Part shown: in pieces, positions 1-64,000 of the stretch
Position numbering within the stretch: the stretch's first letter is position 1
Layout: each line of letters begins with the position of its first letter
Source: a virus
Virus record (IMG/VR): IMGVR_UViG_3300036715_001578
Coordinates: 1-64,000 of that record
Reading direction: 5' to 3' (one strand)
Length of the DNA: 64,000 nucleotides
Translations under genes and position numbers: made by a program
Notes under the pieces: model-generated
The model's input: the letters and a program-made list of their open reading frames with translations, nothing else
Databases searched by the model: none
Told to the model about the DNA's origin: nothing

Positions 1-2
1 TC

Positions 3-140
3 AAGTTCCTCGTGGCTTATGACGCCGACTCAAATGCGGTGCAAGAGTCCACGATGAACACCAAGATCGTGATGGAGCCTGGCTCTATCAGCGAAGCTCA
101 GCTCAATCTCGCCTGCCCCAAGGAGGGTCCCAATGTCTGA
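3..140 (+). CDS. C-terminus of an unidentified protein (cut by window edge)
   Basis: An open frame enters from the left edge and ends at a TGA at 138-140, giving 45 visible residues that end in CPKEGPNV. The last codons overlap the ATG of the SpoVR-like gene at 133, so the two are translationally coupled. In bacteria spoVR travels with a PrkA-type kinase and a VWA protein (YeaH), so an upstream partner of that kind is possible. The visible tail does not allow identification. Confidence 0.6.
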   Translation, partial: KFLVAYDADSNAVQESTMNTKIVMEPGSISEAQLNLACPKEGPNV

Positions 141-1710
141 AGATAGCAAGCTCCTGTTCACGTCGGGCGCCGACTGGAATGAAGAGCTCCTCCGACGCTG
201 CTGGGAGGAGTGCAAGGTCATCGCGCAAGAGGACATGCGCCAGACCTACTACGAGCCTCAGATTGAAGTGGTCTCGGCCGCACAGATGCTCGAAGCTTAT
301 ACCTCAAGCGGCTTGCCGGTCTGGTACTCGCACTGGTCATACGGCAAGGAGCTGGTCAAGTCGGAGGCAGACTACAAGAAGGGCCTCATGGGCCTGGCGT
401 ACGAGATCGTCATCAACTCGAATCCCTGCATCGCCTACCTGATGGAGGAGAACAACGCGTTGGTCCAACTGTTGGTCATCGCGCACGCATCGATCGGCCA
501 CTCCGCTGTCTTCAAGAACAACTTCATGTTCAAGAACTACACGGACGCGGCGGGCATCGTCAGCTACCTGAGCTTCGCTCGCCGTTACATCTTGATGTGC
601 GAAGAGCGCTACGGCGTTGACGAAGTCGAAGCGGTGCTTGACGCGTGCCATGCACTGAGCCTGTACGGCACAGACAGCGCTAAGCGGAACCGCGCTCTGA
701 ACTCTGAGCAAGAGGAGAAGAAGGCCATCGAGCGCTTTGCTCAGCAGCTGTATGACTATGACGCTGTGTGGCAGAAGGTCGGCAAAGGCTTGGTCGACAA
801 GGCAAAGGCTGACCAAGCACCGCCTGCCGAGGATGACGAAGAAGGCTTGCTCGCAGAGCCGCAAGAGAACCTCCTCTACTTCATCGAGAAGCACGGCAAG
901 ATCCCAGCGTGGAAGAAGGAGCTCATCCGCATCAACCGGATGATCGCTCAGTACTTTGACCCACAACGCAAGACCAAGGTGCTGAATGAGGGCTACGCTA
1001 CCTTCACTCACTACTACATCCTCAACAGGCTGTATGACAAGGGCCTAATCGACGAAGGTTCGATGCATGAGTTCTTCCGAATGCACTCGGGCGTCATCGC
1101 GCAGCGTGCGCAAGCCGCCTTCAACCCGTACAAGCTCGGCTTTGAGATCTTCATGTCCCTCAAGGCTGCCTGCGAGGATGGCTGCAAGGACCCCGATGAC
1201 GAGCCGTACCACGGCCACTTGAAGGGGCAACCGTGGCAGGATGTCTTGCAAGAAGCCATGATGAACTATACCGATGAGACCTTCATCCTGCAGTTCTTGG
1301 CGCCGTCGGTAGCGAAGAAGCTCGAGATGTTTGCGATCCGTGACCACGGACTCTATGACGAAGAGTACCTAATCACCGAGGTGGCTCGTCCTGAGTCCTT
1401 CCGTGAACTGCGCGCTAAGCTGGCCGCACAGTACCACATCTCGCGCTACAAGCCTGACATCCAGGTCATCGGAAACGACGATGACGTGCTAAGGTTGAAG
1501 CACTTCGTTGTCAACAACCGCCCCCTCAACGAAGAGCAAGCCAATGACGTGATCGCGCATGCCTCCTACCTTTGGGGCGGCACGGTCAAGCTGACGATGT
1601 ACATCGATGACGGCGACGGTGAAACCAGCGTGCCGCATGTCATCATGGCCCTCAACGGCGCAAGGGTTGAGAACAGCATCGATATCGGCTGGGGCGTGTT
1701 TACATTCTGA
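133..1710 (+). CDS. spoVR: SpoVR-family protein
   Basis: This 525-residue protein has the usual length of the SpoVR family (about 500). It contains the family hallmark around residues 88-108 (GLAYEIVINSNPCIAYLMEE) followed by HASIGHSAVFKNN. The biochemical role of SpoVR is not settled. In bacteria it is co-transcribed with a PrkA/YeaG kinase and a YeaH VWA protein and linked to stress or sporulation. Here it overlaps the end of the preceding gene by 8 bases. A phage copy is unusual and may alter host stress physiology, which is inference. Confidence 0.9.
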   Translation: MSEDSKLLFTSGADWNEELLRRCWEECKVIAQEDMRQTYYEPQIEVVSAAQMLEAYTSSGLPVWYSHWSYGKELVKSEADYKKGLMGLAYEIVINSNPCIAYLMEENNALVQLLVIAHASIGHSAVFKNNFMFKNYTDAAGIVSYLSFARRYILMCEERYGVDEVEAVLDACHALSLYGTDSAKRNRALNSEQEEKKAIERFAQQLYDYDAVWQKVGKGLVDKAKADQAPPAEDDEEGLLAEPQENLLYFIEKHGKIPAWKKELIRINRMIAQYFDPQRKTKVLNEGYATFTHYYILNRLYDKGLIDEGSMHEFFRMHSGVIAQRAQAAFNPYKLGFEIFMSLKAACEDGCKDPDDEPYHGHLKGQPWQDVLQEAMMNYTDETFILQFLAPSVAKKLEMFAIRDHGLYDEEYLITEVARPESFRELRAKLAAQYHISRYKPDIQVIGNDDDVLRLKHFVVNNRPLNEEQANDVIAHASYLWGGTVKLTMYIDDGDGETSVPHVIMALNGARVENSIDIGWGVFTF

Positions 1711-1718
1711 GCGTCGTG

Positions 1719-1856
1719 ATGGCCGATAGGTTGAGTAGATTGTGCCGCAAGGAGATGCGCCTACGAGAGCAACAGCTCAAGCAGGCGTATGAGCTCAAGG
1801 AGCTGCTTCGACAGCTCCGCGAGGACATCGTCAAGCTCCAAAGGCTGCAAGCATGA
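1719..1856 (+). CDS. small coiled-coil protein, 45 aa
   Basis: ATG at 1719, with the TGA at 1854-1856 overlapping the ATG of the Nudix gene (ATGA junction). The product is highly charged (Lys, Arg, Glu, Gln) with regularly spaced leucines, as expected for one long helix or coiled coil. It lies 8 bases after spoVR, so the three genes probably form one transcript. No family is recognised. Confidence 0.6.
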   Translation: MADRLSRLCRKEMRLREQQLKQAYELKELLRQLREDIVKLQRLQA

Positions 1857-2287
1857 ACTACGAGAATCCCACACCTGTCGCGGTCAACATGGTAAGAGTC
1901 CTTGACAGTGACCTCAATGTCATCGGCCTGCTGGGGATCGAACGGGGCATCGAGCCACAGCTAGGCGGGCTGGCGATGCCTGGTGGCTACGTCGACAAGC
2001 TTGAGTCCATCGAGCAAGCCGCTTCGCGCGAATTTGCGGAGGAGGTAGGCATCTCCTTCTCCCCTAGTATGTGGAGGCTGTCTCACTCTGAGATTACGGC
2101 TACAAACCGTGTGCTGATCTTCTGCGAGGCAATAGTATGCATTCCCGAGCCGAAGATCGCTGAGCTCAAGCCTAACCGAGAGGTGCGGCGCTTTTGCGTG
2201 CTGACACGCGAGTCAAAGCTGTGCTTCCCGCTTCATCAGAAAGCTCTCGACGCTTACTTTAACAAGCAGGTGCATGATGATCGCTGA
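1853..2287 (+). CDS. Nudix hydrolase
   Basis: A 144-residue protein with a complete Nudix box (G-x5-E-x7-REFAEEVGI, about residues 43-65), so the Mg-binding glutamates are present. Members hydrolyse nucleoside diphosphates linked to another moiety, such as ADP-ribose, NADH or oxidised dNTPs; the substrate cannot be read here. Its end overlaps by 14 bases the NADAR gene, whose family acts on ADP-ribose-type substrates. The pair therefore suggests ADP-ribose or NAD-related chemistry, which is inference from context. Confidence 0.9.
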   Translation: MNYENPTPVAVNMVRVLDSDLNVIGLLGIERGIEPQLGGLAMPGGYVDKLESIEQAASREFAEEVGISFSPSMWRLSHSEITATNRVLIFCEAIVCIPEPKIAELKPNREVRRFCVLTRESKLCFPLHQKALDAYFNKQVHDDR

Positions 2288-2726
2288 GTTCAAGGGTGAA
2301 CACCGTTGGCTGAGCAACTTTTGGCCTTGCACCGTCAAGTACAAGGACGTGCTCTTCCCGTCATCGGAGCATGCTTATGTCATGGCCAAAGTCGAGCCGC
2401 ACCTTTGGCCCGCGGTCTTGGACCTGGTCCTTGAAGCAAAGACAGCGGGTCAAGTCAAGCGGCTCGGGCGCAAGCTGCCGCTTCGACCTGACTGGGACCT
2501 GGTCAAGGTGCAGGTGATGCGTGACATCCTTGAAAGCAAGTTCTCAAACACCGGCCTTGCGGCGATGCTGCTAACCACGGGTGATGAGGAGCTTGTGGAG
2601 GGAAACCACTGGGGTGACACCTTCTGGGGCGTCTGTGACGGCGTCGGTCAAAACTGGCTAGGTCGGCTGCTGATGGGAATCAGGGCTGATCTGGCAAGTA
2701 AGCGAGCGTCTCCCGAAGCTCCTTAA
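2274..2726 (+). CDS. NADAR family (RibA/RibD-fused-like) N-glycosidase
   Basis: A 150-residue protein with the NADAR/DUF1768 pattern: F(K)GEHRWLSNFWP near the start, then PSSEHAYVMAK, and a C-terminal GDTFWGVCDGVGQNWLGRLLM. The family was named for NAD/ADP-ribose links, and some members remove ADP-ribose from guanine in DNA and so reverse DarT-type toxins. It is coupled to the Nudix gene by a 14-base overlap. In a phage it could counter ADP-ribosylation-based defence or recycle NAD breakdown products; both are inferences. Confidence 0.88.
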   Translation: MMIAEFKGEHRWLSNFWPCTVKYKDVLFPSSEHAYVMAKVEPHLWPAVLDLVLEAKTAGQVKRLGRKLPLRPDWDLVKVQVMRDILESKFSNTGLAAMLLTTGDEELVEGNHWGDTFWGVCDGVGQNWLGRLLMGIRADLASKRASPEAP

Positions 2727-2847
2727 CCACTTCGTGCAGCTTGTCGGCGATCCGACGAATGCGCGCCTCCACGCCCGGATCATCAATGTTCCGAGCGAGT
2801 TCATGCAGCGCAATCACTGCGCTCTGGAGCGTCAGCAGGTCTTTCAT
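2680..2847 (-). CDS. small helical protein, 55 aa, convergent to NADAR gene
   Basis: ATG at 2847 read leftward, ending inside the NADAR gene (47-base tail-to-tail overlap). The product is helical, with regularly spaced Leu/Ile and many Arg/Asp/Glu residues. The start is chosen because a late-promoter hexamer TAAATA ends exactly 5 bases upstream, the same spacing as other late genes here. No family is recognised. Confidence 0.5.
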   Translation of the reverse strand: MKDLLTLQSAVIALHELARNIDDPGVEARIRRIADKLHEVVKELRETLAYLPDQP

Positions 2848-2852
2848 AGAAG

Positions 2853-2858
2853 TATTTA
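2853..2858 (-). promoter_or_regulatory. T4-type late promoter hexamer
   Basis: GCTAAATA on the minus strand, 5 bases before the ATG at 2847. T4 late promoters consist of TATAAATA placed about 6 bases before the transcript start, so a leaderless mRNA is predicted. Confidence 0.55.
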
Positions 2859-2869
2859 GCCAAGACCTG

Positions 2870-2898
2870 TTTACCTGGACATTTGAAAGGGATACAAT
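2870..2898 (+). promoter_or_regulatory. sigma70-type promoter of rIIA
   Basis: TTTACC (-35), 17-base spacer, TACAAT (-10), then CATTCC and a leader ending GATACTTAAGGAAG before the rIIA ATG. The same TTTACA/TACAATCAT core and GATACTTAAGGAG-type leader recurs at 10375, 12944, 14936 and, reversed, at 47205. Confidence 0.85.
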
Positions 2899-2934
2899 CA
2901 TTCCTATCGAAACTCGGATACTTAAGGAAGCGAA

Positions 2935-5535
2935 ATGAAGCTGCTCGAGGAAGAGATCAAGTTCGAAGGCAACCTCCCCCAGGATGACCGCTTGACCTTC
3001 AAGCTGAAGTCCAACCCGAAGATGTTCGCGATCCTGTCGGACGGCATCTACACCGACAAGATTATGGCCGTCATCCGCGAGCTGAGCTGCAACGCTCGTG
3101 ACTCCGCGGTCATGGCTGCCATCGCCGACCCGGATCCTGCTCGCAAGTTCGGCTTCATGGTCAACGTGCCGACCACGCTCGACAACAACTTCTGGGTCGA
3201 GGACGTCGGCCTGGGCATCGACCCCGACCACATCGTCGACATCTTCTGGACCTACGGCGCATCGACCAAGACCCACACGAATGACGCCATCGGCGCTCTC
3301 GGCCTCGGCTCGAAGAGCCCGTTCGCCTACACGAAGAGCTCGTTCCTCGTCATCAACCGATACAACGGCGTCGAGTACAAGTACTTCTGCTTCATCAACG
3401 AAGGCGGCGTGCCGGACGGCAAGCTGGTCTTCCAAGCTCCTACTGACTTGCCTAACGGCGTCCGTGTCGAGCTCGCGGTTCGCATCGATGACATCAAAGC
3501 CTTCCGCCAACGGATCATCCGCTTCTACAGCTACTGGAACCCCGCTGACCTGCCCACCTTCCAAGGCGATACCTCGGTGGTCAAGGCCATCGAAGAGGCC
3601 CGCGGCAACCCGATCTCTACCGGCAGCGACTGGAACCTCCGCAAGTACAGCCATGACAACGCCGGCCCGGTCGCCGTCATGGGCGGCGTGCCCTACCGCA
3701 TCACGGCCCAGTCCTTGCCCCGTGTTTCAGATCGCGCTCGCGCCATCCTGAACCAGCCGATCACGATCACCTTCCCCATTGGCGCCTTGAGCTTCCAGGC
3801 TTCGCGCGAGGAGCTCAGCTATGACGAGCCGACGTGCAAGGTCTTGAGCGTTGCATTTGACCGGATCGCTGGCGAGCTGGTTGAAAAGTCCAAGTCGGAC
3901 CTGCACAACATGGACTCGCCGAACGCTTTCCTCAAGAAGTTCAACGAGAAGTACCGCCTGCTGTACGAAAGCTTCCCGTTTGTCGCTCAAATCATCATGG
4001 GCGAGACCTTCAAGCTGGCCGACGGCCGCGAGGTCGTGCCGAGCAAGCTGCGCACCGACCGCATTCATGTCAGCAAGGGAGAGCACCTGCTATTCAATGT
4101 CCAGTTGATCTCCGCGGACTACAAGATATACGTCAAGGGGCCGCAGCGCTTCGGCCTGACGGCGATCTCCTTCGTGATGGTGGAGCATCCTGGCACGGTT
4201 GACCCGAAGACCAAGCGCACGGTCGGTGCCCAGAACAACACGATCGACTGGTTCTCGCCGGCGCTCGAGCCGAAGCCGTTGCTGAACGTCAACATGAAGC
4301 GGCGGGCGGCGAACTACCTGCATGAAGGCCACAAGGTCACAAACACCAACTTTGACCTGTACACGCGCGAAGGCAACATCGCCTTCATCATCAATGACCT
4401 AGGCGAGCGTGGCTCGGAAGGCATCCGCTTCTACGCTGAACAGTTCAACGACCCTGACCTGATCCGAGCCTACCAGAGCGCCGCTCTGTACTTCATCGAC
4501 GGCTTCGGCGGCGGCTTGAGCGCAGCGGACACTCTGGTCAAGTTCAGCGAGCATGTCAAGGGCACGATCGCGGACGGCGCTAAGGTCGTGCTGCTGAGCA
4601 CGCTGCCGAAGTTCAAGTTCCCTGAGCCACCGAAGCGTGACTTCGTAGCAGCAAAGAAGCCTGCGCAGAAGGGCACGATCGAGCAGCGCTTCGACATGTA
4701 CACCTTCCCCGTTGACCAAGCCGGCAAGCACATTCAGCGCGAGCTCTACAAGCTGGATGGCCTGATCAACCTGAGCTTCTACAAGCCCACCCACAGCCGT
4801 GACTATGCACGTCACGAGCTGAAGCGGCCAATGCTGTACGTGCCCACCGTGCACGGTCAACCGCTGGGCGTGCACAAGCAGTTGATCGAGAACGAGCTGG
4901 TCGGCGCCTTGTTCACGCTCGGCTTGCTCGAGCCTTTCATGACAGACGGCAAGCCATTGATGATCGGCTTGCTGTCTGACCGGCAGCAAGAGGAATGCAA
5001 GAACAAAGGCGTAGAGCTTGTCGACATGGCTGAGCTGCTCAAGCCGATCAAGGACATGGTAACAGCCGACGCCGGCTTGCTCAAGGCAATGCAAAGCCGG
5101 TTAAACGCCCTTGACCGGTCGGACGGCGCGCGGATCGCTAAGGCCTTCATCAATGAATCCAAGTTTGTCAAGGCGATGGGGCCGCTCGGCCCGAACAACG
5201 TCTTTGTTAAGCTGCGGGGCATCACAAACGTGGTCAAGAGCGCGCTGATCGGCAACACGAAGCGCTCGGCGCTCGTGTACGTGGTCCACACGATCGAGCG
5301 TCAGTTCGATGACATGCGAACCCTGCTAGAAGGCAAGGTGCGCCTTGCCGACGTGCTCAAGGCTTACCCGCTGCTCGAGCACCTGGGCGATGAGCTCTAC
5401 GATCGCAAGGAGCCCTTCTTCCACCAAGTTGTTGCCTACTTGGTGGGTGTTGACCGCACGATCGCTGAAGCTGAAGCCCAAGCACGACGCGACACCGAAG
5501 CTGCTTACTGGGCCGAAGCTTTGCTGACCGCTTAA
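2935..5535 (+). CDS. rIIA: RIIA-like protein (GHKL ATPase-type)
   Basis: An 866-residue protein (T4 RIIA has 725) with a GHKL-type ATP-binding N-terminus: ELSCNARDS near residue 48 (Asn box), DVGLGIDPDH near 86, and GALGLGSKSPFAY near 120. RIIA is a membrane-associated early protein that with RIIB affects lysis timing and exclusion by lambda Rex; the mechanism is unknown. The rIIA-rIIB order is as in T4, but each gene here has its own strong promoter. The start is supported by an AAGGAAG ribosome-binding site. Confidence 0.9.
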   Translation: MKLLEEEIKFEGNLPQDDRLTFKLKSNPKMFAILSDGIYTDKIMAVIRELSCNARDSAVMAAIADPDPARKFGFMVNVPTTLDNNFWVEDVGLGIDPDHIVDIFWTYGASTKTHTNDAIGALGLGSKSPFAYTKSSFLVINRYNGVEYKYFCFINEGGVPDGKLVFQAPTDLPNGVRVELAVRIDDIKAFRQRIIRFYSYWNPADLPTFQGDTSVVKAIEEARGNPISTGSDWNLRKYSHDNAGPVAVMGGVPYRITAQSLPRVSDRARAILNQPITITFPIGALSFQASREELSYDEPTCKVLSVAFDRIAGELVEKSKSDLHNMDSPNAFLKKFNEKYRLLYESFPFVAQIIMGETFKLADGREVVPSKLRTDRIHVSKGEHLLFNVQLISADYKIYVKGPQRFGLTAISFVMVEHPGTVDPKTKRTVGAQNNTIDWFSPALEPKPLLNVNMKRRAANYLHEGHKVTNTNFDLYTREGNIAFIINDLGERGSEGIRFYAEQFNDPDLIRAYQSAALYFIDGFGGGLSAADTLVKFSEHVKGTIADGAKVVLLSTLPKFKFPEPPKRDFVAAKKPAQKGTIEQRFDMYTFPVDQAGKHIQRELYKLDGLINLSFYKPTHSRDYARHELKRPMLYVPTVHGQPLGVHKQLIENELVGALFTLGLLEPFMTDGKPLMIGLLSDRQQEECKNKGVELVDMAELLKPIKDMVTADAGLLKAMQSRLNALDRSDGARIAKAFINESKFVKAMGPLGPNNVFVKLRGITNVVKSALIGNTKRSALVYVVHTIERQFDDMRTLLEGKVRLADVLKAYPLLEHLGDELYDRKEPFFHQVVAYLVGVDRTIAEAEAQARRDTEAAYWAEALLTA

Positions 5536-5551
5536 ATACATCACGGACTTG

Positions 5552-5580
5552 TTTACACCGGATCCGCTTCAGTATACAAT
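5552..5580 (+). promoter_or_regulatory. sigma70-type promoter of rIIB
   Basis: TTTACA, 17-base spacer, TACAAT, followed by a short leader with GGAGAGAG before the ATG at 5607. Confidence 0.85.
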
Positions 5581-5606
5581 TCACATACCACAACACGGAG
5601 AGAGCC

Positions 5607-6779
5607 ATGGCAATCGATGCAAAGAGCGCGCCGCAGGTCTTCTGGACCAAGAACGCAGTCGGTCTGACCCTGATCGTCAACGGAGTGCCGGCGGTCGTTG
5701 ACACGACCAACCCGAACTTCGACCTGATCGAGCAGGAGCTGCGCGCCGGCAAGTACGACCGAGTCCTGGCTCTCGCCAATGTCAAGCGTACGGTCGCCGA
5801 AGCGATCACCAACGCTAACGCTCGCGTGCGCTTCGTTGATGGTGAGCTCTACTGGGAAGGCCCGAAGGGCCCCGAGAAGATCGCCGGTCCACTCGTGGAC
5901 CGCATCATCGCCTCTGTCCGCAACGGCAGCACGGCCGAGTCCATTCAGCCGCTGGTCCTGCTGCTGCAGAACATCAGCCGTAACAAGAAGAAGGACCTCC
6001 GCGAGGAGCTGTACCAGTTCCTGATGAGCGGCAAGATGCCCATCACGAAGGACGGTTGCTTCCTGGCCTACAAGAAGGTCGCGCGAAACTTCAAGGACAT
6101 CTACACCGGCACGCTGGACAACAGCCCCGGCAAGCTGGTCGCCATGGACCCGGACAAGGTCGACGTCAACCGTCACCAGACCTGCTCCGTGGGCCTGCAC
6201 TTCTGCTCGCGCTCCTACCTGAGCCAGTACCGCAGCGATGTCAGCTCACGCACCGTCATCGTCAAGGTCAACCCGCGCTTCGTGTTCGCCATCCCGACGG
6301 ACTACCAGAACACCAAGGGTCGTGCCTCCGAGTACTTCGTCGTCGGCGAAGCTCTGGGCGATGCGGCCAAGGACGAGCTGTTCCTGCAGCCCTTCATCTT
6401 CGACGAGAACATGAAGGACGCCGCACCGCAAGTCAAGTTCGTGGAGCAAGGTCCGGAAGGCGCCAAGCAGAAGGCCCGCAAGAACGTGGCGCAGCCGAAG
6501 GAGACCGTCTCCATCGGCAACCTGAAGCCTTCGCTGAAGGTCCTGGCCGAAGGCTACGGCCTGGCAAAGAACGGCAAGGCCTGGGTCCGCTTCCAGGACT
6601 CCAAGGGGCCGCTGCCGGCTGAGAAGTACACGATCGCCTTCGAGCAAGACGGCACCTACATCTCCTCGATCACTGGCAAGCCGGTGCCGAAGAGCGACCT
6701 GAAACAGCTGTCGGTCGAGACCAAGTCGGTCCGCTCTGCAATGGTCCGCGCCGTGGCCAAGCGCCGCGGCCGCGCCTAA
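5607..6779 (+). CDS. rIIB: RIIB-like protein
   Basis: A 390-residue protein (T4 RIIB has 312). The N-terminus (VTLIVNGVPAVVDTTNPNF, then a helical repeat region) and the middle section with a Cys/His-containing beta region (QTCSVGLHFCS, residues 190-200) are typical of the RIIB family. It probably acts with RIIA at the membrane during early infection. The C-terminal tail is basic (AKRRGRA) and may bind nucleic acid. It is followed after 11 bases by a small membrane-protein gene. Confidence 0.88.
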   Translation: MAIDAKSAPQVFWTKNAVGLTLIVNGVPAVVDTTNPNFDLIEQELRAGKYDRVLALANVKRTVAEAITNANARVRFVDGELYWEGPKGPEKIAGPLVDRIIASVRNGSTAESIQPLVLLLQNISRNKKKDLREELYQFLMSGKMPITKDGCFLAYKKVARNFKDIYTGTLDNSPGKLVAMDPDKVDVNRHQTCSVGLHFCSRSYLSQYRSDVSSRTVIVKVNPRFVFAIPTDYQNTKGRASEYFVVGEALGDAAKDELFLQPFIFDENMKDAAPQVKFVEQGPEGAKQKARKNVAQPKETVSIGNLKPSLKVLAEGYGLAKNGKAWVRFQDSKGPLPAEKYTIAFEQDGTYISSITGKPVPKSDLKQLSVETKSVRSAMVRAVAKRRGRA

Positions 6780-6790
6780 GGAGACGCTCT

Positions 6791-7285
6791 GTGAAAGCCA
6801 ACAGCTGGCACGGGCGTCTCGCCTTCTATTACCACAGCGCCAACCTACACCCTGAGGTGCAGGTGGACATCTGCACCTACTCACACTGGGTGTTCTGGGG
6901 TACGGTCAAGGCTCTGCTCATTACAGCCTACGGCGGCCTCATCGCCTTCCTTGCAGGTCATGACATAGCTTGGGTTGCAGCGCTTGTGAAACTCAGAGCT
7001 TTGCCTGACGCCGGCGACTTGCTCGCAATCGTCCTGGTCCTGCCGCTCATGGCAGCGGTCTCCCTCTTCGTTGTCGGCTTTGTCTTCGGCAGCTACCACT
7101 ATGGCGAGTGGAAGAAGGCCAAGCGAAAGGCCAAGAAAGCCGTGGAGCCCGAGCCCTACGAGCCCGACTTCTTGACCAAGCTCTGGGAGTCCTGGTCCGG
7201 CAAGATGTGCTTCCGCGTGGACTTCTCCGACCGTACCGAGCTGCCTACATGGGTTGACCGTACGCGCAGCCGCCGCTACTACTGA
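6791..7285 (+). CDS. membrane protein with two transmembrane helices
   Basis: GTG start preceded by GGAGACG, 11 bases after rIIB. The 164-residue product has two hydrophobic helices (about residues 35-58 and 78-100), a basic stretch KKAKRKAKKA and a soluble C-terminus. Its position in the rII transcript suggests a role at the cell membrane. No family is recognised. Confidence 0.7.
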   Translation: MKANSWHGRLAFYYHSANLHPEVQVDICTYSHWVFWGTVKALLITAYGGLIAFLAGHDIAWVAALVKLRALPDAGDLLAIVLVLPLMAAVSLFVVGFVFGSYHYGEWKKAKRKAKKAVEPEPYEPDFLTKLWESWSGKMCFRVDFSDRTELPTWVDRTRSRRYY

Positions 7286-7318
7286 TCCTCCCTCCGGCGT
7301 CATGCAACGACGCTTTCA

Positions 7319-7348
7319 CCGCCCGGCCTAACAGCTGGGCGGTTTTTT
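7319..7348 (+). terminator. intrinsic terminator after the rII operon
   Basis: CCGCCC, 12-base loop GGCCTAACAGCT (outer bases can pair further), GGGCGG, then six T residues. It lies between the membrane-protein stop and the next promoter. Confidence 0.88.
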
Positions 7349-7361
7349 CTTGCGCGCTTGG

Positions 7362-7390
7362 TTTACATTCTGTAGAGGTCCGGGTACAAT
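7362..7390 (+). promoter_or_regulatory. sigma70-type promoter of the HNH gene
   Basis: TTTACA, 17-base spacer, TACAAT and CAT. An 82-base leader follows, with a small hairpin (GCCTGCAAGGC), ending AGAGGAGAACATC before the ATG at 7473. Confidence 0.85.
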
Positions 7391-7472
7391 CATAAATACC
7401 GCCTGCAAGGCGCCAAAGCGGACGTAGGAAGATAGGTTTAGCCGCACCTGCTGGAAACTAGAGGAGAACATC

Positions 7473-8102
7473 ATGCAGCATCAAGTTCTGGTACTCGACA
7501 AGTCTTGGACCCCTCACGAGTGGATCACCCGTGACGAGGCCATCATGTGCGAAGCCAAGGGCCAAGTCCTGGATCACCTGGGCGATGACCTCATCACCTA
7601 CCGTGGTGGTGACAACTCCGTGACCAAGTCCCAGTCCGAGCTGATGACGGCTTCGATCATCGTCATCAAGGGCGAGTCAACGGTCAAGCGGGTTAAGCCG
7701 TCTGCGCTGACGAACTCCTCACTGTTCCAGCGTGACCGCTACATGTGCGCCTACTGCTCTGGCTTGTTCACGAGCCATGACCTGACTCGTGACCACATCA
7801 TGCCGGTGTCGAAGGGCGGCCCGGACGTGTGGATGAACGTGGTCACGGCCTGCAAGGCCTGCAACAACCTGAAGGGTGACTTGCTGCCAGGCAAGCCGCT
7901 GCCGCATGGACAGTACAGCCCGCAAGGCACTCGGACCATGGATCCGCTCTACCTGCCGTACATCCCGTGCAAGGCCGAAGCCATGATCATGCGCAACCGC
8001 AACATCCAGGCTGATCAGATGGCCTTCTTGTTGGGACGGATCGCCAACAAGGACCGCAGCCGCGTGTACCGTGACTTGGCTCCGAAGTTCATCACGAGCT
8101 GA
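7473..8102 (+). CDS. HNH endonuclease, 209 aa
   Basis: The N-terminal beta region (VLVLDKSWTPHEWI) and an HNH/McrA-type core: C92-x2-C95, RDHIMP at 106-111, N122, and C127-x2-C130-N131. The paired cysteines bind a structural zinc and the His/Asn residues bind the catalytic metal. Its base composition matches its neighbours and it has its own strong promoter, so it is probably a resident phage nuclease (host DNA breakdown or packaging accessory) and not a recent homing insertion. Confidence 0.85.
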   Translation: MQHQVLVLDKSWTPHEWITRDEAIMCEAKGQVLDHLGDDLITYRGGDNSVTKSQSELMTASIIVIKGESTVKRVKPSALTNSSLFQRDRYMCAYCSGLFTSHDLTRDHIMPVSKGGPDVWMNVVTACKACNNLKGDLLPGKPLPHGQYSPQGTRTMDPLYLPYIPCKAEAMIMRNRNIQADQMAFLLGRIANKDRSRVYRDLAPKFITS

Positions 8103-8115
8103 GTTCAAGCTCGGC

Positions 8116-8121
8116 TAAATA
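8116..8121 (+). promoter_or_regulatory. T4-type late promoter hexamer
   Basis: GGCTAAATA 29 bases before the ATG at 8151, overlapping the start of the hairpin described next. Confidence 0.5.
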
Positions 8122-8148
8122 AGGGTGGCATTTGCCACCCCCTTTATT
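8118..8148 (+). other. hairpin in the leader of the 8151 gene
   Basis: AATAAGGGTGGC, ATTT loop, GCCACCC-CC-TTTATT: a strong stem with a two-base bulge, ending three bases before the ATG at 8151. It may terminate the HNH transcript or shield the late start codon. The weak T run leaves this open. Confidence 0.5.
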
Positions 8149-8150
8149 CT

Positions 8151-8834
8151 ATGCTAGTCGAAGATGTGTTCACCAACCGAGATAGGTCACCCCGCACCGC
8201 TGCGCTAAAGCTTCAGCAGGCGATGGCTGACTACCCGCTTGACCTTCACATCACCCTCGCCCCCACAGAGGTGTACGGCAAGGCTAAGGAAGCCGGTAAG
8301 GCTGGCGTACGGCTCTCCTACACAGACACACACGGCTTAGTCAAAGGCTGGGTTGACCTGCTACCGTCACCGACTCTACCCGAAGAGTATGTCGTCGTGG
8401 CGGCTGCGAGCGGTAGCGTCTTTTCGGGGGAGAAGTTTGACATTCCGAAAATCTTCAAGGTCATGCAGCGAGACTTCATGTTCAAGGTGTTTGAGCAGCA
8501 GCTGAAGTCAGCCTTAGGTGTGACATCAATTGACCAACGGCAAGGCATCGGTGAGGACAACGACTACGTTGCGCACTGGGACATCTTCCCGCCGTTCAAC
8601 CTGCCAGGTCACCAGGTGTATGACCAGTACATCGTCTCTCACATCAACATCAACATCACCACCCATTCGACGGTCCGAGTCTGGATCTATGATGTCAACG
8701 GCGATGACGCCGCAAAAGCCGAAGCAACCGACCTCCATGAAGCGCTAAAAGAGGCCGCGGAGGCGATCAAGCAAATGACGCCTGACGACATGCAAGATCC
8801 AAGCCACAACCTAAAGCCATATAAGCGGTTCTGA
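8151..8834 (+). CDS. LQQ-module protein, 227 aa
   Basis: Near the N-terminus is the helix ALKLQQAMADY followed by alternating beta-like stretches, the pattern that recurs in about a dozen genes of this window. The C-terminus is an acidic helix (EALKEAAEAIKQM). A late-promoter hexamer lies upstream, so late expression and a virion or internal-head location are plausible inferences. No named family is recognised. Confidence 0.65.
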   Translation: MLVEDVFTNRDRSPRTAALKLQQAMADYPLDLHITLAPTEVYGKAKEAGKAGVRLSYTDTHGLVKGWVDLLPSPTLPEEYVVVAAASGSVFSGEKFDIPKIFKVMQRDFMFKVFEQQLKSALGVTSIDQRQGIGEDNDYVAHWDIFPPFNLPGHQVYDQYIVSHININITTHSTVRVWIYDVNGDDAAKAEATDLHEALKEAAEAIKQMTPDDMQDPSHNLKPYKRF

Positions 8835-8838
8835 CAGC

Positions 8839-8844
8839 TAAATA
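8839..8844 (+). promoter_or_regulatory. T4-type late promoter hexamer
   Basis: AGCTAAATA directly after the stop of the 8151 gene, 34 bases before the ATG at 8879. This one leaves room for a leader with GGAGACC. Confidence 0.55.
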
Positions 8845-8878
8845 CTAGGCACGGCAAGCTCGCCGTTCGGAGACCGCC

Positions 8879-9070
8879 ATGTGGGACATCCTCACCTTCA
8901 TCCTTAACTTCCTCACCCACCCGTTCCTGGTGGGCGCATTCGTCGGCGCTGCAGTCGGCGCCTGGTTCTACCGCTGGATGCTGAAGCGTAACCCAGCAAA
9001 GCTCGAGCAGTGGGCTCAAGAAGCGAACGGCCTGGCCGCTCTCGCTAAGTCCAAGTTGGACAACAAGTAA
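8879..9070 (+). CDS. small single-span membrane protein, 63 aa
   Basis: It starts after GGAGACCGCC. The N-terminus is one long hydrophobic helix (FLVGAFVGAAVGAWFYRW inside residues 15-33) followed by a polar helical tail. It could be a holin-like or membrane-anchor peptide, but nothing specific is visible. It is likely driven by the late hexamer at 8839. Confidence 0.6.
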   Translation: MWDILTFILNFLTHPFLVGAFVGAAVGAWFYRWMLKRNPAKLEQWAQEANGLAALAKSKLDNK

Positions 9071-9102
9071 CGGTACAAGTAGGATTGTTACACTTTAGCC
9101 GG

Positions 9103-9131
9103 TTTACAACGACTTCGACTGTAAATACAAT
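9103..9131 (+). promoter_or_regulatory. sigma70-type promoter of the tRNA operon
   Basis: TTTACA at 9103-9108, 17-base spacer, TACAAT at 9126-9131. The expected transcript start is about 9138, only 2-3 bases before the ATG at 9141, so the leader-peptide mRNA should be leaderless or nearly so. Confidence 0.85.
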
Positions 9132-9140
9132 TCTACCATC

Positions 9141-9215
9141 ATGAAGAACACCTCCCTATCATATTTGAGCTCCTCATCGCTTTATAGCGATGGAGGCTTT
9201 TGCATGATCGGGTAA
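9141..9215 (+). CDS. 24-aa leader peptide rich in Ser, Leu and Tyr codons
   Basis: ATG at 9141 to TAA at 9213-9215. Residues 5-16 read SLSYLSSSSLYS: twelve consecutive codons that are only Ser, Leu or Tyr. They use TCC, TCA, AGC and TCG for Ser, CTA, TTG and CTT for Leu and TAT for Tyr, so nearly every tRNA species of the downstream operon is tested. The ORF sits between the operon promoter and an intrinsic terminator. This is the design of a trp- or leu-type attenuation leader; its job would be ribosome stalling, not making a useful peptide. Confidence 0.8.
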   Translation: MKNTSLSYLSSSSLYSDGGFCMIG

Positions 9216-9275
9216 GACAGAACTTCTACCTTCACACCTAGCAAAAGCCTCCGACCGAAAGGTCCGAGGCTTTTT
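9175..9275 (+). promoter_or_regulatory. transcription attenuator controlling the Leu/Ser/Tyr tRNA operon
   Basis: Four segments are visible. Segment 1 CATCGC (9175-9180) pairs with GCGATG (9187-9192). Segment 2 GGAGGCTTTTGC (9192-9203) is perfectly complementary over 12 bp to segment 3 GCAAAAGCCTCC (9241-9252). Segment 3 also pairs with segment 4 GAGGCTTTTT (9266-9275) to make the terminator. A ribosome stalled in the Ser/Leu/Tyr run (9153-9188) covers segment 1 and leaves 2 free to pair with 3 (antitermination). A ribosome reaching the stop codon at 9213 would cover segment 2 and let 3:4 form. The pairing is seen; the switching is inferred by analogy with amino-acid operon attenuators. Confidence 0.8.
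9243..9275 (+). terminator. intrinsic terminator of the attenuator
   Basis: AAAAGCCTC-CGACC-GAAA-GGTC-C-GAGGCTTTTT: a GAAA tetraloop hairpin with one C-C mismatch, ending in five T residues, 28 bases after the leader-peptide stop codon. Confidence 0.85.
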
Positions 9276-9289
9276 CTCATTGGTGTGAC

Positions 9290-9303
9290 GCTCTTTAACA
9301 ATT
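9290..9303 (+). promoter_or_regulatory. rrn-type boxA antitermination site
   Basis: GCTCTTTAACAATT, matching the boxA of bacterial rRNA leaders (TGCTCTTTAACAATT in E. coli), 15 bases before the first tRNA. In rRNA operons boxA RNA binds NusB-NusE and, with SuhB, prevents premature termination of untranslated RNA. The same use is likely for this long tRNA transcript. Confidence 0.75.
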
Positions 9304-9317
9304 CGCGCTTTACTTTT

Positions 9318-9402
9318 GGGGTCGTAGACAGTAATGGCTTCTGCCCGGCCTGTAAACCCGGTGTCCCTGACCAACAAGGTTCGATTCCTTGCGGCCCCAC
9401 CA
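9318..9402 (+). tRNA. tRNA-Tyr(GTA), copy 1
   Basis: Acceptor GGGGTCG/CGGCCCC with encoded ACCA, anticodon loop CTGTAAA (GTA), T arm CAAGG-TTCGATT-CCTTG and an extended variable region, as expected for bacterial tRNA-Tyr. Pair 31-39 is a C-C mismatch. Confidence 0.85.
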
Positions 9403-9410
9403 AAAGTAAT

Positions 9411-9491
9411 GGATCAGCTGGGTGAGACGAGCCCAGGAGCCAGTTTGGGCTCCCGCGAAAGCTACGTAGGTTCGACTCCTATCCTGATCCA
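9411..9491 (+). tRNA. tRNA-like gene, identity not assigned
   Basis: Acceptor GGATCAG/CTGATCC, D arm and T arm (GTAGG-TTCGACT-CCTAT) are present. The anticodon stem GGAGC/GCTCC encloses an 8-base loop CAGTTTGG without U33, or a 6-base loop if the outer C-G pairs. One extra base lies between T stem and acceptor, and the variable region is about 12 bases. It may be a degenerate gene or an unusual tRNA; I could not read an anticodon. Confidence 0.5.
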
Positions 9492-9505
9492 CCCGTAAGA
9501 CCCTT

Positions 9506-9586
9506 GGAGGTATAGACGCCTATGGAGAGCGCCCGGACTGTAACCCCGGTACTTCGGTCATGAAGGTTCGATTCCTTCTACCTCCA
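9506..9586 (+). tRNA. tRNA-Tyr(GTA), copy 2
   Basis: Acceptor GGAGGTA/TACCTCC, anticodon loop CTGTAAC (GTA), T arm GAAGG-TTCGATT-CCTTC and a variable region around TACTTCGGTCAT. After the discriminator A the genome reads CCCA, so the CCA end must be trimmed or added. It differs in sequence from copy 1, so this is not a recent duplication. Confidence 0.85.
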
Positions 9587-9592
9587 CCCACC

Positions 9593-9671
9593 GCCCTGGT
9601 GATGAAATCTTGGTAAACATGTCCGCCTCAGAAGCGGAATTCTGCGGGTTCGAGTCCCGCCTAGGGCACCA
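9593..9671 (+). tRNA. tRNA-Leu(CAG), short variable arm
   Basis: Acceptor GCCCTGG/CTAGGGC with encoded ACCA, anticodon arm TCCGC-CTCAGAA-GCGGA (CAG, reads CUG), T arm GCGGG-TTCGAGT-CCCGC. The D region has the Leu-like AAATCTTGGTAAAC. The variable loop is only 5 bases, unlike normal class II tRNA-Leu. Confidence 0.8.
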
Positions 9672-9674
9672 TAT

Positions 9675-9757
9675 GCACACGTGATGGAATTGGTATACAT
9701 CACAGCCTCAGACACTGTGGCCTTCGGGATTGGGAGTTCAAGTCTCCCCCGTGTGCA
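9675..9757 (+). tRNA. tRNA-Leu(CAG), long variable arm
   Basis: Acceptor GCACACG/CGTGTGC, A73 then CCT, D region GGAATTGGTATAC, anticodon loop CTCAGAC (CAG), long variable arm with CCTTCGGG, T arm GGGAG-TTCAAGT-CTCCC. Second isoacceptor for CUG. Confidence 0.82.
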
Positions 9758-9759
9758 CC

Positions 9760-9765
9760 TAAATA
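9760..9765 (+). promoter_or_regulatory. T4-type late promoter hexamer
   Basis: CCTAAATA three bases beyond the tRNA-Leu end, 6 bases before the ATG of the HNH homing endonuclease at 9772. Confidence 0.5.
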
Positions 9766-9771
9766 GGCAGC

Positions 9772-10281
9772 ATGAAACGCGGACCTAAACCAGCTACACC
9801 AATTTCAACGGCACACATGTGTGCTTACGACTGTGGGCAAACTGCCCTATTCATTAGTGCAAGTGGAAAGTACATTTGCTGCAAGAGCGCTAATCAATGC
9901 TTAGCAAATCGAGCTAGAAGCAGTGCTACATTGAGAGCTGGCTATCAAGCAGGAAGACCTACTGCAGGGCCGATGCGCGAAGATAGAATCAAGGGCGGTT
10001 TAATGGCCGCACGTATTGCAAAAGACAAACGGCAGCACCACTTAACAGATGCACCATGGCACGAAGTTCCTAAGAGCTGCTTCCATGAGCGCGTGTTGTT
10101 AGAGCAAGGCGGCATTTGTAAAGAATGCGGCCTTGGACAAACTTGGAATGGCAAGCCCTTAGTGTTTCAGCTTGATCACGCTAATGGTGATAACAAGGAC
10201 AATCGGCGTGAAAACTTACGCATGATCTGTCCCAACTGTCACACACAAACTCCAACGTGGGGTTTTAAGAAACGTACTTAG
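9772..10281 (+). CDS. HNH homing-type endonuclease inside the tRNA cluster
   Basis: A 169-residue protein with two zinc-binding Cys clusters: an N-terminal CAYDCG region and a C-terminal HNH fold (ICKECG, QLDHANGDNKDN, ICPNCHTQ). The RENLRMICPNCHTQT ending is typical of phage HNH homing enzymes. The gene is visibly AT-richer than its surroundings and separates two tRNA-Leu genes, which points to insertion as a mobile gene. It is preceded by a late-promoter hexamer. Confidence 0.85.
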   Translation: MKRGPKPATPISTAHMCAYDCGQTALFISASGKYICCKSANQCLANRARSSATLRAGYQAGRPTAGPMREDRIKGGLMAARIAKDKRQHHLTDAPWHEVPKSCFHERVLLEQGGICKECGLGQTWNGKPLVFQLDHANGDNKDNRRENLRMICPNCHTQTPTWGFKKRT

Positions 10282-10285
10282 TCAC

Positions 10286-10370
10286 GCGCCCGTGGCGGAA
10301 TGGGTAGACGCGGCAGACTCAAAATCTGTTGCCGCAAGGCGTGTCGGTTCGAGTCCGACCGGGCGCACCA
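10286..10370 (+). tRNA. tRNA-Leu(CAA)
   Basis: Acceptor GCGCCCG/CGGGCGC with ACCA, anticodon arm GCAGA-CTCAAAA-TCTGT (CAA, reads UUG), long variable arm TGCCGCAAGGCGT, T arm GTCGG-TTCGAGT-CCGAC. A classic class II Leu tRNA. Confidence 0.92.
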
Positions 10371-10374
10371 AGTG

Positions 10375-10403
10375 TTTACAAGCGGATCGTGATGATGTAC
10401 AAT
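10375..10403 (+). promoter_or_regulatory. sigma70-type promoter
   Basis: TTTACA, 17-base spacer, TACAAT-CATTCC, then the conserved leader end CGATACTTAGGAG before the ATG at 10440. Confidence 0.88.
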
Positions 10404-10439
10404 CATTCCATTCTGCCAACCGATACTTAGGAGCACAGC

Positions 10440-10697
10440 ATGACCTTCCCGACACAAATTGTAGTCACAAAAGACGGCGTCGAGGTGTTCAACGCGGTCG
10501 CAGGAATTCATCGCGGCCAACCGCTGACCTACCCAGGCTGCGAGGACTCTGCTGCGCGAGGCTTCATCTGCTTTGCAAGCCCACTCATTGGTTGCGCTTA
10601 CCACTACACCAGTTACATCGAAGCCGCTGAGCGCATCGCCCGCATGGGTTACATTACGACCATCACGGAAGCCGGCGCCGACAAGGTGATTCAATGA
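10440..10697 (+). CDS. small protein, 85 aa, function unknown
   Basis: It starts after the conserved promoter and a TTAGGAG ribosome-binding site. The product is mixed alpha/beta with three cysteines (PGCEDSAARGFICFASPLIGC) and no recognisable family. Its stop overlaps the next start (ATGA). It is the first gene of a three- or four-gene early transcript. Confidence 0.7.
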   Translation: MTFPTQIVVTKDGVEVFNAVAGIHRGQPLTYPGCEDSAARGFICFASPLIGCAYHYTSYIEAAERIARMGYITTITEAGADKVIQ

Positions 10698-10984
10698 GCT
10701 GCGTTCACAACTACAAGCCGGTCGAAGGCGTCCGCGCCGTCTACCGCTGCCCAAGCTGCGGCATCTTTGCGCACAAGAGCAAGGCTCGCATCGGTCATGG
10801 CTCAAGCACCGAACTGACACCCTACAAGTGCCACCGCACAGGGTGCGATCAGCCGGTTGTCGTGCTGTACCCGGTTGTCAAGGGACGGAAGCGCTCACAA
10901 CCTAGCTGCACCTTCCACCGCAAGGACCAAGAGATCGCAGAGCTCGGGCCGCTGTCCGACGCCATCCGAAACTTCAAGCGGTGA
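10694..10984 (+). CDS. small zinc-ribbon-like protein, 96 aa
   Basis: Cysteine/histidine pairs suggest two metal sites: CVHNY near the start, CPSCGIFAHK at residues 19-28, then CHRTGCDQP and a final CTFHRK. The rest is basic, so nucleic-acid binding is possible. It overlaps both neighbours by 4 bases. Confidence 0.65.
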   Translation: MSCVHNYKPVEGVRAVYRCPSCGIFAHKSKARIGHGSSTELTPYKCHRTGCDQPVVVLYPVVKGRKRSQPSCTFHRKDQEIAELGPLSDAIRNFKR

Positions 10985-11202
10985 AGCTCGAGTACCTGAC
11001 CGATAAGGCAAGGCACCTCATCTGCTTGCCCTACTCAATCGAGAACCTGCACCTGATGGCGCAGGAGCTCAACATCGCTCGCTGCTGGTTCCACAAGGAC
11101 CACTACGACATTCCCAAGCGCCGCATCGCTGAGATCGAAGCGAAGTGCCGGATCGTGACCAGCCAGGACATCGTCCGGATCGCGAGGCACGGTGGCGACT
11201 AA
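10981..11202 (+). CDS. DUF4031-like phage protein, 73 aa
   Basis: GTG start overlapping the previous TGA. The pattern LxxLAxELNIARCWFHKDHYDIPKRR matches small phage/bacterial DUF4031 proteins, which carry a W-F-x-x-x-H-Y-D signature. The function of the family is unknown. Its TAA stop is part of a late-promoter hexamer for the next gene. Confidence 0.6.
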   Translation: MKLEYLTDKARHLICLPYSIENLHLMAQELNIARCWFHKDHYDIPKRRIAEIEAKCRIVTSQDIVRIARHGGD

Positions 11203-11205
11203 ATA
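11200..11205 (+). promoter_or_regulatory. T4-type late promoter hexamer
   Basis: ACTAAATA whose TAA is also the stop codon of the 10981 gene, 5 bases (CCAGC) before the ATG at 11211. Confidence 0.55.
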
Positions 11206-11210
11206 CCAGC

Positions 11211-11771
11211 ATGAAGTGCTGGCATGAACTGACTATCCCGACAGCGGGCGCCCTAAGACCTGGTTGGACGCTCCCCGCTGACCCCAAGCCCTGGGCTATC
11301 TATGACCCTACGCTGACCGACATCTTCACCGATGATTGGTTACGCTGGATGACCTTGATCGGCCTGCCGGTCTGCCAGGCTATCTTGTTCTACAAGCAGC
11401 CTTGGGCTCGAAGCCCCATCGCGCACATCGACATGAGCACGCCGACTAGGCCGAAAGCATTTGCTTTTAACTGGGTCCTAGGCGGCAAGGGGAGCAAGAT
11501 GCTGTGGTACACAGGGCATGAGGGCAAAGCAGGTGCCGCAAGCCTGACCATGGTCGAGACAGACTACCTCTCATGGCCTAAGACGGAGCTCACGCTTATT
11601 GACAGCCATGAGGTCAAGCAAGAGCTTACGCTCGTGCGCACGGACGTTCCGCACTCCATTGACGTGGAGGCTGAGCCTCGGTGGTGCATTAGCGTAAGGG
11701 TTCCTGACAGCGTCATTGGGGCCTCTTGGAACGAAGCTGTAGCTAAGCTGCAGCACCTCATCATCGGATGA
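11211..11771 (+). CDS. 2OG-Fe(II)/Asp-Asn-hydroxylase-like protein
   Basis: A 186-residue protein with the residue order of a double-stranded beta-helix oxygenase: HID in PIAHIDMS (about residue 74), a beta segment NWVLGGKGSKMLWY, His in TDVPHSIDV (about 150) and Arg in RWCISVRV (about 160). This is the H-x-D...H...R triad used to bind iron and 2-oxoglutarate. The start is chosen at the ATG 5 bases after TAAATA; an upstream in-frame extension would overlap the previous gene. The substrate is unknown. The stop codon lies inside the next tRNA. Confidence 0.6.
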   Translation: MKCWHELTIPTAGALRPGWTLPADPKPWAIYDPTLTDIFTDDWLRWMTLIGLPVCQAILFYKQPWARSPIAHIDMSTPTRPKAFAFNWVLGGKGSKMLWYTGHEGKAGAASLTMVETDYLSWPKTELTLIDSHEVKQELTLVRTDVPHSIDVEAEPRWCISVRVPDSVIGASWNEAVAKLQHLIIG

Positions 11772-11856
11772 TAAACCGGGCGGGCGTCCGGGGCCGCCTT
11801 GAAAGCGGTACGGTTCGGCTAGTACCCGGGCTGGGGTTCGAGTCCTCTGTCATCCG
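11766..11856 (+). tRNA. tRNA-Ser(TGA)
   Basis: Acceptor GGATGAT/GTCATCC, anticodon arm GCCGC-CTTGAAA-GCGGT (TGA, reads UCA), long variable arm, T loop TTCGAGT. The acceptor 5' strand overlaps the stop codon of the preceding gene. After G73 the genome reads CCG. Confidence 0.88.
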
Positions 11857-11860
11857 CCGC

Positions 11861-11893
11861 TTTATATCACCTTGGCCGAAAAGGTAATATAAT
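11861..11893 (+). repeat. 33-base inverted repeat with an embedded -10-like TATAAT
   Basis: TTATATCACCTT and AAGGTAATATAA can pair (11 of 12) around a GGCCGAAA loop, between tRNA-Ser(TGA) and tRNA-Leu(GAG). The right arm contains TATAAT (11888-11893). It may be an RNA-processing hairpin or an internal promoter; a convincing -35 is absent. Confidence 0.55.
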
Positions 11894-11906
11894 GCAAACA
11901 CATCAC

Positions 11907-11989
11907 GCCCTCGTGATAAATGCAAATTGGTACAGCTACTAGCTTGAGATGCTAGATTTTTGCGGGTTCGAGTCCCGCCGAGGGCACCA
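11907..11989 (+). tRNA. tRNA-Leu(GAG), short variable arm
   Basis: Acceptor GCCCTCG/CGAGGGC with ACCA, anticodon arm CTAGC-TTGAGAT-GCTAG (GAG, reads CUC/CUU), variable loop of about 6 bases, T arm GCGGG-TTCGAGT-CCCGC. The D loop is Leu-like (CAAATTGGTAC), but the long variable arm is missing. Confidence 0.8.
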
Positions 11990-11990
11990 A

Positions 11991-12135
11991 GGTGACATGC
12001 TGAAAATTGGTAGACAGCGTCGCGGTCAAGTCAAGACGGAGAGGCCTTATCACCCTCGCATGCCCATGGCAGGAACCGATGGCATAAGCTAGCATGACAG
12101 ACTATGCATCGTAGGTTCGAGTCCTACTGTCACCT
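11991..12135 (+). tRNA. interrupted tRNA-like gene, 145 bases (probably Leu-type)
   Basis: The ends form a perfect acceptor GGTGACA/TGTCACC, the D arm GCTG...CAGC contains the Leu-like AATTGGTAGAC, and the T arm GTAGG-TTCGAGT-CCTAC is perfect. About 60 extra bases lie between D and T arms, including a 9-bp hairpin (ATGCC...GGCAT, 12060-12090 area). A loop GTCAAGT would give anticodon CAA, but its stem is poor. It could be an intron-like insertion, a hypertrophied variable arm or a decayed gene. Confidence 0.5.
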
Positions 12136-12138
12136 TAC

Positions 12139-12227
12139 GGAAGATGAACCGGACAGGGTCCGGACCTGCTTCGAAAGCAGTGGGAGTCACAGAGATGTGG
12201 CTTGGGGTTCAAGTCCTCCGTCTTCCA
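12139..12227 (+). tRNA. tRNA-Ser(CGA)
   Basis: Acceptor GGAAGAT/GTCTTCC, anticodon loop TTCGAAA (CGA, reads UCG) on CCTGC/GCAGT, long variable arm, T loop TTCAAGT. A73 followed by CCG. Confidence 0.88.
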
Positions 12228-12229
12228 CC

Positions 12230-12315
12230 GCCCCGTTGGCGAAATTGGTAGACGCAGCAGGCTTAAACTCTGCCGCCTCGGAAGAGGCGTACCGGTTCGA
12301 GTCCGGTACGGGACA
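12230..12315 (+). tRNA. tRNA-Leu(TAA)
   Basis: Acceptor GCCCCGT/ACGGGAC with one C-A mismatch, D loop GAAATTGGTAGACGC, anticodon arm GCAGG-CTTAAAC-TCTGC (TAA, reads UUA), long variable arm CGCCTCGGAAGAGGCG, T arm ACCGG-TTCGAGT-CCGGT. Confidence 0.9.
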
Positions 12316-12318
12316 CAT

Positions 12319-12413
12319 GGATAGTTAACCGGTTAGGTGACCGGACCTGCTTGGAAAGCAGTGGGATTCTTCGGTAACGAGGGATTGGGTTTCGAGTACT
12401 CAACTATCCGCCA
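12319..12413 (+). tRNA. tRNA-Ser(GGA)
   Basis: Acceptor GGATAGT/ACTATCC, G73 with encoded CCA, anticodon loop TTGGAAA (GGA, reads UCC/UCU), long variable arm. The final A of CCA is the A of the ATG of the next gene. Confidence 0.9.
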
Positions 12414-12811
12414 TGATAGCACACAACGACATTACCGGCGATGCCCTCAAGTCCAAGTCAACTACCGACTCCTACCGTAGCGGGTGGGACCGAATCTTTG
12501 GCAAGAAGGCTGAAGAACAAGAGCCAGCTGCAGAAGCACTTGGCAAGGAAAAGCGGTACATTGTCCGTGTTGGGCTTGACGCAAAGTACTCGCCCGAAAC
12601 CGCCGCAAGGCTAATCAATGCAGAGTACGGCACGGTGCTTCGCGCGTCTGGTCAAAGCTTGCTTATCACGCTGCGTGACGCTCCCGACACGCTCAACCAC
12701 CTGAAGGAGGCTACAGGTTGCGCTGTGTCCGAGGAGGTGCTGTACAAACGGCCTGACGCACGCTTACATGTACGGCTCTACGACGACCCGCTCGAAGATC
12801 ATCACGACTGA
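12413..12811 (+). CDS. conserved small phage protein, 132 aa
   Basis: The first 32 residues (HNDITGDALKSK...YRSGWDRIFGKK) match a short conserved phage/bacterial sequence type ending in WDRIFG; its function is unknown. The rest contains a two-strand repeat-like region. The ATG shares its A with the CCA end of tRNA-Ser(GGA), so the gene must be read from the uncut tRNA transcript, or the mRNA starts there after tRNA 3' processing. Confidence 0.65.
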   Translation: MIAHNDITGDALKSKSTTDSYRSGWDRIFGKKAEEQEPAAEALGKEKRYIVRVGLDAKYSPETAARLINAEYGTVLRASGQSLLITLRDAPDTLNHLKEATGCAVSEEVLYKRPDARLHVRLYDDPLEDHHD

Positions 12812-12828
12812 GTAAAGCGCGAATTCAT

Positions 12829-12924
12829 GGAAGGTTAACCAGGTAGGTGCCTGGACCGGATTGCTAATCCGAGGGTCTCGCTCTCAACAAGCGGGATGGG
12901 TTTCGAGTACTCAGCCTTCCGCCA
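12829..12924 (+). tRNA. tRNA-Ser(GCT)
   Basis: Acceptor GGAAGGT/GCCTTCC, G73 with CCA, anticodon loop TTGCTAA (GCT, reads AGC/AGU), long variable arm GTCTCGCTCTCAACAAGCGGGA, T arm TGGGT-TTCGAGT-ACTCA. It completes the Ser codon set. Confidence 0.9.
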
Positions 12925-12943
12925 TCTTTTTGTCTCTCGAGTG

Positions 12944-12972
12944 TTTACACGGAGGCCGTACTGGTGTACAAT
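12944..12972 (+). promoter_or_regulatory. sigma70-type promoter
   Basis: TTTACA, 17-base spacer, TACAAT-CATCATATCG, then AACAGTGATACTTGGAG before the ATG at 13009. Confidence 0.9.
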
Positions 12973-13008
12973 CATCATATCGGCAACAGTGATACTTGGA
13001 GATGCAAG

Positions 13009-13353
13009 ATGCTCAAATCGCTCAATGATTCCAACCTTTGCGCCCTGCATGCAGGCGCCACGAAGGTCTGGTACTACAAGCCCGCGGTCGCCCGCTACAT
13101 CACCTTCGGCGAGGTCAAGGTTGACCCGAAGAACCTGGAGGCAACGCACGTGCTGTTGGGCTCCATCGCCGAAACCCACCTCGAAGCTATCTTCGGCTCT
13201 CTCCAAGGTGAATGCTGGTCCCCGAACGGCGAAGCCCGCGAGCTAATCACGAGCAAGGAGCTGAACCACACCTCGATGTCCGTCGGTGACGTGATCGAGG
13301 TCAACGGCCGCGCCTACGAGTGCAAGCCGTTTGGCTTTGCGGAGCTGGTATGA
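13009..13353 (+). CDS. small protein, 114 aa, function unknown
   Basis: The start is the ATG following the conserved leader; a longer upstream frame would begin inside the promoter. The product is mixed alpha/beta with no recognised family. It overlaps the next gene by 4 bases and heads a run of small early genes to about 14929. Confidence 0.7.
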   Translation: MLKSLNDSNLCALHAGATKVWYYKPAVARYITFGEVKVDPKNLEATHVLLGSIAETHLEAIFGSLQGECWSPNGEARELITSKELNHTSMSVGDVIEVNGRAYECKPFGFAELV

Positions 13354-13583
13354 CCTACTCATCCATCTGCTGTGCCTCTAACCGGGGCGGCTGCGGCCAC
13401 ACCTTCACGCCGGCGCGCGAGTTCCAAAAAGCTTGCTCCCGTGACTGTGCTTCGCGCATGATCGGCCAAGTCACTGAAGAGCTGCGGCTGGCTCGCCGGC
13501 AGTACTACATCGAGCGACAAGCAACGCTCTCAGATCTGGTCCCTAAGCCGAAGCGCAAGCGCGCTCGTCGGCGCAGGAAGTAG
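13350..13583 (+). CDS. small Cys-rich zinc-finger-like protein, 77 aa
   Basis: Residues 7-33 contain CCASNRGGCGHTF...KACSRDC, a C-C-C-C arrangement typical of a small zinc ribbon, followed by a helix and a strongly basic C-terminal tail (KRKRARRRRK). Nucleic-acid binding is likely; the target is unknown. The start overlaps the previous stop (GTATGA). Confidence 0.65.
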   Translation: MTYSSICCASNRGGCGHTFTPAREFQKACSRDCASRMIGQVTEELRLARRQYYIERQATLSDLVPKPKRKRARRRRK

Positions 13584-13584
13584 C

Positions 13585-14207
13585 ATGAGCAATTCGTCTG
13601 ACATGCGACGAGCTCTCCTCATCATGCAGCAAGCCTGCATCGATGATGGCCATGAGCTGACCTTCAAACGAGTCAAAGCGCGGACAGTCAAGGTCACAGT
13701 GGTCAACGCCGGCGACACCTTGACGATGACCTGGGAGGCCTACAAGACAGGCTTCCTTAGCATCGAGTGCGGTGACCAAAGCCGCATGTATCCAGTCGGG
13801 TACGATCCTGTTCCCACAGCGGCTGCTGAGCTCAGGGCGCTAGACTGGAGCTTCAGGGTCATGCGCGCTCCGACTTTGGAGCTAAAGTCTTTCGTGAGCG
13901 AGCGTAAGGCCAATGCGGCTCCGACCAAGCATGTCATGAACAAGCATGAGCGCAAGCTCATGACGCAGCTGCGGCAAAGTCAGGCAAGACCGAAGCCGAG
14001 GTGCGGCGGGACCCGACCGCCCGCCGGCAGCTGGCCGAGGCTCGCAAGCTTGGCAACAAGCCGGCGGGCGACCACGTGTTCGACGGTCGTAACTGGCTCA
14101 CGCCTCACCAAGCGGCCAGCCGGGTAGTCGAGCGCGCTCGCCTGAAAGGCGTCACCAAGCCGATCTACGCTGATGAGCTTGCCAAGGCTCTGAAGAGGGC
14201 AAAATGA
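13585..14207 (+). pseudogene. LQQ-module protein with an apparent one-base frame disruption
   Basis: The first frame (from ATG 13585) contains ALLIMQQACIDDGHELTF, the LQQ module, and is plausible to about residue 130. It then becomes Arg/Pro/Ser-rich out-of-frame sequence. The continuation (KSGKTEAEVRRDPTARRQL to TAA 14205-14207) is in the -1 frame. One extra A in the CAAAG run near 13975 would fuse them into a 207-residue protein with a basic DNA-binding-like tail. It may be a sequence error or true decay; no canonical slippery heptamer is present. A separate GTG start at 14001 is the alternative. Confidence 0.6.
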
Positions 14208-14445
14208 ACAACACCCACCGCATCACGTACGTTGTTCACGCTCTCGTAGACCTGGTTCAGCTCAAGCTGGAATACTCCATGGACCAGCGCGAGGAGGCCG
14301 AGGCTTTAGCTGGCTCCTTCAAACGTGTCGGCTTCCAGGTCCAACTCGGCCGTGTCATGTCACCTACAGCGGCAACACCGTGCGGGAGGAGCTGGACATT
14401 CAGAGCACTCCCGCGCTCACGCTCACCCAAACAAGGAGCTCATGA
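14204..14445 (+). pseudogene. small protein with an apparent one-base frame disruption
   Basis: From ATG 14204 the frame is plausible for about 50 residues (helical, ending GFQVQLGRV), then degenerates. The -1 frame continues HVTYSGNTVREELDIQST and stops at TGA 14443-14445, overlapping the next ATG in the usual ATGA fashion. One extra C near 14356 would restore an 80-residue protein. The function is unknown. Confidence 0.55.
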
Positions 14446-14657
14446 TGATCTACCAAGCCTGCGGCGCTATCACCGCCTTCTCCCTCCTTGCCATGGGCCT
14501 GATCACCTTCGATGCTCTCGACGGACCTGTGTATGACCGACTCAACACGGCTCTCAAGCGCCTGAACGGGCGCCATGCAGGCATCGCCCTGCTCTTGGGC
14601 TGCGTCGCCCTGCTGAGCTTTTTGATCGCTTTGCTTGCTAAAGGAGCAACACCATGA
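14442..14657 (+). CDS. membrane protein with two transmembrane helices, 71 aa
   Basis: Two adjacent ATGs (14442, 14445) follow AAGGAGCTC. There are two hydrophobic segments (about residues 6-22 and 46-66) separated by a polar loop with a KRLNGR stretch. Its stop overlaps the next start. No family is recognised. Confidence 0.65.
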   Translation: MMIYQACGAITAFSLLAMGLITFDALDGPVYDRLNTALKRLNGRHAGIALLLGCVALLSFLIALLAKGATP

Positions 14658-14929
14658 GCCAAGACTTTGACGAGATCAACCCAGCACCCGAGGTGTCCTA
14701 CATCCCGCGCTGGTCCTTCACCTTGAGCAAGAAGGACGCGCTGCTGGTCCTCAAGGCCCTGGGTGGCCGCTTGACCGATGTCGAGGTCAAGGAGGCCAAG
14801 GAGCTTGGCGACCGCTTGACCGAGCTGCGGCAAGCCACCGGTCAGGACTACCAGAACTCCTTGGACCGTGCGGCACGCGCCGCGGCTGAAGGCTTCACCG
14901 GCAAGCGGAACGTAGCTCCAAAGAGCTGA
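14654..14929 (+). CDS. small protein, 91 aa, function unknown
   Basis: It starts after AAAGGAGCAACACC. Mostly helical and charged, it ends just before the next promoter, so it is probably the last gene of the transcript starting at 12972. Confidence 0.65.
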   Translation: MSQDFDEINPAPEVSYIPRWSFTLSKKDALLVLKALGGRLTDVEVKEAKELGDRLTELRQATGQDYQNSLDRAARAAAEGFTGKRNVAPKS

Positions 14930-14935
14930 AAGCCG

Positions 14936-14965
14936 TTTACATCACGGTCCGAATGGGTGTACAAT
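14936..14965 (+). promoter_or_regulatory. sigma70-type promoter
   Basis: TTTACA, 18-base spacer, TACAAT-CATCTTATCG, then AACAGTGATACTTAAGGAG before the ATG at 15002: nearly the same leader as at 12944. Confidence 0.9.
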
Positions 14966-15001
14966 CATCTTATCGACAACAGTGATACTTAAGGAGACGG
15001 C

Positions 15002-15268
15002 ATGAGCCTCCAATTTGCATTTCTCGAGATCGCCTACGACAATGGCTGCGTCAATAGGTCCATGCCCGAGAGCAAGGTCCTGGACAAGATGTGGGGCGTT
15101 GTACGCCTCAAGTTTGACTCGAAGGTCATCGCTGACGTCGACAAGGAGCTCTCTGCCATGCCTCGGCACGCTTTGGAGGAGCTTTGCTCTGGCGAGGAGT
15201 CCGAGCAACCGAGCGTGTCGCAAAACGCGCGCGACATCCTGGAACACGCTTTCAACCACATGGTGTGA
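15002..15268 (+). CDS. small protein, 88 aa, function unknown
   Basis: It starts after the conserved TTAAGGAGACGGC leader. Mixed alpha/beta with an acidic C-terminal half. It is followed after 2 bases by a small membrane protein. Confidence 0.65.
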   Translation: MSLQFAFLEIAYDNGCVNRSMPESKVLDKMWGVVRLKFDSKVIADVDKELSAMPRHALEELCSGEESEQPSVSQNARDILEHAFNHMV

Positions 15269-15270
15269 TC

Positions 15271-15387
15271 ATGAGCCTCCTGTCCCTCTACCTCTGCCTC
15301 AGCTTCGTGATGTTCGGCTTCCTCATGGTGATCTGGAACCGCAGCGACCCGTTCAACCTCATCCTCAAGGTAGCCTTCGGGCGTTGA
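15271..15387 (+). CDS. single-span membrane peptide, 38 aa
   Basis: ATG at 15271 to TGA at 15385-15387. One hydrophobic helix (LYLCLSFVMFGFLMVIW) is followed by a short polar tail. A toxin-like or host-membrane-modifying small phage protein is possible, but nothing specific is visible. Confidence 0.5.
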   Translation: MSLLSLYLCLSFVMFGFLMVIWNRSDPFNLILKVAFGR

Positions 15388-15443
15388 CCGGGCTCGCCGC
15401 CTTCGTCGTCCTCACCCACTTCGGCTACATCATCAAAGCCTGA
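15384..15443 (+). CDS. possible 19-aa membrane peptide
   Basis: TTG start overlapping the previous TGA, encoding a short hydrophobic peptide (LAAFVVLTHFGYII). It is supported only by the overlap and hydrophobicity, and may not be translated. Confidence 0.25.
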   Translation: MTGLAAFVVLTHFGYIIKA

Positions 15444-15453
15444 CAACTTTTTG

Positions 15454-15482
15454 TTTACAACTTGCTTGGCAGGTGTTACTAT
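15454..15482 (+). promoter_or_regulatory. sigma70-type promoter
   Basis: TTTACA, 17-base spacer, TACTAT, followed by a leader with AGGAAAGGAAA before the ATG at 15511. Confidence 0.85.
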
Positions 15483-15510
15483 CTAGACCACAATAGGAAA
15501 GGAAATCCCG

Positions 15511-17592
15511 ATGACCCACGTGCTGAACTTCAACGTCTTCAAGAAGGCGATCCAGAAGCGCTTCGCGGAGATGACGGCCAACAACGCCGCTCTGTTCCGC
15601 GTCAGCATCCCGAAGGATGAGACCGGTGCCAAGAGCGACCTGCTCTGGAACACCTACTTGGGCGCCTTCCCGGAAGGCACCAACCCGATGTACCGTGAGC
15701 GCACGGAGCACGACTGTACCTGCTGCCGCCACTTCATCCGTGACGTTGGCGACGTCGTGACGATCAACGCCGACGGCTCGCTCACGTCCATCTGGGACAT
15801 CGACATCGCCGCCAAGGAGCCGGCTTACCAAACTGTTGCCAACGCGCTGTCCGCGACCGTCAAGGCTCACGCCATCGGCGACGTGTTCCTGCACTACCTG
15901 GACAAGGCCGGCACCGACCGCAGCTTCGAGCAGCTGGTCAACGGCGGTCAGCAAGCCTGGGATCACTTCTTCGTCAACATCCCGCGCGCTTACGTGGTGG
16001 GCAAGGACCATGTCGCGACCAAGCTGAGCGAAGACCGCTCGGCCCGTGACTCCCTGCACCGCAGCCTGACCGACCTGAGCATCGAGAACATCGACGCGGT
16101 GCTGGAGCTGATCACGCAGGGCTCGATCTACCGCGGTGACCAGTTCAAGGGCGCCGTCACCTCCTTCCGTGAGCTGAAGGCCGCTTTCGACAAGCTGTCG
16201 GCTGACCGACAAGCGCTCTTCGCCTGGACCAAGTTCAAGGCAGCAGGCGCACTGTGCGGCTTCCGCACTTCGGTCATCGGCACGTTGGTCGAGGACTTGG
16301 CCATGAAGGAGCTGGATGACGCCGTCAAGATCTACGAGTCCAAGACCGCCCCGCAGAACTACAAGCGTCCGACGGCGCTGGTTACCAAGGGCATGATCGA
16401 GAAGGCCAAGGGCGAGCTGCAGAAGCTGGGCTTGGTCTCGGCCCTGGAACGCCGCTTCGCAGTCCTGACGGACATCACGGTCAACAACGTGTTGTTCGCC
16501 AACCGCGACGCCAAGGCGACCATGACCGGCGACGTGTTCGATGACCTGGTGGGTGACGCCAAGGTCTCGACCAGGTCCTTCGACAAGATCGAGGAGGTGG
16601 GCATCGAGAAGTTCCTGAAGGACATCCTGCCGACGGCCAAGTCGATCGAGCTGCTGTTGGAGAACAAGCACACCAACCGCCTGGTCAGCCTGATCGCTCC
16701 AACCGACCCGACGGCTGGCAAGCTGTTTGCTTGGGACAACTCCTTCAGCTGGTCCTACACCGGCGACGTGACGGACTCGATCAAGGAACGTGTTAAGAGC
16801 GCCGGCGGCCAAGTGGTCGGCGAGCTGTGCTGCCGCCTGGCCTGGGACTACACCGATGACCTGGATTTCCACATGGTCGAGCCGGGCGGCTCCGAGATCT
16901 ACTACGGCAGCTACCGGCTGAAGGGTGGCCGTAGCCTGTCTCCGTGCGGTGGCGAGCTGGACCTGGACGCCAACGGCGTTGACGGCATGAAGAACGAGCC
17001 GTGCGAGAACATCTACTACGCCAACCGCAACCGCATGAAAGAAGGCGTCTACGAGCTGTTCATCAACAACTTCGTCAAGCGGTCGACGGACGGCAAGGGC
17101 TTCGGCGTCGACATCGAGTTCGACGGCGTGACCACGACGATCTACTACGATCGCGCGATCCCGTCTCGGTCGAACCTGACCGTGGCGAAGATCAAGTACT
17201 CGAAGAAGGACGGCTTCACGATCATCGAGTCGCTGCCGAGCACGAGCACGACGAAGGATGTCTGGGGCCTGAAGACCCAGACCTTCCAGCAAGTCAACGT
17301 CGTGATGCTGTCACCGAACCACTGGGATGACCAGAAGGGCGCCGGCAACAAGCACTACTTCTTCATGCTGCAAGGCTGTGCCAATGACGGCACCGCCCGT
17401 GGCTTCTACAACGAGTTCCTGACCCCGGAGCTGAACAAGCACCGCAAGGTCCTGGAGATGGTCGGCTCCAAGCTGAAGGTCGCCAAGGCGTCCGAACAGC
17501 TGTCGGGCCTGGGCTTCTCGTCCACGGTACGCGACACCGTGGTCGTGCGTGTCAAGGGCGCTCTCAACCGCGTCATCCGAGTCGCATTCTGA
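15511..17592 (+). CDS. large protein with C-terminal YfaP/DUF2135-like beta domain
   Basis: A 693-residue protein. Residues 1-430 are mainly helical and unrecognised, with a CTCCRHF cysteine cluster near residue 70. From about 440 a beta domain has the DUF2135 pattern: LAWDYTDDLDFHMVEPGG, then GGELDLDAN, CENIYYANR and a glycine-rich strand. Codon use is highly biased and the promoter strong, so abundant early expression is likely. It is followed by the 17625 gene in one transcript. The function is unknown. Confidence 0.7.
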   Translation: MTHVLNFNVFKKAIQKRFAEMTANNAALFRVSIPKDETGAKSDLLWNTYLGAFPEGTNPMYRERTEHDCTCCRHFIRDVGDVVTINADGSLTSIWDIDIAAKEPAYQTVANALSATVKAHAIGDVFLHYLDKAGTDRSFEQLVNGGQQAWDHFFVNIPRAYVVGKDHVATKLSEDRSARDSLHRSLTDLSIENIDAVLELITQGSIYRGDQFKGAVTSFRELKAAFDKLSADRQALFAWTKFKAAGALCGFRTSVIGTLVEDLAMKELDDAVKIYESKTAPQNYKRPTALVTKGMIEKAKGELQKLGLVSALERRFAVLTDITVNNVLFANRDAKATMTGDVFDDLVGDAKVSTRSFDKIEEVGIEKFLKDILPTAKSIELLLENKHTNRLVSLIAPTDPTAGKLFAWDNSFSWSYTGDVTDSIKERVKSAGGQVVGELCCRLAWDYTDDLDFHMVEPGGSEIYYGSYRLKGGRSLSPCGGELDLDANGVDGMKNEPCENIYYANRNRMKEGVYELFINNFVKRSTDGKGFGVDIEFDGVTTTIYYDRAIPSRSNLTVAKIKYSKKDGFTIIESLPSTSTTKDVWGLKTQTFQQVNVVMLSPNHWDDQKGAGNKHYFFMLQGCANDGTARGFYNEFLTPELNKHRKVLEMVGSKLKVAKASEQLSGLGFSSTVRDTVVVRVKGALNRVIRVAF

Positions 17593-17624
17593 TCCACCCG
17601 TGCAACACTGAAAGGAAGCACATC

Positions 17625-18047
17625 ATGACAACCAACATCGACAACCTGCTGCTGCAGGCCTCCCGCCAGAAGTGGCGCTTCGACACGCCGAAGGGCGCGC
17701 TGGCCATCGAGGACCTGTGGGACCTGCCGCTGACCTCGGGCACCGGCAAGGCCAACCTGGACGACATCGCCAAGTCTCTGTTCCGCAAGGCCAAGGCCGA
17801 CAATGACGAGCCGACCAGCTTCGTCACGGCCAGCGCCAAGCCGGCTGACGTCGTCACGCCGCTGAAGCTCGAGGTCGTCAAGTACGTCATCGACGTCATC
17901 TCGACCGAACGCACGGCCGCCGCCAACGCCGCCGCTCGCGCCGCTCAGCGCCAGCTGGTGATGAAGGCCATCGACGACAAGAAGGCCAACGCCATCAACG
18001 ACATGTCCGTCGAGGACCTGCAGGCCCTGCTGGAATCGCTGAAGTAA
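17625..18047 (+). CDS. helical protein, 140 aa, partner of the 15511 protein
   Basis: It starts after AAAGGAAGCACATC, 32 bases behind the 15511 gene and with the same strong codon bias. The C-terminal half is a long Ala-rich helix (ERTAAANAAARAAQRQ) ending in a short Leu-rich segment, which suggests oligomerisation. No family is recognised. Co-expression suggests the two products act together. Confidence 0.65.
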   Translation: MTTNIDNLLLQASRQKWRFDTPKGALAIEDLWDLPLTSGTGKANLDDIAKSLFRKAKADNDEPTSFVTASAKPADVVTPLKLEVVKYVIDVISTERTAAANAAARAAQRQLVMKAIDDKKANAINDMSVEDLQALLESLK

Positions 18048-18067
18048 GCTTCGGCCTGGATGATGTG

Positions 18068-18095
18068 TTTACAAGGCTTGGCTTTGTGATACAAT
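18068..18095 (+). promoter_or_regulatory. sigma70-type promoter
   Basis: TTTACA, 16-base spacer, TACAAT-CATCCTACCG ahead of the ATG at 18128. Confidence 0.85.
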
Positions 18096-18127
18096 CATCC
18101 TACCGAATCCCAAACAGCGAGACTGCC

Positions 18128-18427
18128 ATGCAATACCCAAGCAACCTGTTCAACTTCAGCAAGCACTTGGGTATGCTGGTAACACGTGCTGGCGTCCTGC
18201 AGCACGCCGCTCGAGGCCTCCCGATCTTCGAGCCTGTCAATGACCGCACCGCCGATGAAGGCATGCACGTCATCTCGACAGGCTCGGGCGAGGAGGCCTC
18301 GTTCTATGTCAGCCATGTTGACAAGAAGCATGACGGCACCGTCAAGAGCTGGCTGCTGAAGCCCACGCTCGACACCGTGATCCGCCTGCCACAGCTCAGC
18401 AAGGCCAAGATTCTGGTGGTCGCATGA
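18128..18427 (+). CDS. small protein, 99 aa, function unknown
   Basis: The start is chosen downstream of the promoter; the longer upstream frame runs through it. Mixed alpha/beta, no family recognised. It overlaps the next gene by 4 bases (ATGA). Confidence 0.65.
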   Translation: MQYPSNLFNFSKHLGMLVTRAGVLQHAARGLPIFEPVNDRTADEGMHVISTGSGEEASFYVSHVDKKHDGTVKSWLLKPTLDTVIRLPQLSKAKILVVA

Positions 18428-18685
18428 GCTCGTTCAAAGAGGCGTTGTTGGTTCTCCCTGAAGCGGACCTGGTCCTGATGGCCGAGTCCCTGCTCGGGAA
18501 CGAGCTGTTCAGCATCGTCGTTGACGCTGAGACCAACCCGCTGGTGCTGAAGCACCAGAGCCACACAGCGCTCGACGAGCTCAGCAAGCGGCCGTACGTT
18601 CAAGCATTACCTGAAGCCAGCAAGGTTAAAGATCCTCGAGCTGGTTGAGCAAGCACGTCATCCCATCGACGCAACCGATGAGTAA
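18424..18685 (+). pseudogene. small protein with an apparent one-base insertion
   Basis: The frame from ATG 18424 is plausible (helical, Leu-rich) for about 58 residues. The +1 frame then continues TFKHYLKPARLKILELVEQA and ends at TAA 18683-18685, whereas the original frame stops at 18648. Removing one C near 18593 would give an 86-residue protein. It may be an assembly error or real decay. Confidence 0.5.
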
Positions 18686-18827
18686 CCAGCCGATGGAGGC
18701 TATCATGTAGCGCAAGCTATGCATATGATCACACAATAGAGAACTCATCTTTTATACTGTCCAGGAAAGATGGTTGGGCTTACGTATATGGCGAAAGCCT
18801 GGGCTTGACACAGGACTTTCCAAAAGC
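18686..18827 (+). other. non-coding interval before tRNA-Leu(TAG)
   Basis: It contains short hairpins (TAGC-GCAA-GCTA near 18713; GAAAG...CTTTC near 18793-18820), a TATACT sequence near 18755 and TTGACA at 18805. No convincing complete promoter or ORF is seen. Confidence 0.4.
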
Positions 18828-18914
18828 GCGCCCGTGGTGAAATTGGTAGACACACCAGGTTTAGGTCCTGACGCCAGCAGTGGCGTGCCGGTTCGAGTCC
18901 GGCCGGGCGCACCA
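18828..18914 (+). tRNA. tRNA-Leu(TAG)
   Basis: Acceptor GCGCCCG/CGGGCGC with ACCA, D loop GAAATTGGTAGACAC, anticodon loop TTTAGGT (TAG, reads CUA), variable arm GCCAGCAGTGGCG, T arm GCCGG-TTCGAGT-CCGGC. It completes the Leu codon set. The last A of CCA is the first base of the next ATG. Confidence 0.92.
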
Positions 18915-19192
18915 TGAGAGACAATCTGTTCACCGAGATCTTCGCCGACCTTTCGAGCCCGCCATACGTCGCGTTCGGCGGCAAGGCTCCCGAGCCTCAA
19001 GAGCCTGGGGCTCACGCCATCGCGGACGCAGTCTGCGAGATGCTGCAGGCTCGCATCCAGCTCCGGCAAGCTCAAGCCAAGGTGCCGAGCTACACCGGGC
19101 AGTGGAGCGACCAGGACTACTGGCAAACGGAGCTCGGCCAGTATAACGCCGCATGCGATAAGCTGGCGAAAGCCTTGCGAAGCGGGCCGTGA
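18914..19192 (+). CDS. small protein, 92 aa, function unknown
   Basis: ATG shares its A with the CCA end of tRNA-Leu(TAG), the same arrangement as at 12413. The product is helical and Gln/Ala-rich with no recognised family. Its stop overlaps the GTG of the next gene. Confidence 0.6.
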   Translation: MRDNLFTEIFADLSSPPYVAFGGKAPEPQEPGAHAIADAVCEMLQARIQLRQAQAKVPSYTGQWSDQDYWQTELGQYNAACDKLAKALRSGP

Positions 19193-19503
19193 ACCGCGCC
19201 TTCTGCCTCCAGCTGCAAGACGCATTGCTGACGGCAGGCTATGATGACGCTTCGCTGAAGTACCTGAGCGACAGCATCGCGACCTTCACGCTGTCGCACA
19301 AAGGCGTCATTCGGCGCATGGGCATCGAGGTGACGGTTCCTGGGCACGCTCGTGTGCATGAAGGGCATGACCCTGACAGAGAGCCGCTCCTCATCGACTA
19401 CGAGACGGTCGCTGAGCTTGCAACCGCGATCTTTGACCGTGACCCAGGCGCGCATGACGTGCCTGACTTCAAGCACTTCACAGGACTCAACGATGAAACG
19501 TGA
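19189..19503 (+). CDS. possible divergent LQQ-module protein, 104 aa
   Basis: GTG start overlapping the previous TGA. The N-terminus reads FCLQLQDALLTAGYDDASLKYL, followed by two beta-like stretches, resembling the LQQ module but with Gln-Asp in place of Gln-Gln. Its end overlaps the next gene by 11 bases. The function is unknown. Confidence 0.55.
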   Translation: MNRAFCLQLQDALLTAGYDDASLKYLSDSIATFTLSHKGVIRRMGIEVTVPGHARVHEGHDPDREPLLIDYETVAELATAIFDRDPGAHDVPDFKHFTGLNDET

Positions 19504-19798
19504 ACAGCTGCTGGCGCTTGATACGCTACTCAGCTCCTACAAGGACAACCTGCACGCGATGACCTCAAAGGCCATGGCGAAGATCGAGTACGCCAAGGTT
19601 GCGGTTCTCTACGAGCTGTTCGAGCTCGCCACCGACGAGCAGTGCGAGGGCTTCCTCAACCTGTACAAGGACGGCGTGACGGACAAGAACATCATGACCG
19701 CTTTGGCGCTGTGCGAGCGTACGGTGACCGACATGCACAAACGGCCGCTGACCTACATGGTCATCAACGGCGTGCACCACAAGCTGGTGCATGCATGA
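19493..19798 (+). CDS. helical protein, 101 aa, function unknown
   Basis: ATG at 19493 is preferred over the longer upstream frame, which shadows the previous gene. Charged and helical, with a possible short C-terminal strand (YMVINGVHHKLVHA). It overlaps the next ATG by 4 bases. Confidence 0.6.
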   Translation: MKREQLLALDTLLSSYKDNLHAMTSKAMAKIEYAKVAVLYELFELATDEQCEGFLNLYKDGVTDKNIMTALALCERTVTDMHKRPLTYMVINGVHHKLVHA

Positions 19799-19995
19799 TC
19801 AGCGTTCCCTCAAACCTCTACGACGCCATTCACGAGCTGTTGACTGAGCGGCACTTCCGGTTTCGGTCGATCAGCAGCCCGTATGCCAGCTTCAGCTTCA
19901 GCACGCCTGAGCTCGAGCAGGCGGCTGGGCTGCTGATCACCGACAAGTACGGCGCCGCCGTCATGACACAGTCGGTCGAGGGTGAGCATGCCTGA
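19795..19995 (+). CDS. small protein, 66 aa, function unknown
   Basis: Overlaps both neighbours (GCATGA junction upstream; 8 bases into the glycosylase gene downstream). Mixed helix and strand, no family recognised. Part of the tightly packed 18914-21904 run. Confidence 0.55.
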   Translation: MISVPSNLYDAIHELLTERHFRFRSISSPYASFSFSTPELEQAAGLLITDKYGAAVMTQSVEGEHA

Positions 19996-20923
19996 AGGTC
20001 CAGAGGTTAAGCGCAACGCCGACCTGCTCGACGAGCTAGTGATCGGCAACACCCTCGAACGCATCGAGTTGGTCTCAGGCAAGCTGCTCAAGAAAGGCAT
20101 CCCAGGCCTTGACAAATTCAAGCCAGGCGTGGTCACACAAGTGCGGGCCCACGGCAAACTCATCAAGCTCACGCTTGACAACGGCGGCGAGCTGACGTCC
20201 ACTCTGGGCATGAGCGGTTGGTGGTACCCGGCCTCCGACAGCATCCATGTCGCTCACAACAACCAGAAGGCCTATGTCGGCGGCGCTCTAGTGCCGATGC
20301 GTGACATCATCAACTCGGCGTTGAAGCATGCCAGAGTCCAGCTTCGCGGCGACTACGGCCTGCATAAGGACGAGGTTCACGCTGTCTACACCGACATGCG
20401 CAACTTTGGCAACATGGAGTACTGGCCTGACGGCATGCCCGAAGCTGAGCTGAAGCGCCGCATCGGCTTTGACCTGCTCAATGAGCTGCCGAAGCTGATG
20501 ACCGACATGGCGGTGGCCAAAGGCACGGTCGTTGCGCTCAAGGAGGGCGCGCCGAAGCGGGTGCAGAACATGCGAATGGGCGATGTCGCTCTCGAGCAAA
20601 GCTTCATCGCTGGCTTAGGCAACATCTACCGGGCGGAAACCTTCTGGCTGACAGGCATCAACCCGCATGTTAGGCTGAAAGACCTCCCGACGGAGGACTG
20701 GCTGAAGTTCTGCGAGGTTGCCATGGTGGTGCTGCAGATCGCCTACATGTACAGCGGCTCGATGCGCTATCGCATGGACTTCATCCATGAGGTGACCGGC
20801 ATCATCCTGCCTGCCGACCATCGTGGCCACTTGGCCTACGGGCGCACACATGACATCTGCAGGCGGCCGATCATCCGCGATGACTCATTTGCGCGCCCGC
20901 TGTGGCGCTTGGAGACCGCATGA
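19988..20923 (+). CDS. mutM: Fpg/Nei-family DNA glycosylase/AP lyase
   Basis: A 311-residue protein. The start is placed at the ATG giving MPEGPEVKR, because Fpg/Nei enzymes use the N-terminal Pro2 as nucleophile with Glu3. The helix-two-turn-helix region is visible as IAGLGNIYRAETFWLTGINPH (about residues 205-225). The usual C-terminal Cys4 zinc finger is replaced by AYGRTHDICRRPIIRDD with one Cys, so it is a zincless form or a shortened variant. It excises oxidised bases; in the phage it may protect or edit DNA. Confidence 0.92.
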   Translation: MPEGPEVKRNADLLDELVIGNTLERIELVSGKLLKKGIPGLDKFKPGVVTQVRAHGKLIKLTLDNGGELTSTLGMSGWWYPASDSIHVAHNNQKAYVGGALVPMRDIINSALKHARVQLRGDYGLHKDEVHAVYTDMRNFGNMEYWPDGMPEAELKRRIGFDLLNELPKLMTDMAVAKGTVVALKEGAPKRVQNMRMGDVALEQSFIAGLGNIYRAETFWLTGINPHVRLKDLPTEDWLKFCEVAMVVLQIAYMYSGSMRYRMDFIHEVTGIILPADHRGHLAYGRTHDICRRPIIRDDSFARPLWRLETA

Positions 20924-21195
20924 TGTCCTTAGACAGCACAGTAGAAACCGTCGAATTTCCCTCTAGTGTCATGACACTTACCCAGAAGCGCGTGCTAACG
21001 GTGCTGTCTAGAATCAAGGACCAAATAGTTAGCGATCATGATGACGCCCTCGCTTACTCTGAAGCGCTAAATGACATCCTCGATGAGCTGGGCCAAGCTG
21101 ACTTCTTCGGCACCGAAGGGCAGAATGACCCACGCGGGGACCAACGCAACGGCCTCTGGACCATGGGGCGCGTTGAAGGCGTAGACCCGCGATGA
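20920..21195 (+). CDS. small protein, 91 aa, function unknown
   Basis: ATG within the glycosylase stop (GCATGATG). The middle is a helical acidic segment; the C-terminus is rich in Gly/Asp/Arg. No family recognised. Confidence 0.55.
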   Translation: MMSLDSTVETVEFPSSVMTLTQKRVLTVLSRIKDQIVSDHDDALAYSEALNDILDELGQADFFGTEGQNDPRGDQRNGLWTMGRVEGVDPR

Positions 21196-21632
21196 TCCGC
21201 CGCATCGGCTCCGTGGATGTGGGCTGGCCGCTTCGCCAAGCGGCCAACGAGATCAGGTACCTGAGCTACAAGGTCAACACGCCGAAGCGGTTTCAAACGC
21301 ATCAGCTTCATAATCTTGCCGCTCAGCACCTGATGACGCACCTGAGCTACATCGCAGGCGTGCCGGTTGAGAAGCTCGACTTCGTCTACTTCTCAGTCTG
21401 CGCCGGCGCTGAGGAGCACGTTGACGAGCTCGACCTCGAGCGGTTCACGGACCGCACACTCGTTGTGCCCCTCATCCTGCCTAGCGGCGTCTCAACCATC
21501 ACGGCCGACGGCGTCACGATGCAGGTAGAGCTTGACAAGGTCTACGAGTTCAACCATCAGCGGCCCCACCGCATGGACCTCGAGGATACCCAATCCGGGT
21601 GCGTTGTGCTGATGGTAGCGGTGCTGAAATGA
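21192..21632 (+). CDS. 2OG-Fe(II)-oxygenase/cupin-like protein, 146 aa
   Basis: The C-terminal two thirds have a double-stranded beta-helix pattern: FSVCAGAEEHVDELD (H-x-D), a TLVVPLILPSG strand, ELDKVYEFNHQRPHRMD (distal His) and a final strand CVVLMVAVL. These match small phage proteins predicted to bind iron and 2-oxoglutarate. The substrate is unknown; a role on nucleic acid or protein cannot be decided. It overlaps both neighbours by 4 bases. Confidence 0.6.
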   Translation: MIRRIGSVDVGWPLRQAANEIRYLSYKVNTPKRFQTHQLHNLAAQHLMTHLSYIAGVPVEKLDFVYFSVCAGAEEHVDELDLERFTDRTLVVPLILPSGVSTITADGVTMQVELDKVYEFNHQRPHRMDLEDTQSGCVVLMVAVLK

Positions 21633-21904
21633 GCAAGAACAAGCTCCTGGAGCTTCAACAAACGTTCATCGACCGACTTGCGCTTGACTATGACGTGGTC
21701 CTGCGGGACAAGAAGCTGCACGTGATGCGGGGCACACGGATCATGATCCACGCTGTCTTCATGGAGACCGTGGATCAGGTGATGCTGGCGTTCTTCACCG
21801 GCAACCCGATCTTCTTCGTGTGGTCAGAGGATGGGCCTGCTTACATCGCCAAGATCGGCGTTGAGCGTTTGCACAAAGAGCTCGACAAGAATCCGTGGAA
21901 GTAA
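21629..21904 (+). CDS. LQQ-module protein, 91 aa
   Basis: One of the cleanest examples of the module: KLLELQQTFIDRLALDYDVV at residues 5-24, then strands DKKLHVMRG, IMIHAVF, PIFFVW and a final helix. Nothing else is recognised. It is directly followed by the permuted tmRNA gene. Confidence 0.65.
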   Translation: MSKNKLLELQQTFIDRLALDYDVVLRDKKLHVMRGTRIMIHAVFMETVDQVMLAFFTGNPIFFVWSEDGPAYIAKIGVERLHKELDKNPWK

Positions 21905-22169
21905 ATAAGAGCTGAACAGCGTAAACTGAAGGTAAGAAAAGCGGCGACACCCGGGTTCAATTCCCGGCACCTCCACCCAAGCACATATCATGTGTTCTTC
22001 GGTGGGGGTGACTTGGCGATCGACCGACGCGTAGTATGACCATAGGCGCTCGATAGGTGACTGCCGTAAGCAGCGCAAAGCATTACAAACGCAAACGACT
22101 CTGTCTACGCGATGGCGGCCTAATAAGCCTTCGGAGTTCGTAGCCGTACTTGGCAACAGAAACGGCTAC
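21905..22169 (+). ncRNA. ssrA: circularly permuted tmRNA (two-piece ssrA)
   Basis: Order on the DNA: the acceptor-side piece with T arm CCGGG-TTCAATT-CCCGG (21951-21967) and acceptor CACCTCC-A-CCCA (to 21979); an intervening hairpin CACAT-ATC-ATGTG; then the 5' piece starting GGGGGTG (22004-22010), which pairs with CACCTCC. Downstream GCAAACGAC opens a tag frame at 22091 encoding ANDSVYAMAA followed by two TAA codons, then a hairpin GTAGCCGT/ACGGCTAC. This is the 3'-half-before-5'-half order of permuted ssrA genes known in alphaproteobacteria, some cyanobacteria and some betaproteobacteria. Exact outer ends are not certain. tmRNA rescues stalled ribosomes and tags the products. Confidence 0.88.
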
Positions 22170-22666
22170 ACCCCTTCAGGATATACCCACGTCCTCTTAC
22201 CGTCAACGACGGCAATTTTCCTGCCTGTAATTGTCTTAGACAATTTTTCAGCTGACTTGCGTCCATTTTCAGCTGCATTGGGATTCTTTACCCCTTTGTT
22301 CCAGGCAGGTTTCCCCGTGCCTTTCCCCTTTCGGCCTTCGCTGATAGCTTTACAATAGTCTTCAGACATTGTCTTGCCTGCATTCCATGGCAATTGACCT
22401 TTCTTGCGACCGACTTTCTGATTGTAGTACTTGGTATTGTACTCACAGTCCTTAATTCTGGCTAGTAGATCCCATTCTAGCTTTCGAATCTCTTCAATGT
22501 CGCTGATCTTAAGGATTCGACGCTTGAAGTCTTGAGGTCGATAGTGATATTCACCATTGAACCAACGCGACGATGAGGTGTAGCTGTCTGTCGGTACTCC
22601 TTCATGAGAGCCGATGTAGTACATGTTACGCAACGAGTCGCGCCAGAGATAGATGAAGCCTTGCAT
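22166..22666 (-). CDS. GIY-YIG homing endonuclease with NUMOD3 motifs
   Basis: A 166-residue AT-richer gene on the opposite strand to its neighbours. The N-terminus carries the GIY-YIG motif as GFIYLW...YYIGSH, followed by an Arg/Glu helix, and then NUMOD3-type repeats (GKTMSEDYCKAISEGRKG; GKPAWNKG). Its stop codon lies inside the final hairpin of the tmRNA gene. Homing enzymes beside RNA genes are common in phages; this one probably inserted next to ssrA. Confidence 0.88.
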   Translation of the reverse strand: MQGFIYLWRDSLRNMYYIGSHEGVPTDSYTSSSRWFNGEYHYRPQDFKRRILKISDIEEIRKLEWDLLARIKDCEYNTKYYNQKVGRKKGQLPWNAGKTMSEDYCKAISEGRKGKGTGKPAWNKGVKNPNAAENGRKSAEKLSKTITGRKIAVVDGKRTWVYPEGV

Positions 22667-22738
22667 GAGTACTATGTATCCACTTAGGTGTAGCTGCCTA
22701 ACGCGCGCCTTGGCCCGTTCTTTTTGCTGTAACCGATG

Positions 22739-22767
22739 TTTCTTTTTGGAATCGAAGTGGATATAAT
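22739..22767 (+). promoter_or_regulatory. probable promoter with perfect TATAAT
   Basis: TATAAT at 22762-22767, 17 bases after TTTCTT, only 6 bases before the ATG at 22774. A leaderless transcript is expected, as at 9103. Confidence 0.55.
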
Positions 22768-22773
22768 GTGCTC

Positions 22774-23076
22774 ATGGACATTAAACCGCTTCGGCCAATC
22801 TTGCTGCTAGCACAGCAAGAGCTGGTCGACAAGCTCGATGACTCGTACGATGTACGCATTGAGGCTGTCTCTGAACCGAAGGTGCCCACGCTTATCATCA
22901 GGCAACACCGAAGAGCCATCTTCAAGGTCTACCCGATGAAAGAAGGTCGCTTCCGGATCCTCGACATCGAGGAATCAAAGCGCTTGAAGGAGCAGGTGTT
23001 TACCTATGTCAATGGAAAGCACCTGATGGTTAACCTCCTGATGAGCCGAATCGAATATCAAAGTTATGCCTTCTAA
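22774..23076 (+). CDS. LQQ-module protein, 100 aa
   Basis: The N-terminus reads PILLLAQQELVDKLDDSYDV, the LQQ helix, then beta stretches PTLIIRQHRRAIFKVY and RFRILDI and a C-terminal helix. The ATG at 22774 is chosen over a GTG six bases upstream because it sits just after the -10 element. The function is unknown. Confidence 0.6.
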   Translation: MDIKPLRPILLLAQQELVDKLDDSYDVRIEAVSEPKVPTLIIRQHRRAIFKVYPMKEGRFRILDIEESKRLKEQVFTYVNGKHLMVNLLMSRIEYQSYAF

Positions 23077-23124
23077 TAAATGCCACGGCAGAACGGTATG
23101 TGGTAAAATGAATTTCGCCCCTCT

Positions 23125-23161
23125 TCAGGCCTAAAACCTGATGTCTCACCCAAAAGGTGAG
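23125..23161 (+). other. two tandem small hairpins
   Basis: TCAGG-CCTAAAA-CCTGA and CTCACC-CAAAA-GGTGAG, 3 bases apart, in the gap between the 22774 and 23184 genes. They lack T runs, so a translational or RNA-stability role is as likely as termination. Confidence 0.45.
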
Positions 23162-23183
23162 TTGCTTTACTCGAAGCTTGCAG

Positions 23184-23522
23184 ATGCACACCGAGTCATG
23201 CACACCATTTTCTTTTATCATCAACCAACTTACTGCTGCTGAGCAGGAGCGAACCTTAGAAAACATCGAACCGCCTAAACGTCAGCGCGGCCGCCCTGCA
23301 AAACCCGTTGAGGAACCCATCGCTCCCAACGCACATCGCCATCACCTGAGCGATGCCGACCCAGAGTGCTGCAAGCTAGGCAAGGATGACCGGCGCAAGA
23401 TCCGCCTCGAGTACGCCGATCTCATGCGCACAGGCATGACAACCCCCAACGCAATCCGCAAGCTGTTGCGCCGCTATGAGGTGACCTACAAGGAAGCCTT
23501 TGACATCTGCAGGGCCGCATGA
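23184..23522 (+). CDS. AT-hook-containing protein, 112 aa
   Basis: Contains a classic AT-hook core (PPKRQRGRPAKP, about residues 28-39), which binds the minor groove of AT-rich DNA, followed by a His-rich stretch and a charged helical C-terminus. The ATG at 23184 is the best start; a GTG at 23157 in the hairpin region is possible. Probably a regulatory or nucleoid-binding protein; the target is unknown. Confidence 0.6.
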   Translation: MHTESCTPFSFIINQLTAAEQERTLENIEPPKRQRGRPAKPVEEPIAPNAHRHHLSDADPECCKLGKDDRRKIRLEYADLMRTGMTTPNAIRKLLRRYEVTYKEAFDICRAA

Positions 23523-23566
23523 GCTATAAGCCAGTGCTTCGCTTTAGCAAGAGCGGCTACCAATGA
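23519..23566 (+). CDS. possible 15-aa peptide
   Basis: ATGA overlaps at both ends with neighbouring genes. Supported by those overlaps only; it may serve translational coupling. Confidence 0.25.
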   Translation: MSYKPVLRFSKSGYQ

Positions 23567-23781
23567 GACACGTTGTCTTACAAGCCGCAGGCGGCAGGTG
23601 GCACGCCGTCTACAAGCTAGCAGCTGGGTCTTATGGGAGCGTCGGTGACGCCCCGACCCAACGAGCCGCGCAGGAGCTAGCTGATGAGGCCAACAAGGCT
23701 TATGCCGCAGAGATCAAGTTGATCATGCGGGACGCGAAGCTGCGGGGTCTAACCTTCATCGAGCCTTCAGCCGACATCTAG
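23563..23781 (+). CDS. small protein, 72 aa, function unknown
   Basis: The pattern WHAVYKLAAGSYGSVGDAPTQRAAQELADEAN suggests a short beta-beta-alpha unit, common in small phage proteins. No function is recognised. Confidence 0.55.
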   Translation: MRHVVLQAAGGRWHAVYKLAAGSYGSVGDAPTQRAAQELADEANKAYAAEIKLIMRDAKLRGLTFIEPSADI

Positions 23782-23787
23782 GCTTTG

Positions 23788-23793
23788 TAAATA
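23788..23793 (+). promoter_or_regulatory. T4-type late promoter hexamer
   Basis: TGTAAATA, 5 bases (GGAGC) before the ATG at 23799. Here the spacer also contains a GGAG sequence. Confidence 0.55.
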
Positions 23794-23798
23794 GGAGC

Positions 23799-24272
23799 AT
23801 GAAGCTCTCGCAAATCATTGAGTCTTATAAGTATGAGGCTCCAAGCCCTGACGCTAAAAGCGTTCAGGATGCTAAGCTTAGATTCAAAAAATTGATTGCA
23901 GCTGGAGTTCTCTATCATCAAACACGTAAAGAAAACGTTGAGTCAATCTTGGCTAACGGTTTCGTAAAGAACTCTTTCTTTAGCTTTAATAAAGTAAATC
24001 TGCTTAAGCATGAAGACTGGGTGACGCTTAGCGTGAAAGGCAGTGATGTCGCCGATGACATCCTTCCCGACCCCGAACACATGTACGCTAGCCATTGGAT
24101 TAGCGATCTAATGACCGTGAATGGCTGGTCTAGCATAGAATTTGAGCGCGTCATTACTGTCATTGACAAAGATATCTTGCCGTGGATATTTTTTGGCATT
24201 CAAAAGAAAATATCTACTGGCTTTTGGCTAGTTTGCAGCAAGCCAATTGACCCCAAGCTTATTATCAAATGA
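23799..24272 (+). CDS. ADP-ribosyltransferase-like protein, 157 aa
   Basis: The segment GVLYHQTRKENVESILANGF (residues 36-55) resembles the first strand-helix of ART-fold enzymes such as DarT and PARP-like proteins (YHxTxxxNxxSIL-x-GF), where the His contacts NAD. A catalytic Glu cannot be assigned with certainty. The N-terminus MKLSQIIESYKYEA resembles a T4 capsid-targeting sequence. The gene is clearly AT-richer than its neighbours, suggesting recent acquisition. The phage also carries NADAR and Nudix proteins that could act on the same chemistry. Confidence 0.45.
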   Translation: MKLSQIIESYKYEAPSPDAKSVQDAKLRFKKLIAAGVLYHQTRKENVESILANGFVKNSFFSFNKVNLLKHEDWVTLSVKGSDVADDILPDPEHMYASHWISDLMTVNGWSSIEFERVITVIDKDILPWIFFGIQKKISTGFWLVCSKPIDPKLIIK

Positions 24273-26059
24273 CTTTCAAGACCTTCCTCTCCGAAGCCCT
24301 CATCCTTGAAGGCGGCGCCGCTATCAAGGGCTCCCACCCGCTGACCCAAGCCGAGGCTCGGGAGATCGGCATGCAGGTCATCTGTGACCTCAAGGTCAAG
24401 CTTAACCTCCCGTCATCAGCTATCGCGCTTGTCGGCAGCGCCGGTTTGAAGGAGCCCGACCAGCTCTCAGGTGATATCGACGTCGCGGTGGAGGCTGATG
24501 TTACGCTCGTCAAAACCGCCGTAGAGCAGCTGGCTTTGAACGGCCAATTCCGCCACATGCCGGGCCTTAATGTCTACAGCTTTGCGCGGCTCCATGGGTC
24601 AAAGATAGCCCAAGTTGACATCATCCCTACAACGAACCTCAAGCTAGCGAAGTGGGCCTACTACAACGCCCCGAACGACCTGAAGCTAGGCTTGAAGGGC
24701 TCTCACCGCAATGAGCTGCTGTTTGCAATCGCGAAGTATGCGGAGTACAAGGTGACGGCCAGGGCGGCAGACGGCCAAGAGACGGCAAGGAGTAGGCTTG
24801 CATTCGATCTAAGCCGTGGGCTCTATAGGTCAACACAGGACAAGGCAGGAAAACGCGGGATCACGAAGTCCTTCAAGACCACGGGCAAGAGCCTGATCAC
24901 CAGCGACCCTGACAAGATCTGCACCATCCTCTTCGGCTCAAGCGTGAGCGCGAAGCAGGTCATGACCTACGGCGACGCCTTCAAGCTAATGATGTCATCA
25001 AGCTTCCCGCACAAGGCACAGCTGAAGGAGATCCTGAAGCGAGCCGTTGAGGGCTTGGAAAGCAAGAAGCTGGTCGTACCTGCTGAGCTACGCCAGGCGT
25101 GTACAAGTAAGCTCAATGAAGCCAGCACGTTGCGGTCACGGGCTCTCTTGATCCAGCAGGCTATCGTTGACGCGCTGCCTAAGCACAATGTCAAGATTGA
25201 AGATGGCGGCAAGGAGGTCGTCGTCTATGATCACCTCGGCGACAAGCTCTACGACGTAAGCATCGCGAACCTCTTGGGTGATGATGCCGCTCTACCTCAC
25301 TGGGTCGCGAACCTCTTGGGTGATGATGCCGCTCTACCTCACTGGGTCAAGCTACATGTTGCTTATGCGGAACGTACTGCGTTCTTGAAGATCATCACAG
25401 CGGCAGGCTTTAAGCGGAACCACGTTAACTACACGCAGGAGTACGAGCTTACTCTTGATGATCGACGGCTCATCGCAACGACTAAGCATCCGCTAACAAT
25501 CTATGTGAGCACGCTTGACCGCTTCAGCGTTGAGCGAGTCCGAGTGCGTGACGTTGAGCAAACAAGAGAGGCCATCGCTTACTCTAAGACAGTCCACCTC
25601 GACGACAACGTGATCCAACGGACTATCGCCGACGGCCCTGTTGAGAAGATCTTTGAAGAGGTTGAATACAGCAAGCGCGTGATGCTTTCGCTTCAGCAGA
25701 AGTTCATCGGCTTTGAGACGCCTAGAGGCCGTGAGTTTGACGACGTCAAGATGAGTGGCGGCGTACTGCATGCATGCCTTAGATGCCAGCACTACAATTG
25801 GACATTCGGCGCATCGCACGTGCCGTACTCAGGCAACAGGGACAGGTTGAGGGTCACCTTGAAAGCCAGCGGCGGTGACTATGACACCGAATGCTCGTAC
25901 ATCATCCGCCGGGTGCCTAACGAAGAACGCATCCTGATGTTTGTTGACGGCGGCGCGCTCACCGACGGCGAGGACGAAGCTGTGTTTGATACTTGGGAGC
26001 AAGCTCTCAATAAGCTCATGTCAGAGCTAACTGCCATCTTCAGCGACCAAGACGAGTGA
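24269..26059 (+). CDS. nucleotidyltransferase-fold protein fused to two LQQ modules
   Basis: A 596-residue protein. Residues 50-75 show a polymerase-beta-type nucleotidyltransferase core (LVGSAGLKEPDQLSGDIDVA: GS plus D69-x-D71). A first LQQ helix (LLIQQAIVDALPKHNVKI) follows near residue 290 and a second (VMLSLQQKFIGF) near 475, each leading into beta stretches. Between them is a 14-residue unit exactly repeated. The N-terminus MTFKTFLSEA resembles a capsid-targeting sequence. The architecture suggests an enzyme enlarged by recruited modules. The substrate is unknown. Confidence 0.65.
   Translation: MTFKTFLSEALILEGGAAIKGSHPLTQAEAREIGMQVICDLKVKLNLPSSAIALVGSAGLKEPDQLSGDIDVAVEADVTLVKTAVEQLALNGQFRHMPGLNVYSFARLHGSKIAQVDIIPTTNLKLAKWAYYNAPNDLKLGLKGSHRNELLFAIAKYAEYKVTARAADGQETARSRLAFDLSRGLYRSTQDKAGKRGITKSFKTTGKSLITSDPDKICTILFGSSVSAKQVMTYGDAFKLMMSSSFPHKAQLKEILKRAVEGLESKKLVVPAELRQACTSKLNEASTLRSRALLIQQAIVDALPKHNVKIEDGGKEVVVYDHLGDKLYDVSIANLLGDDAALPHWVANLLGDDAALPHWVKLHVAYAERTAFLKIITAAGFKRNHVNYTQEYELTLDDRRLIATTKHPLTIYVSTLDRFSVERVRVRDVEQTREAIAYSKTVHLDDNVIQRTIADGPVEKIFEEVEYSKRVMLSLQQKFIGFETPRGREFDDVKMSGGVLHACLRCQHYNWTFGASHVPYSGNRDRLRVTLKASGGDYDTECSYIIRRVPNEERILMFVDGGALTDGEDEAVFDTWEQALNKLMSELTAIFSDQDE
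25265..25348 (+). repeat. perfect 42-bp tandem duplication inside a coding region
   Basis: Positions 25265-25306 and 25307-25348 are identical and in frame, encoding ANLLGDDAALPHWV twice. The lack of any divergence suggests a very recent duplication or an assembly artefact. Confidence 0.9.
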
Positions 26060-27187
26060 TCAGAACTCGAGCAGGTCGAGCCTGAACGGCGGTTCCGGCT
26101 TCATGTCCACGGTCTTGCCGTAGTCACCCGTTGGGATGTCATCGGCCGCAACACCCTGCTCCCGCAGCTTAAACGGCGTCAGGTCGTAGGTCACGTCCTT
26201 GCGCCGCTTCATCGCCTCAGGCTCCTTGAGGAACTTGTTGTAGACGCTGCACTGGCACAAACCTACCTCTAAGCTGTTGGCCGTATAGAAGGTTTGGTCC
26301 TTCTTGAGAATCTTGCCGTCCCAGCCGTCCAAGTTTTGGAACTCAACCGGCACCTTGACATCAGGCATCAGAGTGTCTTGATGCTCAACGAGGAGGTTAA
26401 TGAGCTTATTGGGATTCAGCTTGACGCCGGCGCTCTTCATCGGCTCAAACAGCCAGTCAAGCGTGGCGATCGCGCCGCCGCCAGCTGCGCAGAAGCTTTC
26501 TTCGTGCGAGTATGCGGCTTCCTTGAGGTTGGCGGCCATCATGACAGCGTTGCCGCCGAAGTACGGGCCTACACCTCGAGGCTCGCAGTAAGCCTTGTAA
26601 GCGTCTTCGAGGGTCTTCGCCTCGATGACCTTCTTCACCCAGCCGTTACGCTTGAGGTGAGCCATCCACTCGACGATGTCCAACGAGTCAGCCTTGCGGG
26701 CCGGGTCGTTGTACTTCTGCTTGCAGTAGTTGCGGCCTTCTGTCTGGATCGACGTGTGTAGCTCAGTCGTAGTCCAGATGGGATGCTTGTGCTTGCGGGC
26801 AAAGGCGATGTTGGCTCGCAGGGACTCGACGTAGTCCTGGTCATCGTAGACACGGTCAAAGTCTATGTGCGCCTTGGCTGTGTCGGTGATCCCGGTCAAG
26901 TAGGTCAGGATGTAGGTCGGGCCATACCAGTAAGACAACGACGCGTTGCAGACCTTGTCCTCGGGTGAGAGCTGGCTTGACGGAACGCCGATGATGTCGC
27001 GCGCCAGCATCCGGCGGTCAGACGGCGCTAAGACCAGCGGCTGGAAGTACATAACGTCCGGCGAGAGGGCCGTGGTGTAGCTGTAGGTCTTGTTGTAGTG
27101 AGCCGCAAGACCTCGGACGTTCATCTGCTTGAGGAAGTAGCAGAACTGGTCCCAGCGGGAGCGGTCAAGGTAGTTGAGGACTGTCAT
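26060..27187 (-). CDS. putative DNA base-hypermodification protein (helical glycosylase-like fold)
   Basis: A 375-residue protein. The features GVGPYFGGNAVMMAANLK, CAAGGGAIATLDWLF and, near the end, NSLEVGLCQCSVYNKFLK resemble the helical domain family seen in phage 5-hydroxymethyluracil kinase and alpha-glutamyl/putrescinyl-thymine pyrophosphorylase proteins (a DNA-glycosylase-like HhH fold). The match is by motif only and is not strong. It ends one base from the convergent 24269 gene, at the strand switch. It is the last gene of the minus-strand cassette beginning near 29993. Confidence 0.45.
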   Translation of the reverse strand: MTVLNYLDRSRWDQFCYFLKQMNVRGLAAHYNKTYSYTTALSPDVMYFQPLVLAPSDRRMLARDIIGVPSSQLSPEDKVCNASLSYWYGPTYILTYLTGITDTAKAHIDFDRVYDDQDYVESLRANIAFARKHKHPIWTTTELHTSIQTEGRNYCKQKYNDPARKADSLDIVEWMAHLKRNGWVKKVIEAKTLEDAYKAYCEPRGVGPYFGGNAVMMAANLKEAAYSHEESFCAAGGGAIATLDWLFEPMKSAGVKLNPNKLINLLVEHQDTLMPDVKVPVEFQNLDGWDGKILKKDQTFYTANSLEVGLCQCSVYNKFLKEPEAMKRRKDVTYDLTPFKLREQGVAADDIPTGDYGKTVDMKPEPPFRLDLLEF

Positions 27188-27414
27188 GGGTGCGGCTCAA
27201 ATCCGTGTGCTTGCAGGTTGCCAACGCAAGACAGCAGCGTCGTCTTGCCGTCAAGGCGGCGCATGCCGTAGTAATAGTCATCCTTGCCGTGCACCAAGCC
27301 GTAGAGGACCCAGATGTAGCCGTCATCGTCGATGAACTTGGTGTCGAGCAGCGGTTCAACTTCGGCGACAATAGCGCGCCAGTTGCCTTTGCCTTTGCAA
27401 ATGCAGTCAGTCAT
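27184..27414 (-). CDS. small beta-rich protein, 76 aa
   Basis: Contains WVLYGLVHGKDDYYYGMRRLDGKTTLLSCVG, an SH3-like small beta pattern often seen beside phage enzymes. It overlaps the 26060 gene by 4 bases and starts 4 bases after a late hexamer formed by the upstream stop codon. The function is unknown. Confidence 0.6.
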   Translation of the reverse strand: MTDCICKGKGNWRAIVAEVEPLLDTKFIDDDGYIWVLYGLVHGKDDYYYGMRRLDGKTTLLSCVGNLQAHGFEPHP

Positions 27415-27418
27415 TGGC

Positions 27419-27424
27419 TATTTA
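27419..27424 (-). promoter_or_regulatory. T4-type late promoter hexamer
   Basis: CCTAAATA on the minus strand, whose TAA is the stop of the HAD-like gene, 4 bases (GCCA) before the ATG at 27414. Confidence 0.5.
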
Positions 27425-27871
27425 GGGTAGCGGCCGGCGGTAGGCGGTGAGGGTGTCAATGACCGTCTTCCAGTCGGTCTCGGCGTCAAAGCCAGCCTTG
27501 TCATCTAGCAGGACGTTGAAGTAGAACTTCTGGTTAAAGCTTGCGTACTCGGTCTCACCGCACTCGGGATTGCAGTTGAGGTAGACGCAGTCCTGCTCCT
27601 TGGGAGAGAAGATGTCCTTGAAGATGTGGTCCTTGTGCCGCTGCATGTCTTCTGGGCTGAGGGAGGACCAAAGGATGATCCGTGACTCAGGGAAGCTGAG
27701 GATCAGCTTCAAGCTTTCAATCACCAGCGGGTAGTGAACGCCCAGGACCTTGCTGTCATATGACGGCACGAGGATGGTCTCGTGGATGTCAATCGCCCAG
27801 TAGATGCGGTCCCACTTACGAGCTGCAGCTTTCTTGTAAGCCAGCTTGATAACGTTGGTCAGCGATTTCAT
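27422..27871 (-). CDS. HAD-like phosphatase, 149 aa
   Basis: HAD-type motifs in order: IYWAIDIHETIL (motif I with Asp and Thr, but His at the second acidic position), RIILWSSLSP (motif II) and NVLLDDKAGFD (motif IV). The DxH variant may alter activity. The ATG at 27871 follows one base after the upstream stop; a longer TTG-started frame is less likely. The neighbours suggest a role in nucleotide or DNA-base metabolism. Confidence 0.6.
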   Translation of the reverse strand: MKSLTNVIKLAYKKAAARKWDRIYWAIDIHETILVPSYDSKVLGVHYPLVIESLKLILSFPESRIILWSSLSPEDMQRHKDHIFKDIFSPKEQDCVYLNCNPECGETEYASFNQKFYFNVLLDDKAGFDAETDWKTVIDTLTAYRRPLP

Positions 27872-27872
27872 G

Positions 27873-28100
27873 TTAGAAGGGATAGGGCGGCCGTTTCGCA
27901 GCGCGCGCAATCATGGCAGGAGTCGGGTTGAGCACTGGGTTGAAGGTTTCGAACTTCATGCTGTGCATGTCAACCGAGGTGACGGTGCCGTCCTCGAGCT
28001 CGATGATGGTGCCAAAGCCCATGAAGGCAGCGCGAAAAGGTGATTCTCACGGCTGCCCCTTGCGAGGCAGGAAGACGATGACCACACGTTGTTCAGCCAT
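27873..28100 (-). pseudogene. small protein interrupted by one in-frame TGA
   Basis: From ATG 28100 the frame reads VVIVFLPRKGQP, then TGA (28049-28047), then continues in the same frame with ESPFRAAFMGFGTIIELEDG to TAA at 27873. The second part is coherent beta sequence, so the two halves look like one 75-codon gene with a Trp-to-stop change (TGG to TGA). Restart at the internal ATG 28022 would give 49 residues. It sits within a tightly packed operon. Confidence 0.55.
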
Positions 28101-28101
28101 G

Positions 28102-29250
28102 TCAGAACTCCAAGAGGTTTGAAACGACGGGGACTACCTTCTGGTGGACGGGGTTGGGCCTGTTGCCCTTCAAGTCCCAACGGTAGTTGCACCAGCCAAG
28201 GTGGACCGAACGTGGGCGCTCCATGAACTTCATGAAGTCCACTGGGTCCATGGCGTACCAGCTCTCAGGCCAGCTGAACACCGTCCAGCTGTTGCGAGCG
28301 GCGATGTCATGTAGCCCAGCGATGAACTGGTCCAGCACCGCTTTACGCTCGAGGCGGGTGCCGAAGAACGGCGTGCCCTTGTACCAGCCCATCTTCGGAA
28401 CCACGCGGGACTCGTCCTCGATGGGCAGCGGAGTCACCAGCTCAATCGGCCGCCCGGCCAGGAGGAGGGCCTGCTCGTAGTCGGCCAGCAGCTTGGCGCA
28501 TGCGGCTTTGGGGTCAGGGTCACGGCAAAGGTGGTGACGAATGTCGATGCTGCCGTAGTAGCAGGTCAGCGTGTCGATGTCAGCCAGGTCAAAGCCTGCG
28601 CCGGTGATCTCATTGAGAAGTCCCTTCTTGATGACGCCGGCGAGCGTGCGCCCGTCCTTGCGCAGCACCATTGAGCCTGCCTTGTAGGCCGAGTGAGCGT
28701 GCGAGTCGCCCATGACCAGGTGCCTAACCTTGCCCTTGGCGTAGGTGAAGCCTGGGTCAAGCACGTACTCGTCGGCCAGGATCTGGTCGCACTTCTCCTG
28801 GTACTTCTCCCAGTCGGTGGCGCGCCAGGCGTCGGAGCAGACCGGGCGTGTAGACTTGTAACGGCCACGCTTACCGTAGTCGAGCATCGGCCAATCAAGC
28901 GACACGATCTTGATGTGCTTGTGCTTGTCCCACATAATCCGCTGGAAGTACCACGCGGACTTGTCCAAGCCGATGTCGTAGACGTTGACGATGTTGCTGT
29001 CGACGAAGTTCTGCATCGCCATGTCCTGGTAGAGCAGGATGACGTCATACTGATCCCAAGCCGTGTACTCGGCTTCAGGCTTGCTGCCTTCATGGATGGT
29101 CTCGCAGTCAACGCCGAGGTTGACCATCTGGTTGGATCGGAGCTGAGCCCACGAGTTGCCGTGCGAGTGCTCGTCATCGGTCAGGCGTCGTTGCAGGAGG
29201 TCGATGCCGACCTTCTTGCCCTTAAAGTCATCGAGGGTCCAAATTGCCAT
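28102..29250 (-). CDS. SGNH/GDSL-hydrolase-like protein, 382 aa
   Basis: The C-terminal half shows an SGNH pattern: LVMGDSHAHSAYKAG (block I Ser), CYYGSIDIRHHL (block III position) and VHLGWCNYRWD near the end. The N-terminal 180 residues are a Rossmann-like region (KKVGIDLLQRRL, YDVILLYQDMAM). It ends NLLEF, much like the 26060 protein (DLLEF). SGNH enzymes hydrolyse or transfer acyl groups; the substrate is unknown, and linkage to the modification cassette is inferred from position. Confidence 0.6.
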   Translation of the reverse strand: MAIWTLDDFKGKKVGIDLLQRRLTDDEHSHGNSWAQLRSNQMVNLGVDCETIHEGSKPEAEYTAWDQYDVILLYQDMAMQNFVDSNIVNVYDIGLDKSAWYFQRIMWDKHKHIKIVSLDWPMLDYGKRGRYKSTRPVCSDAWRATDWEKYQEKCDQILADEYVLDPGFTYAKGKVRHLVMGDSHAHSAYKAGSMVLRKDGRTLAGVIKKGLLNEITGAGFDLADIDTLTCYYGSIDIRHHLCRDPDPKAACAKLLADYEQALLLAGRPIELVTPLPIEDESRVVPKMGWYKGTPFFGTRLERKAVLDQFIAGLHDIAARNSWTVFSWPESWYAMDPVDFMKFMERPRSVHLGWCNYRWDLKGNRPNPVHQKVVPVVSNLLEF

Positions 29251-29251
29251 G

Positions 29252-29404
29252 TCAGCGCACCTTAACGATCATGTAGTAGAGGAAGGGTACAGCCGCAAGC
29301 ATCAAGAGGACAATGTCATCTGCGAGCCACAACCTGAGGCAAGCAACAGCGGACGCTCCGTAGAGCACGACAACCGTCAGAAGGGTGTTGCGGAGGGTAA
29401 ACAT
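29252..29404 (-). CDS. membrane protein with two short transmembrane segments, 50 aa
   Basis: ATG at 29404 just after a -10 element. Two hydrophobic stretches (LLTVVVLYGASAVACLRLW and IVLLMLAAVPFLYYMIV) end in a basic tail. No family is recognised. Its stop lies immediately upstream of the SGNH gene. Confidence 0.6.
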   Translation of the reverse strand: MFTLRNTLLTVVVLYGASAVACLRLWLADDIVLLMLAAVPFLYYMIVKVR

Positions 29405-29412
29405 GGTCTCGG

Positions 29413-29441
29413 ATTGTAACACAGCTTTGCCCGCAGGTGAA
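29413..29441 (-). promoter_or_regulatory. probable sigma70-type promoter
   Basis: On the minus strand TTCACC, 17-base spacer, TACAAT, 8 bases before the ATG at 29404. Its -35 abuts the stop codon of the UDG-like gene. Confidence 0.6.
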
Positions 29442-29993
29442 CTATTGCGGCATGCCTTTAGTTGCAATTTGCAGTACCTGAATGAAGGGGTAAGGCTCTT
29501 TGCTCTTAAATCGCTTCCAGTATTGCGGGTGAGCGAAGGCTGTGTAAGGGACCTTGTGCTTCTCAAGCTGACGCTCAGCGACCTTGCCTAGGGCAAACAC
29601 GAACTGCGGCTTGAGATAGCTGTACATCGCACCTAGGTCAACAGGCGTGCCGTCATTGTCAAGAGCGTTGACCCAGAAGAGATCCTTCTCGTCAATCTTA
29701 GCGTCGCAGAGCTGAGCGTTGAGCCAACCTGAGCAAGCCTTGATCGAACAGAACGGCGCATGGTACTTGTTGACCTCTGGGTGGCTGGTCTGCTCACCAA
29801 TGATAAGTACCTTGACGCCAGGTGTATAGTTACCTGCACCAACTGGCGCCTTGGTCTTCGAGCCTAGCCTGAAGCGAGTCAGCACCCTGTCACGCACTGA
29901 CTCGTCCTTAGGCGAGGTAGGCTTAGGGATCATGCCGTTAGCCTGTAGGCGTTGCACGATCTCTTCAAACTCAGCACGGATGGCGTCAGTCAT
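29442..29993 (-). CDS. uracil-DNA-glycosylase-superfamily-like protein, 183 aa
   Basis: VLIIGEQTSHPEVNKY has the position of the UDG N-terminal motif (GExPG-like), DLFWVNALDND follows, and AHPQYWKRFKSKEPY has the position of the C-terminal HPS loop. The catalytic Asp/His set is not classical, so it may be a divergent UDG-fold protein. Base excision or handling of a modified base is plausible given the neighbouring genes. Confidence 0.55.
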   Translation of the reverse strand: MTDAIRAEFEEIVQRLQANGMIPKPTSPKDESVRDRVLTRFRLGSKTKAPVGAGNYTPGVKVLIIGEQTSHPEVNKYHAPFCSIKACSGWLNAQLCDAKIDEKDLFWVNALDNDGTPVDLGAMYSYLKPQFVFALGKVAERQLEKHKVPYTAFAHPQYWKRFKSKEPYPFIQVLQIATKGMPQ

Positions 29994-30475
29994 CAGAGCA
30001 CCATACGAGCGAAGTAATTCAAGTAGCCTTCGTGAGCGTACAGCTGGCCGTCATGCCAGGCGATACCACCCTCTATGGCACTGTTCTTTGATGAAAAAAG
30101 CGCCATGCGCAGCTCACCGACCGGTAGCTCTGGCGCATGCACATAGGTTATATCTTGCGAGCCGTGCTGTGTCTTCAGCAGTTCAATGAACTCAGCGTCA
30201 GCCGTGAACAGTAGGTTGCCGAAGACTCGCCGGGACCGCGCGGCGATGCTGTTGCGCAGCACGTTGACGGCCCTGATGGCCGTGGTCACCGAGTCAGCGA
30301 CTCGTTCGGGCACGACTTCAAACTCGCCCCACAGTTCATCAAAGGTCAGCTCTAATGGCTCACCTTTGCAAACCGTGATGGTAAGGTTGGTGACAGGACC
30401 GTCGGTGCTAGGAGCCGGGGTGCAGGCGATGAAGAACGGCTTGGTAGCGGAGCGAAAATACTCAAAGTAGTTCAT
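29993..30475 (-). CDS. protein of unknown function, 160 aa
   Basis: Mixed alpha/beta with a hydrophobic first strand (KPFFIACTPAPS), a basic middle (NSIAARSRRVFGNLLF) and a C-terminal region IAWHDGQLYAHEGYLNYF. It overlaps the Acb1-like gene by 4 bases and touches the UDG-like gene. No family is recognised. Confidence 0.55.
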   Translation of the reverse strand: MNYFEYFRSATKPFFIACTPAPSTDGPVTNLTITVCKGEPLELTFDELWGEFEVVPERVADSVTTAIRAVNVLRNSIAARSRRVFGNLLFTADAEFIELLKTQHGSQDITYVHAPELPVGELRMALFSSKNSAIEGGIAWHDGQLYAHEGYLNYFARMVL

Positions 30476-31050
30476 GCTGCCTTCTTGAAGTTTGCCTTCA
30501 CCCAGTCCGTCTTGATCGGCTCGGTAAAGAGCTTGGTGATGTTGACGTACAACGGCTCGCTCAGACTTGCAATCTTGCTGTTGAGGTCATCGACCGCCGA
30601 ATGGCACTCAGCCTTCGGCACGTCGTAGCAGAGCGAGACATGCGGGCTGAGCTCGGGGTAAGTGTGGGTGCAACCCAGATCCTTGCAAGCAGCGTGCAGC
30701 TGCATGAGCTCAGAACATTCAAGCTTCAGCACCAACGTGCTCACGTCATCGGCTCGGGTGCCGTCTTCGCGAGGCACGGCGTCAAAGGCTGCAGCTCCGA
30801 TGATCTTGGCCTTGAGCGGCAGCTTGTAAGAGTCGAACGCAGGCTTGAGCAGGTCGGGCTCGACAACCGTGCCCTTGCTGTAGACAACCGTGATGTGCAG
30901 CTTCTCGCTAGCTACCCTTGAACCTGCAATGCATGACAGGCTCTTGAACAGTGCACAGTGCTCGGCGTTGAAGTCTTCGACGTTGGCGCCGACATACGTG
31001 CCTCCGGGCGCGTCAGCCTTGTTGGCCAAGAAATTGAGGATGTTGCTCAT
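30472..31050 (-). CDS. acb1: Acb1-type anti-CBASS 2H phosphoesterase
   Basis: A 192-residue protein with the two H-x-T/S motifs of the 2H phosphoesterase superfamily: KLHITVVYS (H52, T54) and SPHVSLCYD (H137, S139). The surrounding pattern (GTYVGANVED at the N-terminus, LVLKLECSELMQLHAACKDLG before the second motif) matches T4 Acb1 (57B), which cleaves cyclic di- and trinucleotide signals of CBASS immunity. The cytoplasmic enzyme would block CBASS activation. It overlaps both neighbours by 4 bases. General 2'-5' RNA ligase-like activity is the alternative. Confidence 0.82.
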   Translation of the reverse strand: MSNILNFLANKADAPGGTYVGANVEDFNAEHCALFKSLSCIAGSRVASEKLHITVVYSKGTVVEPDLLKPAFDSYKLPLKAKIIGAAAFDAVPREDGTRADDVSTLVLKLECSELMQLHAACKDLGCTHTYPELSPHVSLCYDVPKAECHSAVDDLNSKIASLSEPLYVNITKLFTEPIKTDWVKANFKKAA

Positions 31051-31586
31051 AGCGGAATAATATCTTTCAAGCTGATGAATTTTGAGATAGTGTCGCGCTT
31101 TGAGTCAATCCAAGATTGCTGTCGAGCATAAAACACTTGAGAGAGGGTTAATGCGCTCGCACCGCTGCATTCATCAAGTACTACGCGCACGTGGATCACG
31201 TTTGGATCCGTAGGTGGGGTGGGATTGCTCAACGAATCATACGAGCCAAAGATCGCCGCATGCTCGCTGTTCATGATAGACGTGGTGCCAGCATAAACCG
31301 ACCGCTTAGACAACTTAACGTCAAGCTTCATCGGCTCATCATACGTAGCTACGATGATGTCATATGCGCCGGTGTTAGTGCTGCCAAAGCCCATCCAATG
31401 GGCGTTGAACCGATGAGCTACCAAGTAACGCCAGACGTTGACTTCAGCGACCGTCTCGAGGTATGCATCCTCATACTGAGGAATGTCACGATCCTCCTTA
31501 CGCCGGCTGACAAGCTTCCACTTATGCAACGATTCAGCCGCGGCTGTGACGCTCGACTTAAGCTCGCTGGGTACTTCAATTAGCAT
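31047..31586 (-). CDS. possible PD-(D/E)xK-type nuclease, 179 aa
   Basis: GAYDIIVATYDEPMKLDVKLSK has the spacing D-x(n)-D-V-K of PD-(D/E)xK nucleases, preceded by an acidic helix (YEDAYLETVAEVNVWRYL). The start is uncertain: ATG 31586 is taken, and ATG 31637, just after the upstream stop, would add 17 residues. Codon use is AT-richer than neighbours. A restriction- or defence-related role is possible, not shown. Confidence 0.45.
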   Translation of the reverse strand: MLIEVPSELKSSVTAAAESLHKWKLVSRRKEDRDIPQYEDAYLETVAEVNVWRYLVAHRFNAHWMGFGSTNTGAYDIIVATYDEPMKLDVKLSKRSVYAGTTSIMNSEHAAIFGSYDSLSNPTPPTDPNVIHVRVVLDECSGASALTLSQVFYARQQSWIDSKRDTISKFISLKDIIPL

Positions 31587-31648
31587 TGCTGTGCCGACAA
31601 GGCTCACAAGGCTTTGGCAAGCCACACGATGACTCATCGTCAGCGGCT

Positions 31649-32155
31649 TCAAATCAGCAGCTCCTGCGCGCTCATGTTGACCATGTGCTTGCCCAGGTCT
31701 TGCGGGCCGAGCAGGACGTTCATCGGCAAGTCCTTGCTCGACATGGTCTGCCCAACCGGATGACAGATCATGGTCAAGCGCGGGATGGCCAGGTGAACAA
31801 CAACGCCGTTGTAGTCCAAGTCCATCAGCTCGACAGCTACAGCTTCGTAGCGGTTCAGCCTTGGGTGCATCAAGTAAGCCTTGAAGGCCGAAGAGGCGCA
31901 TTGAGTGATCGGCACCGTGTCTACGGTGCGCGTGTCGTCATCAACGATCAGTATGTACCAGCTCGCAGGCACTGAGATGACCGTGCCGTTGATCCGAGCG
32001 GTCACCGTCGGGCCGGTTGTCTCCTCAAGCATGTGAATCGGCCTGAGAAGAAAGTCATTTACCTGCACGTCGTAGAACCAAGCGTACTTAGGAATAACGG
32101 GTGTTGTTACGTCATCGATGGCGAACGCAAAGCCGTAGTCAGGAAGAATTTGCAT
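31649..32155 (-). CDS. beta-rich protein of unknown function, 168 aa
   Basis: Alternating hydrophobic strands (TARINGTVISVPASWYILIVDDD; VAVELMDLDYNGVVVHLAIP) suggest a beta-barrel or jelly-roll. A TATAAT (minus strand, about 32178-32173) lies 18 bases before the start. No family is recognised. Confidence 0.55.
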   Translation of the reverse strand: MQILPDYGFAFAIDDVTTPVIPKYAWFYDVQVNDFLLRPIHMLEETTGPTVTARINGTVISVPASWYILIVDDDTRTVDTVPITQCASSAFKAYLMHPRLNRYEAVAVELMDLDYNGVVVHLAIPRLTMICHPVGQTMSSKDLPMNVLLGPQDLGKHMVNMSAQELLI

Positions 32156-32175
32156 GTAGTCCTTGGATTATACCG

Positions 32176-32613
32176 CTAGAACGAAACGAATTGAAAATTC
32201 ATGCGGTGGTTTGCGTGGTGGTTAACGCTAATGACGGCGGCTTGGTAGAACATCAGCGAATGCTGATCCATCGTAATGACGTGCACCTCGCTAGGATGGA
32301 AGGTCCGCACCTCTTCGTCCGTGACCGTGTAAGCCGAGTAAAGCTGATCCACCGGGATGACAGCTCTGAAGATATGAATCTCATACTTGTCCTGCACCGT
32401 GAAAACACCGCACCTGGTGAGCTCAGAGGTCAGCAAATCGAGCCCCGATTCCTCGTGCACCTCGCGCACGGCAGCGTCCTCAATGGCTTCGCCTGGTTCT
32501 ACCTTGCCGCCGATCCCGTTCCACTTACCTGCGAGGTAGTCAGGACGATTCTTCTTGATCAGAGCCACCCGTCCGTTAGGGTCAAAGGCGAAGACCATTG
32601 TGTAGAGCTGCAT
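32176..32613 (-). CDS. MutT-like Nudix hydrolase
   Basis: A 145-residue protein with a complete Nudix box (GGKVEPGEAIEDAAVREVHEESGL at about residues 35-58, with all metal-binding Glu) and a MutT-type start (FDPNGRVALIKKNRP). It probably sanitises oxidised nucleotides such as 8-oxo-dGTP. It is a second, sequence-distinct Nudix protein besides that at 1853. Confidence 0.9.
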   Translation of the reverse strand: MQLYTMVFAFDPNGRVALIKKNRPDYLAGKWNGIGGKVEPGEAIEDAAVREVHEESGLDLLTSELTRCGVFTVQDKYEIHIFRAVIPVDQLYSAYTVTDEEVRTFHPSEVHVITMDQHSLMFYQAAVISVNHHANHRMNFQFVSF

Positions 32614-32615
32614 GG

Positions 32616-32972
32616 TCAGACCAGGCGCTTGATGGCCGCTGCCCAGATCGCGTCTACCTCTCCTTGCGTCAGGCCGACGTCGAGGCTGTAGACCTGACGC
32701 TCAGCGCCTGGCTCAGCCTTCGCAAAGGTGCCAACCAAAGCCAGCGGATCTGCGAGCGTGTTGATCATGACGGTGAACGGCGTCTCTTGCTCGATCTGCT
32801 TGATGGCCTCAGGCGCGGGCACGAGCAGGACAGAGCCTTCATCTGGGTACTCAGCGACCCAGGCGTGGACGGAGCCGTCGGCAAACTGCTTGATAGTGAG
32901 CTGGGTCTCATAGTCGCCGCCGAGGATGGCGACTGCTTGCTTCAGTTGGTGGAGGTCGAGATTGAGGGACAT
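32616..32972 (-). CDS. small protein, 118 aa, function unknown
   Basis: Located between uvsW and the MutT-like gene, 2 bases before the latter. A helix-first N-terminus (LDLHQLKQAVAILGGDYETQLTIKQF) is followed by strands and a C-terminal helix. This resembles the general helix-plus-sheet layout of the LQQ proteins but without the Gln-Gln pair. Confidence 0.6.
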   Translation of the reverse strand: MSLNLDLHQLKQAVAILGGDYETQLTIKQFADGSVHAWVAEYPDEGSVLLVPAPEAIKQIEQETPFTVMINTLADPLALVGTFAKAEPGAERQVYSLDVGLTQGEVDAIWAAAIKRLV

Positions 32973-32987
32973 GGTGGGTTTCCTTGG

Positions 32988-34430
32988 TTAGCTAAGCAGC
33001 CCTGGCTTGGACGCTTCGGTGTACTTGACTTTGACAGGCTTGGAGATGGGGTATCCAGCCTCCTGGTAGTACTCTTTCCGCTTCTTGAAGTGCTTTTTAC
33101 TGAACTTCAGCTTCGAGTGCACGTCATAGACTTCGATATGTTTCTTGTCACCCTTCTTTCGCAGGCCACGACCTACAGACTGGATGCACTTAACGAATGA
33201 CTTGCCGGTGTCGATAAGCCATTGGCAGAAGATGCGGTCGATCGAGATGCCGGTCGATGCGATGCCGACGGAGGCGATCAGGATGATGTTGTCCCGCTCG
33301 GCGTACTCTTGGTAGTTCTGCTTCCGCAAGTCATTTTCAGACTCACCAAAGAGGAAGACAGCGCCTGGAATCAGCTCCTCGAGCGCCTGCCCCTGCACAA
33401 TGCTGTTGACAAGCACCAGCGTGTTGCCGACCTCGTCGCGCTTCTGCATGATCAGCTTGGCGATCAGCTCAAGACGGTCGGTGTTCTTTGAAAGGTAAGC
33501 TCGCTCTGACTGATAGTCAGGGAACTCCTCCTCTACCAGGTCCTGAATCTCGATGTCGGTGATGTTGATGCTTGACAGGTAGCCCTGGCTGATCAGCCAA
33601 GCCGCATCAACCGTGACATGGATCGGCCCGATGGAGGTCCGCAGCGAGTACTGGTCTGTCTCAGGCTTCGGGAAGGTGCCGGTGACGCCGTAGCGGTAGG
33701 CGATGTGCTTGCCGTGCTCGTTGATCAGCTTCTTGATAACATCGGCCTTAGCGCCGTGAGCCTCGTCTACGATGACCGCTTGGAAGTAGGCCATGTAGTG
33801 CGGGGCGTTCTGCAGGGACTGCCAGGTAGCAACAACGATCGGGTGGTCGATGTTCTTCTCGCTGCCTGAGTAGGAGCCGATGGTCAGGTCACCCTTGATG
33901 TTGACCAGCCTCTCCTCAAACTCAGTCACTGTTTGGGTGATCAGGTCGCCTGACGGTACGATGATGATGACCTGAAACCCCTGCTTGGCAAGCAGGTACG
34001 CCATCGCGGCGCACATTGAAGTCTTCCCTGAGCCCGTAGCACAGATGCCGAAGCCCGAGCCTTCTTGCAACAGCTTGTTGATGACGTTGAGCTGGTACGG
34101 CCTGAACTTGAACTCGGTCTGGAACATGTCCTCGGTCGCCACCTCGGTGATGGCTTTGACCGGCAAGCGCCGATCATCGAAGTCGATGTCATACTCCCAA
34201 ACCACAAGGTAAGGGAGGATCTCGACAAGCAGCTTTGTGTAGGTCTTGCCTTGCTGGTCCATAAAATGGACCTTGCCACTCCACCTGCCCAGCTGAAATT
34301 GAGGCATATAACGGTAGCCTTCGACATAAAAGCCGAATTTGTTCCAAAGAACTTCAAGATGTCCGGGATGCAAACCACCGATTCGGCAATTTACTTCATC
34401 ATCAATGACAATGGTACATTTTTTAGACAT
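32988..34430 (-). CDS. uvsW: UvsW-like DNA/RNA helicase
   Basis: A 480-residue superfamily 2 helicase (T4 UvsW has 503). Walker A as GICATGSGKTSMC, DEAH box as VIVDEAHGAK, later motifs GVTGTFPKPETDQY and QSVGRGLRKKGDKK. The N-terminal 90 residues match the UvsW DNA-binding region. It unwinds branched recombination intermediates and R-loops and drives the switch to recombination-dependent replication, working with UvsX, UvsY and gp32 encoded 3-6 kb away. Confidence 0.92.
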   Translation of the reverse strand: MSKKCTIVIDDEVNCRIGGLHPGHLEVLWNKFGFYVEGYRYMPQFQLGRWSGKVHFMDQQGKTYTKLLVEILPYLVVWEYDIDFDDRRLPVKAITEVATEDMFQTEFKFRPYQLNVINKLLQEGSGFGICATGSGKTSMCAAMAYLLAKQGFQVIIIVPSGDLITQTVTEFEERLVNIKGDLTIGSYSGSEKNIDHPIVVATWQSLQNAPHYMAYFQAVIVDEAHGAKADVIKKLINEHGKHIAYRYGVTGTFPKPETDQYSLRTSIGPIHVTVDAAWLISQGYLSSINITDIEIQDLVEEEFPDYQSERAYLSKNTDRLELIAKLIMQKRDEVGNTLVLVNSIVQGQALEELIPGAVFLFGESENDLRKQNYQEYAERDNIILIASVGIASTGISIDRIFCQWLIDTGKSFVKCIQSVGRGLRKKGDKKHIEVYDVHSKLKFSKKHFKKRKEYYQEAGYPISKPVKVKYTEASKPGLLS

Positions 34431-34459
34431 CGTGCCTACATTCTAACTATATAGTTGGT

Positions 34460-35167
34460 ATGGATGCTATTTATTTTGTCTACGTGATCGAGCTTTTGGA
34501 CGGAACACCGCTGTACTTCGGAAAAGGTAAGAACAATAGGCCTGATGATCATTTTCACCCTAGAGCTACAAGCTACATCGCAAATAAGATCCGTAAAGAA
34601 GGAAAAGAAAAAGTTCAAGTACGAAAGCTGCATGAACAGCTTGATCGCGATACAGCATTCGCTCTAGAGATGGCTTATATTGCTAAGCATGGTAGGAAAG
34701 ACATCGGAACAGGAATTCTTTATAATCGGTCGATTGGTGGTGAAGGCAGTCGTGGTCATCGGATGACACCTGAAGGTATTGAACGCCTACGACAGCTTAA
34801 TTTAGGGAAGAAGCTGTCAGTGGAAACTAAGGCTCTTCTTAGTAGCATGTTTAAGGGCCGTAAATGTACATGGGGTAACAAAATCGCGATCAGCTTAACA
34901 GGACAACAGCACACAGAAGAACGCAAGCGTAAGGTTTCAATAGCAGCTGTTACCCGATGCTCTAAGATGACAGCTGAGGAACGGAGGGAACGAATGAAGA
35001 GGGTAGCAGCCTGCATTGATCGAACGAAACCAAACCCGATGGCTAAGCGTTGCTCAGTCAATGGCATTGAATACGCAAACGTTTCAGAAGCCGCCCTAAT
35101 GCTAAAATGGTCTCGAAGACGAGTAAGAGATCATGAGACCTTTTCTTACTTACATAGTATCTCATAA
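34460..35167 (+). CDS. GIY-YIG homing endonuclease with NUMOD modules
   Basis: A 235-residue AT-rich gene on the strand opposite to uvsW. GIY-YIG variant IYFVYVIELLDG...LYFGKGK at the start, a catalytic-helix Glu in FALEMAYIAKHG, NUMOD3-like repeats (GKKLSVETKALLSSMFKG) and a C-terminal NUMOD1/helix-turn-helix-like unit (VSEAALMLKWSRRRVRDH). The composition and position between uvsW and the transglycosylase gene indicate a mobile insertion. Confidence 0.88.
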   Translation: MDAIYFVYVIELLDGTPLYFGKGKNNRPDDHFHPRATSYIANKIRKEGKEKVQVRKLHEQLDRDTAFALEMAYIAKHGRKDIGTGILYNRSIGGEGSRGHRMTPEGIERLRQLNLGKKLSVETKALLSSMFKGRKCTWGNKIAISLTGQQHTEERKRKVSIAAVTRCSKMTAEERRERMKRVAACIDRTKPNPMAKRCSVNGIEYANVSEAALMLKWSRRRVRDHETFSYLHSIS

Positions 35168-35170
35168 ATA
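35165..35170 (+). promoter_or_regulatory. T4-type late promoter hexamer
   Basis: CATAAATA whose TAA is the stop of the homing endonuclease, 26 bases before the transglycosylase ATG at 35197. Confidence 0.5.
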
Positions 35171-35196
35171 GCACACCAGTCATTTTTGAACGGAAT

Positions 35197-36639
35197 ATGC
35201 TGCCTCTATTTAGCGAGCTCCTAGAAGCGAGAAAAGACGTGTTGCGTCTGCAGCAGGAGCTCATCGAGATCGAGCCGCGGTTGCATTACAAGGTTGTAGA
35301 TGATCAGCATATCCGTGTCGATGTCAAGTTTAGAGGCGAGACCCAAACTATCCTCTTTAGCATTGCTGCTTACGAGCCGTTTTCAGCTACGGTCGATATT
35401 TGCGACATGACCGCGAACGGTAAGTCTGTCAACGGTTTCTCGGCTTGGACTGATCATGCTGGCTTTCACCGCCATGTTAGCCGAATGCTCCCGACCTTCG
35501 GTAACCTGCAAGATGGGAAGCTCGAAGAAGGCTTCAAGCATGCCGTGGCTGCCGGTGTCCTGGCCGCTGCTTCGCTGACCGGCAGCACGCTTAAGGCTCC
35601 CGCCCATGAGCCGGTCTCCGCCGCACAGAAGGCCGAGAACGACTCAGAGACCAAGCGCTTGACCATGAAGCAGCACATGGCTCAAGAGGACAACAAGAAG
35701 GAGGCTCGTGCTAAGGAGCTGGCTTCGATCGTTGTCGACAAGTACAAGGTCACCGATGACTTCGCCCTGAAGGTCGCTCGCCTCGCCGTCAAGCATGAGA
35801 AGCCGACCTTTCCGAAGGCGGAAGACATCCTCTCGGTTATCGGCATCGAGAGTTCGTTCAAGCCTAACGTGGTGTCAGGCTTGAAGCATGACCCGGCTGT
35901 AGGCCTGACACAGATCCGGCCGGGTGTTTGGGGCATCGACCCAAGCAAGCTAAAAGGCAACATCGAGAACCAGGTCAAGATTGGCGCCAACATCCTCAAG
36001 ACCTACTACGACAAGGTCAAGTCGGTGCCTGACGCGCTGCATGCTTTTAACATCGGTATGACCAACTTCATGAAGAAGAAGGGCCTAAACCCGAAATACG
36101 TGCAGAAATTTGACGCCGAACGCGAGCTGTATGAAGCCGAAGATCCAGAGCTGCAAGCTTTGCTCAAGTGGCAGCAGGAGATCGCTGAGCACACTGATGT
36201 CAAAATCACGATTCCGCGGTCGAAGGAGGGCTTGATTGTGACTGGCCCCAACAACCTATTCAAGTGGTTGCTGGTCATCAGGGCCAACCCCAACTATGAG
36301 AGCGGCGCTGACGTTGAAGTTTACGAGAGCGGTGCCAAGAATAAGACTCGCCTGGCGTCACATGGCTTAGGCGAAATTATCTATGTGCTCAGGTCATACG
36401 AAGAGCTATGCGAACTTCTGCCAGCTGATCAGCTGAGTAAGTGCACGGCGACGCCGTGGAGTATCAAGATTCCAGGTCCGAACGGAGACAAGTTCATCAT
36501 CAACTTTCAAACGCCCGATCAAGCCGATGCAAACATCATCTACGAGTTCGAGCACAAGAAAGGCAACAAGGTTCTTGATGGTGATGCCGGCTACTATGCC
36601 AAAACCATCGCAGCAGAGCTGAAACGCTGCTTAGGCTAG
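35197..36639 (+). CDS. SLT-type lytic transglycosylase flanked by two LQQ modules
   Basis: A 480-residue protein. Residues 1-60 are an LQQ module (FSELLEARKDVLRLQQELIE), 165-310 an SLT lysozyme-like domain with catalytic Glu218 in IGIESSFKPN and VGLTQIRPGVWG, and 318-480 contain a second LQQ helix (LLKWQQEIAEHTDVKI) plus beta sequence. It cleaves peptidoglycan glycan strands. No signal peptide is visible, so it is probably a virion-associated enzyme used at DNA entry. It ends in a 4-base overlap with the convergent 36636 gene. Confidence 0.82.
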   Translation: MLPLFSELLEARKDVLRLQQELIEIEPRLHYKVVDDQHIRVDVKFRGETQTILFSIAAYEPFSATVDICDMTANGKSVNGFSAWTDHAGFHRHVSRMLPTFGNLQDGKLEEGFKHAVAAGVLAAASLTGSTLKAPAHEPVSAAQKAENDSETKRLTMKQHMAQEDNKKEARAKELASIVVDKYKVTDDFALKVARLAVKHEKPTFPKAEDILSVIGIESSFKPNVVSGLKHDPAVGLTQIRPGVWGIDPSKLKGNIENQVKIGANILKTYYDKVKSVPDALHAFNIGMTNFMKKKGLNPKYVQKFDAERELYEAEDPELQALLKWQQEIAEHTDVKITIPRSKEGLIVTGPNNLFKWLLVIRANPNYESGADVEVYESGAKNKTRLASHGLGEIIYVLRSYEELCELLPADQLSKCTATPWSIKIPGPNGDKFIINFQTPDQADANIIYEFEHKKGNKVLDGDAGYYAKTIAAELKRCLG

Positions 36640-36824
36640 TAGTTAGCCCAGTCGCGCTCAACTTGAGCGCCTTCAATGATCTTGATCCAGCGCCTACGCA
36701 TACGGTCACGTTGCGGCTTTGAGAGAGCCAGCATCATCGAGCCCATGTAGACCGAGTCGCTAATGTCCTCGAGGATCTTGTCGACCACCGCCTCAGCGTC
36801 ATTGACCTGAGGCTGGTCAGTCAT
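36636..36824 (-). CDS. small helical protein, 62 aa
   Basis: Acidic N-terminal half, basic C-terminal half (PQRDRMRRRWIKII). It overlaps the upstream gene by 4 bases. It follows uvsY in the operon, so a replication-accessory role is possible. No family is recognised. Confidence 0.6.
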   Translation of the reverse strand: MTDQPQVNDAEAVVDKILEDISDSVYMGSMMLALSKPQRDRMRRRWIKIIEGAQVERDWANY

Positions 36825-37093
36825 GGCCTGCTGCCCAAGACGGTGCCTGGGGTTGCTGTGGTCCCGGACCCAACTGGAGCGTTGCTCAAACCGGCCGCAG
36901 AGAAGACGTTCAAGCCGTCAGGCGACAGCACTTGAATCTCAAGGCCGGTGATTGACGACGGCACGACGACAGCCTTCGCGTTGAAGACCGTGGTGATGTG
37001 CGTCTGCAGGTCAACAACCGCTTGCGAGCGCTCGAGGCCGTACTCCACGTGGATGACGACGATCGAGGAAGGTTGGATGTAGAAGTGGCTCAT
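36821..37093 (-). CDS. small beta-rich protein, 90 aa
   Basis: Strands SSIVVIHVEYG, HITTVFNAKAVVVP and GLEIQVLSPDG are followed by a flexible Gly/Thr/Pro tail. It overlaps uvsY by 4 bases. No family is recognised. Confidence 0.6.
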   Translation of the reverse strand: MSHFYIQPSSIVVIHVEYGLERSQAVVDLQTHITTVFNAKAVVVPSSITGLEIQVLSPDGLNVFSAAGLSNAPVGSGTTATPGTVLGSRP

Positions 37094-37551
37094 AGGATGA
37101 CGTGGTCCGCTTGGGCGACTCGCAGCTTCGTGATGTTGCTGAGGGTCCAGCCCATTGACTCAAGCGCCGACACGATTGCTTCGAGGCTGCGCTTGACATG
37201 GTTGACTTCGATCAGGATGGTCTTGATCTCAATCGCCAACGGGTCGCTCTTCACATACTGTTTGAGCTCCGTGGCGCCGAGAGCGCGAGCCCCTGACTCG
37301 ATGTACTTGCGGTAGAGCAGGCCTTCTTGCTCTTCCGCTTTGGCTTCGACATACTGCTCGATGGTCTTGCACTCTTGCAGCAGGAGGTTGTACATCGAGA
37401 GGTCCTGTGGGTGAGCCTTGCAGAGATCCTCGAGCCTGCGGCCCGACATCTCGAAAACAGGAGCTGATGATTGAATCACCATCTCGTATGTCGCCATCCG
37501 CTCAGCAATCTTTGAGAGCGGTTGGTTCTTCAGGCTACCCGTGAAGGACAT
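37090..37551 (-). CDS. uvsY: UvsY-like recombination mediator
   Basis: A 153-residue helical protein in the expected size range (T4 UvsY has 137). The central region TIEQYVEAKAEEQEGLLYRKYIESG and the C-terminal ALESMGWTLSNITKLRVAQ fit the UvsY layout. UvsY loads UvsX on gp32-covered single-stranded DNA. Its position two genes from uvsX and near uvsW and 32 supports the call. Its stop codon TAA at the previous junction forms TAAATG with this start. Confidence 0.7.
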   Translation of the reverse strand: MSFTGSLKNQPLSKIAERMATYEMVIQSSAPVFEMSGRRLEDLCKAHPQDLSMYNLLLQECKTIEQYVEAKAEEQEGLLYRKYIESGARALGATELKQYVKSDPLAIEIKTILIEVNHVKRSLEAIVSALESMGWTLSNITKLRVAQADHVIL

Positions 37552-37884
37552 TTAGGTCGGGACTCGCTCGATGCCGAGGAGCGCCGAGCCGGCGACTACC
37601 CACATCTTCTGCTTGCCAAAGGCCAGCGGCATCGCCGAGCCAGCTGTCCAGCGGATGATGTCACCTTCCTTGATCGCAGGCATTTGAATCGGCAGGCCGT
37701 TGACCTGGTCACGCTTGCCTGGCCCAACAGCCAACACGATGCCGCGCGACGGAGCCTTCTGATTCTCGATCACAGTCAGCACGCCTTGCTGGCCCACCTT
37801 GGCGTCGGAGTAGAGCTCGTTGCTGTCATGGGCCAACGGCTGGACCCAGACTTGCTCGTTAAGAGGTTGCAGGTTGATGCTCAT
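37552..37884 (-). CDS. GroES-like co-chaperonin
   Basis: A 110-residue protein with the GroES beta-barrel pattern: LQPLNEQVWVQPL at the start (as in GroES IRPLHDRV), a mobile-loop region, SRGIVLAVGPG, then KEGDIIRW and GSALLGIE at the end. T4 encodes gp31, which replaces GroES so that GroEL can fold the capsid protein; the same role is likely. It lies between uvsY and uvsX. Confidence 0.78.
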   Translation of the reverse strand: MSINLQPLNEQVWVQPLAHDSNELYSDAKVGQQGVLTVIENQKAPSRGIVLAVGPGKRDQVNGLPIQMPAIKEGDIIRWTAGSAMPLAFGKQKMWVVAGSALLGIERVPT

Positions 37885-38081
37885 ACTTTCCTCGCGAAGG
37901 TGATGTCCACGCCCAGGCCGCCGATCTCAGCCAGCACGAGCACCTGGTTGCTGTAGAAGGACTTCTTGATGGCCCTACGGACGCCTTGCAGGGTGGACCT
38001 GACTTGGTAAGGCGTGGCGCTGGGCATGACGCCCACTCGTGCGATGATCACGTCATCTGGCTTGTATTCGATGGTCTTCAT
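37881..38081 (-). CDS. small protein, 66 aa, function unknown
   Basis: It overlaps both the GroES-like gene and uvsX by 4 bases. Short strands with a basic helix (QGVRRAIKKSFYSN). No family is recognised. Confidence 0.6.
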   Translation of the reverse strand: MKTIEYKPDDVIIARVGVMPSATPYQVRSTLQGVRRAIKKSFYSNQVLVLAEIGGLGVDITFARKV

Positions 38082-39148
38082 GTTGCGAGTCCTTCTTCGG
38101 GTGTGTCTTCAACGTCAAGATCGAGCGAGCTGAAGCGCTCGTCAACGGCTTTGAGCTTCGGGTGGTTGAGGCAGAGCTCGACGATCTCAGCCGTCAGCTC
38201 TTTGTCCATGAACTTGCGGCTGACGCCTTCATAGTCCAGGGTGTTCCAGGCCGCTGACTTGGTGATGACCTCGTCTTCGCGGAGACGCTCCAGCAAGCCG
38301 CTGGTCGGGTCCAGGCCCACATCGTACGGCACTTCGAGCTCGACCTTTGAGCCGATGAGCGAGAAGCGCGACTTGAAGGTCTCAGCCTTGAGGCGAATGC
38401 CGATCGTCGTCTTGTTGCCCTTGGCGTCCTCGTCACGCAGCTTGAGCTTGGTGATGATTGGGATCTGGCTGCAAGCGTAGCGCAGGGACGGCGTCACAGA
38501 GTACATGCCTTCGCCCTTCAGCGGGTCGGCTGAGTAGACGTGCGCGGTTGTGACCAGCGTCATGTTGGTCATCTTCATCCGGGAGACCATGGTCTTCAGG
38601 AAGTGCTTGATCTGCTTGGCTTGCTGACCTTGGTCGCCCTTCTGGTCGCCCTTGGAGAAGTTCTCGTTCTCCGCTTCCGTCAAAAGCATAGACAACGAGT
38701 CGATGCCCACAAAGACTTTGGGCGCCTCTGGATTGTACTTCCCGTAGTCCTTGAGGTATAGACCTACGAAGTCGGACAAAACATCGACCACGTCGTTCAC
38801 CGTCACGACCTGCACAGGCTGGAAGTGATCCGGGCTCACGTTGACGCCGACGCGCTTAAGGTAGTTGTAGTCGAGCGCATTCTCGGTGTCGATGGCGAGC
38901 ACGTATGCACCTTCGGCCTGAGCCTGCTTCATGCCGTTGGTCAGCAGGAAGGACTTGCCCGAGTCAGACGGGCCAGCCAGCGCGGTCACGCGGCCTTGCG
39001 GGAAGCCGAAGCGATAGCTTCCCGAGATAATCCGGTTCAACGCATAGTTGCCGGTGCTGTACCAGAACGCCGGCGGCTTGGCGTCCAGGTTAACGTTCTC
39101 GAGCTTCGAGGCGTTCTTGCGAAAGTCCTTGAGGAATTTCAGTGTCAT
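38078..39148 (-). CDS. uvsX: UvsX RecA-like recombinase
   Basis: A 356-residue protein (T4 UvsX has 391). Walker A as LAGPSDSGKSFLL, Walker B as KVFVGIDSLSML, and an acidic C-terminal tail (LDLDVEDTPEEG) as in RecA-family proteins. It pairs single strands with homologous duplex for recombination-dependent replication and repair. Gene order (-): 32, small gene, uvsX, small gene, GroES-like, uvsY. Confidence 0.95.
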   Translation of the reverse strand: MTLKFLKDFRKNASKLENVNLDAKPPAFWYSTGNYALNRIISGSYRFGFPQGRVTALAGPSDSGKSFLLTNGMKQAQAEGAYVLAIDTENALDYNYLKRVGVNVSPDHFQPVQVVTVNDVVDVLSDFVGLYLKDYGKYNPEAPKVFVGIDSLSMLLTEAENENFSKGDQKGDQGQQAKQIKHFLKTMVSRMKMTNMTLVTTAHVYSADPLKGEGMYSVTPSLRYACSQIPIITKLKLRDEDAKGNKTTIGIRLKAETFKSRFSLIGSKVELEVPYDVGLDPTSGLLERLREDEVITKSAAWNTLDYEGVSRKFMDKELTAEIVELCLNHPKLKAVDERFSSLDLDVEDTPEEGLAT

Positions 39149-39291
39149 TGGGCGAGGTTGTTGACGAAGGCCACCGCGAGAGCGAGGCCGCTGCTGTGCA
39201 CGCCATACGGGCTGTGCGTCAGCGTAAAGGTTAACTGTGCCGAAGGTTGGCTAGCCGAGAGCCCATTGCAGGCTCCTGAGAGGGTGTTCAT
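39145..39291 (-). CDS. small protein, 48 aa
   Basis: ATG 39291 to TGA 39147-39145, overlapping the uvsX start by 4 bases. Ser/Ala/Leu-rich (LALAVAFVNNLAQ at the end). Supported by the overlap; the function is unknown. Confidence 0.45.
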   Translation of the reverse strand: MNTLSGACNGLSASQPSAQLTFTLTHSPYGVHSSGLALAVAFVNNLAQ

Positions 39292-39304
39292 ATGCTATGC
39301 TTCC

Positions 39305-39334
39305 AGAGAAGAGAAAGGGAGGCCGAAGCCTCCC
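39305..39334 (-). terminator. intrinsic terminator after gene 32
   Basis: On the minus strand GGGAGGC-TTCG-GCCTCCC followed by TTTCTCTTCT, 12 bases after the gene 32 stop. The TTCG tetraloop makes it very stable. Confidence 0.8.
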
Positions 39335-39345
39335 TCATTGCGAGC

Positions 39346-40242
39346 TTACTTAGCTGCGCGGTCCTTGTTGATGCGAGCCAGCAGGGCGCGGGCGCGATCG
39401 GAAGCAGAGCCGCCTTCAGCCGGAGGAGCGCCGTCAGCGGCCGGAGTTGCGGCCGACAGCACTGGGGTTTCCTTCGGAGAGTCCACGTTCGGCGAGCCGG
39501 TGGTGTCGCCTTCGCGCGAGTCCTCGTAGGACTTGCCGGTCAGGAAGGCCTCGATTTGGGCCTGCATGACATCAGCTTCCACACGAGCGAAGCGGAACTT
39601 GTTAAGGTCCACCAGCTCCAGACGGGAGAGGATGTTCTCTGGGATCGCCGAAGCCTTCCGCACGAACTCCGAAGAGGAGTAGTCGGCGTACTCGCCCTGC
39701 TTCGTCTTCATGATCTTGAAGTCGAAGCCTTCCAGGAGGTCATACGGAGCGACATCGAAGTCGCCGCTTGCGATCGAGGTCTCGACACGCTTGAAGAGCT
39801 TCGGGCCTAGGGAGACCAGGCGGACCGGGTTGTCTTCGGGCTTGATCGGGTACTCGAACGGGGAATGCATCACCAGGCCGGCGCCGATGTAGTCGATCTT
39901 GCGCCAGAAGAGCTTGCCCATCTTCTCGTCGCCGAGCTCGTTGTAGTACTTCGCCGAAGCGGCGCACGCCGGGCAGTGAGCCTCGTGGCCGTCATGCATC
40001 TTCAGGCAAGCGATGCGCTTCTTCTTGCCGTTGATCGTGAACTCGTGGTACTTGTTTTCGACGATGAAGCCCAGCGGGTTTTCTTCATTTGCGTCAGGGA
40101 GGAAACGGAAGAGAGCCGTTTCACCGAAGCCCATCTTGTAGAATGGGTAGAACTTGTCCCAGAAGCCGGTGTTTTCGTTGGAACCACCGCCAGTGGTGCG
40201 CTTGCCGAATGCAGCCTTGAGTTGGTCGAATGAGAGAGCCAT
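39346..40242 (-). CDS. 32: gp32-like single-stranded DNA-binding protein
   Basis: A 298-residue protein (T4 gp32 has 301). Basic N-terminus for cooperative binding, core with the zinc site HDGHEAHCPAC (about residues 83-95) and FWRKIDYIGAG, and an acidic/flexible C-terminal tail ending DRARALLARINKDRAAK. It coats single-stranded DNA during replication and recombination. A perfect TATAAATA late promoter lies 57 bases upstream. Confidence 0.92.
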   Translation of the reverse strand: MALSFDQLKAAFGKRTTGGGSNENTGFWDKFYPFYKMGFGETALFRFLPDANEENPLGFIVENKYHEFTINGKKKRIACLKMHDGHEAHCPACAASAKYYNELGDEKMGKLFWRKIDYIGAGLVMHSPFEYPIKPEDNPVRLVSLGPKLFKRVETSIASGDFDVAPYDLLEGFDFKIMKTKQGEYADYSSSEFVRKASAIPENILSRLELVDLNKFRFARVEADVMQAQIEAFLTGKSYEDSREGDTTGSPNVDSPKETPVLSAATPAADGAPPAEGGSASDRARALLARINKDRAAK

Positions 40243-40298
40243 GATGTTTACCTGTTACCTTATAAAAAGATCAGCAATATCAGTTATGCTGAACGCTA

Positions 40299-40306
40299 TA
40301 TTTATA
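40299..40306 (-). promoter_or_regulatory. canonical T4 late promoter TATAAATA
   Basis: Perfect TATAAATA on the minus strand, upstream of gene 32 with a 56-base leader. It is the only full eight-base match found. Confidence 0.7.
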
Positions 40307-40364
40307 GCCGAGTTGATTATATGATCCTTCCGTTTGCCCATGCATTTTGGAAAGAGCGGGATAT

Positions 40365-40718
40365 TTACCGTGCTTCAATGTCAGCCAAAAAGGCAACGAG
40401 CTGCTCGAGCACGGCTTGAATGTCAGGCCGAATGAAGTGCAGCTGAGCAATAGCCGAACGGGCGATAGCCGCATCCTTGATCCCATGCTTAGCCAGCATC
40501 TTGCGAGCACCGTGCTTTGCCGATGCGATGACCTGCTTGCTAGAACAGGCGATACAGTATGACCTGCCTTCAACGGGAGTCGTCTCGCACATCACGCACA
40601 GCCCAAGCAACTTAAGTCGTTGATAGCGCCCTTTATGCGACTGAGACTGATTCTGGTCTTTGCTAACCTTTTGGGTACGGCGATCACCCGAATCGGGCTT
40701 GATAAGTTCAACGCTCAT
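40365..40718 (-). CDS. zinc-ribbon protein, 117 aa
   Basis: Central CVMCETTPVEGRSYCIAC gives a C-x2-C...C-x2-C site, with basic Gln/Lys-rich sequence before it (KDQNQSQSHKGRYQR) and a helical C-terminus. This resembles small DNA-binding or HNH-derived zinc ribbons. ATG 40718 is taken; a TTG 12 bases upstream is possible. It is separated from gene 32 by 122 bases. Confidence 0.6.
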   Translation of the reverse strand: MSVELIKPDSGDRRTQKVSKDQNQSQSHKGRYQRLKLLGLCVMCETTPVEGRSYCIACSSKQVIASAKHGARKMLAKHGIKDAAIARSAIAQLHFIRPDIQAVLEQLVAFLADIEAR

Positions 40719-40819
40719 GAGCTTGTCCAATTAAGGCAGCCAATCTAGTTGATTGGGCGGGTACCAAGAATCATTATATACTCAAATGCCCGCTCAGAGG
40801 CCATTTTGGCCAAGCAACT

Positions 40820-42430
40820 TTAGAGGATCGCCATCGGCATCGGCTCCATGTCCCTGCCTGCATACTCGCCCATGCCCAGCTCCTCGCCCGTGCCTTGACG
40901 GCTGCGGTACAGCCGATCGAAGGCGTCATCGTCGTAAGCGGTTACGTACTTGAACAAGCGCGTGATGATCAAGCAAGCTGAGACGCAGTCATCGGTCGCG
41001 CCCGGTTTGGCAGCGTAGATGCCGTCGGTTCGGCTTTGAGCGTAGTTCTTGAACTCGTTGATCAGGTCCTTGGAGCGGACAGTCATCGAGCCTGACTCAA
41101 GCAGGCGCTTCAGGTCTTTGGAGGCCTCCTTCTTAGTGGAGGCGTTGGTGTTCATGCCGAGCTTCTCACCAACGCTGATCAGCTCGCCTTCGCCTGGGAA
41201 CTTCTCATCCTTGTAGTAGAGGGTCGAGATGACCTTGCCGCATGAGTTGTTCTCGTAAGACCACATCAGCTTAGCCTTGTTGCTGGTCAGGTAGTTGATG
41301 ATCCACTTGATCTTGTCGAACAGCTCCGCTTCACTTACCTTGTTAGAGCGGAACTCGGCTACCTGCACAAGTCTAGTGTCAAAGACCTCGACGACGGACG
41401 AGTCCTGACCCAGGCCCTCTGCCACGTCACAGCCAACCAAGTACTCCTTGCGAGGGTCGATGCGTTCATAGAAGTTGAAGCCGTTGTCCTTGAACAACGG
41501 GTCTTGGGACTTCCAGCTGTTAGCTATTAGTGAGCTAATCAGCAGCGGGTCATTGGATAGGAACTCGCACGCGTACTCTTGGCGGAACATCAGCTCGCCG
41601 ACCTTGGCGATCATTCGCTTCTTGTAGAGGATGCCCTCCTTAGAGGTTTCATCGCCGGCGCCCCGGTCCGGGTGGTCATACCACGGCGCAAAGACCGGAT
41701 GGAAGTTGATGTCGATCTCCTCTTCGTCATTAACGACCGTCGTCTCTTCAGCCATGCCTTGCCGCCACAACTGAGCAAACATGTCCGAGTCGCCGTTAGG
41801 CGTTGAGGAGATGATGCATCGGCCACCTGTTGACAGGGTTGGCGCAAGCGAAGTCCACATCGCTTGCTGGATTTGCCGGTTGACAAAAGCCAGCTCGTCA
41901 ATCATCAGGAGCGAGATCGAGCGACCGCGACCCGTGCCTTCGGTGGTAGCCGATGACTTGATGGTTGAGCCATTGTCGAGAGCGATCTCGTGGCGGTTGA
42001 AGTAGATGCAGCCTGGCTTGAGCCACATCGGGAGCTCTTCATAGGAGAACCGGATCCGGTTCAGCACGTCCATAGCAGCGTCATTGTCCTTGGACGCCAC
42101 CAGGATGTAGTTGGAGGAATCTTCGCCGGCGGCTACCGATGGGTCACGATAGAAGCAGGCAAACCAGAGGAGGAAAGCGGCAATAACCGTGGTCTTGCCC
42201 ATCTGCCGACCCAGCATAACGATGCTGTCCTTGTGGTTCATGAAGGACCTGACGGCCTTCTCTTGATAGTCGTACATCAAGAACGGAATCGAACCTCGGA
42301 CCGGGTGCTGCACCTTCATGTACGTGCGCATGAAGTAGATCGGATCATTCATGCAACGAGCCAGCTCCATGACCTGCTGGTGGGTGTAGTTTTCTACCTG
42401 GTTGGGCTTCTTGATGAACTCGCTTTTCAT
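40820..42430 (-). CDS. 17: terminase large subunit (gp17-like)
   Basis: A 536-residue protein. ATPase: Walker A as MLGRQMGKTTV, Walker B as LLMIDELAFV. RNase H-like nuclease: VGCDVAEGLG near residue 335 and ATDDCVSACL near the end. It cuts concatemers and powers DNA into the prohead. The ATG at 42430 is chosen because it follows the late hexamer by 5 bases and begins the conserved sequence; the open frame extends upstream through a terminator. Confidence 0.95.
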   Translation of the reverse strand: MKSEFIKKPNQVENYTHQQVMELARCMNDPIYFMRTYMKVQHPVRGSIPFLMYDYQEKAVRSFMNHKDSIVMLGRQMGKTTVIAAFLLWFACFYRDPSVAAGEDSSNYILVASKDNDAAMDVLNRIRFSYEELPMWLKPGCIYFNRHEIALDNGSTIKSSATTEGTGRGRSISLLMIDELAFVNRQIQQAMWTSLAPTLSTGGRCIISSTPNGDSDMFAQLWRQGMAEETTVVNDEEEIDINFHPVFAPWYDHPDRGAGDETSKEGILYKKRMIAKVGELMFRQEYACEFLSNDPLLISSLIANSWKSQDPLFKDNGFNFYERIDPRKEYLVGCDVAEGLGQDSSVVEVFDTRLVQVAEFRSNKVSEAELFDKIKWIINYLTSNKAKLMWSYENNSCGKVISTLYYKDEKFPGEGELISVGEKLGMNTNASTKKEASKDLKRLLESGSMTVRSKDLINEFKNYAQSRTDGIYAAKPGATDDCVSACLIITRLFKYVTAYDDDAFDRLYRSRQGTGEELGMGEYAGRDMEPMPMAIL

Positions 42431-42435
42431 GCGGC

Positions 42436-42441
42436 TATTTA
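42436..42441 (-). promoter_or_regulatory. T4-type late promoter of the terminase gene
   Basis: GCTAAATA then GCCGC then ATG on the minus strand. No Shine-Dalgarno sequence lies between, so a leaderless late mRNA is predicted. Confidence 0.7.
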
Positions 42442-42450
42442 GCACGCATG

Positions 42451-42475
42451 AAAAAAAAGGACCCGCAGGTCCTTT
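42451..42475 (-). terminator. intrinsic terminator upstream of terminase
   Basis: On the minus strand AAAGGACC-TGCG-GGTCC followed by eight T residues; it ends the transcript of the 42695 gene just before the terminase late promoter. Confidence 0.85.
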
Positions 42476-42694
42476 CAAAATGTAACTGTTGAGGGTTGAG
42501 TCTGAGCACATAGCAGCGTCAAGCACTACTTGCTCAAACCCGCGCTTCACCCACTTTTCATGGCCTTCATCAGGGTTACGAATTCCATCGAAGGCTCTGT
42601 GTTTGTGCCCCATATGTAAGAGTAAGCACGCCATACAGCGCACACCCCAAGTCTGTCCGCCGGTTGTAAACTCGAGCGAAACACAGAGCCTCGC
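42476..42694 (-). other. interval without a confident gene
   Basis: Open frames exist here on the minus strand but none has a good start, stop and composition together. One continues through the terminator into the terminase frame. I see no RNA gene or repeat. Confidence 0.4.
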
Positions 42695-43090
42695 TCACAG
42701 GGCCTCAAACGTGACGAAGCGTGGCAGGAACTCGGTGTGGATGACGTTGATCGGCTTATCCTGCACCAGCGCGTCAAGCTCATCATCGGTGAAGGTAGAC
42801 GGGCTAAGGGTGAATGCAGGGCCTGAGTTCTTGGTGATAATCATCACCTTTGACGGGCTCTTGTAGAGCACGGTGCCAGGGGTCGCCGTGACTTTCTCGA
42901 CACGGACACCGTTCTCGCCGTCCTCAGTCTTGAACGGCGTGCCGTCATGATCAAGGGTGTACTTGTAGTACTTGTTCTTGCCCTTCTCGACGCATGCGGA
43001 CTCGACGACCTTGCAGACGCACCGGTCTCTGGGATGACCTTTGGAGAAGAAGACCACCTGGGTGCCTGTGGGGTACAGCTCGAGCGCCAT
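42695..43090 (-). CDS. protein of unknown function, 131 aa
   Basis: Beta-rich (TQVVFFSKGHPRDRCVCKVVESACV, then strands to TEFLPRFVTFEAL). It is driven by a strong promoter with TTAGGAGTCAGTC leader. No family is recognised; an early, soluble protein is likely. Confidence 0.6.
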   Translation of the reverse strand: MALELYPTGTQVVFFSKGHPRDRCVCKVVESACVEKGKNKYYKYTLDHDGTPFKTEDGENGVRVEKVTATPGTVLYKSPSKVMIITKNSGPAFTLSPSTFTDDELDALVQDKPINVIHTEFLPRFVTFEAL

Positions 43091-43126
43091 GACTGACTCC
43101 TAAGTTTCTAACTAACGGTTAGTTAG

Positions 43127-43155
43127 ATTGTAACCCAAGAGTCAGCTCGTGTAAA
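43127..43155 (-). promoter_or_regulatory. sigma70-type promoter
   Basis: On the minus strand TTTACA, 17-base spacer, TACAAT; the leader contains an inverted repeat CTAACTAACCGTTAGTTAG that could be an operator or hairpin. Confidence 0.85.
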
Positions 43156-43158
43156 CAC

Positions 43159-43953
43159 CTATTGCGGGCACGATGTCGCCTTGAGGGCGGCAGCGGATGT
43201 CGGGGTCGCCCACAGCTGTGGGTAGCTCACGTTAGCTGGCATCGGGAAGGTGACGCTTGTCTGGCGCTGGACCTCTGGCAAGCTCGACTTGAAGGTTTCA
43301 ATGCCGGCATGCTTGCCATCTTCGTGCTTGAACAGGAAGACCTGCGCCTCGCCGGTCATGATGTCCACAATGACCTTGTAGAAGGCGTGCGGCACCACGA
43401 CACGGTTCTTGCCGATCGTGCTGTCTTGCACGCCATAGACTGGACCCACGTAGATAAGCAGCGGGTGCAGGCGTGAGACTGACCAGCTACGTGTCGTGCT
43501 TTCAAGGGCTTTCCACACGCCGCGGTTGAATGACGGCAGCTGAGGTGCCATGTTGGTTAAGTAGAACGACTCGCGCTCTGCCTCAACGTCCCAACGCATG
43601 TCGCTGTTGTTAGCCATGTGGCCTGTGTCATAGCCGCTCTTGTTGTAGTCAGCGAGCGATGCACGGTCAGCCTTCTTGAGGCTTTGGTCAACAGCGAAGG
43701 CATTGGTCCGCTTGCCACAGCCTACGCTGTTTGTAGGCACCAGCACGTAGGAGACCCACACCGGTACCTTAGCCTGCGGGTCATACTCGACCGCATAAGC
43801 CTTGCGGCACTGACCTAATGTGCGCTGCTTACGGCCCTTAGGAGCGCCGTAGGGTAGCTGGTCCTTGCATTCGCTTAGCGGCCGAGGTGGCTGCTGGGGA
43901 GCCGCTTGTACGGCTCCTACTAACAGCGCGAGCGAGAGGAGCCAAGCCTTCAT
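43159..43953 (-). CDS. secreted DNA/RNA non-specific endonuclease
   Basis: A 264-residue protein with a Sec signal peptide (MKAWLLSLALLVGAVQAAPQ). The NUC-family core is YDTGHMANNSDM (DRGH-type motif with catalytic His112) followed by FYLTNMAPQ...FNRGVWKALE, which supplies the metal-binding Asn. Such enzymes degrade DNA and RNA outside the cytoplasm. Its start overlaps by 4 bases the stop of another secreted protein, so the two are co-translated. Periplasmic or extracellular degradation of nucleic acids, for example of competing DNA, is inferred. Confidence 0.88.
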   Translation of the reverse strand: MKAWLLSLALLVGAVQAAPQQPPRPLSECKDQLPYGAPKGRKQRTLGQCRKAYAVEYDPQAKVPVWVSYVLVPTNSVGCGKRTNAFAVDQSLKKADRASLADYNKSGYDTGHMANNSDMRWDVEAERESFYLTNMAPQLPSFNRGVWKALESTTRSWSVSRLHPLLIYVGPVYGVQDSTIGKNRVVVPHAFYKVIVDIMTGEAQVFLFKHEDGKHAGIETFKSSLPEVQRQTSVTFPMPANVSYPQLWATPTSAAALKATSCPQ

Positions 43954-44792
43954 TGCAGCTTCGGCTCACAAACGGACACTGAGTACTGGTAGCTAGGCGA
44001 TTCATTGATCGCACAGTACTGACGACCGGTATCAATGGAGCGCCACAGGTTGCAATAGCAAGCTGCTCCGACCTTGACCGAACCGGTCACCTTCGGGTCC
44101 AACTTGCCATTGAGGGGCGTAGATGAGTATGTCGGGCGTGTCGCGGCGGTGCCGTTGAGCGGCACGGTGTAGCCGGTGAACATGTCAACGCCTACCAACC
44201 TGTAGAGCTCAGCTGGGATGTTGTCAGGGTTATCCTTGACCTTCGCGGTCCACAGCGCGTTGAGCGCGGTCACCGGCGAGGTTGACGCAAGCACGGCTGC
44301 CATGTCATTGAAGAAGGTCGAGTTTGAGTAGGTCAGCTTCGAGACCACGACAAACTGAGGCTCGTACATGACCTTGTTGGAGCAATACCACCAAGCCCAA
44401 ACGCCCGTATCAGACGAGTTAGTTCGGAGCCTAGTGCCCGTACCGATCGGCTTCGGCCAGCACTTCGGCAGGGGCGCTACGGCGGAACCTGATGCTGGCG
44501 TGCTCGGCGGGGTTACAGCTCCGGCTTGCTTATAGTAGCAAGCCTTAGCGGCTCCGTGAGCCGGGTCCATGAAGTAGTCATTGGAGCAAGCGATCGACCC
44601 TGACAGGCCCTGCTTGACAGTGAACATACCCTCGATGCCATATGACACGTCATACGTACCTGCAAACGGTAACACGCATGTTTCATTTTCGGCTGAACAG
44701 TACACGCCGGCGCTGGTTTGCGGCGTTGTTGAGCCTTGGGCTGCGGCGAAGCCTGAGACGGCGAGGAGAGCTATAGCTATGAGATGCTTCAT
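43950..44792 (-). CDS. secreted Cys-rich protein with a lectin-like domain
   Basis: A 280-residue protein with a signal peptide (MKHLIAIALLAVSGFAAAQG). Residues 25-90 (CSAENETCVLPF...YDVSYGIEG...ACSNDYFMDPAHGAAKACYY) match a small module often attached to bacterial secreted hydrolases. A Pro/Ala linker and a second Cys-containing domain (GAACYCNLWRSI, then QYCAIN) follow. Multiple Cys imply periplasmic disulfides. It is coupled to the nuclease gene by overlap. A surface-binding role is inferred. Confidence 0.65.
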   Translation of the reverse strand: MKHLIAIALLAVSGFAAAQGSTTPQTSAGVYCSAENETCVLPFAGTYDVSYGIEGMFTVKQGLSGSIACSNDYFMDPAHGAAKACYYKQAGAVTPPSTPASGSAVAPLPKCWPKPIGTGTRLRTNSSDTGVWAWWYCSNKVMYEPQFVVVSKLTYSNSTFFNDMAAVLASTSPVTALNALWTAKVKDNPDNIPAELYRLVGVDMFTGYTVPLNGTAATRPTYSSTPLNGKLDPKVTGSVKVGAACYCNLWRSIDTGRQYCAINESPSYQYSVSVCEPKLQ

Positions 44793-44796
44793 GTTT

Positions 44797-45477
44797 TTAG
44801 GCTAGGTTTTCAAGCTTGTATTTCGTCCTGTACACGAGGGCTTGAACCTCGTCTACCAGGTTGTGAATGAAAGTTTCAGCAGGGCTAAATGCGTGGTGGC
44901 CTGCTGCACACACAGCGGTGAGCGCGTCCATGAACAGCCTGATCTCCTCGTCTACAGTGTCAGCGTGCGAGGTCATGCTCTGCACGTCACCCATGACAGG
45001 GCCCATGATTCCGTGAACGCCTTGCACAACTTCAGCGATCTCGTCAGCCTTGTCGATCAGCCCTTGGTACAGGTCGCCGAGGGCAACATGCTTTGAGAAG
45101 GACTTGGTCCGTAGGTGCAGCTGATGCGCACGGTCCCGAGCGCTGAAGAGGATCGAGATGAAGTCACGAGCGGTCGACGCCAACTCAGCGCCAGCAGGAG
45201 TAGGCGGCAGCTCTGGCTCAACTGTAGGCAAAGGCTCTGGGTCAACAGCGGTAGGCGGCAGGATCGCCGAAGCTGACGGGTACTTATGTTGATTGTCACA
45301 GATGTCATTACCGTTCGGCCGCTTCTCGCGCGCAACACCCGGAGAGCCGCACTGTGGGCAAAAACCGTAGACAGCTGCGAACGGTTCTGGTTCAGGCAAA
45401 GCAGGCGCGTCAAACTGAGTCAAGTCAACGACGGGTTCGCCGTCAGCGAGATGTTGGAGTACGTCTAGGATAGGCAT
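44797..45477 (-). CDS. zinc ribbon plus ferritin/Dps-like helical domain, 226 aa
   Basis: Residues 38-70 contain CPQCGS...GNDICDNQHKYPS, a zinc-ribbon-like region. After a Pro-rich linker the C-terminal 130 residues are a helical bundle (RDRAHQLHLRTKSFSKHVALGDLYQGLIDKADEIAE) that resembles phage DUF5856/Dps-type bundles. The function is unknown; metal storage or a structural role are guesses. Confidence 0.55.
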   Translation of the reverse strand: MPILDVLQHLADGEPVVDLTQFDAPALPEPEPFAAVYGFCPQCGSPGVAREKRPNGNDICDNQHKYPSASAILPPTAVDPEPLPTVEPELPPTPAGAELASTARDFISILFSARDRAHQLHLRTKSFSKHVALGDLYQGLIDKADEIAEVVQGVHGIMGPVMGDVQSMTSHADTVDEEIRLFMDALTAVCAAGHHAFSPAETFIHNLVDEVQALVYRTKYKLENLA

Positions 45478-45498
45478 GGAATGTTCCTCTAGACTTAC

Positions 45499-46017
45499 TT
45501 ATAGTAACCATGACGGCAGCTCATCAACGCCATAGAGGAACATGGGAACATTAGCAATGTCAATCCGTCCAAGAAAGTCCAACCCTGGGAGCTGCATGTT
45601 GCCTATGCAAAGCAGCTCTAGCTTGTTGCTAAGCAAGTAATGCCCGAGCAGCCGCATGCTGCGCTCATCGCTCCAGTCTACAGGCTTAGCGCCTTCATAT
45701 ACATTGTGCATGACATGCTCGAACAAACTATAGTCATACGCGTCTGTCATGAAGTTGAAGACGATGTCCGAGAGTAAGCCTTCAAAGGAGACCGAGTAGT
45801 CGATGAATTCTAACCCATCCCCTACGTCCATGCCAATTTGGAACGGCGATTCTTCCTCATGCGCCGAGCGATGCACAGCGAGGACACGGTGACAGCCAGG
45901 CACCTGGAGCTTGACTCGCAGGATGCCCAGGTGAACTATGGTAGCTTGGAGCGGGCCGAGAGCAAAAACCTCTACAAGCCGCTGCTGCAGCTTGAGGGCC
46001 TCGGCCCGTTCGCTCAT
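45499..46017 (-). CDS. LQQ-module protein, 172 aa
   Basis: The N-terminus EALKLQQRLVEVFALGPLQATIV is a good LQQ helix followed by strands (GILRVKLQVPG, HRVLAVH) and a longer C-terminal part. It overlaps the 46014 gene by 4 bases. The function is unknown. Confidence 0.6.
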   Translation of the reverse strand: MSERAEALKLQQRLVEVFALGPLQATIVHLGILRVKLQVPGCHRVLAVHRSAHEEESPFQIGMDVGDGLEFIDYSVSFEGLLSDIVFNFMTDAYDYSLFEHVMHNVYEGAKPVDWSDERSMRLLGHYLLSNKLELLCIGNMQLPGLDFLGRIDIANVPMFLYGVDELPSWLL

Positions 46018-47168
46018 GCCTTGCCGCCGAAGACCTTCAGCATCTTCTCTTCGGAAGGTGCATCGAGCTTGGTGCCGTCGGCCTTGACCACGTCATGGAA
46101 GGTGGTCGGGAACTGATAGAAGGTATTGCCCAGCGAGGTGCGGTTGATGATGACCTTGTTGCGCACCGTAAAGCTCGAGCCGTCAGCAAACTTGACCACC
46201 ATCTCGGAGGTCAGCGTGCCGGCGCCGTTGTGCAGCTTGACCGGCGAGCTGGGCAGCACGTCGATGCTGGTCAGGTTGCCCTTGGCGTCCAACAGGGCAG
46301 ACAGCTTGAGGGCGTTCTTGTGCAAGAACTTCTCCTCGATTATCTTGCGCTGAATAGCAGCCTCGTGCTTCGGAAAAGCATCTGCGTTGGCAGTACGCTT
46401 CAGCTCGGTGTACACGCGCTTGTCGTCCCAGCCCTTGGCCTTGAAGTCGTACGTCTTGTTGAAGACCATTGAGTCGATGGGGTTTTTGAAAGGCTTGACC
46501 TCGGTTTGGCCCTTGCACGCAGCGTCAAGGCCAGCCAGCACGCGCTCGAACCAAGCCTGCACTTGCTTCTCGAAGTCATCGAGCGGCGGCGTGATGCTCT
46601 TCAGCAGGTTGGTGCGCACCGTGGCCACAGCGTGAGCCGAACCCATGCGCGAAGCGAACTCATTCGCCGCATTCAAGTTTGGGCGGCGCCCCTTGATGAC
46701 CTTGCTTTGGGTGGCCTTGAAGGCGTCCATGCAGTAGCTATAGGCATCACCGAGCCGGCGGAGCTGCGCAATTGCGGCTTTGCTTTCGGCATCATTCAGG
46801 ACCTTTTCCATCGCGTCGAGGGTCCTGATTGCTTTCTTGTAGTTCGTGCCGTTGATGTGGTGCTCGGGGTAGATGTCGGCGTCATTGAGCACCTTCTGGT
46901 TCGGCTGTTGATAGCCAAACCACGGAGCGGCGTAGTCGACCTTTTCCCAAGCCGTGTCGAAGATGCGGTTGACGGCGTCCTTGGCTTCGACATGAACCGT
47001 GTTGTACACAGCGTCGGCCTTGGCGCCGTCCTCGAAGGCCTTGATGGGAGCTTCGTAGTAGCGCTCGAACTTCCTGACATCGATCAGGTCATGGACCGTG
47101 TCCAGCTTCGCGATGATGTCAAAGCCTGTGTGGGCGTTTTCAGCGATGAAGGTCTTGAGTTCGGCCAT
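46014..47168 (-). CDS. highly expressed protein of unknown function, 384 aa
   Basis: It is behind a perfect TTTACA/TACAAT promoter with a TTAGGAG leader, which together with strong codon bias suggests abundant early expression. Mostly helical (LDAMEKVLNDAESKAAIAQLRRLG) with a C-terminal beta region. No family is recognised. Confidence 0.65.
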   Translation of the reverse strand: MAELKTFIAENAHTGFDIIAKLDTVHDLIDVRKFERYYEAPIKAFEDGAKADAVYNTVHVEAKDAVNRIFDTAWEKVDYAAPWFGYQQPNQKVLNDADIYPEHHINGTNYKKAIRTLDAMEKVLNDAESKAAIAQLRRLGDAYSYCMDAFKATQSKVIKGRRPNLNAANEFASRMGSAHAVATVRTNLLKSITPPLDDFEKQVQAWFERVLAGLDAACKGQTEVKPFKNPIDSMVFNKTYDFKAKGWDDKRVYTELKRTANADAFPKHEAAIQRKIIEEKFLHKNALKLSALLDAKGNLTSIDVLPSSPVKLHNGAGTLTSEMVVKFADGSSFTVRNKVIINRTSLGNTFYQFPTTFHDVVKADGTKLDAPSEEKMLKVFGGKA

Positions 47169-47204
47169 GTTGCGCTCCTAAGTATCCGTACCGTGAATAG
47201 TATG

Positions 47205-47233
47205 ATTGTATACTTACGGTCTGACCGTGTAAA
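47205..47233 (-). promoter_or_regulatory. sigma70-type promoter
   Basis: On the minus strand TTTACA, 17-base spacer, TACAAT-CATACTATTC, then GGATACTTAGGAG before the ATG at 47168. Confidence 0.9.
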
Positions 47234-47237
47234 CCAG

Positions 47238-47808
47238 CTATCGTTCTTTGACGAAGAAGACAGCAATTTTACCCGAGACAGGAGTTTCAGCGCAAATCGT
47301 CCAACCGTGCTCTTCGGCGTCAGCCTCGATGTCATCTGACTTCTTGTACACGACTTCGCACATTTCATGCACCGAAGCCTCGTCTGTCTCAATGTACCTT
47401 CGCAGCACCGCTTCGAGATTCTTGCCGCTGGTATGCTCAGCTCCTACAATGTTACCCAGGCTTTCGATCAGCGCGCTGCTCAAAGCATCGACGCACAGCT
47501 TGACAGTCGTCGAGCGTGGTGTCAAAGAAGAACTCACGAGAAAGCCTGCTAAGACCGTCACGGCTGCTAACCTCAAACCTGAGCTTAGGCGCGTCACGGC
47601 GAGTCAATGAGCTTAGCTGGTCATCATAGAAGAACATGCTTGTAGCCACGCCTGGGGTGCTAGGCATGTCGCCTGCCCACACCAAGAGCGTAGGGCATCC
47701 GTGATGCTGGGTGAGCCTTGTCTCGTGCTTCGGGTGCTTGTCAAGGTACGCTTGCTGCACCTCGAGCAAGAAGCGCCGATGATCATTGAGCACTTCACTG
47801 AGGCGCAT
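47238..47808 (-). pseudogene. LQQ-module protein with an apparent frame disruption
   Basis: From ATG 47808 the frame has MRLSEVLNDHRRFLLEVQQA, a CTS-like start and LQQ helix, and is coherent to FFFDTTLDD. The continuation VKLCVDALSSALIESLGN runs in another frame to a stop at 47238. Removing one base near 47500 yields 189 residues; the original frame stops at 47452. It is a decayed copy or a sequence error. Confidence 0.55.
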
Positions 47809-48475
47809 AGAGGAACCACTTTAAGTCGGTAGTAGTCGCCATGGCGAGCTGCTTTGGCCTAGGAGCCTTTCGGAGCACCTCGTCATTGAACTTGTTTAGC
47901 GCGTCACTGCCGCCAAGAACGTCCTTGTCAGGCTTGCGAATAGCCATGCAAACAACCTCCTTGCCCTTAAGAGCCGCATCGCCTATCATGACCTCTTGCT
48001 CGCCTGTCAGCCTTGGCGCATAGTGAAACGGAGTGAAGTCATCGCTGTCAGGCATATTGTTGATGCCCTTATACTTTGCCTTCTCCGCATACCACTTTGC
48101 TCGCTCTCCCAAAGCAACCTTCTCGCTAATGCCTACACGCCGGCAGCACTCCCGCTTGATAACTTCACCGATGTCAGGATCGCTTAAGGATTTGAAGCTT
48201 GTCCCAGTGTCGCCGCGGATGAACAAGTGGCTCCTGCCAAGCCCTTCAATGCCCACAGAGATGTCATCAGCGCCTTCGCGCTTGAAGTCCACGTCGGCGA
48301 AATTGTCATTGCTGTGCTGCCAAGCAGGAAACGTTAAGCGCAGGATGCCTACATCGCTGGTAGGGCGGAGGATAAGCTTAGCATTCACTTCAAAGTCGCA
48401 AGCGTCAATGATGGTTTGCTGAAGCTCGAGCGCGTCACGCCGACTAGCCGATTCTAGCAAACTGCTCAGCCTCAC
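47795..48475 (-). CDS. LQQ-module protein, long form, 226 aa
   Basis: The N-terminus MRLSSLLESASRRDALELQQ resembles a capsid-targeting sequence followed by the LQQ helix (TIIDACDFEVNAKLIL). The second half contains LSDPDIGEVIKRECCRRVG and a charged segment EKVALGERAKWYAEKAKY. The damaged gene at 51684 has the same two-part layout (LSDPKLDVAGKLAEHA), so this is the intact paralogue. The function is unknown. Confidence 0.62.
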   Translation of the reverse strand: MRLSSLLESASRRDALELQQTIIDACDFEVNAKLILRPTSDVGILRLTFPAWQHSNDNFADVDFKREGADDISVGIEGLGRSHLFIRGDTGTSFKSLSDPDIGEVIKRECCRRVGISEKVALGERAKWYAEKAKYKGINNMPDSDDFTPFHYAPRLTGEQEVMIGDAALKGKEVVCMAIRKPDKDVLGGSDALNKFNDEVLRKAPRPKQLAMATTTDLKWFLYAPQ

Positions 48476-49008
48476 GCTTCGTCCTCGCCAACCGCTTTTG
48501 CTACGGTCTTGAGCTGCTCAGCAAACAGGGTCTGCATGAGCGAATTACGGTCCGCAACGATGATGTTGTTCTGCACGCTGTTAGGAGCGCCGTCGGTGAG
48601 CTTCTGCTTCTCCAGCCTCGCCTTGATCCGCTTGTGCTTGGCGTCTACTCGAGCGCTGACCGTGCTCAAAGCGATGTTGAGGAACTGTGCTGCGACTTCA
48701 GAGTTGCGCGCTGAGAACTTTGGGTCAACCTGCTGGGCGAGCGCTGACTGCTGGTAGAAGGCCTGCATTGCAGCTGTGTGCACCTCGCCGAGCTGGGCGT
48801 CAACCTGTAGGTCCTCGATCCGCTCTTCGCGCTCGAAGTCAATCTTTGCAAGCTCTGTCGTAGGCCGCTCTACAACCTCACCCGATGTTGGGTCGATGAG
48901 CGCGCTTGTTTGCTCGGGCGCCTCATGAATAGCCTGCATGGTCGAGCCAGGCTCAATGTCGAGGAAGTCCTCAATCGGGTGGGAGATTGTAGAAGGTGCG
49001 GTGCTCAT
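48472..49008 (-). CDS. probable terminase small subunit (gp16-like)
   Basis: A 178-residue protein with an acidic N-terminus, a central helical pair (LQVDAQLGEVHTAAMQAF; SARNSEVAAQFLNIALSTV) and a basic helix (AKHKRIKARLEKQK). It ends with a VADRNSLMQTLF segment. The layout is like T4 gp16: central coiled-coil oligomerisation helices. Location near terminase and gp4 genes fits. The assignment is by layout only. Confidence 0.5.
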   Translation of the reverse strand: MSTAPSTISHPIEDFLDIEPGSTMQAIHEAPEQTSALIDPTSGEVVERPTTELAKIDFEREERIEDLQVDAQLGEVHTAAMQAFYQQSALAQQVDPKFSARNSEVAAQFLNIALSTVSARVDAKHKRIKARLEKQKLTDGAPNSVQNNIIVADRNSLMQTLFAEQLKTVAKAVGEDEA

Positions 49009-49080
49009 GCGTGGGTGTCTGCTAAAGCCTGCCGAAAGTCATCACCTGAAGTGATAATCCTTGACCGGGAAAATGATTGG

Positions 49081-49227
49081 CTATTTAACTGAAACCTGTA
49101 GTCGTTTTGTTTGAGCGGACCAAATGAAAGCAGCAAGCTCAAATTCGCCTTTGCTCCTTGTATACAAGGAGCAAAGGCGAAGCCTGATGACACGCTTGCT
49201 GAGATGGGCATGCGATTGTTGCTTCAT
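49081..49227 (-). CDS. small basic protein, 48 aa, with a palindrome inside
   Basis: ATG 49227 is 5 bases after TAAATA, matching other late genes, and TAA ends it at 49081. The coding region contains a perfect 38-bp palindrome. No family is recognised; the start context is the main support. Confidence 0.4.
   Translation of the reverse strand: MKQQSHAHLSKRVIRLRLCSLYTRSKGEFELAAFIWSAQTKRLQVSVK
49144..49181. repeat. perfect 38-bp palindrome
   Basis: Two 19-base arms (TTCGCCTTTGCTCCTTGTA and its exact complement) with no loop and centre TTGTATACAA. It lies between the probable small-terminase gene and the gp4 gene. Confidence 0.95.
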
Positions 49228-49232
49228 GAAGC

Positions 49233-49238
49233 TATTTA
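49233..49238 (-). promoter_or_regulatory. T4-type late promoter hexamer
   Basis: CATAAATA on the minus strand, 5 bases (GCTTC) before the ATG at 49227. Confidence 0.5.
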
Positions 49239-49240
49239 TG

Positions 49241-49657
49241 TCACTTTCGGAACAATTCCTGCTCTGTCGCGACGCGGAAACGGATGCCATGGCTCTCGCA
49301 CACAGCCTTAGCGGCGGCCCACTTGGCCATGTTGACAGCGATCGCTATCTGGTCATACAGCGATGACTTCTTGGTCATCTTGGACTGCTTCATCGGCTTG
49401 ATCTCGATCACCTCTGTAATGAGGTTACCTTGCCTGTCCTTGTACTTGATGATGAAGTCAGGGATGTAGTCGCAAACTTTCCCCTTAATCGGGTTGAAGT
49501 ACTTGACACGAAACTCCTCAGACCCCCAAGAGATGATGTTTGGGTTCATGTCACAGACCTGCATGAACTTGAGCTCCCAGCTCGACAGGAACCTGATCTT
49601 CCGCGGGTCACCCATGTACTTCTCAGGATGCTTCGGGGTATATAATCCACGTGCCAT
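49241..49657 (-). CDS. 4: gp4-like head completion protein
   Basis: A 138-residue protein (T4 gp4 has 150). It begins MARGLYTPKHPEKYMGDPRK and continues IRFLSSWELKFMQVCDMNPN, the hallmark of the gp4/VSR-like head-completion family; DYIPDFIIKYKD and TEVIEIKPMKQ give the nuclease-like D...E-x-K core. It acts at head maturation, possibly trimming DNA ends. The ATG at 49657 lies 5 bases after TAAATA. Confidence 0.88.
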   Translation of the reverse strand: MARGLYTPKHPEKYMGDPRKIRFLSSWELKFMQVCDMNPNIISWGSEEFRVKYFNPIKGKVCDYIPDFIIKYKDRQGNLITEVIEIKPMKQSKMTKKSSLYDQIAIAVNMAKWAAAKAVCESHGIRFRVATEQELFRK

Positions 49658-49662
49658 ACGGA

Positions 49663-49668
49663 TATTTA
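49663..49668 (-). promoter_or_regulatory. T4-type late promoter of gene 4
   Basis: CATAAATA, TCCGT, ATG on the minus strand. Confidence 0.65.
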
Positions 49669-49696
49669 TGATGAACAAGTACGAACGTGCATCAAG

Positions 49697-50149
49697 ATGT
49701 GCAGTCGAACTTACCAGCGCCTCAAGGAAGAATGGTGTGTTCGCAATAGACAGCAAATTCATACAGCTGAATCAATTGCTAAAATTAGCCTAGCCAATAA
49801 AGGTCGTAAACGGCCATTTACAGCTGAGCATTTGGCAAATATGAGACTATCTGCTATAAATCGATTTCCTAATAAGCGCAGAACACCGCTTAGCGAAGAA
49901 GAATTACAAGCAAAAAGAGAGCAGAAAAGAGCTCATCGTTCAGCTTTAATGAAAAATCCATCAGAAGCTCAATCAAAGCAATTAGCTGATTGGCAGAAGG
50001 CTGGATTACTAGCTAGGCAAGCTAAGGCGAAACCAAAACCTAAGGCTTGTGAATTTAGCGACCCTGAAGAAACCAGGCGTAAGATGAGCGAAGCTCGTAA
50101 AGCCTACTGGGCTAAACGCCGAGAGCTTAACCAGACCTCGTGGTCTTAA
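49697..50149 (+). CDS. truncated homing endonuclease with NUMOD3-like repeat
   Basis: A 150-residue AT-rich product on the opposite strand. HTAESIAKISLANKGRKRP, a NUMOD3-type DNA-binding motif, is followed by KR-rich helices and a second EETRRKMSEARKAYW unit. No GIY-YIG or HNH catalytic domain is present, and a different-frame ORF begins at 49669, so this looks like the remnant of a homing gene. It overlaps the convergent 50127 gene by 23 bases. Confidence 0.55.
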   Translation: MCSRTYQRLKEEWCVRNRQQIHTAESIAKISLANKGRKRPFTAEHLANMRLSAINRFPNKRRTPLSEEELQAKREQKRAHRSALMKNPSEAQSKQLADWQKAGLLARQAKAKPKPKACEFSDPEETRRKMSEARKAYWAKRRELNQTSWS

Positions 50150-51380
50150 TCGGCGAGAACAAGGATGTGAAGCCTGAAACCTTGCTAGTGAGCGAGGAGA
50201 CCGCAGAAGTGTTGAAATTGGCGCCGGTCTTGATAGAGGTCAGCGTATCGCTGATGTCGCGGCTGATGGTCGAGTCAGCTGAGCCTACCACGTTCTTAAA
50301 CGAAGCGGTGAGGCCGGTTGCATCAGGTAGGACGCCTTGCAAGGCCTTAGGCAGCTGTTGCAGCTGCGTAACGCCTGCCGCTACGACTTGACTTACCGTG
50401 TCTGAGAACCGGCTCAAGCCCAAGCCGCCGATCATGCTGCCGCCGCTCGCTGACTGTGCGACTTGCCTGACGCCTTCGCCGAAGGACGTAGCGCCTGCGT
50501 TAGGGAACCCTGACGTGCCGCCACCCTTGAGGATGTCGGTGTTGCCCCAGGTGTAGAGGCCTTCACCGTTCGAGCCTTCAGGGCCGACGGCGTAAGTGTT
50601 CATCGCCAAGGAATCATAGGAGAACTGCAACGTCAGCAGCGAGCCTGCATTGTCTTCCATGTTCAGCTCGTCGAAAGAGAAGCTCTCGATCCGAGGGTTG
50701 ATGAACTTGAACTCGTTGGTGTAGAGGCCGTTGGCGAAGATCTGGTTGATGATGATCGCCTTGCCGCCTGAGTAGCCTCGCTTGTAAGGCTTGGTGCTTG
50801 ACGCATCACCGAAGCCGCTGTTGATGCCTGACTTGCCGCCCGCCTGGCCGGACATGCTCAGCATGTACTTGACGAAGAAGTCATTGACTGAGTTGCCTAC
50901 CTCGTCCAGCAGGGTCATGCTGATAGGCTGGAAGACGGTCTTGGTCAGGACACGAGAGCGGAAGTTGTAGTAGTTGACATCGACATGCTCGAAGGTGATG
51001 TTCGGCTTGTCGCACCGGTGCACGTAGTAGAAGAAGTCGCTGTTGCCCATGCCCTCAAAGCCAACGAACTTGACCTTGAAGATGAACTTGAACTTAGGAT
51101 GGTGGGCTACTAGGTCATCCGCATAGTGCAGCGCGGTCCACTCGCCTTGTTTCGGTGTAAACTTGACGCCGCCTGGGCTTGGGTTGGTCCGAAAGATCGG
51201 CGGGATGTTGCTCTCGATGATGTCACGGAGAGCGCCGCCGATGCCCAAGGAGGGCAGGCCATTGTTAGCCGAGCCGAAGTCTGTGATGGCCTTGGTTAGG
51301 CCGAGAGCGGCGCCGATAGCGCCGTTGGTGTCAGGCGTGACGCCGACCGCCCCGAGGGCCTGTTCAAGAAGTGAGGACAT
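50127..51380 (-). CDS. gp54-like baseplate/tail-tube initiator protein
   Basis: A 417-residue protein. The central region has the tail-tube fold signature: KFKFIFKVKFVGFEGMG, then FEHVDVNYYNFRSRVLTKTVFQPISMTLLDE and NPRIESFSFDELNMEDNAGSLLTLQFSYDS. The N- and C-termini are Gly/Ser-rich and flexible. It probably forms the first ring above the baseplate on which the tube polymerises. The late hexamer 4 bases before ATG supports late expression. Confidence 0.68.
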   Translation of the reverse strand: MSSLLEQALGAVGVTPDTNGAIGAALGLTKAITDFGSANNGLPSLGIGGALRDIIESNIPPIFRTNPSPGGVKFTPKQGEWTALHYADDLVAHHPKFKFIFKVKFVGFEGMGNSDFFYYVHRCDKPNITFEHVDVNYYNFRSRVLTKTVFQPISMTLLDEVGNSVNDFFVKYMLSMSGQAGGKSGINSGFGDASSTKPYKRGYSGGKAIIINQIFANGLYTNEFKFINPRIESFSFDELNMEDNAGSLLTLQFSYDSLAMNTYAVGPEGSNGEGLYTWGNTDILKGGGTSGFPNAGATSFGEGVRQVAQSASGGSMIGGLGLSRFSDTVSQVVAAGVTQLQQLPKALQGVLPDATGLTASFKNVVGSADSTISRDISDTLTSIKTGANFNTSAVSSLTSKVSGFTSLFSPIKTTRSG

Positions 51381-51384
51381 CGGC

Positions 51385-51390
51385 TATTTA
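51385..51390 (-). promoter_or_regulatory. T4-type late promoter hexamer
   Basis: TGTAAATA, GCCG, ATG on the minus strand in front of the gp54-like gene. Confidence 0.65.
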
Positions 51391-51412
51391 CACGCCGACG
51401 GCCCTACACGAA

Positions 51413-51641
51413 TTAGCCGTTGATGATCAGCTCGTCAACCAGGATGAAGATGCTTTCGTCAGCCGAAGACGGGTTGTTGTCAATTCGGCCGCGCCAGCTC
51501 GCCTTCATGCAAGACGATGAGCTCGAGCGAGCCGTTTTCGCTTTTGCCAAGCTTGAAGGTGTACGAGTCAGGCATTAGCGTGATGAGCTGAGCTTGAACA
51601 TCAAGCAGCAGCATGCGGTCGCTAAGTATCTCAGTAGTCAT
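51413..51641 (-). pseudogene. short LQQ-module protein with an apparent one-base insertion
   Basis: From ATG 51641: LSDRMLLLDVQAQLITLMPD (LQQ-like helix) and TFKLGKSENGSLELIVLHEG. The frame stops at 51480, but the next frame continues RIDNNPSSADESIFILVDEL to TAA at 51413. Removing one G near 51488 gives a 75-residue protein. It is driven by its own promoter. Confidence 0.5.
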
Positions 51642-51649
51642 GAATCAGA

Positions 51650-51678
51650 ATAGTATCACGGGCTCAATCCCGTGTAAA
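51650..51678 (-). promoter_or_regulatory. sigma70-type promoter
   Basis: On the minus strand TTTACA, 17-base spacer containing the inverted repeat CGGGATTGAGCCCG, TACTAT, 8 bases before ATG 51641. Confidence 0.75.
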
Positions 51679-51683
51679 CTGGC

Positions 51684-52216
51684 TCAGCCTGTCTTATAGA
51701 TTAGCTTGTCATCCGTTTCAAGCTTGAGCTCAAGCTTGTCAAAGTCAGCAAGAGCTTTGCTGACCAGCGTCGGGGAGTAGATGAGGGCTTTGACAAAGAC
51801 CGAGGTGTCAGGGACGGTTCTATGCCTGCCATGCCTGCCAATGATCGCGCATGCTGGCTCACCCTCAGCGGTGACTGTGCCGTAGATTGTGTACCCCGGC
51901 CATCTTCGCGCTCGAGGTACCACATAGCCCGACGCTTCTTACGGGCGCGCCCCGTTGCGTTAACTGCTCTGCTGTAAGCGTGTTCAGCAAGCTTGCCTGC
52001 AACGTCTAGCTTAGGATCGCTGAGCTAGGCGACGCTAAACTTGATCGGCTGGCATGCATCTTGGCACGTGACTGTTAAGCCGTGCTTTGTGATTGCAACG
52101 TTGAATGCTGGGTCTAGCATGTCAAGCTTAGTTTGAGCGGTCAGCATTGCCCGCTTATCAAGCGCTTCAACAAGCTGCTGCTCTAACAGCTGCATGTTAC
52201 TTGCGCTTGAAGTCAT
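51684..52216 (-). pseudogene. decayed long-form LQQ protein (in-frame TAG plus frame disruption)
   Basis: From ATG 52216: MQLLEQQLVEALDKRAML... to FSVA, then TAG at 52027-52025. The same frame reads on as LSDPKLDVAGKLAEHAYSR and WYLEREDGRG; the rest (YTIYGTVTAEGEPACAIIG to the stop at 51684) is one frame away near 51895. The layout matches the intact 47795 protein (LQQ helix, then LSDP region), so this is a degenerate paralogue. Confidence 0.6.
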
Positions 52217-52652
52217 GGCTAAGCATCACAAGCATGTCCTGAACCATGCGCAGGATCTTCTCATTTACGACCTTGCCGAAGTTAACACCGCGCAGCACCG
52301 ATGCGTTACCCTTGCTGACAAACTTCAGCTTCGCCTTCGAAGAGACGCTGTGCTCGTCATACATGCGCAGCAGCTCCTTGACTACGTCACTGTCCTTCTC
52401 GATACCGAGCGGCGTCAAGGAGTTGAGCTCATACTCAAACTGAGAGTTGCTGTTGTCAAAGGACAGCTTCAGCATGTTGCCGTTCTTGTCCTCCAGCGTT
52501 GACTCGGCGTTGATGATGCCGTAGTGCTTGCCTGACGAGTACGCGCCCTCCTGCCTGAAGAGGAGCTTGCAGATCTTGTCGATGAAGGGGCGTGACTCCT
52601 CCACAGCTTTGTTGTTGGGTTCGAGCAGCTCGAGCAGCAGGTAGAATGACAT
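52197..52652 (-). CDS. protein of unknown function, 151 aa
   Basis: The start at ATG 52652 directly follows the kinase stop (TAACATG). Mixed alpha/beta: SFYLLLELLEPNNKAVEE helix, then strands with NMLKLSFDNSNSQFEYEL, ending in a basic helix. It overlaps the pseudogene downstream by 20 bases. No family is recognised. Confidence 0.55.
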   Translation of the reverse strand: MSFYLLLELLEPNNKAVEESRPFIDKICKLLFRQEGAYSSGKHYGIINAESTLEDKNGNMLKLSFDNSNSQFEYELNSLTPLGIEKDSDVVKELLRMYDEHSVSSKAKLKFVSKGNASVLRGVNFGKVVNEKILRMVQDMLVMLSHDFKRK

Positions 52653-52653
52653 G

Positions 52654-53469
52654 TTAGTCCTTGAGTGAGGGGCGTGACCCGCTCTTGATAGCAGTTGACG
52701 CAAATTTGCCGCGCTGCACGGCGTCATTGATTGCGTCAATGTTGGTGTCGAGGTGGCTCATATAGAGCATGCCCTTACCCTTCTGATAGCCCTCATAGTC
52801 ATCGGACATGCAGAACGGGTCAATGATGACCGGCTGTGACCCACGCAGCATTAGGTTGCTTGCATGGAGGTCAAGGTCGATGTCAACCTCATTGTTGAAG
52901 AGCACTTGCCGAAGAGCTTGGGCTACCTTGAACAGGTCAGCAGATGAGGCTAGCAAGTGGTCAAGCACCTTGGCGGCAGCTATTGCTTCAGGTGACGGGT
53001 CCTTCATCCGATGAGTGAAGATCTCTACGTCACGATGCGCATGTTCGGGTGTGAAGCCTGAGATCGAGACCTTCGTAGCAACAAACGTCTTGAGAAATAC
53101 CGTCAAGGCCCCTGTGAAGTCGTGAGCGGCGGGGGAGCGCTTAGGCATCGGCGTCAAGCGTTCCATCTTGACGATCTTAAGGAAGCCGTCAACGGTGTCT
53201 GGCCGTTTGAAGAAGATCGGCAGACGATGAATGCGGCCAAACTTAGGAACGAAGACGTTGCTCTGCATCGAGCTAGCGACACGGTAGAAGGCTTCATAGC
53301 CAGGGTCATTGGTCCAGACCTTGTACACAGCGTCGCCCGCTTTAGGAATGACGACTACGCTAAACGCGCCGGTGTCATTGATGTACGCATGCTGCTTGAG
53401 CTGGTCCATCAACTCGTAGAAGTCTTTGTCCAGGTACTGCTTGTAGCCGTGAAGCTCATTGAGGATCAT
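52654..53469 (-). CDS. protein-kinase-like phosphotransferase, 271 aa
   Basis: ATP-lobe pattern GAFSVVVIPKAGDAVYKVW (Lys in the third strand) and FLKIVKMERL hinge; catalytic loop IDLDLHASNLMLRG with H-x3-N, then VIIDPF as the DFG-equivalent Asp. This is the order of small APH/protein-kinase-fold enzymes. It could phosphorylate host proteins late in infection or be packaged. The late hexamer lies 8 bases upstream of ATG. Confidence 0.7.
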   Translation of the reverse strand: MILNELHGYKQYLDKDFYELMDQLKQHAYINDTGAFSVVVIPKAGDAVYKVWTNDPGYEAFYRVASSMQSNVFVPKFGRIHRLPIFFKRPDTVDGFLKIVKMERLTPMPKRSPAAHDFTGALTVFLKTFVATKVSISGFTPEHAHRDVEIFTHRMKDPSPEAIAAAKVLDHLLASSADLFKVAQALRQVLFNNEVDIDLDLHASNLMLRGSQPVIIDPFCMSDDYEGYQKGKGMLYMSHLDTNIDAINDAVQRGKFASTAIKSGSRPSLKD

Positions 53470-53477
53470 AAGTGGTG

Positions 53478-53483
53478 TATTTA
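53478..53483 (-). promoter_or_regulatory. T4-type late promoter hexamer
   Basis: GCTAAATA on the minus strand, 8 bases before ATG 53469; divergent from the promoter at 53497. Confidence 0.55.
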
Positions 53484-53496
53484 GCCATGTTAGCTG

Positions 53497-53525
53497 TGTA
53501 CATCAGCTTCCATTTATAGTATAAT
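53497..53525 (+). promoter_or_regulatory. sigma70-type promoter of the PEP-CTERM gene
   Basis: TGTACA, 17-base spacer, perfect TATAAT; the leader contains TTTTGGAGCAGTAC before ATG 53550. It differs from the phage TACAATCAT promoters and looks more host-like. Confidence 0.75.
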
Positions 53526-53549
53526 AGGCCGTACCTTTTGGAGCAGTAC

Positions 53550-54044
53550 ATGAAACATATCCTCACAGCCCTGGCCCTCGCGGCCTTCGCTGCAGCCTCA
53601 GCTGCTGCAGCACCCGTCCCTCTGGGCACGTTGAACCCGAGCTCTTCGTTCAGCCACACCGTGGCCGGCGAGTTCCACGACAGCTACACCTTCACCCTCG
53701 CTTCAAACTCGATCGTCGGCTCGTCTGTCACAAACGTCGCGATCGACTTCGTCGGCTTCAAGTTCGGCGACATCACGGACTTCTCAGCAACGCTCAACGG
53801 CATTGACCTGGTCTTGAACTCGGTCACCGGCACAGGGCCAGGCTACACGATCAGCACGCAAGTGCTCGCCGGCAGCACAACGTTGGCCGCAGGTAACTAC
53901 TTGCTGAATGTCAACGGCGTAGCTCACGGCTTGAATGCCAGCTACGGCGGCAACGTCGTTGCAACGCCGGTTCCCGAGCCGAGCGCCTACTTGCTGCTGG
54001 TTGCTGGTCTCGGCGCAATCGCCTTCGTCCGTCGCCGTCAATGA
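53550..54044 (+). CDS. secreted PEP-CTERM protein, 164 aa
   Basis: A signal peptide (residues 1-21, ALALAAFAAASAAAA), a beta-rich Ser/Thr/Gly body with FHDSYTF (FxDxF-like betaproteobacterial PEP-CTERM type), and a complete sorting signal at the end: VPEPS (PEP at 142-144), hydrophobic AYLLLVAGLGAIAFV and RRRQ. Such proteins are processed by a host exosortase and placed on the cell surface or in extracellular polymer. It lies alone on the plus strand among structural genes with its own promoter, so it is probably an acquired host gene. Confidence 0.9.
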   Translation: MKHILTALALAAFAAASAAAAPVPLGTLNPSSSFSHTVAGEFHDSYTFTLASNSIVGSSVTNVAIDFVGFKFGDITDFSATLNGIDLVLNSVTGTGPGYTISTQVLAGSTTLAAGNYLLNVNGVAHGLNASYGGNVVATPVPEPSAYLLLVAGLGAIAFVRRRQ

Positions 54045-54160
54045 CCAAGCTGCTGAAGTACTGGGTATGGGCCGTAGGCCTAGGCTTAGGAGTACCCACG
54101 CTGTTCGTCATCGCTTCGATGATGGATGATCATGCTCAGAGCAACCATCGAAAGTGGTGA
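54041..54160 (+). CDS. small membrane protein, 39 aa
   Basis: ATG inside the PEP-CTERM stop (CAATGA). One transmembrane helix (VWAVGLGLGVPTLFVIASMM) with a His/Arg-rich tail. It is co-transcribed with the PEP-CTERM gene and followed by a strong terminator. Confidence 0.55.
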   Translation: MTKLLKYWVWAVGLGLGVPTLFVIASMMDDHAQSNHRKW

Positions 54161-54244
54161 CAAGAACACTGGGAAGGCTCAGGCTACCCTGCATGGTATG
54201 AGTCAGGCGTGGGTTGCAAGAGTACTTTAGGCCTGCGAAAGACT

Positions 54245-54278
54245 GAGGCCCCCGGCGCTTCACAGCGCCGGGGGCCTC
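54245..54278. terminator. very strong bidirectional hairpin
   Basis: A perfect 14-bp stem GAGGCCCCCGGCGC, TTCACA loop, with little T run. It separates the plus-strand PEP-CTERM unit from the minus-strand gene at 54309. Confidence 0.8.
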
Positions 54279-54308
54279 GTTACTCACTCCCATACGTGGT
54301 GGATGAGC

Positions 54309-54603
54309 TTAATCGTAGTACGACCAGTAGGTGGTCGGGCGCCAGAAGCATACAGCACCAGCTAGCTGGTTTACAAGTTGCTGAAGAGTCAAGCCACTCA
54401 GATCGCTGTTGGTCACGTAAACATCGATGAATTCATCTCTGGCGCTTACATGGTCAAAGCTGCCATGCTTGATCCAATCTTGCACGCCGCCGGAAACGTC
54501 TGCATTGGCTTTCAGAGAAGTCAATTTCAACCAGCTTTGCTGGTTGATTGTCAGCCAAATACCTGATCTTCAGCTTGACGACATTAGCTGTCGAATAAGC
54601 CAT
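54309..54603 (-). pseudogene. small protein with an apparent one-base insertion
   Basis: ATG 54603, 6 bases after the tail-tube stop, gives AYSTANVVKLKIRYLADNQP, coherent beta sequence. It then degenerates, while the +1 frame continues TSLKANADVSGGVQDWIKH to a stop at 54309 (WRPTTYWSYYD). One base removed near 54537 gives 97 residues. It may alternatively start at TTG 54530. Confidence 0.5.
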
Positions 54604-54609
54604 GGCTTA

Positions 54610-55203
54610 TTACTGAACCAGACCGCCGATAGCCGAGCCGGTGACGGAAGGCAGCAGCACTTGACGAGCGTGGTCGAAACGAACGGTCAGGTTGATCATG
54701 ACCTTTTCACCTGTCGAGACATCGAGATCCGTCCAGTCCACGGCTTGCAAGAAGCAGCCTTCATACTTCCAGGTTTCGGTGACCGCTTCGTTACCATCTA
54801 GCATCTCAAGCATCATGCCGAACTTGTAGCCGAAGGCGGTTGCCTCGGTGTTCAGCCATGGGCCCGAAGCGCCGATCAAGCGTTGCTGACGTTCCAGCTG
54901 CGTCTGTACAGCGTTTGCCGCCTTGTTTGTGACGTCATCTTCGACGGTCATCTGGCAGTAGTCGAAGCTGTGCTTACCCGCGATGTATGCGCGCGAGTTA
55001 TAGCGGTCGAGCTGGATGTCTTCGAAAGAGAGGCTTGGACGAGTCCAAGTCACAACCTGCATTGACAGGTCATTAGGCACGCCAGCTTGAGCGCCCAGTG
55101 AGCCTCCCAGGCCTGAGAAGATAGCGCGCCAGCGGTTCTTGTGCTTTGGATGCAGGATACCGGTGCCGATGCCCGCGATACCAACTTGTGAGAGCGTTCC
55201 CAT
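54610..55203 (-). CDS. 19: gp19-like tail tube protein
   Basis: A 197-residue protein (T4 gp19 has 163). Features of the tube fold: WTRPSLSFEDIQLDRYNSR, then SFDYCQMTVEDDVTN, GYKFGMMLEMLDGNEAVTETWKYEGCFLQAVDWTDLD and VMINLTVRFDHARQ. It polymerises into the inner tail tube through which DNA passes. A late hexamer 32 bases upstream allows a normal leader. Confidence 0.88.
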   Translation of the reverse strand: MGTLSQVGIAGIGTGILHPKHKNRWRAIFSGLGGSLGAQAGVPNDLSMQVVTWTRPSLSFEDIQLDRYNSRAYIAGKHSFDYCQMTVEDDVTNKAANAVQTQLERQQRLIGASGPWLNTEATAFGYKFGMMLEMLDGNEAVTETWKYEGCFLQAVDWTDLDVSTGEKVMINLTVRFDHARQVLLPSVTGSAIGGLVQ

Positions 55204-55235
55204 TTGTTTAGGTTCCCTTAAGGGTTGTTACCCTA

Positions 55236-55241
55236 TATTTA
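55236..55241 (-). promoter_or_regulatory. T4-type late promoter of the tail tube gene
   Basis: GGTAAATA on the minus strand, with a 32-base leader that contains the inverted repeat CCCTTAAGGG. Confidence 0.6.
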
Positions 55242-55245
55242 CCAA

Positions 55246-55463
55246 CTAGGCATCACAATTTGCCTTCGCCCACTTCTTCTCGCCTTCGTCAGGCTTGTAG
55301 TCTCGCTTAAACTTGATTTGAAGCTTCAGCTCCTTGTCTTCAGTGACAAGCTTTGTCTCGAGCTTGTCGCTATCATCCAGGTCATCCAAGACAAGCTGTT
55401 GAAGCTTCAACAAGCTATGCCGAAGGCCGGAATCTCAAAATCGAACACCTCAGCAAGCTTCAC
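55246..55463 (-). pseudogene. short LQQ-module protein with an apparent one-base deletion
   Basis: GTG 55463 overlaps the previous TGA and reads KLAEVFDFEIPAFG, a CTS-like start. The frame then stops, while the neighbouring frame continues HSLLKLQQLVLDDLDDSD and KELKLQIKFKRD to TAG at 55246. One inserted base near 55420 would make 72 residues. This is a further LQQ copy, damaged or mis-sequenced. Confidence 0.5.
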
Positions 55464-56182
55464 AGTTGTTCCACGTCAATCGAGATAACAGCCTCTACAA
55501 CCGCAATGCGCTTGTCTGACCGCAGCTGAGGATCAAAGAATAAACGGCTCTCAATCTTGAAGAAGCCATTGTAGTCAGGATCACCTGGGTTGAAGTCGCG
55601 CACGATGAAACAGTCGTCGCCCGCCTCATAGCCGACACACAAGATAGCATGCGTAGTAGGTTCATACTCGGAATTATCAAGCATGTCTTGGTTTGGGAAC
55701 GGGATGATGCCGTTCTTCACCTTCTCAACCATGTCTTGCGTAGCACCTAGCTCGCGATAGTGAGCCCAGTACCAATGATCGCTGTCATTCCTCTTACCGT
55801 CACGCAAGATTTTTGCAGCAAGGTAATAGGAGTCAGACCAACGAATTGACACGATCAGGGGCAGCTCCTTTGCTAAAGCTGTTTTAGCTTCAGCCATGCC
55901 ATTGACAAAGTCATAGGTAAATTCAATGTTGAACTTATCCTTCAGCACCTCAACCACTTCGTTCGGGTGGATGTCAGCACCTGAGCCGTCCCAATCATTG
56001 TGAGCAAAGAACTCATACAGATCTTTCTCGGAAATGTGAACATGCTTCAGCTTGAAGGCTTCAACGAGAGCCTTCAGCAAGCAATGAAACTCACCATGAC
56101 TGTGCTCGTGCTCGAACGCGTCGAGGAAGACGATCAGGTCATCCCGCACAATGTGCTTTTCAAGCAGGTCACGGATCTTCAT
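55460..56182 (-). CDS. papain-like cysteine protease candidate, 240 aa
   Basis: The C-terminal half has THAILCVGYEAGDDCFIVRDFNPGDPDYNGFFKI, the His- and Asn/Asp-containing strands of papain-like proteases. A candidate nucleophile is Cys34 in GEFHCLLKALVEAF. The N-terminus MKIRDLLEKH resembles a capsid-targeting sequence, so packaging is possible. The substrate is unknown. It overlaps gene 15 by 4 bases. Confidence 0.55.
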   Translation of the reverse strand: MKIRDLLEKHIVRDDLIVFLDAFEHEHSHGEFHCLLKALVEAFKLKHVHISEKDLYEFFAHNDWDGSGADIHPNEVVEVLKDKFNIEFTYDFVNGMAEAKTALAKELPLIVSIRWSDSYYLAAKILRDGKRNDSDHWYWAHYRELGATQDMVEKVKNGIIPFPNQDMLDNSEYEPTTHAILCVGYEAGDDCFIVRDFNPGDPDYNGFFKIESRLFFDPQLRSDKRIAVVEAVISIDVEQL

Positions 56183-57051
56183 GGCTTAGCAGGTGGCTGG
56201 ACATGGCACTCAGGATCGGTGCTCGGGTCGTAGTGTTCAGTTAGGGATGCGTGCGGAACGTCATCAGGATATTCTATGTCGCCGTCAACGATGTCCGAAC
56301 GCACGATCACCTGTCCGATGAGTTGGTTGGGGTCAAACGGGGCTAGCTCGCCGTCCTCACCTACTTCGAGGATCTTGGTCCCACCTTCGCTGTCCATGTT
56401 TGCAAAGTTGAGCGTAATCGTGTTGATCAGGCCCTGCTTGACTTCAGCTGGCGGGCTAATCCAAGTCTCAAAGGTGAAGCTGAGGTTCCAGACGATGATG
56501 CGACGATCGGTGCCTGCTGGGTAGTTCTCCTCGTTGCCGATGGAGTCCAGGATGACCCGCGTGATCTTTGCCCAGTCAAACGGCGAGTCATTGAACTGAA
56601 CCTGCATCTCATAGTCAAAGATGATCAGAATCTGCTCGATGATCTGATAAGCCTGGTCGGTGTTGGAGGCGTAAATCGACAGCTCGTAGGTCAGGTTGTA
56701 CGGCGTCGGCATGGTCCGCTTGATGAACTTGACATCCTGCGGAAAGACGCCACCCTGCTCGAGATATGACTTACGGTCATGAGTGCCGTGACCGTGCTTA
56801 CGCTCAGGCGCCATCTCGATGCCGGTCAGGTAGCAGGACATGATCGGGAGAGTGTGCAAGGCGTTTTGCGTGTTGCGCGTCGCAATAGCCGCGGCTACCC
56901 GATCCGACGAGCCGTAACGGATCGGCACTACCAGCTCGTCAATCTCGCCGCACGCATTTTGTCCTGTGCGGACACGCATGTTGGCGAAGATATTGGCGAA
57001 GACGATGGTCGCCTTCTTGAGCTGCTGATTGTAGTAGTAGCTATTGAGCAT
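56179..57051 (-). CDS. 15: gp15-like tail completion/sheath stabiliser protein
   Basis: A 290-residue protein (T4 gp15 has 272). It begins MLNSYYYNQQLKKATIVFAN (gp15 starts with a similar tyrosine-rich segment), continues DELVVPIRYGSSDR, has NLTYELSIYASNTDQAYQIIEQIL in the middle and WNLSFTFETWISPP towards the end. It caps the tail and joins it to the head. ATG 57051 lies 5 bases after the late hexamer. Confidence 0.9.
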   Translation of the reverse strand: MLNSYYYNQQLKKATIVFANIFANMRVRTGQNACGEIDELVVPIRYGSSDRVAAAIATRNTQNALHTLPIMSCYLTGIEMAPERKHGHGTHDRKSYLEQGGVFPQDVKFIKRTMPTPYNLTYELSIYASNTDQAYQIIEQILIIFDYEMQVQFNDSPFDWAKITRVILDSIGNEENYPAGTDRRIIVWNLSFTFETWISPPAEVKQGLINTITLNFANMDSEGGTKILEVGEDGELAPFDPNQLIGQVIVRSDIVDGDIEYPDDVPHASLTEHYDPSTDPECHVQPPAKP

Positions 57052-57056
57052 GCGGC

Positions 57057-57062
57057 TATTTA
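57057..57062 (-). promoter_or_regulatory. T4-type late promoter of gene 15
   Basis: CCTAAATA, GCCGC, ATG on the minus strand: the same 11 bases before ATG (TAAATAGCCGC) as for the terminase gene. Confidence 0.7.
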
Positions 57063-57092
57063 GGCCGCATAGCTCAACGGTTAAATTAAACG

Positions 57093-57663
57093 TCAATGTG
57101 AATCCCAGACATTGAACCCGCCACGGTCAGTGGTCAGGCCCAAGTCTCGCTTCATGTACGTAATGACAGCGTGGTTGAGCGCGCCGGCCATGGCCGTACT
57201 TATGGTCGGGGAGGTGACCCAAGACAAACATGATCGCTCCCTTCAAGGCCGCAACCTTTTGAGCAGACGCGTCATGATCCTTGAGTGCACGGGCGATGTT
57301 TCGGATGAAACCTTCAAACCCGGTCAGCTTGTCATGCCCCAAGTCCGCGACGTGCTTCGGGTTGACGCGCTTGAAGTCGGAGTCGAGCTCGTGCACGAGC
57401 TCGACGGCGTCTGTCACGAACGCTTGGTCATGCGCATGTGAGGCCAAGAAGTCACACAGGTCATGAAAGAATTGCTTCGGCTCAACGGCTGCAAGGTACT
57501 CTGTGAACTCAGCGTTGTCGCTCAGCGACGACAACGAATGGTCATAAAGCTGTTGCCACCCGTCAAAGTGGGGAACAGGCTCTTCGGTCAGGAACTTTTT
57601 TGAATGACATACTGTCCTCACATGTGCGATGCGTTGTTGGAAATTTCCTTCATCGTAGTGCAA
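57093..57663 (-). pseudogene. helical protein with an apparent one-base insertion near its end
   Basis: From ATG 57663 (46 bases inside the preceding gene) the frame is coherent for about 160 residues (EYLAAVEPKQFFHDLCDFLA; FEGFIRNIARALKDHDASAQ). After KYGHG it turns Arg/Pro-rich, while the next frame reads MAGALNHAVITYMKRDLGLT to TGA 57095-57093. Removing one C near 57191 gives 189 residues. No family is recognised. Confidence 0.5.
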
Positions 57664-59630
57664 AACTTCGAGAAGGTCTCTTTGCTGTCCAAGAGGAGCC
57701 AGACATGCTTGCGGTACGAGTTGTACAAGTCGCGGAAGTGGGTTAGGTTCTCACCCCACAGCAAATCACCGTCTGAGACTACAAGGCAATTATACCCTCT
57801 AGAAGCCAGCTTTTTGATCTGGCTGGCGAGGCTTGAGCTGAAAACTGTACCGCCGGACTTGTGATTCGACAGCACATGTTGCAGCTTTGACTTACCTAGA
57901 GGGCCAGGCTTACCGCTGTCAATGTCGGTGATGTTGTTGGCGTGGCCATGCTTACCAGGCGAGCACTCATAGATGTCGTAGTCGCCGCTGAAGATGAAGA
58001 GGTAGAAGTCGTCCTGAACGCCTGTCAGGCCTTGCCGTTGGACAAGCAGCTTGTCCAAGTTAGCCATGACGGTGTGAATGACATAGGACATCGAGCCTGA
58101 CGAGTCGATGATGACAGCCAGCTTGATCTTCTTCTTGTTCGGGTTCTTAACATCACCAGGCTTGATAGCGCCGCGGTTTGTCTTGATGACCTGCTGCATC
58201 GTGCCAATGGCTCGATGGCTGACCTTTTGGTAAGACTGGTCAAGCGTGAACGTGGTCTCGCCGATCATCTTCTTCAGCAGCGCGTCCCACTTGTAACGTG
58301 GGTTGGCTTGCGTGTAGTCAATCGGAGTCTTCTCGCCCTTTGAGTTGCCCACGGCGCGGTCTTCAGGCGGCTTGTTCTCGTAGTCAGGCGGCGGGGAGTC
58401 ATCCTCGTCGGCCTGCTTATCCTTAACCTTCTTGTTCCACTTGTCAACGTCTTCGGGCTTCAGCTTGCGTTCAGCGGCCTTCTCGGTGCCGTCGGTGTTG
58501 CTACCCCCTTCAGAGTGGTCATCACCCATCCGGTCAAGCGTGTCGCCGAGCTCCTTCTTGCACTTGTCCTTCAGCTTAGCGAACTCGTTCTTGACCAGGT
58601 TGTACATCTCCTGGTACGAGCCTTGCTTGTGGAAGTTGACATATGAGCTAAACAAGCCCATCGGCAGCTGGGTGAAACCTTGCTGCACGAGCCGGTGGTT
58701 GGTGCGGAAGTCGCCCACCCAGTTGATCAGCATGTTAGACGCGTCGGGAATCACTTTCCGATAGTGGAAGTCCGAGTACGTATAGTGCATGAACTCGTGA
58801 CGAATCAGGAACTCGATGTACTCATACTCGTCAGGAATCTCGCCGCCGTTGGAGACGTACTTCTTGCCGTAGCGGTTATCCTTAGGCTTGAGCTGCTTCA
58901 GATGGGCGAAGTCGATCAGGCTCTGGCAAAACTTGACGTTGAAGATGAACGTGCCGTCTGAGGTAGCAGCAGCGGTGTCGATGCCGCCGAAGCGCTTCTC
59001 GTTCTTCTCATTTAAGCCGTCGCCGACCAGCTTGATCTCGGGGTGATGAATGACGTGGAAGTCAATCATGTTCCGCAACGGGAAGAACGAACGGGACTCA
59101 GCCTTGATCTTGCTAATCAACTTGCTGAAGATGATCGGGCTGAACTTTGGAGCCGTCTTGACCGGCGGCGCACGCTTAACAAAGTGCGGCGAGACGGTCA
59201 ACCTACGGATGATCTCCTCGATGTCAACGTCCTTATCCTCGATGGGATTGTCGCTGACAACGTCCTTCTTGCCCCCCTTCTTCCGCTCTTCCTCCGTTGG
59301 CGCTGCATCTTCGCCTTCAGGAGGCTTGTTCTCTTTCGGCGGAGGGCCCTTGCGGTCCCAGAACTTGTCAAACAAGATCGTCTCGATCATGTTGTCAGCC
59401 GCCGCTTCGTAAAGCACCGGTGAAATCTGAGCGACACAGTCGATTTGCTTGAGGCGCTCAGCTACCTCATCCTTGATCGCTTGAATCTTGTCTGGGTCGC
59501 CGCCGGTGACGTGGTCAATGATCTGCTTGATGTGCGGATCATTGAACGTTGTCTTGAGCAGCGGGACTTCAACCTTATGAGACTGAACGACGATGTCGTC
59601 ATCAGCCTCGTTGAGCTTGCGCCGCGCCAT
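57618..59630 (-). CDS. VWA-domain metallopeptidase-like protein
   Basis: A 670-residue protein. A zinc-peptidase motif HEFMH at residues 278-282 (IEFLIRHEFMHYTYSDFHY), a charged linker, then a von Willebrand A domain with the MIDAS sequence IDSSGSM (D509-S511-S513). This domain pair is typical of DUF2201/VMAP-type proteins that work with MoxR-type AAA ATPases. The upstream 59630 gene encodes such an ATPase and overlaps this start by 1 base. The pair may remodel or proteolyse a host or virion target. Confidence 0.82.
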   Translation of the reverse strand: MARRKLNEADDDIVVQSHKVEVPLLKTTFNDPHIKQIIDHVTGGDPDKIQAIKDEVAERLKQIDCVAQISPVLYEAAADNMIETILFDKFWDRKGPPPKENKPPEGEDAAPTEEERKKGGKKDVVSDNPIEDKDVDIEEIIRRLTVSPHFVKRAPPVKTAPKFSPIIFSKLISKIKAESRSFFPLRNMIDFHVIHHPEIKLVGDGLNEKNEKRFGGIDTAAATSDGTFIFNVKFCQSLIDFAHLKQLKPKDNRYGKKYVSNGGEIPDEYEYIEFLIRHEFMHYTYSDFHYRKVIPDASNMLINWVGDFRTNHRLVQQGFTQLPMGLFSSYVNFHKQGSYQEMYNLVKNEFAKLKDKCKKELGDTLDRMGDDHSEGGSNTDGTEKAAERKLKPEDVDKWNKKVKDKQADEDDSPPPDYENKPPEDRAVGNSKGEKTPIDYTQANPRYKWDALLKKMIGETTFTLDQSYQKVSHRAIGTMQQVIKTNRGAIKPGDVKNPNKKKIKLAVIIDSSGSMSYVIHTVMANLDKLLVQRQGLTGVQDDFYLFIFSGDYDIYECSPGKHGHANNITDIDSGKPGPLGKSKLQHVLSNHKSGGTVFSSSLASQIKKLASRGYNCLVVSDGDLLWGENLTHFRDLYNSYRKHVWLLLDSKETFSKFCTTMKEISNNASHM

Positions 59631-62305
59631 TACTTTACGCCTTTGCTTAGCAGCTGCTTGATGTACTTCGTCATGCGCTGATTGATGTCGCCCAGGGCGT
59701 CATACTCATCATCGCTGATGGCATCGCTGCCGAGGAAGGTCAGCAGAGCTTCCTTCAGCGGTGGGATGAACTCTCGTGACAAGCCGTGGATCATGATAGC
59801 GTGGACGAGCTCTCGCAAGAAGTACTCGAAGTGAGAAACCTTCGGGCCGTTCGCGATGTGCTTGATCGTGATCTTGTCATCGGCCAGCTCGCGCATCAGG
59901 TGGGTCGCGTCGATCAGGAACTTCTGATCGTGGGCGCCACGATTCGAGAGGAACTCGTTCAAGTCCTGCTTGAAGATGCCCGGATCGATGTTCTGGATGT
60001 AGTTCGTGAAGGCGATGTTGTTGGCCAGCACGAAGTCCGTGTCACGGAAGGTCTTCTCAGCGATGTCCTCGAAGGTCATGACCTTCGCTTTCTTGCTAAT
60101 GAGGTCGAGACGGTCAGCCTCAGGGGCGGTCATGAACCACTCCTCCAAGTCATTCCAGAAGTCAGGCGAGCGGATGCCGTGCTTGTCTTCGATGATGAAG
60201 CTGAGCTTCTGCTTAAACGCCTCGTAGACCTTCTGCTTCAGCTTGTGCGCCATCTTGTCAACGGCTGCAGCGTCGTCGGTATCATGCGCTTCGCGCTTGA
60301 AACGGGACACTTTCGGGTCCATGTTGTGGCAAACACCCGAGTACATGTCCTCGAACTCGCGCGGCGACACGTAGATGTTGCTGCTGCCTAGGTTCAAGTG
60401 GAACTCAGTGTTGTCGCCGTCATGCTTGCCCTCATTGCGAGCGTCCTTGAACTTGTCGTAGAAGGCCGACGTGATCTCGAAGACAGCCTTGGCGATCTCT
60501 GGGTTCTTCAGCACCTTGGCAAGCTTCGGCTCAGTCTTTGTCTTGAGGAAGGTGACCGTCTGGTTCCAGCTAGCTCCAGCCGGGATGATGTCCAGGACGT
60601 CGCGCATGTGCTTGGTTAGCTCAGTCGTGCCTTGGTCATTCGGGTTGATAGCGGCGACCACGATCGAGCCTTTAGGCAGCTCGAGCGAGCCTTCATGACC
60701 AGGCTCACCCACGAACGTCTTGTCGAGGAGAATCCGACGCAGCGCGTTGAAGACCTTGGTAGAGGTCCGGTTCAGCTCATCGAAGAAGATCAGGTACTTG
60801 TGCTCACGGCCTTCGAACTCTTTCCAGTCGATGTCCGGGTCAGAGCCTTCAGAACGCTTAGCGCCCGCGCCGTGCTCTTGAGAGCCCAGGTGATACTCCT
60901 TCAGGTGCTCCTTGAGCCAGCCTTCGCCTTCTTTGATCTTGTTCTTGATGATTTTGTAGAGGCCAGGCTCGGAGAACTTGACAGACAGCGAGCCCTTTTC
61001 ATTCTCGTCCGACAGCGGCAAGCCGATGATGTCTTCTGGTGAAAGGGTATCGGTTGGAATCATGACAGGCACCAAGCCGAGCTCGAGAGCAACGTCGATG
61101 ATGTGCGAGGTCTTGCCGATGCCAGGCAAGCCAGAGATGACTGGCACGTAGCTGCGATGCTCAGCCAGCTTCATCTTGACTTCGAGCTGGTGCTTCAGCA
61201 CGTCGCGCCAGTGCTCAACCGGGTGCAGGCCCTTTTGGCCGCCGCCGACCGACCAGCTCGACTCGACTTCGATGCCTGACTGGTCTTTGATCAGCTCAGC
61301 GACAGCCGTAGCGACCTTCTGTGCAAGCTGTGACTTGGCGCCGGTCGTGTAGTTACGGAAGTTGGTGTGAACCTGGCTCATCAGCACCTTGGCGTCCTTC
61401 TCGCTCTTGACAGGCATGCTGGCGTTGATGAGCAGCAACAGCTGTTCCCACCGGCGTGGCGATGTCCGAACGTCAGCGTTGGCGTCATCGTGCGAGAGGT
61501 CAGCGTCATCAAGCGCGTCAAAGAACTTGTCGACGAGCTGCATGTTCAGCTTAACGCGCGGGTTGTCTTGGAACTTCTTGACGAACCAAGAGAACCACTC
61601 CGCCTTGCCAGGATTGTCAAACTCAAGCTTGCTGTAGTCTTGGTTGAGCGCGATTCCTTCCACGCCCTCGTCGTTCATGTTTGACGCATAAACCACGTAG
61701 CAGGTCTTCGGCAGCTGATGCAAGCCAAGGTTGCCGTTCAGGATGCCCCGCAAGATATTGCGGATAGACATCGAGGTTTCGCGGTAGTACTCGTCCAGGA
61801 ACAAGATGCAGTTGAAGTGCTCACGCAGCTCCTGCACCTCTTCTGAGAAGGTGTCATCCGTGCCGCCGAGCGCTTCGTGTAGGTGCTTGATAGCCGGAGA
61901 GCGCTTGATCGAAGCAAGCACCTGGGACTCAGGCACAATCTTGGAGTGCATGACCTGGTTATACAGGTCGGAGTCAGCCAGCTTAACGTCGAACTTGGCC
62001 TTGTGAGCCTCGATCTTGCCTTCGGTGCTCGTGTTCGACTCAGGGTGATAGACGATGAACGGGATGTTGATGATGTGCTCTTCAACCAAGTGCGGAGTTT
62101 CAATCAGCACAAGCTTGATGCCGGCGAGCTGTGCCAGCTGGCGCACGAATGAGGTCTTACCCACACCAGGGTCGCCGGCAAGCAGCAAGCCGCCCTTGAC
62201 CGTCTGGTGCATCTTGGCCTTCATGTCAGCAAACACCGACTCAAGGTAGTCTAGCCGCTTTTCAGGAACGACAGACGAGACAGAGAACTTTTTACCTTGC
62301 GCCAT
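59630..62305 (-). CDS. tandem MoxR-type AAA ATPase, 891 aa
   Basis: Two complete AAA modules. The first has Walker A GDPGVGKT (44-51) and Walker B CILFLDEYYRET; the second has Walker A SGLPGIGKTS (near 395) and Walker B YLIFFDELNRT followed by a sensor region IVVAAINPNDQG. Double-module MoxR-like ATPases pair with VWA proteins as chaperone-like machines, and the next gene is a VWA metallopeptidase. Phage T4 has no equivalent. It probably works as a hexameric ring. Confidence 0.85.
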   Translation of the reverse strand: MAQGKKFSVSSVVPEKRLDYLESVFADMKAKMHQTVKGGLLLAGDPGVGKTSFVRQLAQLAGIKLVLIETPHLVEEHIINIPFIVYHPESNTSTEGKIEAHKAKFDVKLADSDLYNQVMHSKIVPESQVLASIKRSPAIKHLHEALGGTDDTFSEEVQELREHFNCILFLDEYYRETSMSIRNILRGILNGNLGLHQLPKTCYVVYASNMNDEGVEGIALNQDYSKLEFDNPGKAEWFSWFVKKFQDNPRVKLNMQLVDKFFDALDDADLSHDDANADVRTSPRRWEQLLLLINASMPVKSEKDAKVLMSQVHTNFRNYTTGAKSQLAQKVATAVAELIKDQSGIEVESSWSVGGGQKGLHPVEHWRDVLKHQLEVKMKLAEHRSYVPVISGLPGIGKTSHIIDVALELGLVPVMIPTDTLSPEDIIGLPLSDENEKGSLSVKFSEPGLYKIIKNKIKEGEGWLKEHLKEYHLGSQEHGAGAKRSEGSDPDIDWKEFEGREHKYLIFFDELNRTSTKVFNALRRILLDKTFVGEPGHEGSLELPKGSIVVAAINPNDQGTTELTKHMRDVLDIIPAGASWNQTVTFLKTKTEPKLAKVLKNPEIAKAVFEITSAFYDKFKDARNEGKHDGDNTEFHLNLGSSNIYVSPREFEDMYSGVCHNMDPKVSRFKREAHDTDDAAAVDKMAHKLKQKVYEAFKQKLSFIIEDKHGIRSPDFWNDLEEWFMTAPEADRLDLISKKAKVMTFEDIAEKTFRDTDFVLANNIAFTNYIQNIDPGIFKQDLNEFLSNRGAHDQKFLIDATHLMRELADDKITIKHIANGPKVSHFEYFLRELVHAIMIHGLSREFIPPLKEALLTFLGSDAISDDEYDALGDINQRMTKYIKQLLSKGVK

Positions 62306-62308
62306 TGT

Positions 62309-62512
62309 TTACTCCAACCCGACAATACGATTATACAACTCTTTGTTGTCTCGAGCGATTAAACTCAACATGTGCTTGAAGCGATCAGACGCCGGGAAGA
62401 TGACGGACTCGACCGGGTCGGGTGCCGGAGCGTCTTCAACGACAGGCACGACCTTAGGCTGGGTGATGGGCTCACGCACCGCATCAATGTCAAGAAATTT
62501 GCTGATCTTCAT
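62309..62512 (-). CDS. small protein, 67 aa, with CTS-like N-terminus
   Basis: MKISKFLDIDAVREP, then a Pro/Val-rich linker (QPKVVPVVEDAPAPDPVE) and a C-terminal helix (FKHMLSLIARDNKELYNRIV). It lies 3 bases upstream of the AAA gene. It could be an adaptor or packaged peptide; the function is unknown. Confidence 0.6.
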   Translation of the reverse strand: MKISKFLDIDAVREPITQPKVVPVVEDAPAPDPVESVIFPASDRFKHMLSLIARDNKELYNRIVGLE

Positions 62513-62518
62513 GTGGCT

Positions 62519-62836
62519 TTACGCTGTAGTGATAGTGACGGTGTTGCCTTGCTTGGCATTGAACTCGCGGGCCGCATCGCGGTAGGCTTCGAGCTCAGGA
62601 TGTTCAGCCTTGAAGGCGCGAAATGCCTCCTTGGTCTCCCATTCCTCAACGGTTGTAAGAGTCAGGCCATCCTCCGACACGCTCACATGGTCCCGAGAGA
62701 TAAAACCAGGCGCGACTTTCTTGAGCTCGATCAAGGCCAAAGCTTGCTTGCGCAGCTTGTTAGACAGCGGTAGGTCCTTAACGAACTTGCCTGCTGAAGT
62801 TGACTTGACCGTAACGGTAGTGAGTGTGTAGGACAT
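62519..62836 (-). CDS. ferredoxin-fold (ABM-like) protein, 105 aa
   Basis: VSEDGLTLTTVEEWETKEAFRAFKAEHPELEAYRDAAREF resembles dimeric alpha/beta-barrel (ABM/EthD-type) domains. The start follows a CGGAGG ribosome-binding site and a late hexamer 15 bases upstream. Enzymatic activity is not predictable. Confidence 0.55.
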   Translation of the reverse strand: MSYTLTTVTVKSTSAGKFVKDLPLSNKLRKQALALIELKKVAPGFISRDHVSVSEDGLTLTTVEEWETKEAFRAFKAEHPELEAYRDAAREFNAKQGNTVTITTA

Positions 62837-62851
62837 GATTGCCTCCGGAGC

Positions 62852-62857
62852 TATTTA
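62852..62857 (-). promoter_or_regulatory. T4-type late promoter hexamer
   Basis: CCTAAATA on the minus strand, 15 bases before ATG 62836 with CGGAGG in between: a late start that keeps a Shine-Dalgarno. Confidence 0.55.
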
Positions 62858-63670
62858 GGAAACCGAAAGCTCGTGCATGAAGAGCTTAACGGCCTTCTTC
62901 CACTTCATAGGCGCCCGGTTATAGAGCGTGTCGAAGAAGTTGCTGGTATCAGCAGGGTTCATCCACTCTGGCGGGTCAGCCGCGAGCACGTATGCGTCGG
63001 TTAGGGCGCGCTCGGTGTAACCTGGGATGGTCTTGTACTTTGCTTGCAGGTGCTTCAAGCGCCCGACCGCCGACTTGATCAGCGGGTCAAACTCGATGTC
63101 ACTCAGGTTGTAGTCGTCAGACTCAGCTTCGTAGTCTGAGTGCATGCGCGTCTGCTTGCCATGCTTGTAGTGCAATGATTGGTACTGCACTAGGTGGGTC
63201 AGCTCATGCTCAAGCATCTTGATGAGCATCGGGACCTTGGACAGCGAAGCTTTTAGCGAGTCAAGCGTGCCGATTGACGGGCCTGTCATCCGTAAGTTGA
63301 ACGGGGACAAGCGGATGAACGGGCCGTCATCCTCGTCATACATGCCCCCGCTGCGACCGAGCTTCTCATCCTTATCAAAGATCAGCCGCATGGCTACCGT
63401 GATGTCCACGGGGACGCCGTAGAAGGTCTCATCAATGACGAAGCTTCGAGTGCGAAACCGTTGGTGGCCGTTCTCAATGTCAGCAAGCGTTAGCTTAACG
63501 CCGTGACGAGTCTCGACCGCTCTAATAAGCCGTGTAGCATCAGATAAGTCAGAGCCGGTCATCCGCTTCGTGATGACCCGCTCGACATAGGCAAAGTACC
63601 ACTCAAGCATCACAGTCCGCATCTCAGCAGTAACGGATGGAAGCTTGATCATGCCTTCAGTTAGCCTCAT
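62855..63670 (-). CDS. zinc-metallopeptidase-like protein, 271 aa
   Basis: KMLEHELTHLVQYQSLHY contains HELTH (H-E-x-x-H) at about residues 154-158, preceded by a beta-rich region (GPFIRLSPFNLRMTGPSIG) and followed by an acidic helix. The TAA stop is part of the late hexamer for the 62519 gene. A phage protease or dead paralogue is possible. It overlaps the 63667 gene by 4 bases. Confidence 0.6.
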   Translation of the reverse strand: MRLTEGMIKLPSVTAEMRTVMLEWYFAYVERVITKRMTGSDLSDATRLIRAVETRHGVKLTLADIENGHQRFRTRSFVIDETFYGVPVDITVAMRLIFDKDEKLGRSGGMYDEDDGPFIRLSPFNLRMTGPSIGTLDSLKASLSKVPMLIKMLEHELTHLVQYQSLHYKHGKQTRMHSDYEAESDDYNLSDIEFDPLIKSAVGRLKHLQAKYKTIPGYTERALTDAYVLAADPPEWMNPADTSNFFDTLYNRAPMKWKKAVKLFMHELSVS

Positions 63671-63993
63671 AGCTTCTTGTCCAGGTTAACCTTGTTCGGC
63701 GAAGCGAGCACCTTGTCGATGGTCCGCTTGTGCGACGAGTACTTGTCACGCGTGTTGACTTCGATCACGTTCCAGCGGGAGCCGTTCCACTTCAGCAGCC
63801 GATCAGGCGGTCGCAGGCTAGCAGGGAGGTTTGTGTAGGTCTGACGGTGGAAATGGCCTGCTGTGATCGTGTTGCCTGGCGGCAGGGCGTCGCCCGACGT
63901 GAACGCTTGACCATCAGCAGGTAAGGCGTCTTGCACATACGGGTCACGCCCGTCATAGGAGCCAGGCGGCTTGCCCATAGCCTTGCCTGACAT
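63667..63993 (-). CDS. protein of unknown function, 108 aa (near window edge)
   Basis: ATG 63993 is the last possible start inside the window and the frame may extend further right. Gly/Pro-rich N-terminus and central HFHRQTYTNLPASLRPPDRL; basic C-terminus. No family is recognised. Confidence 0.5.
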   Translation of the reverse strand: MSGKAMGKPPGSYDGRDPYVQDALPADGQAFTSGDALPPGNTITAGHFHRQTYTNLPASLRPPDRLLKWNGSRWNVIEVNTRDKYSSHKRTIDKVLASPNKVNLDKKL

Positions 63994-64000
63994 GATGTTA

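Follow-up and report, generated by a model that had tools for sequence, protein, structure and literature searches.

We propose that positions 9103-9317 of this phage DNA probably form a ribosome-mediated attenuator, which would sense the loss of class II tRNAs, brought about most probably by a host tRNase, and would then release a set of replacement tRNAs. The window, that is, the whole stretch of DNA analysed here, comprises the first 64 kb of a virus record of 113,079 bases; the record is possibly a fragment, so that further tRNAs may exist outside it. The phage carries the genes rIIA and rIIB and a T4-type terminase, the closest named phage being Xanthomonas phage XacN1 with at best 39.7% identity, and it also encodes a tmRNA of betaproteobacterial type. 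The elements which we computed from the sequence are a promoter motif, a short open reading frame (ORF), a run of codons within it, two mutually exclusive structures, the register of ribosome stalling relative to the run, and the set of tRNA genes (Table 1).

Table 1. Features of the leader region and of the tRNA genes in the window, with the method by which each was found
Feature	Position	Strand	Basis
Promoter TTTACA-17-TACAAT, transcription start inferred at ~9138	9103..9131	+	motif scan
Leader ORF, 24 codons, peptide MKNTSLSYLSSSSLYSDGGFCMIG, no Shine-Dalgarno, nearly leaderless	9141..9215	+	ORF list
Sensing codons TCC CTA TCA TAT TTG AGC TCC TCA TCG CTT TAT AGC; 12 Ser/Leu/Tyr, 8 distinct	9153..9188	+	
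1:2 hairpin (protector); pairs 7 of 12 nt of segment 2 in free RNA	9154..9212	+	folding
Segment 2, antiterminator 5' arm, within leader ORF right before stop codon	9192..9203	+	
Segment 3, antiterminator 3' arm; 9243-9251 doubles as terminator 5' arm	9241..9252	+	
Intrinsic terminator: stem 9243-9251/9266-9274, apical hairpin 9253-9264, U-tract 9271-9275	9243..9275	+	folding
tRNA-Tyr (GUA)	9318..9402	+	ARAGORN, cloverleaf parse
tRNA-like gene, decoding unclear (6- or 8-nt anticodon loop)	9411..9493	+	parse without normal anticodon arm; by eye
tRNA-Tyr (GUA), copy 2	9505..9590	+	ARAGORN, cloverleaf parse
tRNA-Leu (CAG), short variable loop (5 nt)	9593..9671	+	ARAGORN, cloverleaf parse
tRNA-Leu (CAG)	9674..9759	+	ARAGORN, cloverleaf parse
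HNH (homing-type) endonuclease gene within tRNA unit	9772..10281	+	PHROG E 9e-22; PADLOC; Pfam HNH below curated cut-off
tRNA-Leu (CAA)	10286..10370	+	ARAGORN, cloverleaf parse
Internal promoter, same class, before stretch with Ser tRNAs	10375..10403	+	motif scan
tRNA-Ser (UGA), not in ARAGORN list	11766..11856	+	Rfam, cloverleaf parse
tRNA-Leu (GAG), short variable loop (6 nt), not in ARAGORN list	11907..11989	+	cloverleaf parse
tRNA-like gene, not readable	11991-12134		
tRNA-Ser (CGA), not in ARAGORN list	12139..12227	+	Rfam, cloverleaf parse
tRNA-Leu (UAA)	12230..12316	+	ARAGORN, cloverleaf parse
tRNA-Ser (GGA), not in ARAGORN list	12319..12413	+	cloverleaf parse
tRNA-Ser (GCU)	12829..12924	+	ARAGORN, cloverleaf parse
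tRNA-Leu (UAG), outside operon, completes class II set	18828..18914	+	ARAGORN, cloverleaf parse

Promoter and leader ORF

The promoter that had been predicted for the leader belongs to a class which is repeated in this phage: the motif TTTACA-N16..18-TACAAT is found in 9 copies in the window, compared to a mean of 0.01 in shuffled sequence, and none of 100 shuffles contained nine or more. A weaker match is located upstream of the leader at 9057-9085. The leader ATG follows the -10 box after only 9 nt and without a Shine-Dalgarno sequence, so that the message is expected to be leaderless or nearly so. The other eight promoter copies are separated from the nearest downstream ATG by 26-82 nt, by 36 nt in five cases, and in seven of the eight an SD-like sequence is clearly recognisable. 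Translation of the leader would need leaderless initiation. A transcript that starts at or next to its leader AUG has been described for the trp leader RNA of Sinorhizobium meliloti, whose 5' end is that AUG (PMC7298713), although the amino acid sensed there and the output are different from those proposed here.

The unbroken run of twelve Ser, Leu and Tyr codons was found as predicted, in an ORF of 24 codons. It is the longest such run in the six frames of the 64 kb, where the second-longest has 8 codons, and in 100 dinucleotide shuffles of the window no run exceeded 9. With Ser, Leu and Tyr making up 18.5% of the codons in 20 phage ORFs, about 4e-4 runs of this length are expected in the six frames of 113 kb, which bears out the rarity ascribed to the run earlier. 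It is the unbroken run that is exceptional and not the Ser/Leu/Tyr fraction of the whole ORF (12 of 24), by which the leader is not the richest among 864 short ORFs of the window. The distinct codons of the run, TCC, TCA, TCG, AGC, CTA, TTG, CTT and TAT, all have a cognate phage anticodon (GGA, UGA, CGA, GCU, UAG, CAA, GAG and GUA, respectively; 8/8), and the phage Leu anticodons CAG and UAA, for the codons CUG and UUA, are not sampled by the leader. Both Tyr codons are TAT, a minor codon (18%). None of the three Leu codons is CTG, whose usage is 45%; with a chance of 0.17 this is unremarkable.

Predicted structures of the leader RNA

As predicted, segments 2 and 3 pair perfectly over 12 bp. 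The intrinsic terminator whose 5' arm lies within this pairing was likewise recovered by folding, as a predicted structure; a simple terminator scan had no entry for 9243-9275, where the folding shows a terminator. Among the terminator-like places, 8 on one strand and 9 on the other, a count in which overlapping calls of one site are tallied separately, this terminator is the only one with an exact alternative upstream pairing of at least 8 nt. The free leader RNA folds into the 1:2 hairpin and the terminator with a fold z of -5.4, and none of 200 shuffles was equally stable.

A ribosome was modelled by removing the RNA that it covers and folding the remainder, which yields an equilibrium prediction. 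The result agreed with the original prediction, as the terminator was formed without a ribosome or with one that had finished the leader, and the antiterminator when the ribosome was halted at most positions within the run. When the P site was placed at codons 2-13, the probability of the antiterminator was 0.58-1.00 and that of the terminator 0.00-0.43; over codons 14-25, the last being the stop, the terminator reached 1.00, and with the ribosome absent or on the start codon it was 0.86. The permissive A-site codons are thus 3-14 and overlap with 10 of the 12 codons of the run (codons 5-16); this modelled range ends before the last two codons of the run (15 and 16) and also takes in two codons ahead of it, those for Asn (3) and Thr (4). 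Shifts of the footprint from -4 to +4 nt moved the permissive borders by only one or two codons. In the real leader the lower stem of the terminator fell below 0.45 across eleven consecutive 3-nt steps, and when 9138-9240 was shuffled in front of the real terminator, a value below 0.45 was obtained at no ribosome position in any of 200 shuffles. According to these models, the terminator and the antiterminator are mutually exclusive, the untranslated RNA has a protector hairpin, and the stall positions that free segment 2 largely coincide with the Ser/Leu/Tyr codons. With the nascent end at 9262, equilibrium folding preferred the antiterminator at every ribosome position through codon 15, the start codon included, and the state without a stall would therefore need either the advance of the ribosome or displacement of the antiterminator by the finished terminator.

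tRNA genes and their arrangement

ARAGORN found eight tRNAs and the tmRNA in the window, to which Rfam and cloverleaf parsing added Ser UGA, Leu GAG, Ser CGA and Ser GGA. The remaining 49 kb of the record gave no tRNA with ARAGORN and no Rfam match. All 12 readable tRNAs of the 113-kb record are specific for Leu, Ser or Tyr, and no isoacceptor of these amino acids (five for Leu, four for Ser, and that for Tyr) is missing from the set. For comparison, 86 of the 364 tRNAs in the remaining tRNA-bearing loci that we examined belong to the three amino acids. Leu, Ser and Tyr are, together with selenocysteine, the bacterial amino acids whose tRNAs are of class II, with a long variable arm. The class II amino acids of bacteria are also stated in PMC2265525.

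It had been predicted that the operon downstream of the leader supplies just these tRNAs. This holds for the identity of the readable genes and less well for their arrangement. The unit next to the leader (9318-10370) contains, in this order, Tyr, the tRNA-like gene, Tyr, Leu CAG, Leu CAG, the HNH gene and Leu CAA, hence Tyr and Leu tRNAs only. The promoter scan found no promoter between the terminator and 9318, so this first unit seems to depend on read-through. The Ser tRNAs (11766-12924) stand behind a second promoter of their own at 10375-10403. On the + strand from 9276 to 14.6 kb the terminator scan yielded only a weak site at 12927, which is simply where the Ser GCU tRNA ends; read-through could consequently also reach the Ser genes, without being required for them. 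The Leu UAG gene is 9.5 kb away. Because of this internal promoter and the distance of Leu UAG, control of the whole set would be at best partly direct, and control of the Ser tRNA genes by the attenuator at most indirect. The idea of an attenuator in charge of a Leu/Ser/Tyr tRNA operon has to be narrowed in this respect; the exclusive structures, the stall register, the shuffles (0/200), the repeated promoter and the tRNA set speak for its remaining parts.

Two special readings of the tRNAs were considered and given up. RNAfold had first suggested that the Ser tRNAs are allo-tRNAs which, like tRNA-Sec, have 8/4 arms and a D stem of 6 bp; by eye, the normal 7/5 parse, in which the D stem has 4 bp and the D loop contains GG, fits too. 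An Rfam search for tRNA-Sec was uninformative, since it gave signals in 14 of 14 control genomes, in 5 of them above the cut-off. The Leu tRNAs with a short variable loop had been regarded as a novel means of evasion; by eye, one such tRNA is also found in Synechococcus phage BUCT-ZZ01, and a Leu CAG tRNA of an Achromobacter array has the identical ATTCT loop.

Proposed mechanism and alternative explanations

How could these elements work together? We infer translation of the leader, termination, a response to depletion and the involvement of a nuclease. Transcription would begin at about 9138 and a ribosome would initiate on the nearly bare AUG at 9141. With an ample supply of charged tRNAs for Ser, Leu and Tyr, the ribosome would arrive at the stop codon at 9213 and cover segment 2, and the terminator at 9243-9275 would halt transcription before the tRNA genes. 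Without translation the 1:2 hairpin would hide segment 2, and transcription would stop as well. Depletion of any of the sensed tRNA species would make the ribosome stall in the run; segments 2 and 3 would then pair, no terminator would form and the replacement tRNA genes would be transcribed. What would the signal be? Leu, Ser and Tyr have no common pathway, yet they have class II tRNAs in common, and so do the readable tRNAs of the phage, which points to the loss of class II tRNAs, most likely through a host nuclease directed at that class. A nuclease acting broadly on class II would explain the whole arrangement.

The same attenuator could instead respond to starvation for Leu, Ser or Tyr or to low aminoacylation, the extra tRNAs merely boosting the capacity for translation. 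Classic attenuators sense charging, as set out in PMC1183508, and a stall is identical for an uncharged and for a missing tRNA. However, the link between the three amino acids is the structure of their tRNAs and not a pathway, no recognisable biosynthesis genes but tRNA genes lie downstream of the leader, and a shortage of amino acid is not cured by more tRNA. Amino-acid starvation as the signal is thus possible, but it is less fitting and we consider it unlikely.

Does the leader regulate at all? Perhaps the terminator only ends the upstream gene block or fixes a low level of the tRNAs, and the codon run and the 12-bp pairing arose by chance or serve the function of a small peptide. Short ORFs and terminators are abundant in phage genomes, and among 209 ORF-terminator pairs that precede no tRNA, 16 folded in a switch-like manner, as did 25 of 412 terminators by another rule. 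Yet the first tRNAs seem to need read-through, the scan having found no promoter between the terminator and 9318, and the run and the pairing each lie beyond all shuffles and coincide in register, which makes a fixed terminator rather improbable. It is very unlikely that the terminated leader RNA (~138 nt) or its peptide acts in trans, like rnTrpL/peTrpL in Sinorhizobium: the AUG-starting, attenuation-ended leader transcript of S. meliloti is indeed described as a trans-acting small RNA (PMC7298713), but such a role leaves the match between the codons and the downstream tRNA genes unexplained, and it would be compatible with attenuation. There is scarcely any likelihood that the leader gauges slow decoding of minor codons in general and so reports on the capacity for translation, the match to the tRNAs being a by-product, for although CTA, CTT, TTG and TAT are minor in the phage, AGC and TCG are its commonest Ser codons and the run contains no minor codons of other amino acids.

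Relation to known systems

The trp, his, leu and ilv operons are controlled by ribosome-mediated attenuators. Attenuators of this type in amino-acid operons are described in PMC1183508 and PMC11857589. The proposed device resembles them in its short leader ORF, its regulatory codons, the 1:2, 2:3 and 3:4 alternatives and the terminator before the operon. It differs in that it is encoded by a phage, would read three amino acids of one tRNA class with several isoacceptors each by its own codon, and would control tRNA genes rather than biosynthesis. T-box riboswitches bind uncharged tRNA directly, decide over a terminator in this way and have no leader ORF. The decision of a terminator on the state of tRNA would be common to both, whereas the leader ORF separates our case from the T-box, and that family is absent among the 22 Rfam matches listed for 8500-22500 (E up to 5).

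Responses of phages to defence systems are also close to the proposed device. Septu EcB88 and retron-Eco7 are reported to cut tRNA-Tyr in the variable loop, and phages counter them with tRNA-Tyr, either from a strong promoter or by amplification adjoining a homing endonuclease gene; in phage T6 a homing endonuclease gene adjoins the tRNA genes (PMC13096335, PMC11555353). To counter retron-Eco7 and Septu PtuAB, phages substitute their own tRNAs for a class II tRNA that has been cut in the variable loop; here an HNH gene likewise lies in the tRNA unit, which holds two tRNA-Tyr genes, and replacement is proposed. Unlike tRNA-Tyr supplementation with its strong promoter or amplification, the phage studied here encodes all class II isoacceptors, and their expression is predicted to be conditional. 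In the context of Schlafen nucleases, type II tRNAs are those for Ser and Leu. Schlafen nucleases cut type II tRNAs in mammals, according to PMC13245857. Their target class overlaps with the class sensed by the leader, but the Schlafen system is mammalian.

Among the matches listed from the open-licence PMC literature, to which subscription journals and most preprints do not belong, we found no attenuator of phage tRNA genes, and to our knowledge a damage-sensing counter-defence of this kind appears not to be known in phages. It has long been asked why phages carry tRNAs. If our proposal is correct, a tRNA operon is switched by its own tRNAs, and phage tRNA genes would in this case answer the loss of tRNA and not codon bias. 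It would also point to an unknown bacterial defence against class II tRNAs as a class, for which the leader would be a direct reporter.

Relatives of the phage and leaders of other tRNA arrays

Could the leader be one case of something wider? We tentatively suggest, as a possibility short of an even chance, that it is a damage sensor which reads the class II isoacceptors singly and, when a host nuclease directed against the long variable arm fires, switches on a complete replacement set, and that it represents an undescribed type of device preceding mobile tRNA arrays, with a leader peptide matched to the array: Ser, Leu and Tyr here, nearly all amino acids for the broad arrays of Sinorhizobium phage Phosso and Achromobacter anxifer.

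The sole relative of the leader that we found is in IMGVR_UViG_3300037010_002261, whose locus of 7,941 bases is identical to the window; searches of phage DNA and protein gave no diverged relatives of the leader, and this identical contig was the only sequence available for comparison in a check for covariation and conservation. Searches for relatives with rIIB, rIIA and terminase returned the identical contig only, and one further search returned none. A terminase profile search matched at least 80 contigs, the best among the matches listed reaching 58 and 53% in two short contigs, in which no tRNA was found.

For a survey of array heads, 40 records were searched for tRNAs, namely 36 of the at least 80 contigs from the terminase profile and four named phages, and 9 of them had tRNAs. 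Twenty stretches from those nine were combined with the array regions of eight more phages and with four loci (L135, L141, L189 and L196) out of nine tRNA-bearing ones among at least 120 loci from a promoter-pattern scan. These 32 loci and the window contain 79 starts of tRNA arrays, some of them at the edges of stretches, and 73 terminator-like sites at most 1.2 kb upstream. The first metric, a mean over the whole terminator hairpin, missed the site of the window because the apical hairpin persists. The preset rule, which required the lower terminator stem to stay under 0.30 during four 6-nt steps, was passed by 25 of 412 sites, none of which had a terminator above 0.7 when unblocked, and the site of the window failed it with a run of 3 instead of 4. 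By an on-off-on rule (threshold 0.45), fixed after the preset rule had missed the window's own site, 2 of the 79 array starts have such a terminator profile, the window site and, weakly, that of Phosso. The profile occurs at 3 of 412 terminator-like sites in 231 loci, one of which, at 14618 in the window, ends with the terminator open. Under a loose rule, ORF-terminator pairs look switch-like in 9 of 45 cases with a tRNA following and in 16 of 209 without; this is a weak enrichment, and two of the nine have one Achromobacter terminator in common. A search for a nearly leaderless ORF with a terminator gave 36 matches in 238 loci, with a tRNA within 3 kb in 5. At such lengths, many ORFs contain 18-20 different amino acids, so a leader with all amino acids is unremarkable by itself. 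Some mobile tRNA arrays may be preceded by devices of this layout; most of the arrays examined showed none.

Three further loci were tried as analogous leaders and rejected. In each of L141, G008 and G017 a short ORF and a terminator precede a later tRNA array; the terminator of L141 was at 1.00 in every modelled state, and in G017 both helices largely coexist. In G008 the terminator falls at some stall positions and coexists with the other helix at many. G008 passes the looser survey rules.

The site in Phosso is 386 nt upstream of the first tRNA of its array. At stall codons 8, 9 and 31-33 the antiterminator was at 0.93-0.96, yet the terminator remained at 0.47-0.49, so that it would be a weak switch; its terminator minimum was reached by none of 100 shuffles. 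A search for relatives of the Phosso leader returned only the leader itself.

The second case was met by way of a tRNA and not in a search for attenuators. When the Ser-tRNA pattern of the phage was compared to a collection of bacterial and archaeal genomes, it had one match, an array of 32 tRNAs in Achromobacter anxifer (8-kb locus); no T4-type terminase was found in this genome. By eye, the head of the array has a sigma-70-like promoter and an SD-like stretch, and it contains an ORF of 58 codons in which all twenty amino acids occur. No protector state was seen within the 146 nt modelled. A perfect 11-base pairing in that locus (899-909/959-969) has its second arm in common with a strong terminator (957-964/979-986), which in the model is at about 0 with a ribosome upstream and at about 0.8 after its passage. 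Although it is one sequence, this array head may be a useful independent lead.

Candidate attenuators at other tRNA array heads

Among the compared loci, the head of a tRNA array in Achromobacter anxifer is a candidate attenuator for a bacterial tRNA array. The array holds 32 tRNAs and is headed by a 58-codon ORF, in which all 20 amino acids are represented, together with a strong terminator and an alternative pairing of 11 bp. In Sinorhizobium phage Phosso, a large tRNA array is immediately preceded by a terminator and by a small ORF that is annotated as XYS97753.1. The alternative pairing of this terminator is weak, and modelling predicts a closed, open and again closed terminator as the ribosome edge moves along the leader, a profile less strong than that of the window.

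The promoter class TTTACA-N16..18-TACAAT occurs in the window in 9 exact copies (0.01 expected), at sites from 5552 to 47233, and in five of them the distance from the -10 box to the first ATG is exactly 36 nt. The same class is found in a second viral record (L141), followed by a near-leaderless ORF of 28 codons and a strong terminator 840 nt upstream of a broad tRNA array. For this terminator the modelling gave no open state, as it was predicted to form in every state modelled.

Coordinates of the features; L-numbers denote compared loci with local numbering
Feature	Position	Source
tRNA array and head, Achromobacter anxifer	L252:674-7859	NZ_CAHLAR010000005.1, contig 8001-16000
Small ORF and terminator, Sinorhizobium phage Phosso	L118:1754-1986	PV764938, 419754-419986
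Promoter, near-leaderless ORF and terminator	L141:801-989	IMGVR_UViG_3300037805_000216
tRNA-like gene, 6- or 8-nt loop	9411-9493	window
tRNA-Leu CAG, class I-like variable loop of 5 nt	9593-9671	window
tRNA-Leu GAG, class I-like variable loop of 6 nt	11907-11989	window
tRNA-like gene, 144 nt with long insert	11991-12134	window
tmRNA, phage-encoded, betaproteobacterial type, tag ANDSVYAMAA	21867-22214	window
ORF with PEP-CTERM-like C-terminal signal	53538-54044	window

Unusual tRNA genes, tmRNA and possible host

Synechococcus phage BUCT-ZZ01 and the Achromobacter array also contain Leu tRNAs that resemble the short-variable-loop pair of the window. Both tRNA-Tyr genes of the window (9318-9402 and 9505-9590) have a mismatched closing pair of the anticodon loop, C-C and A-C. 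The two tRNA-like genes possess acceptor and T stems with an unreadable anticodon arm, and may be decoys, degenerate genes or intron-bearing genes. Near the array heads of two phage contigs we also noticed tRNA-like sequences (L111:2160-2265 and L141:1470-1540); that of L141 reads CTAAGCTAGGG...GAGGGCAACAAG, and L111 carries variants which, judged by eye, are close.

The tmRNA of the window also matched the permuted tmRNA model. The ORF ending in VPEPSAYLLLVAGLGAIAFVRRR, a PEP-CTERM-like sorting signal, is unusual in a phage and hints at a betaproteobacterial host.
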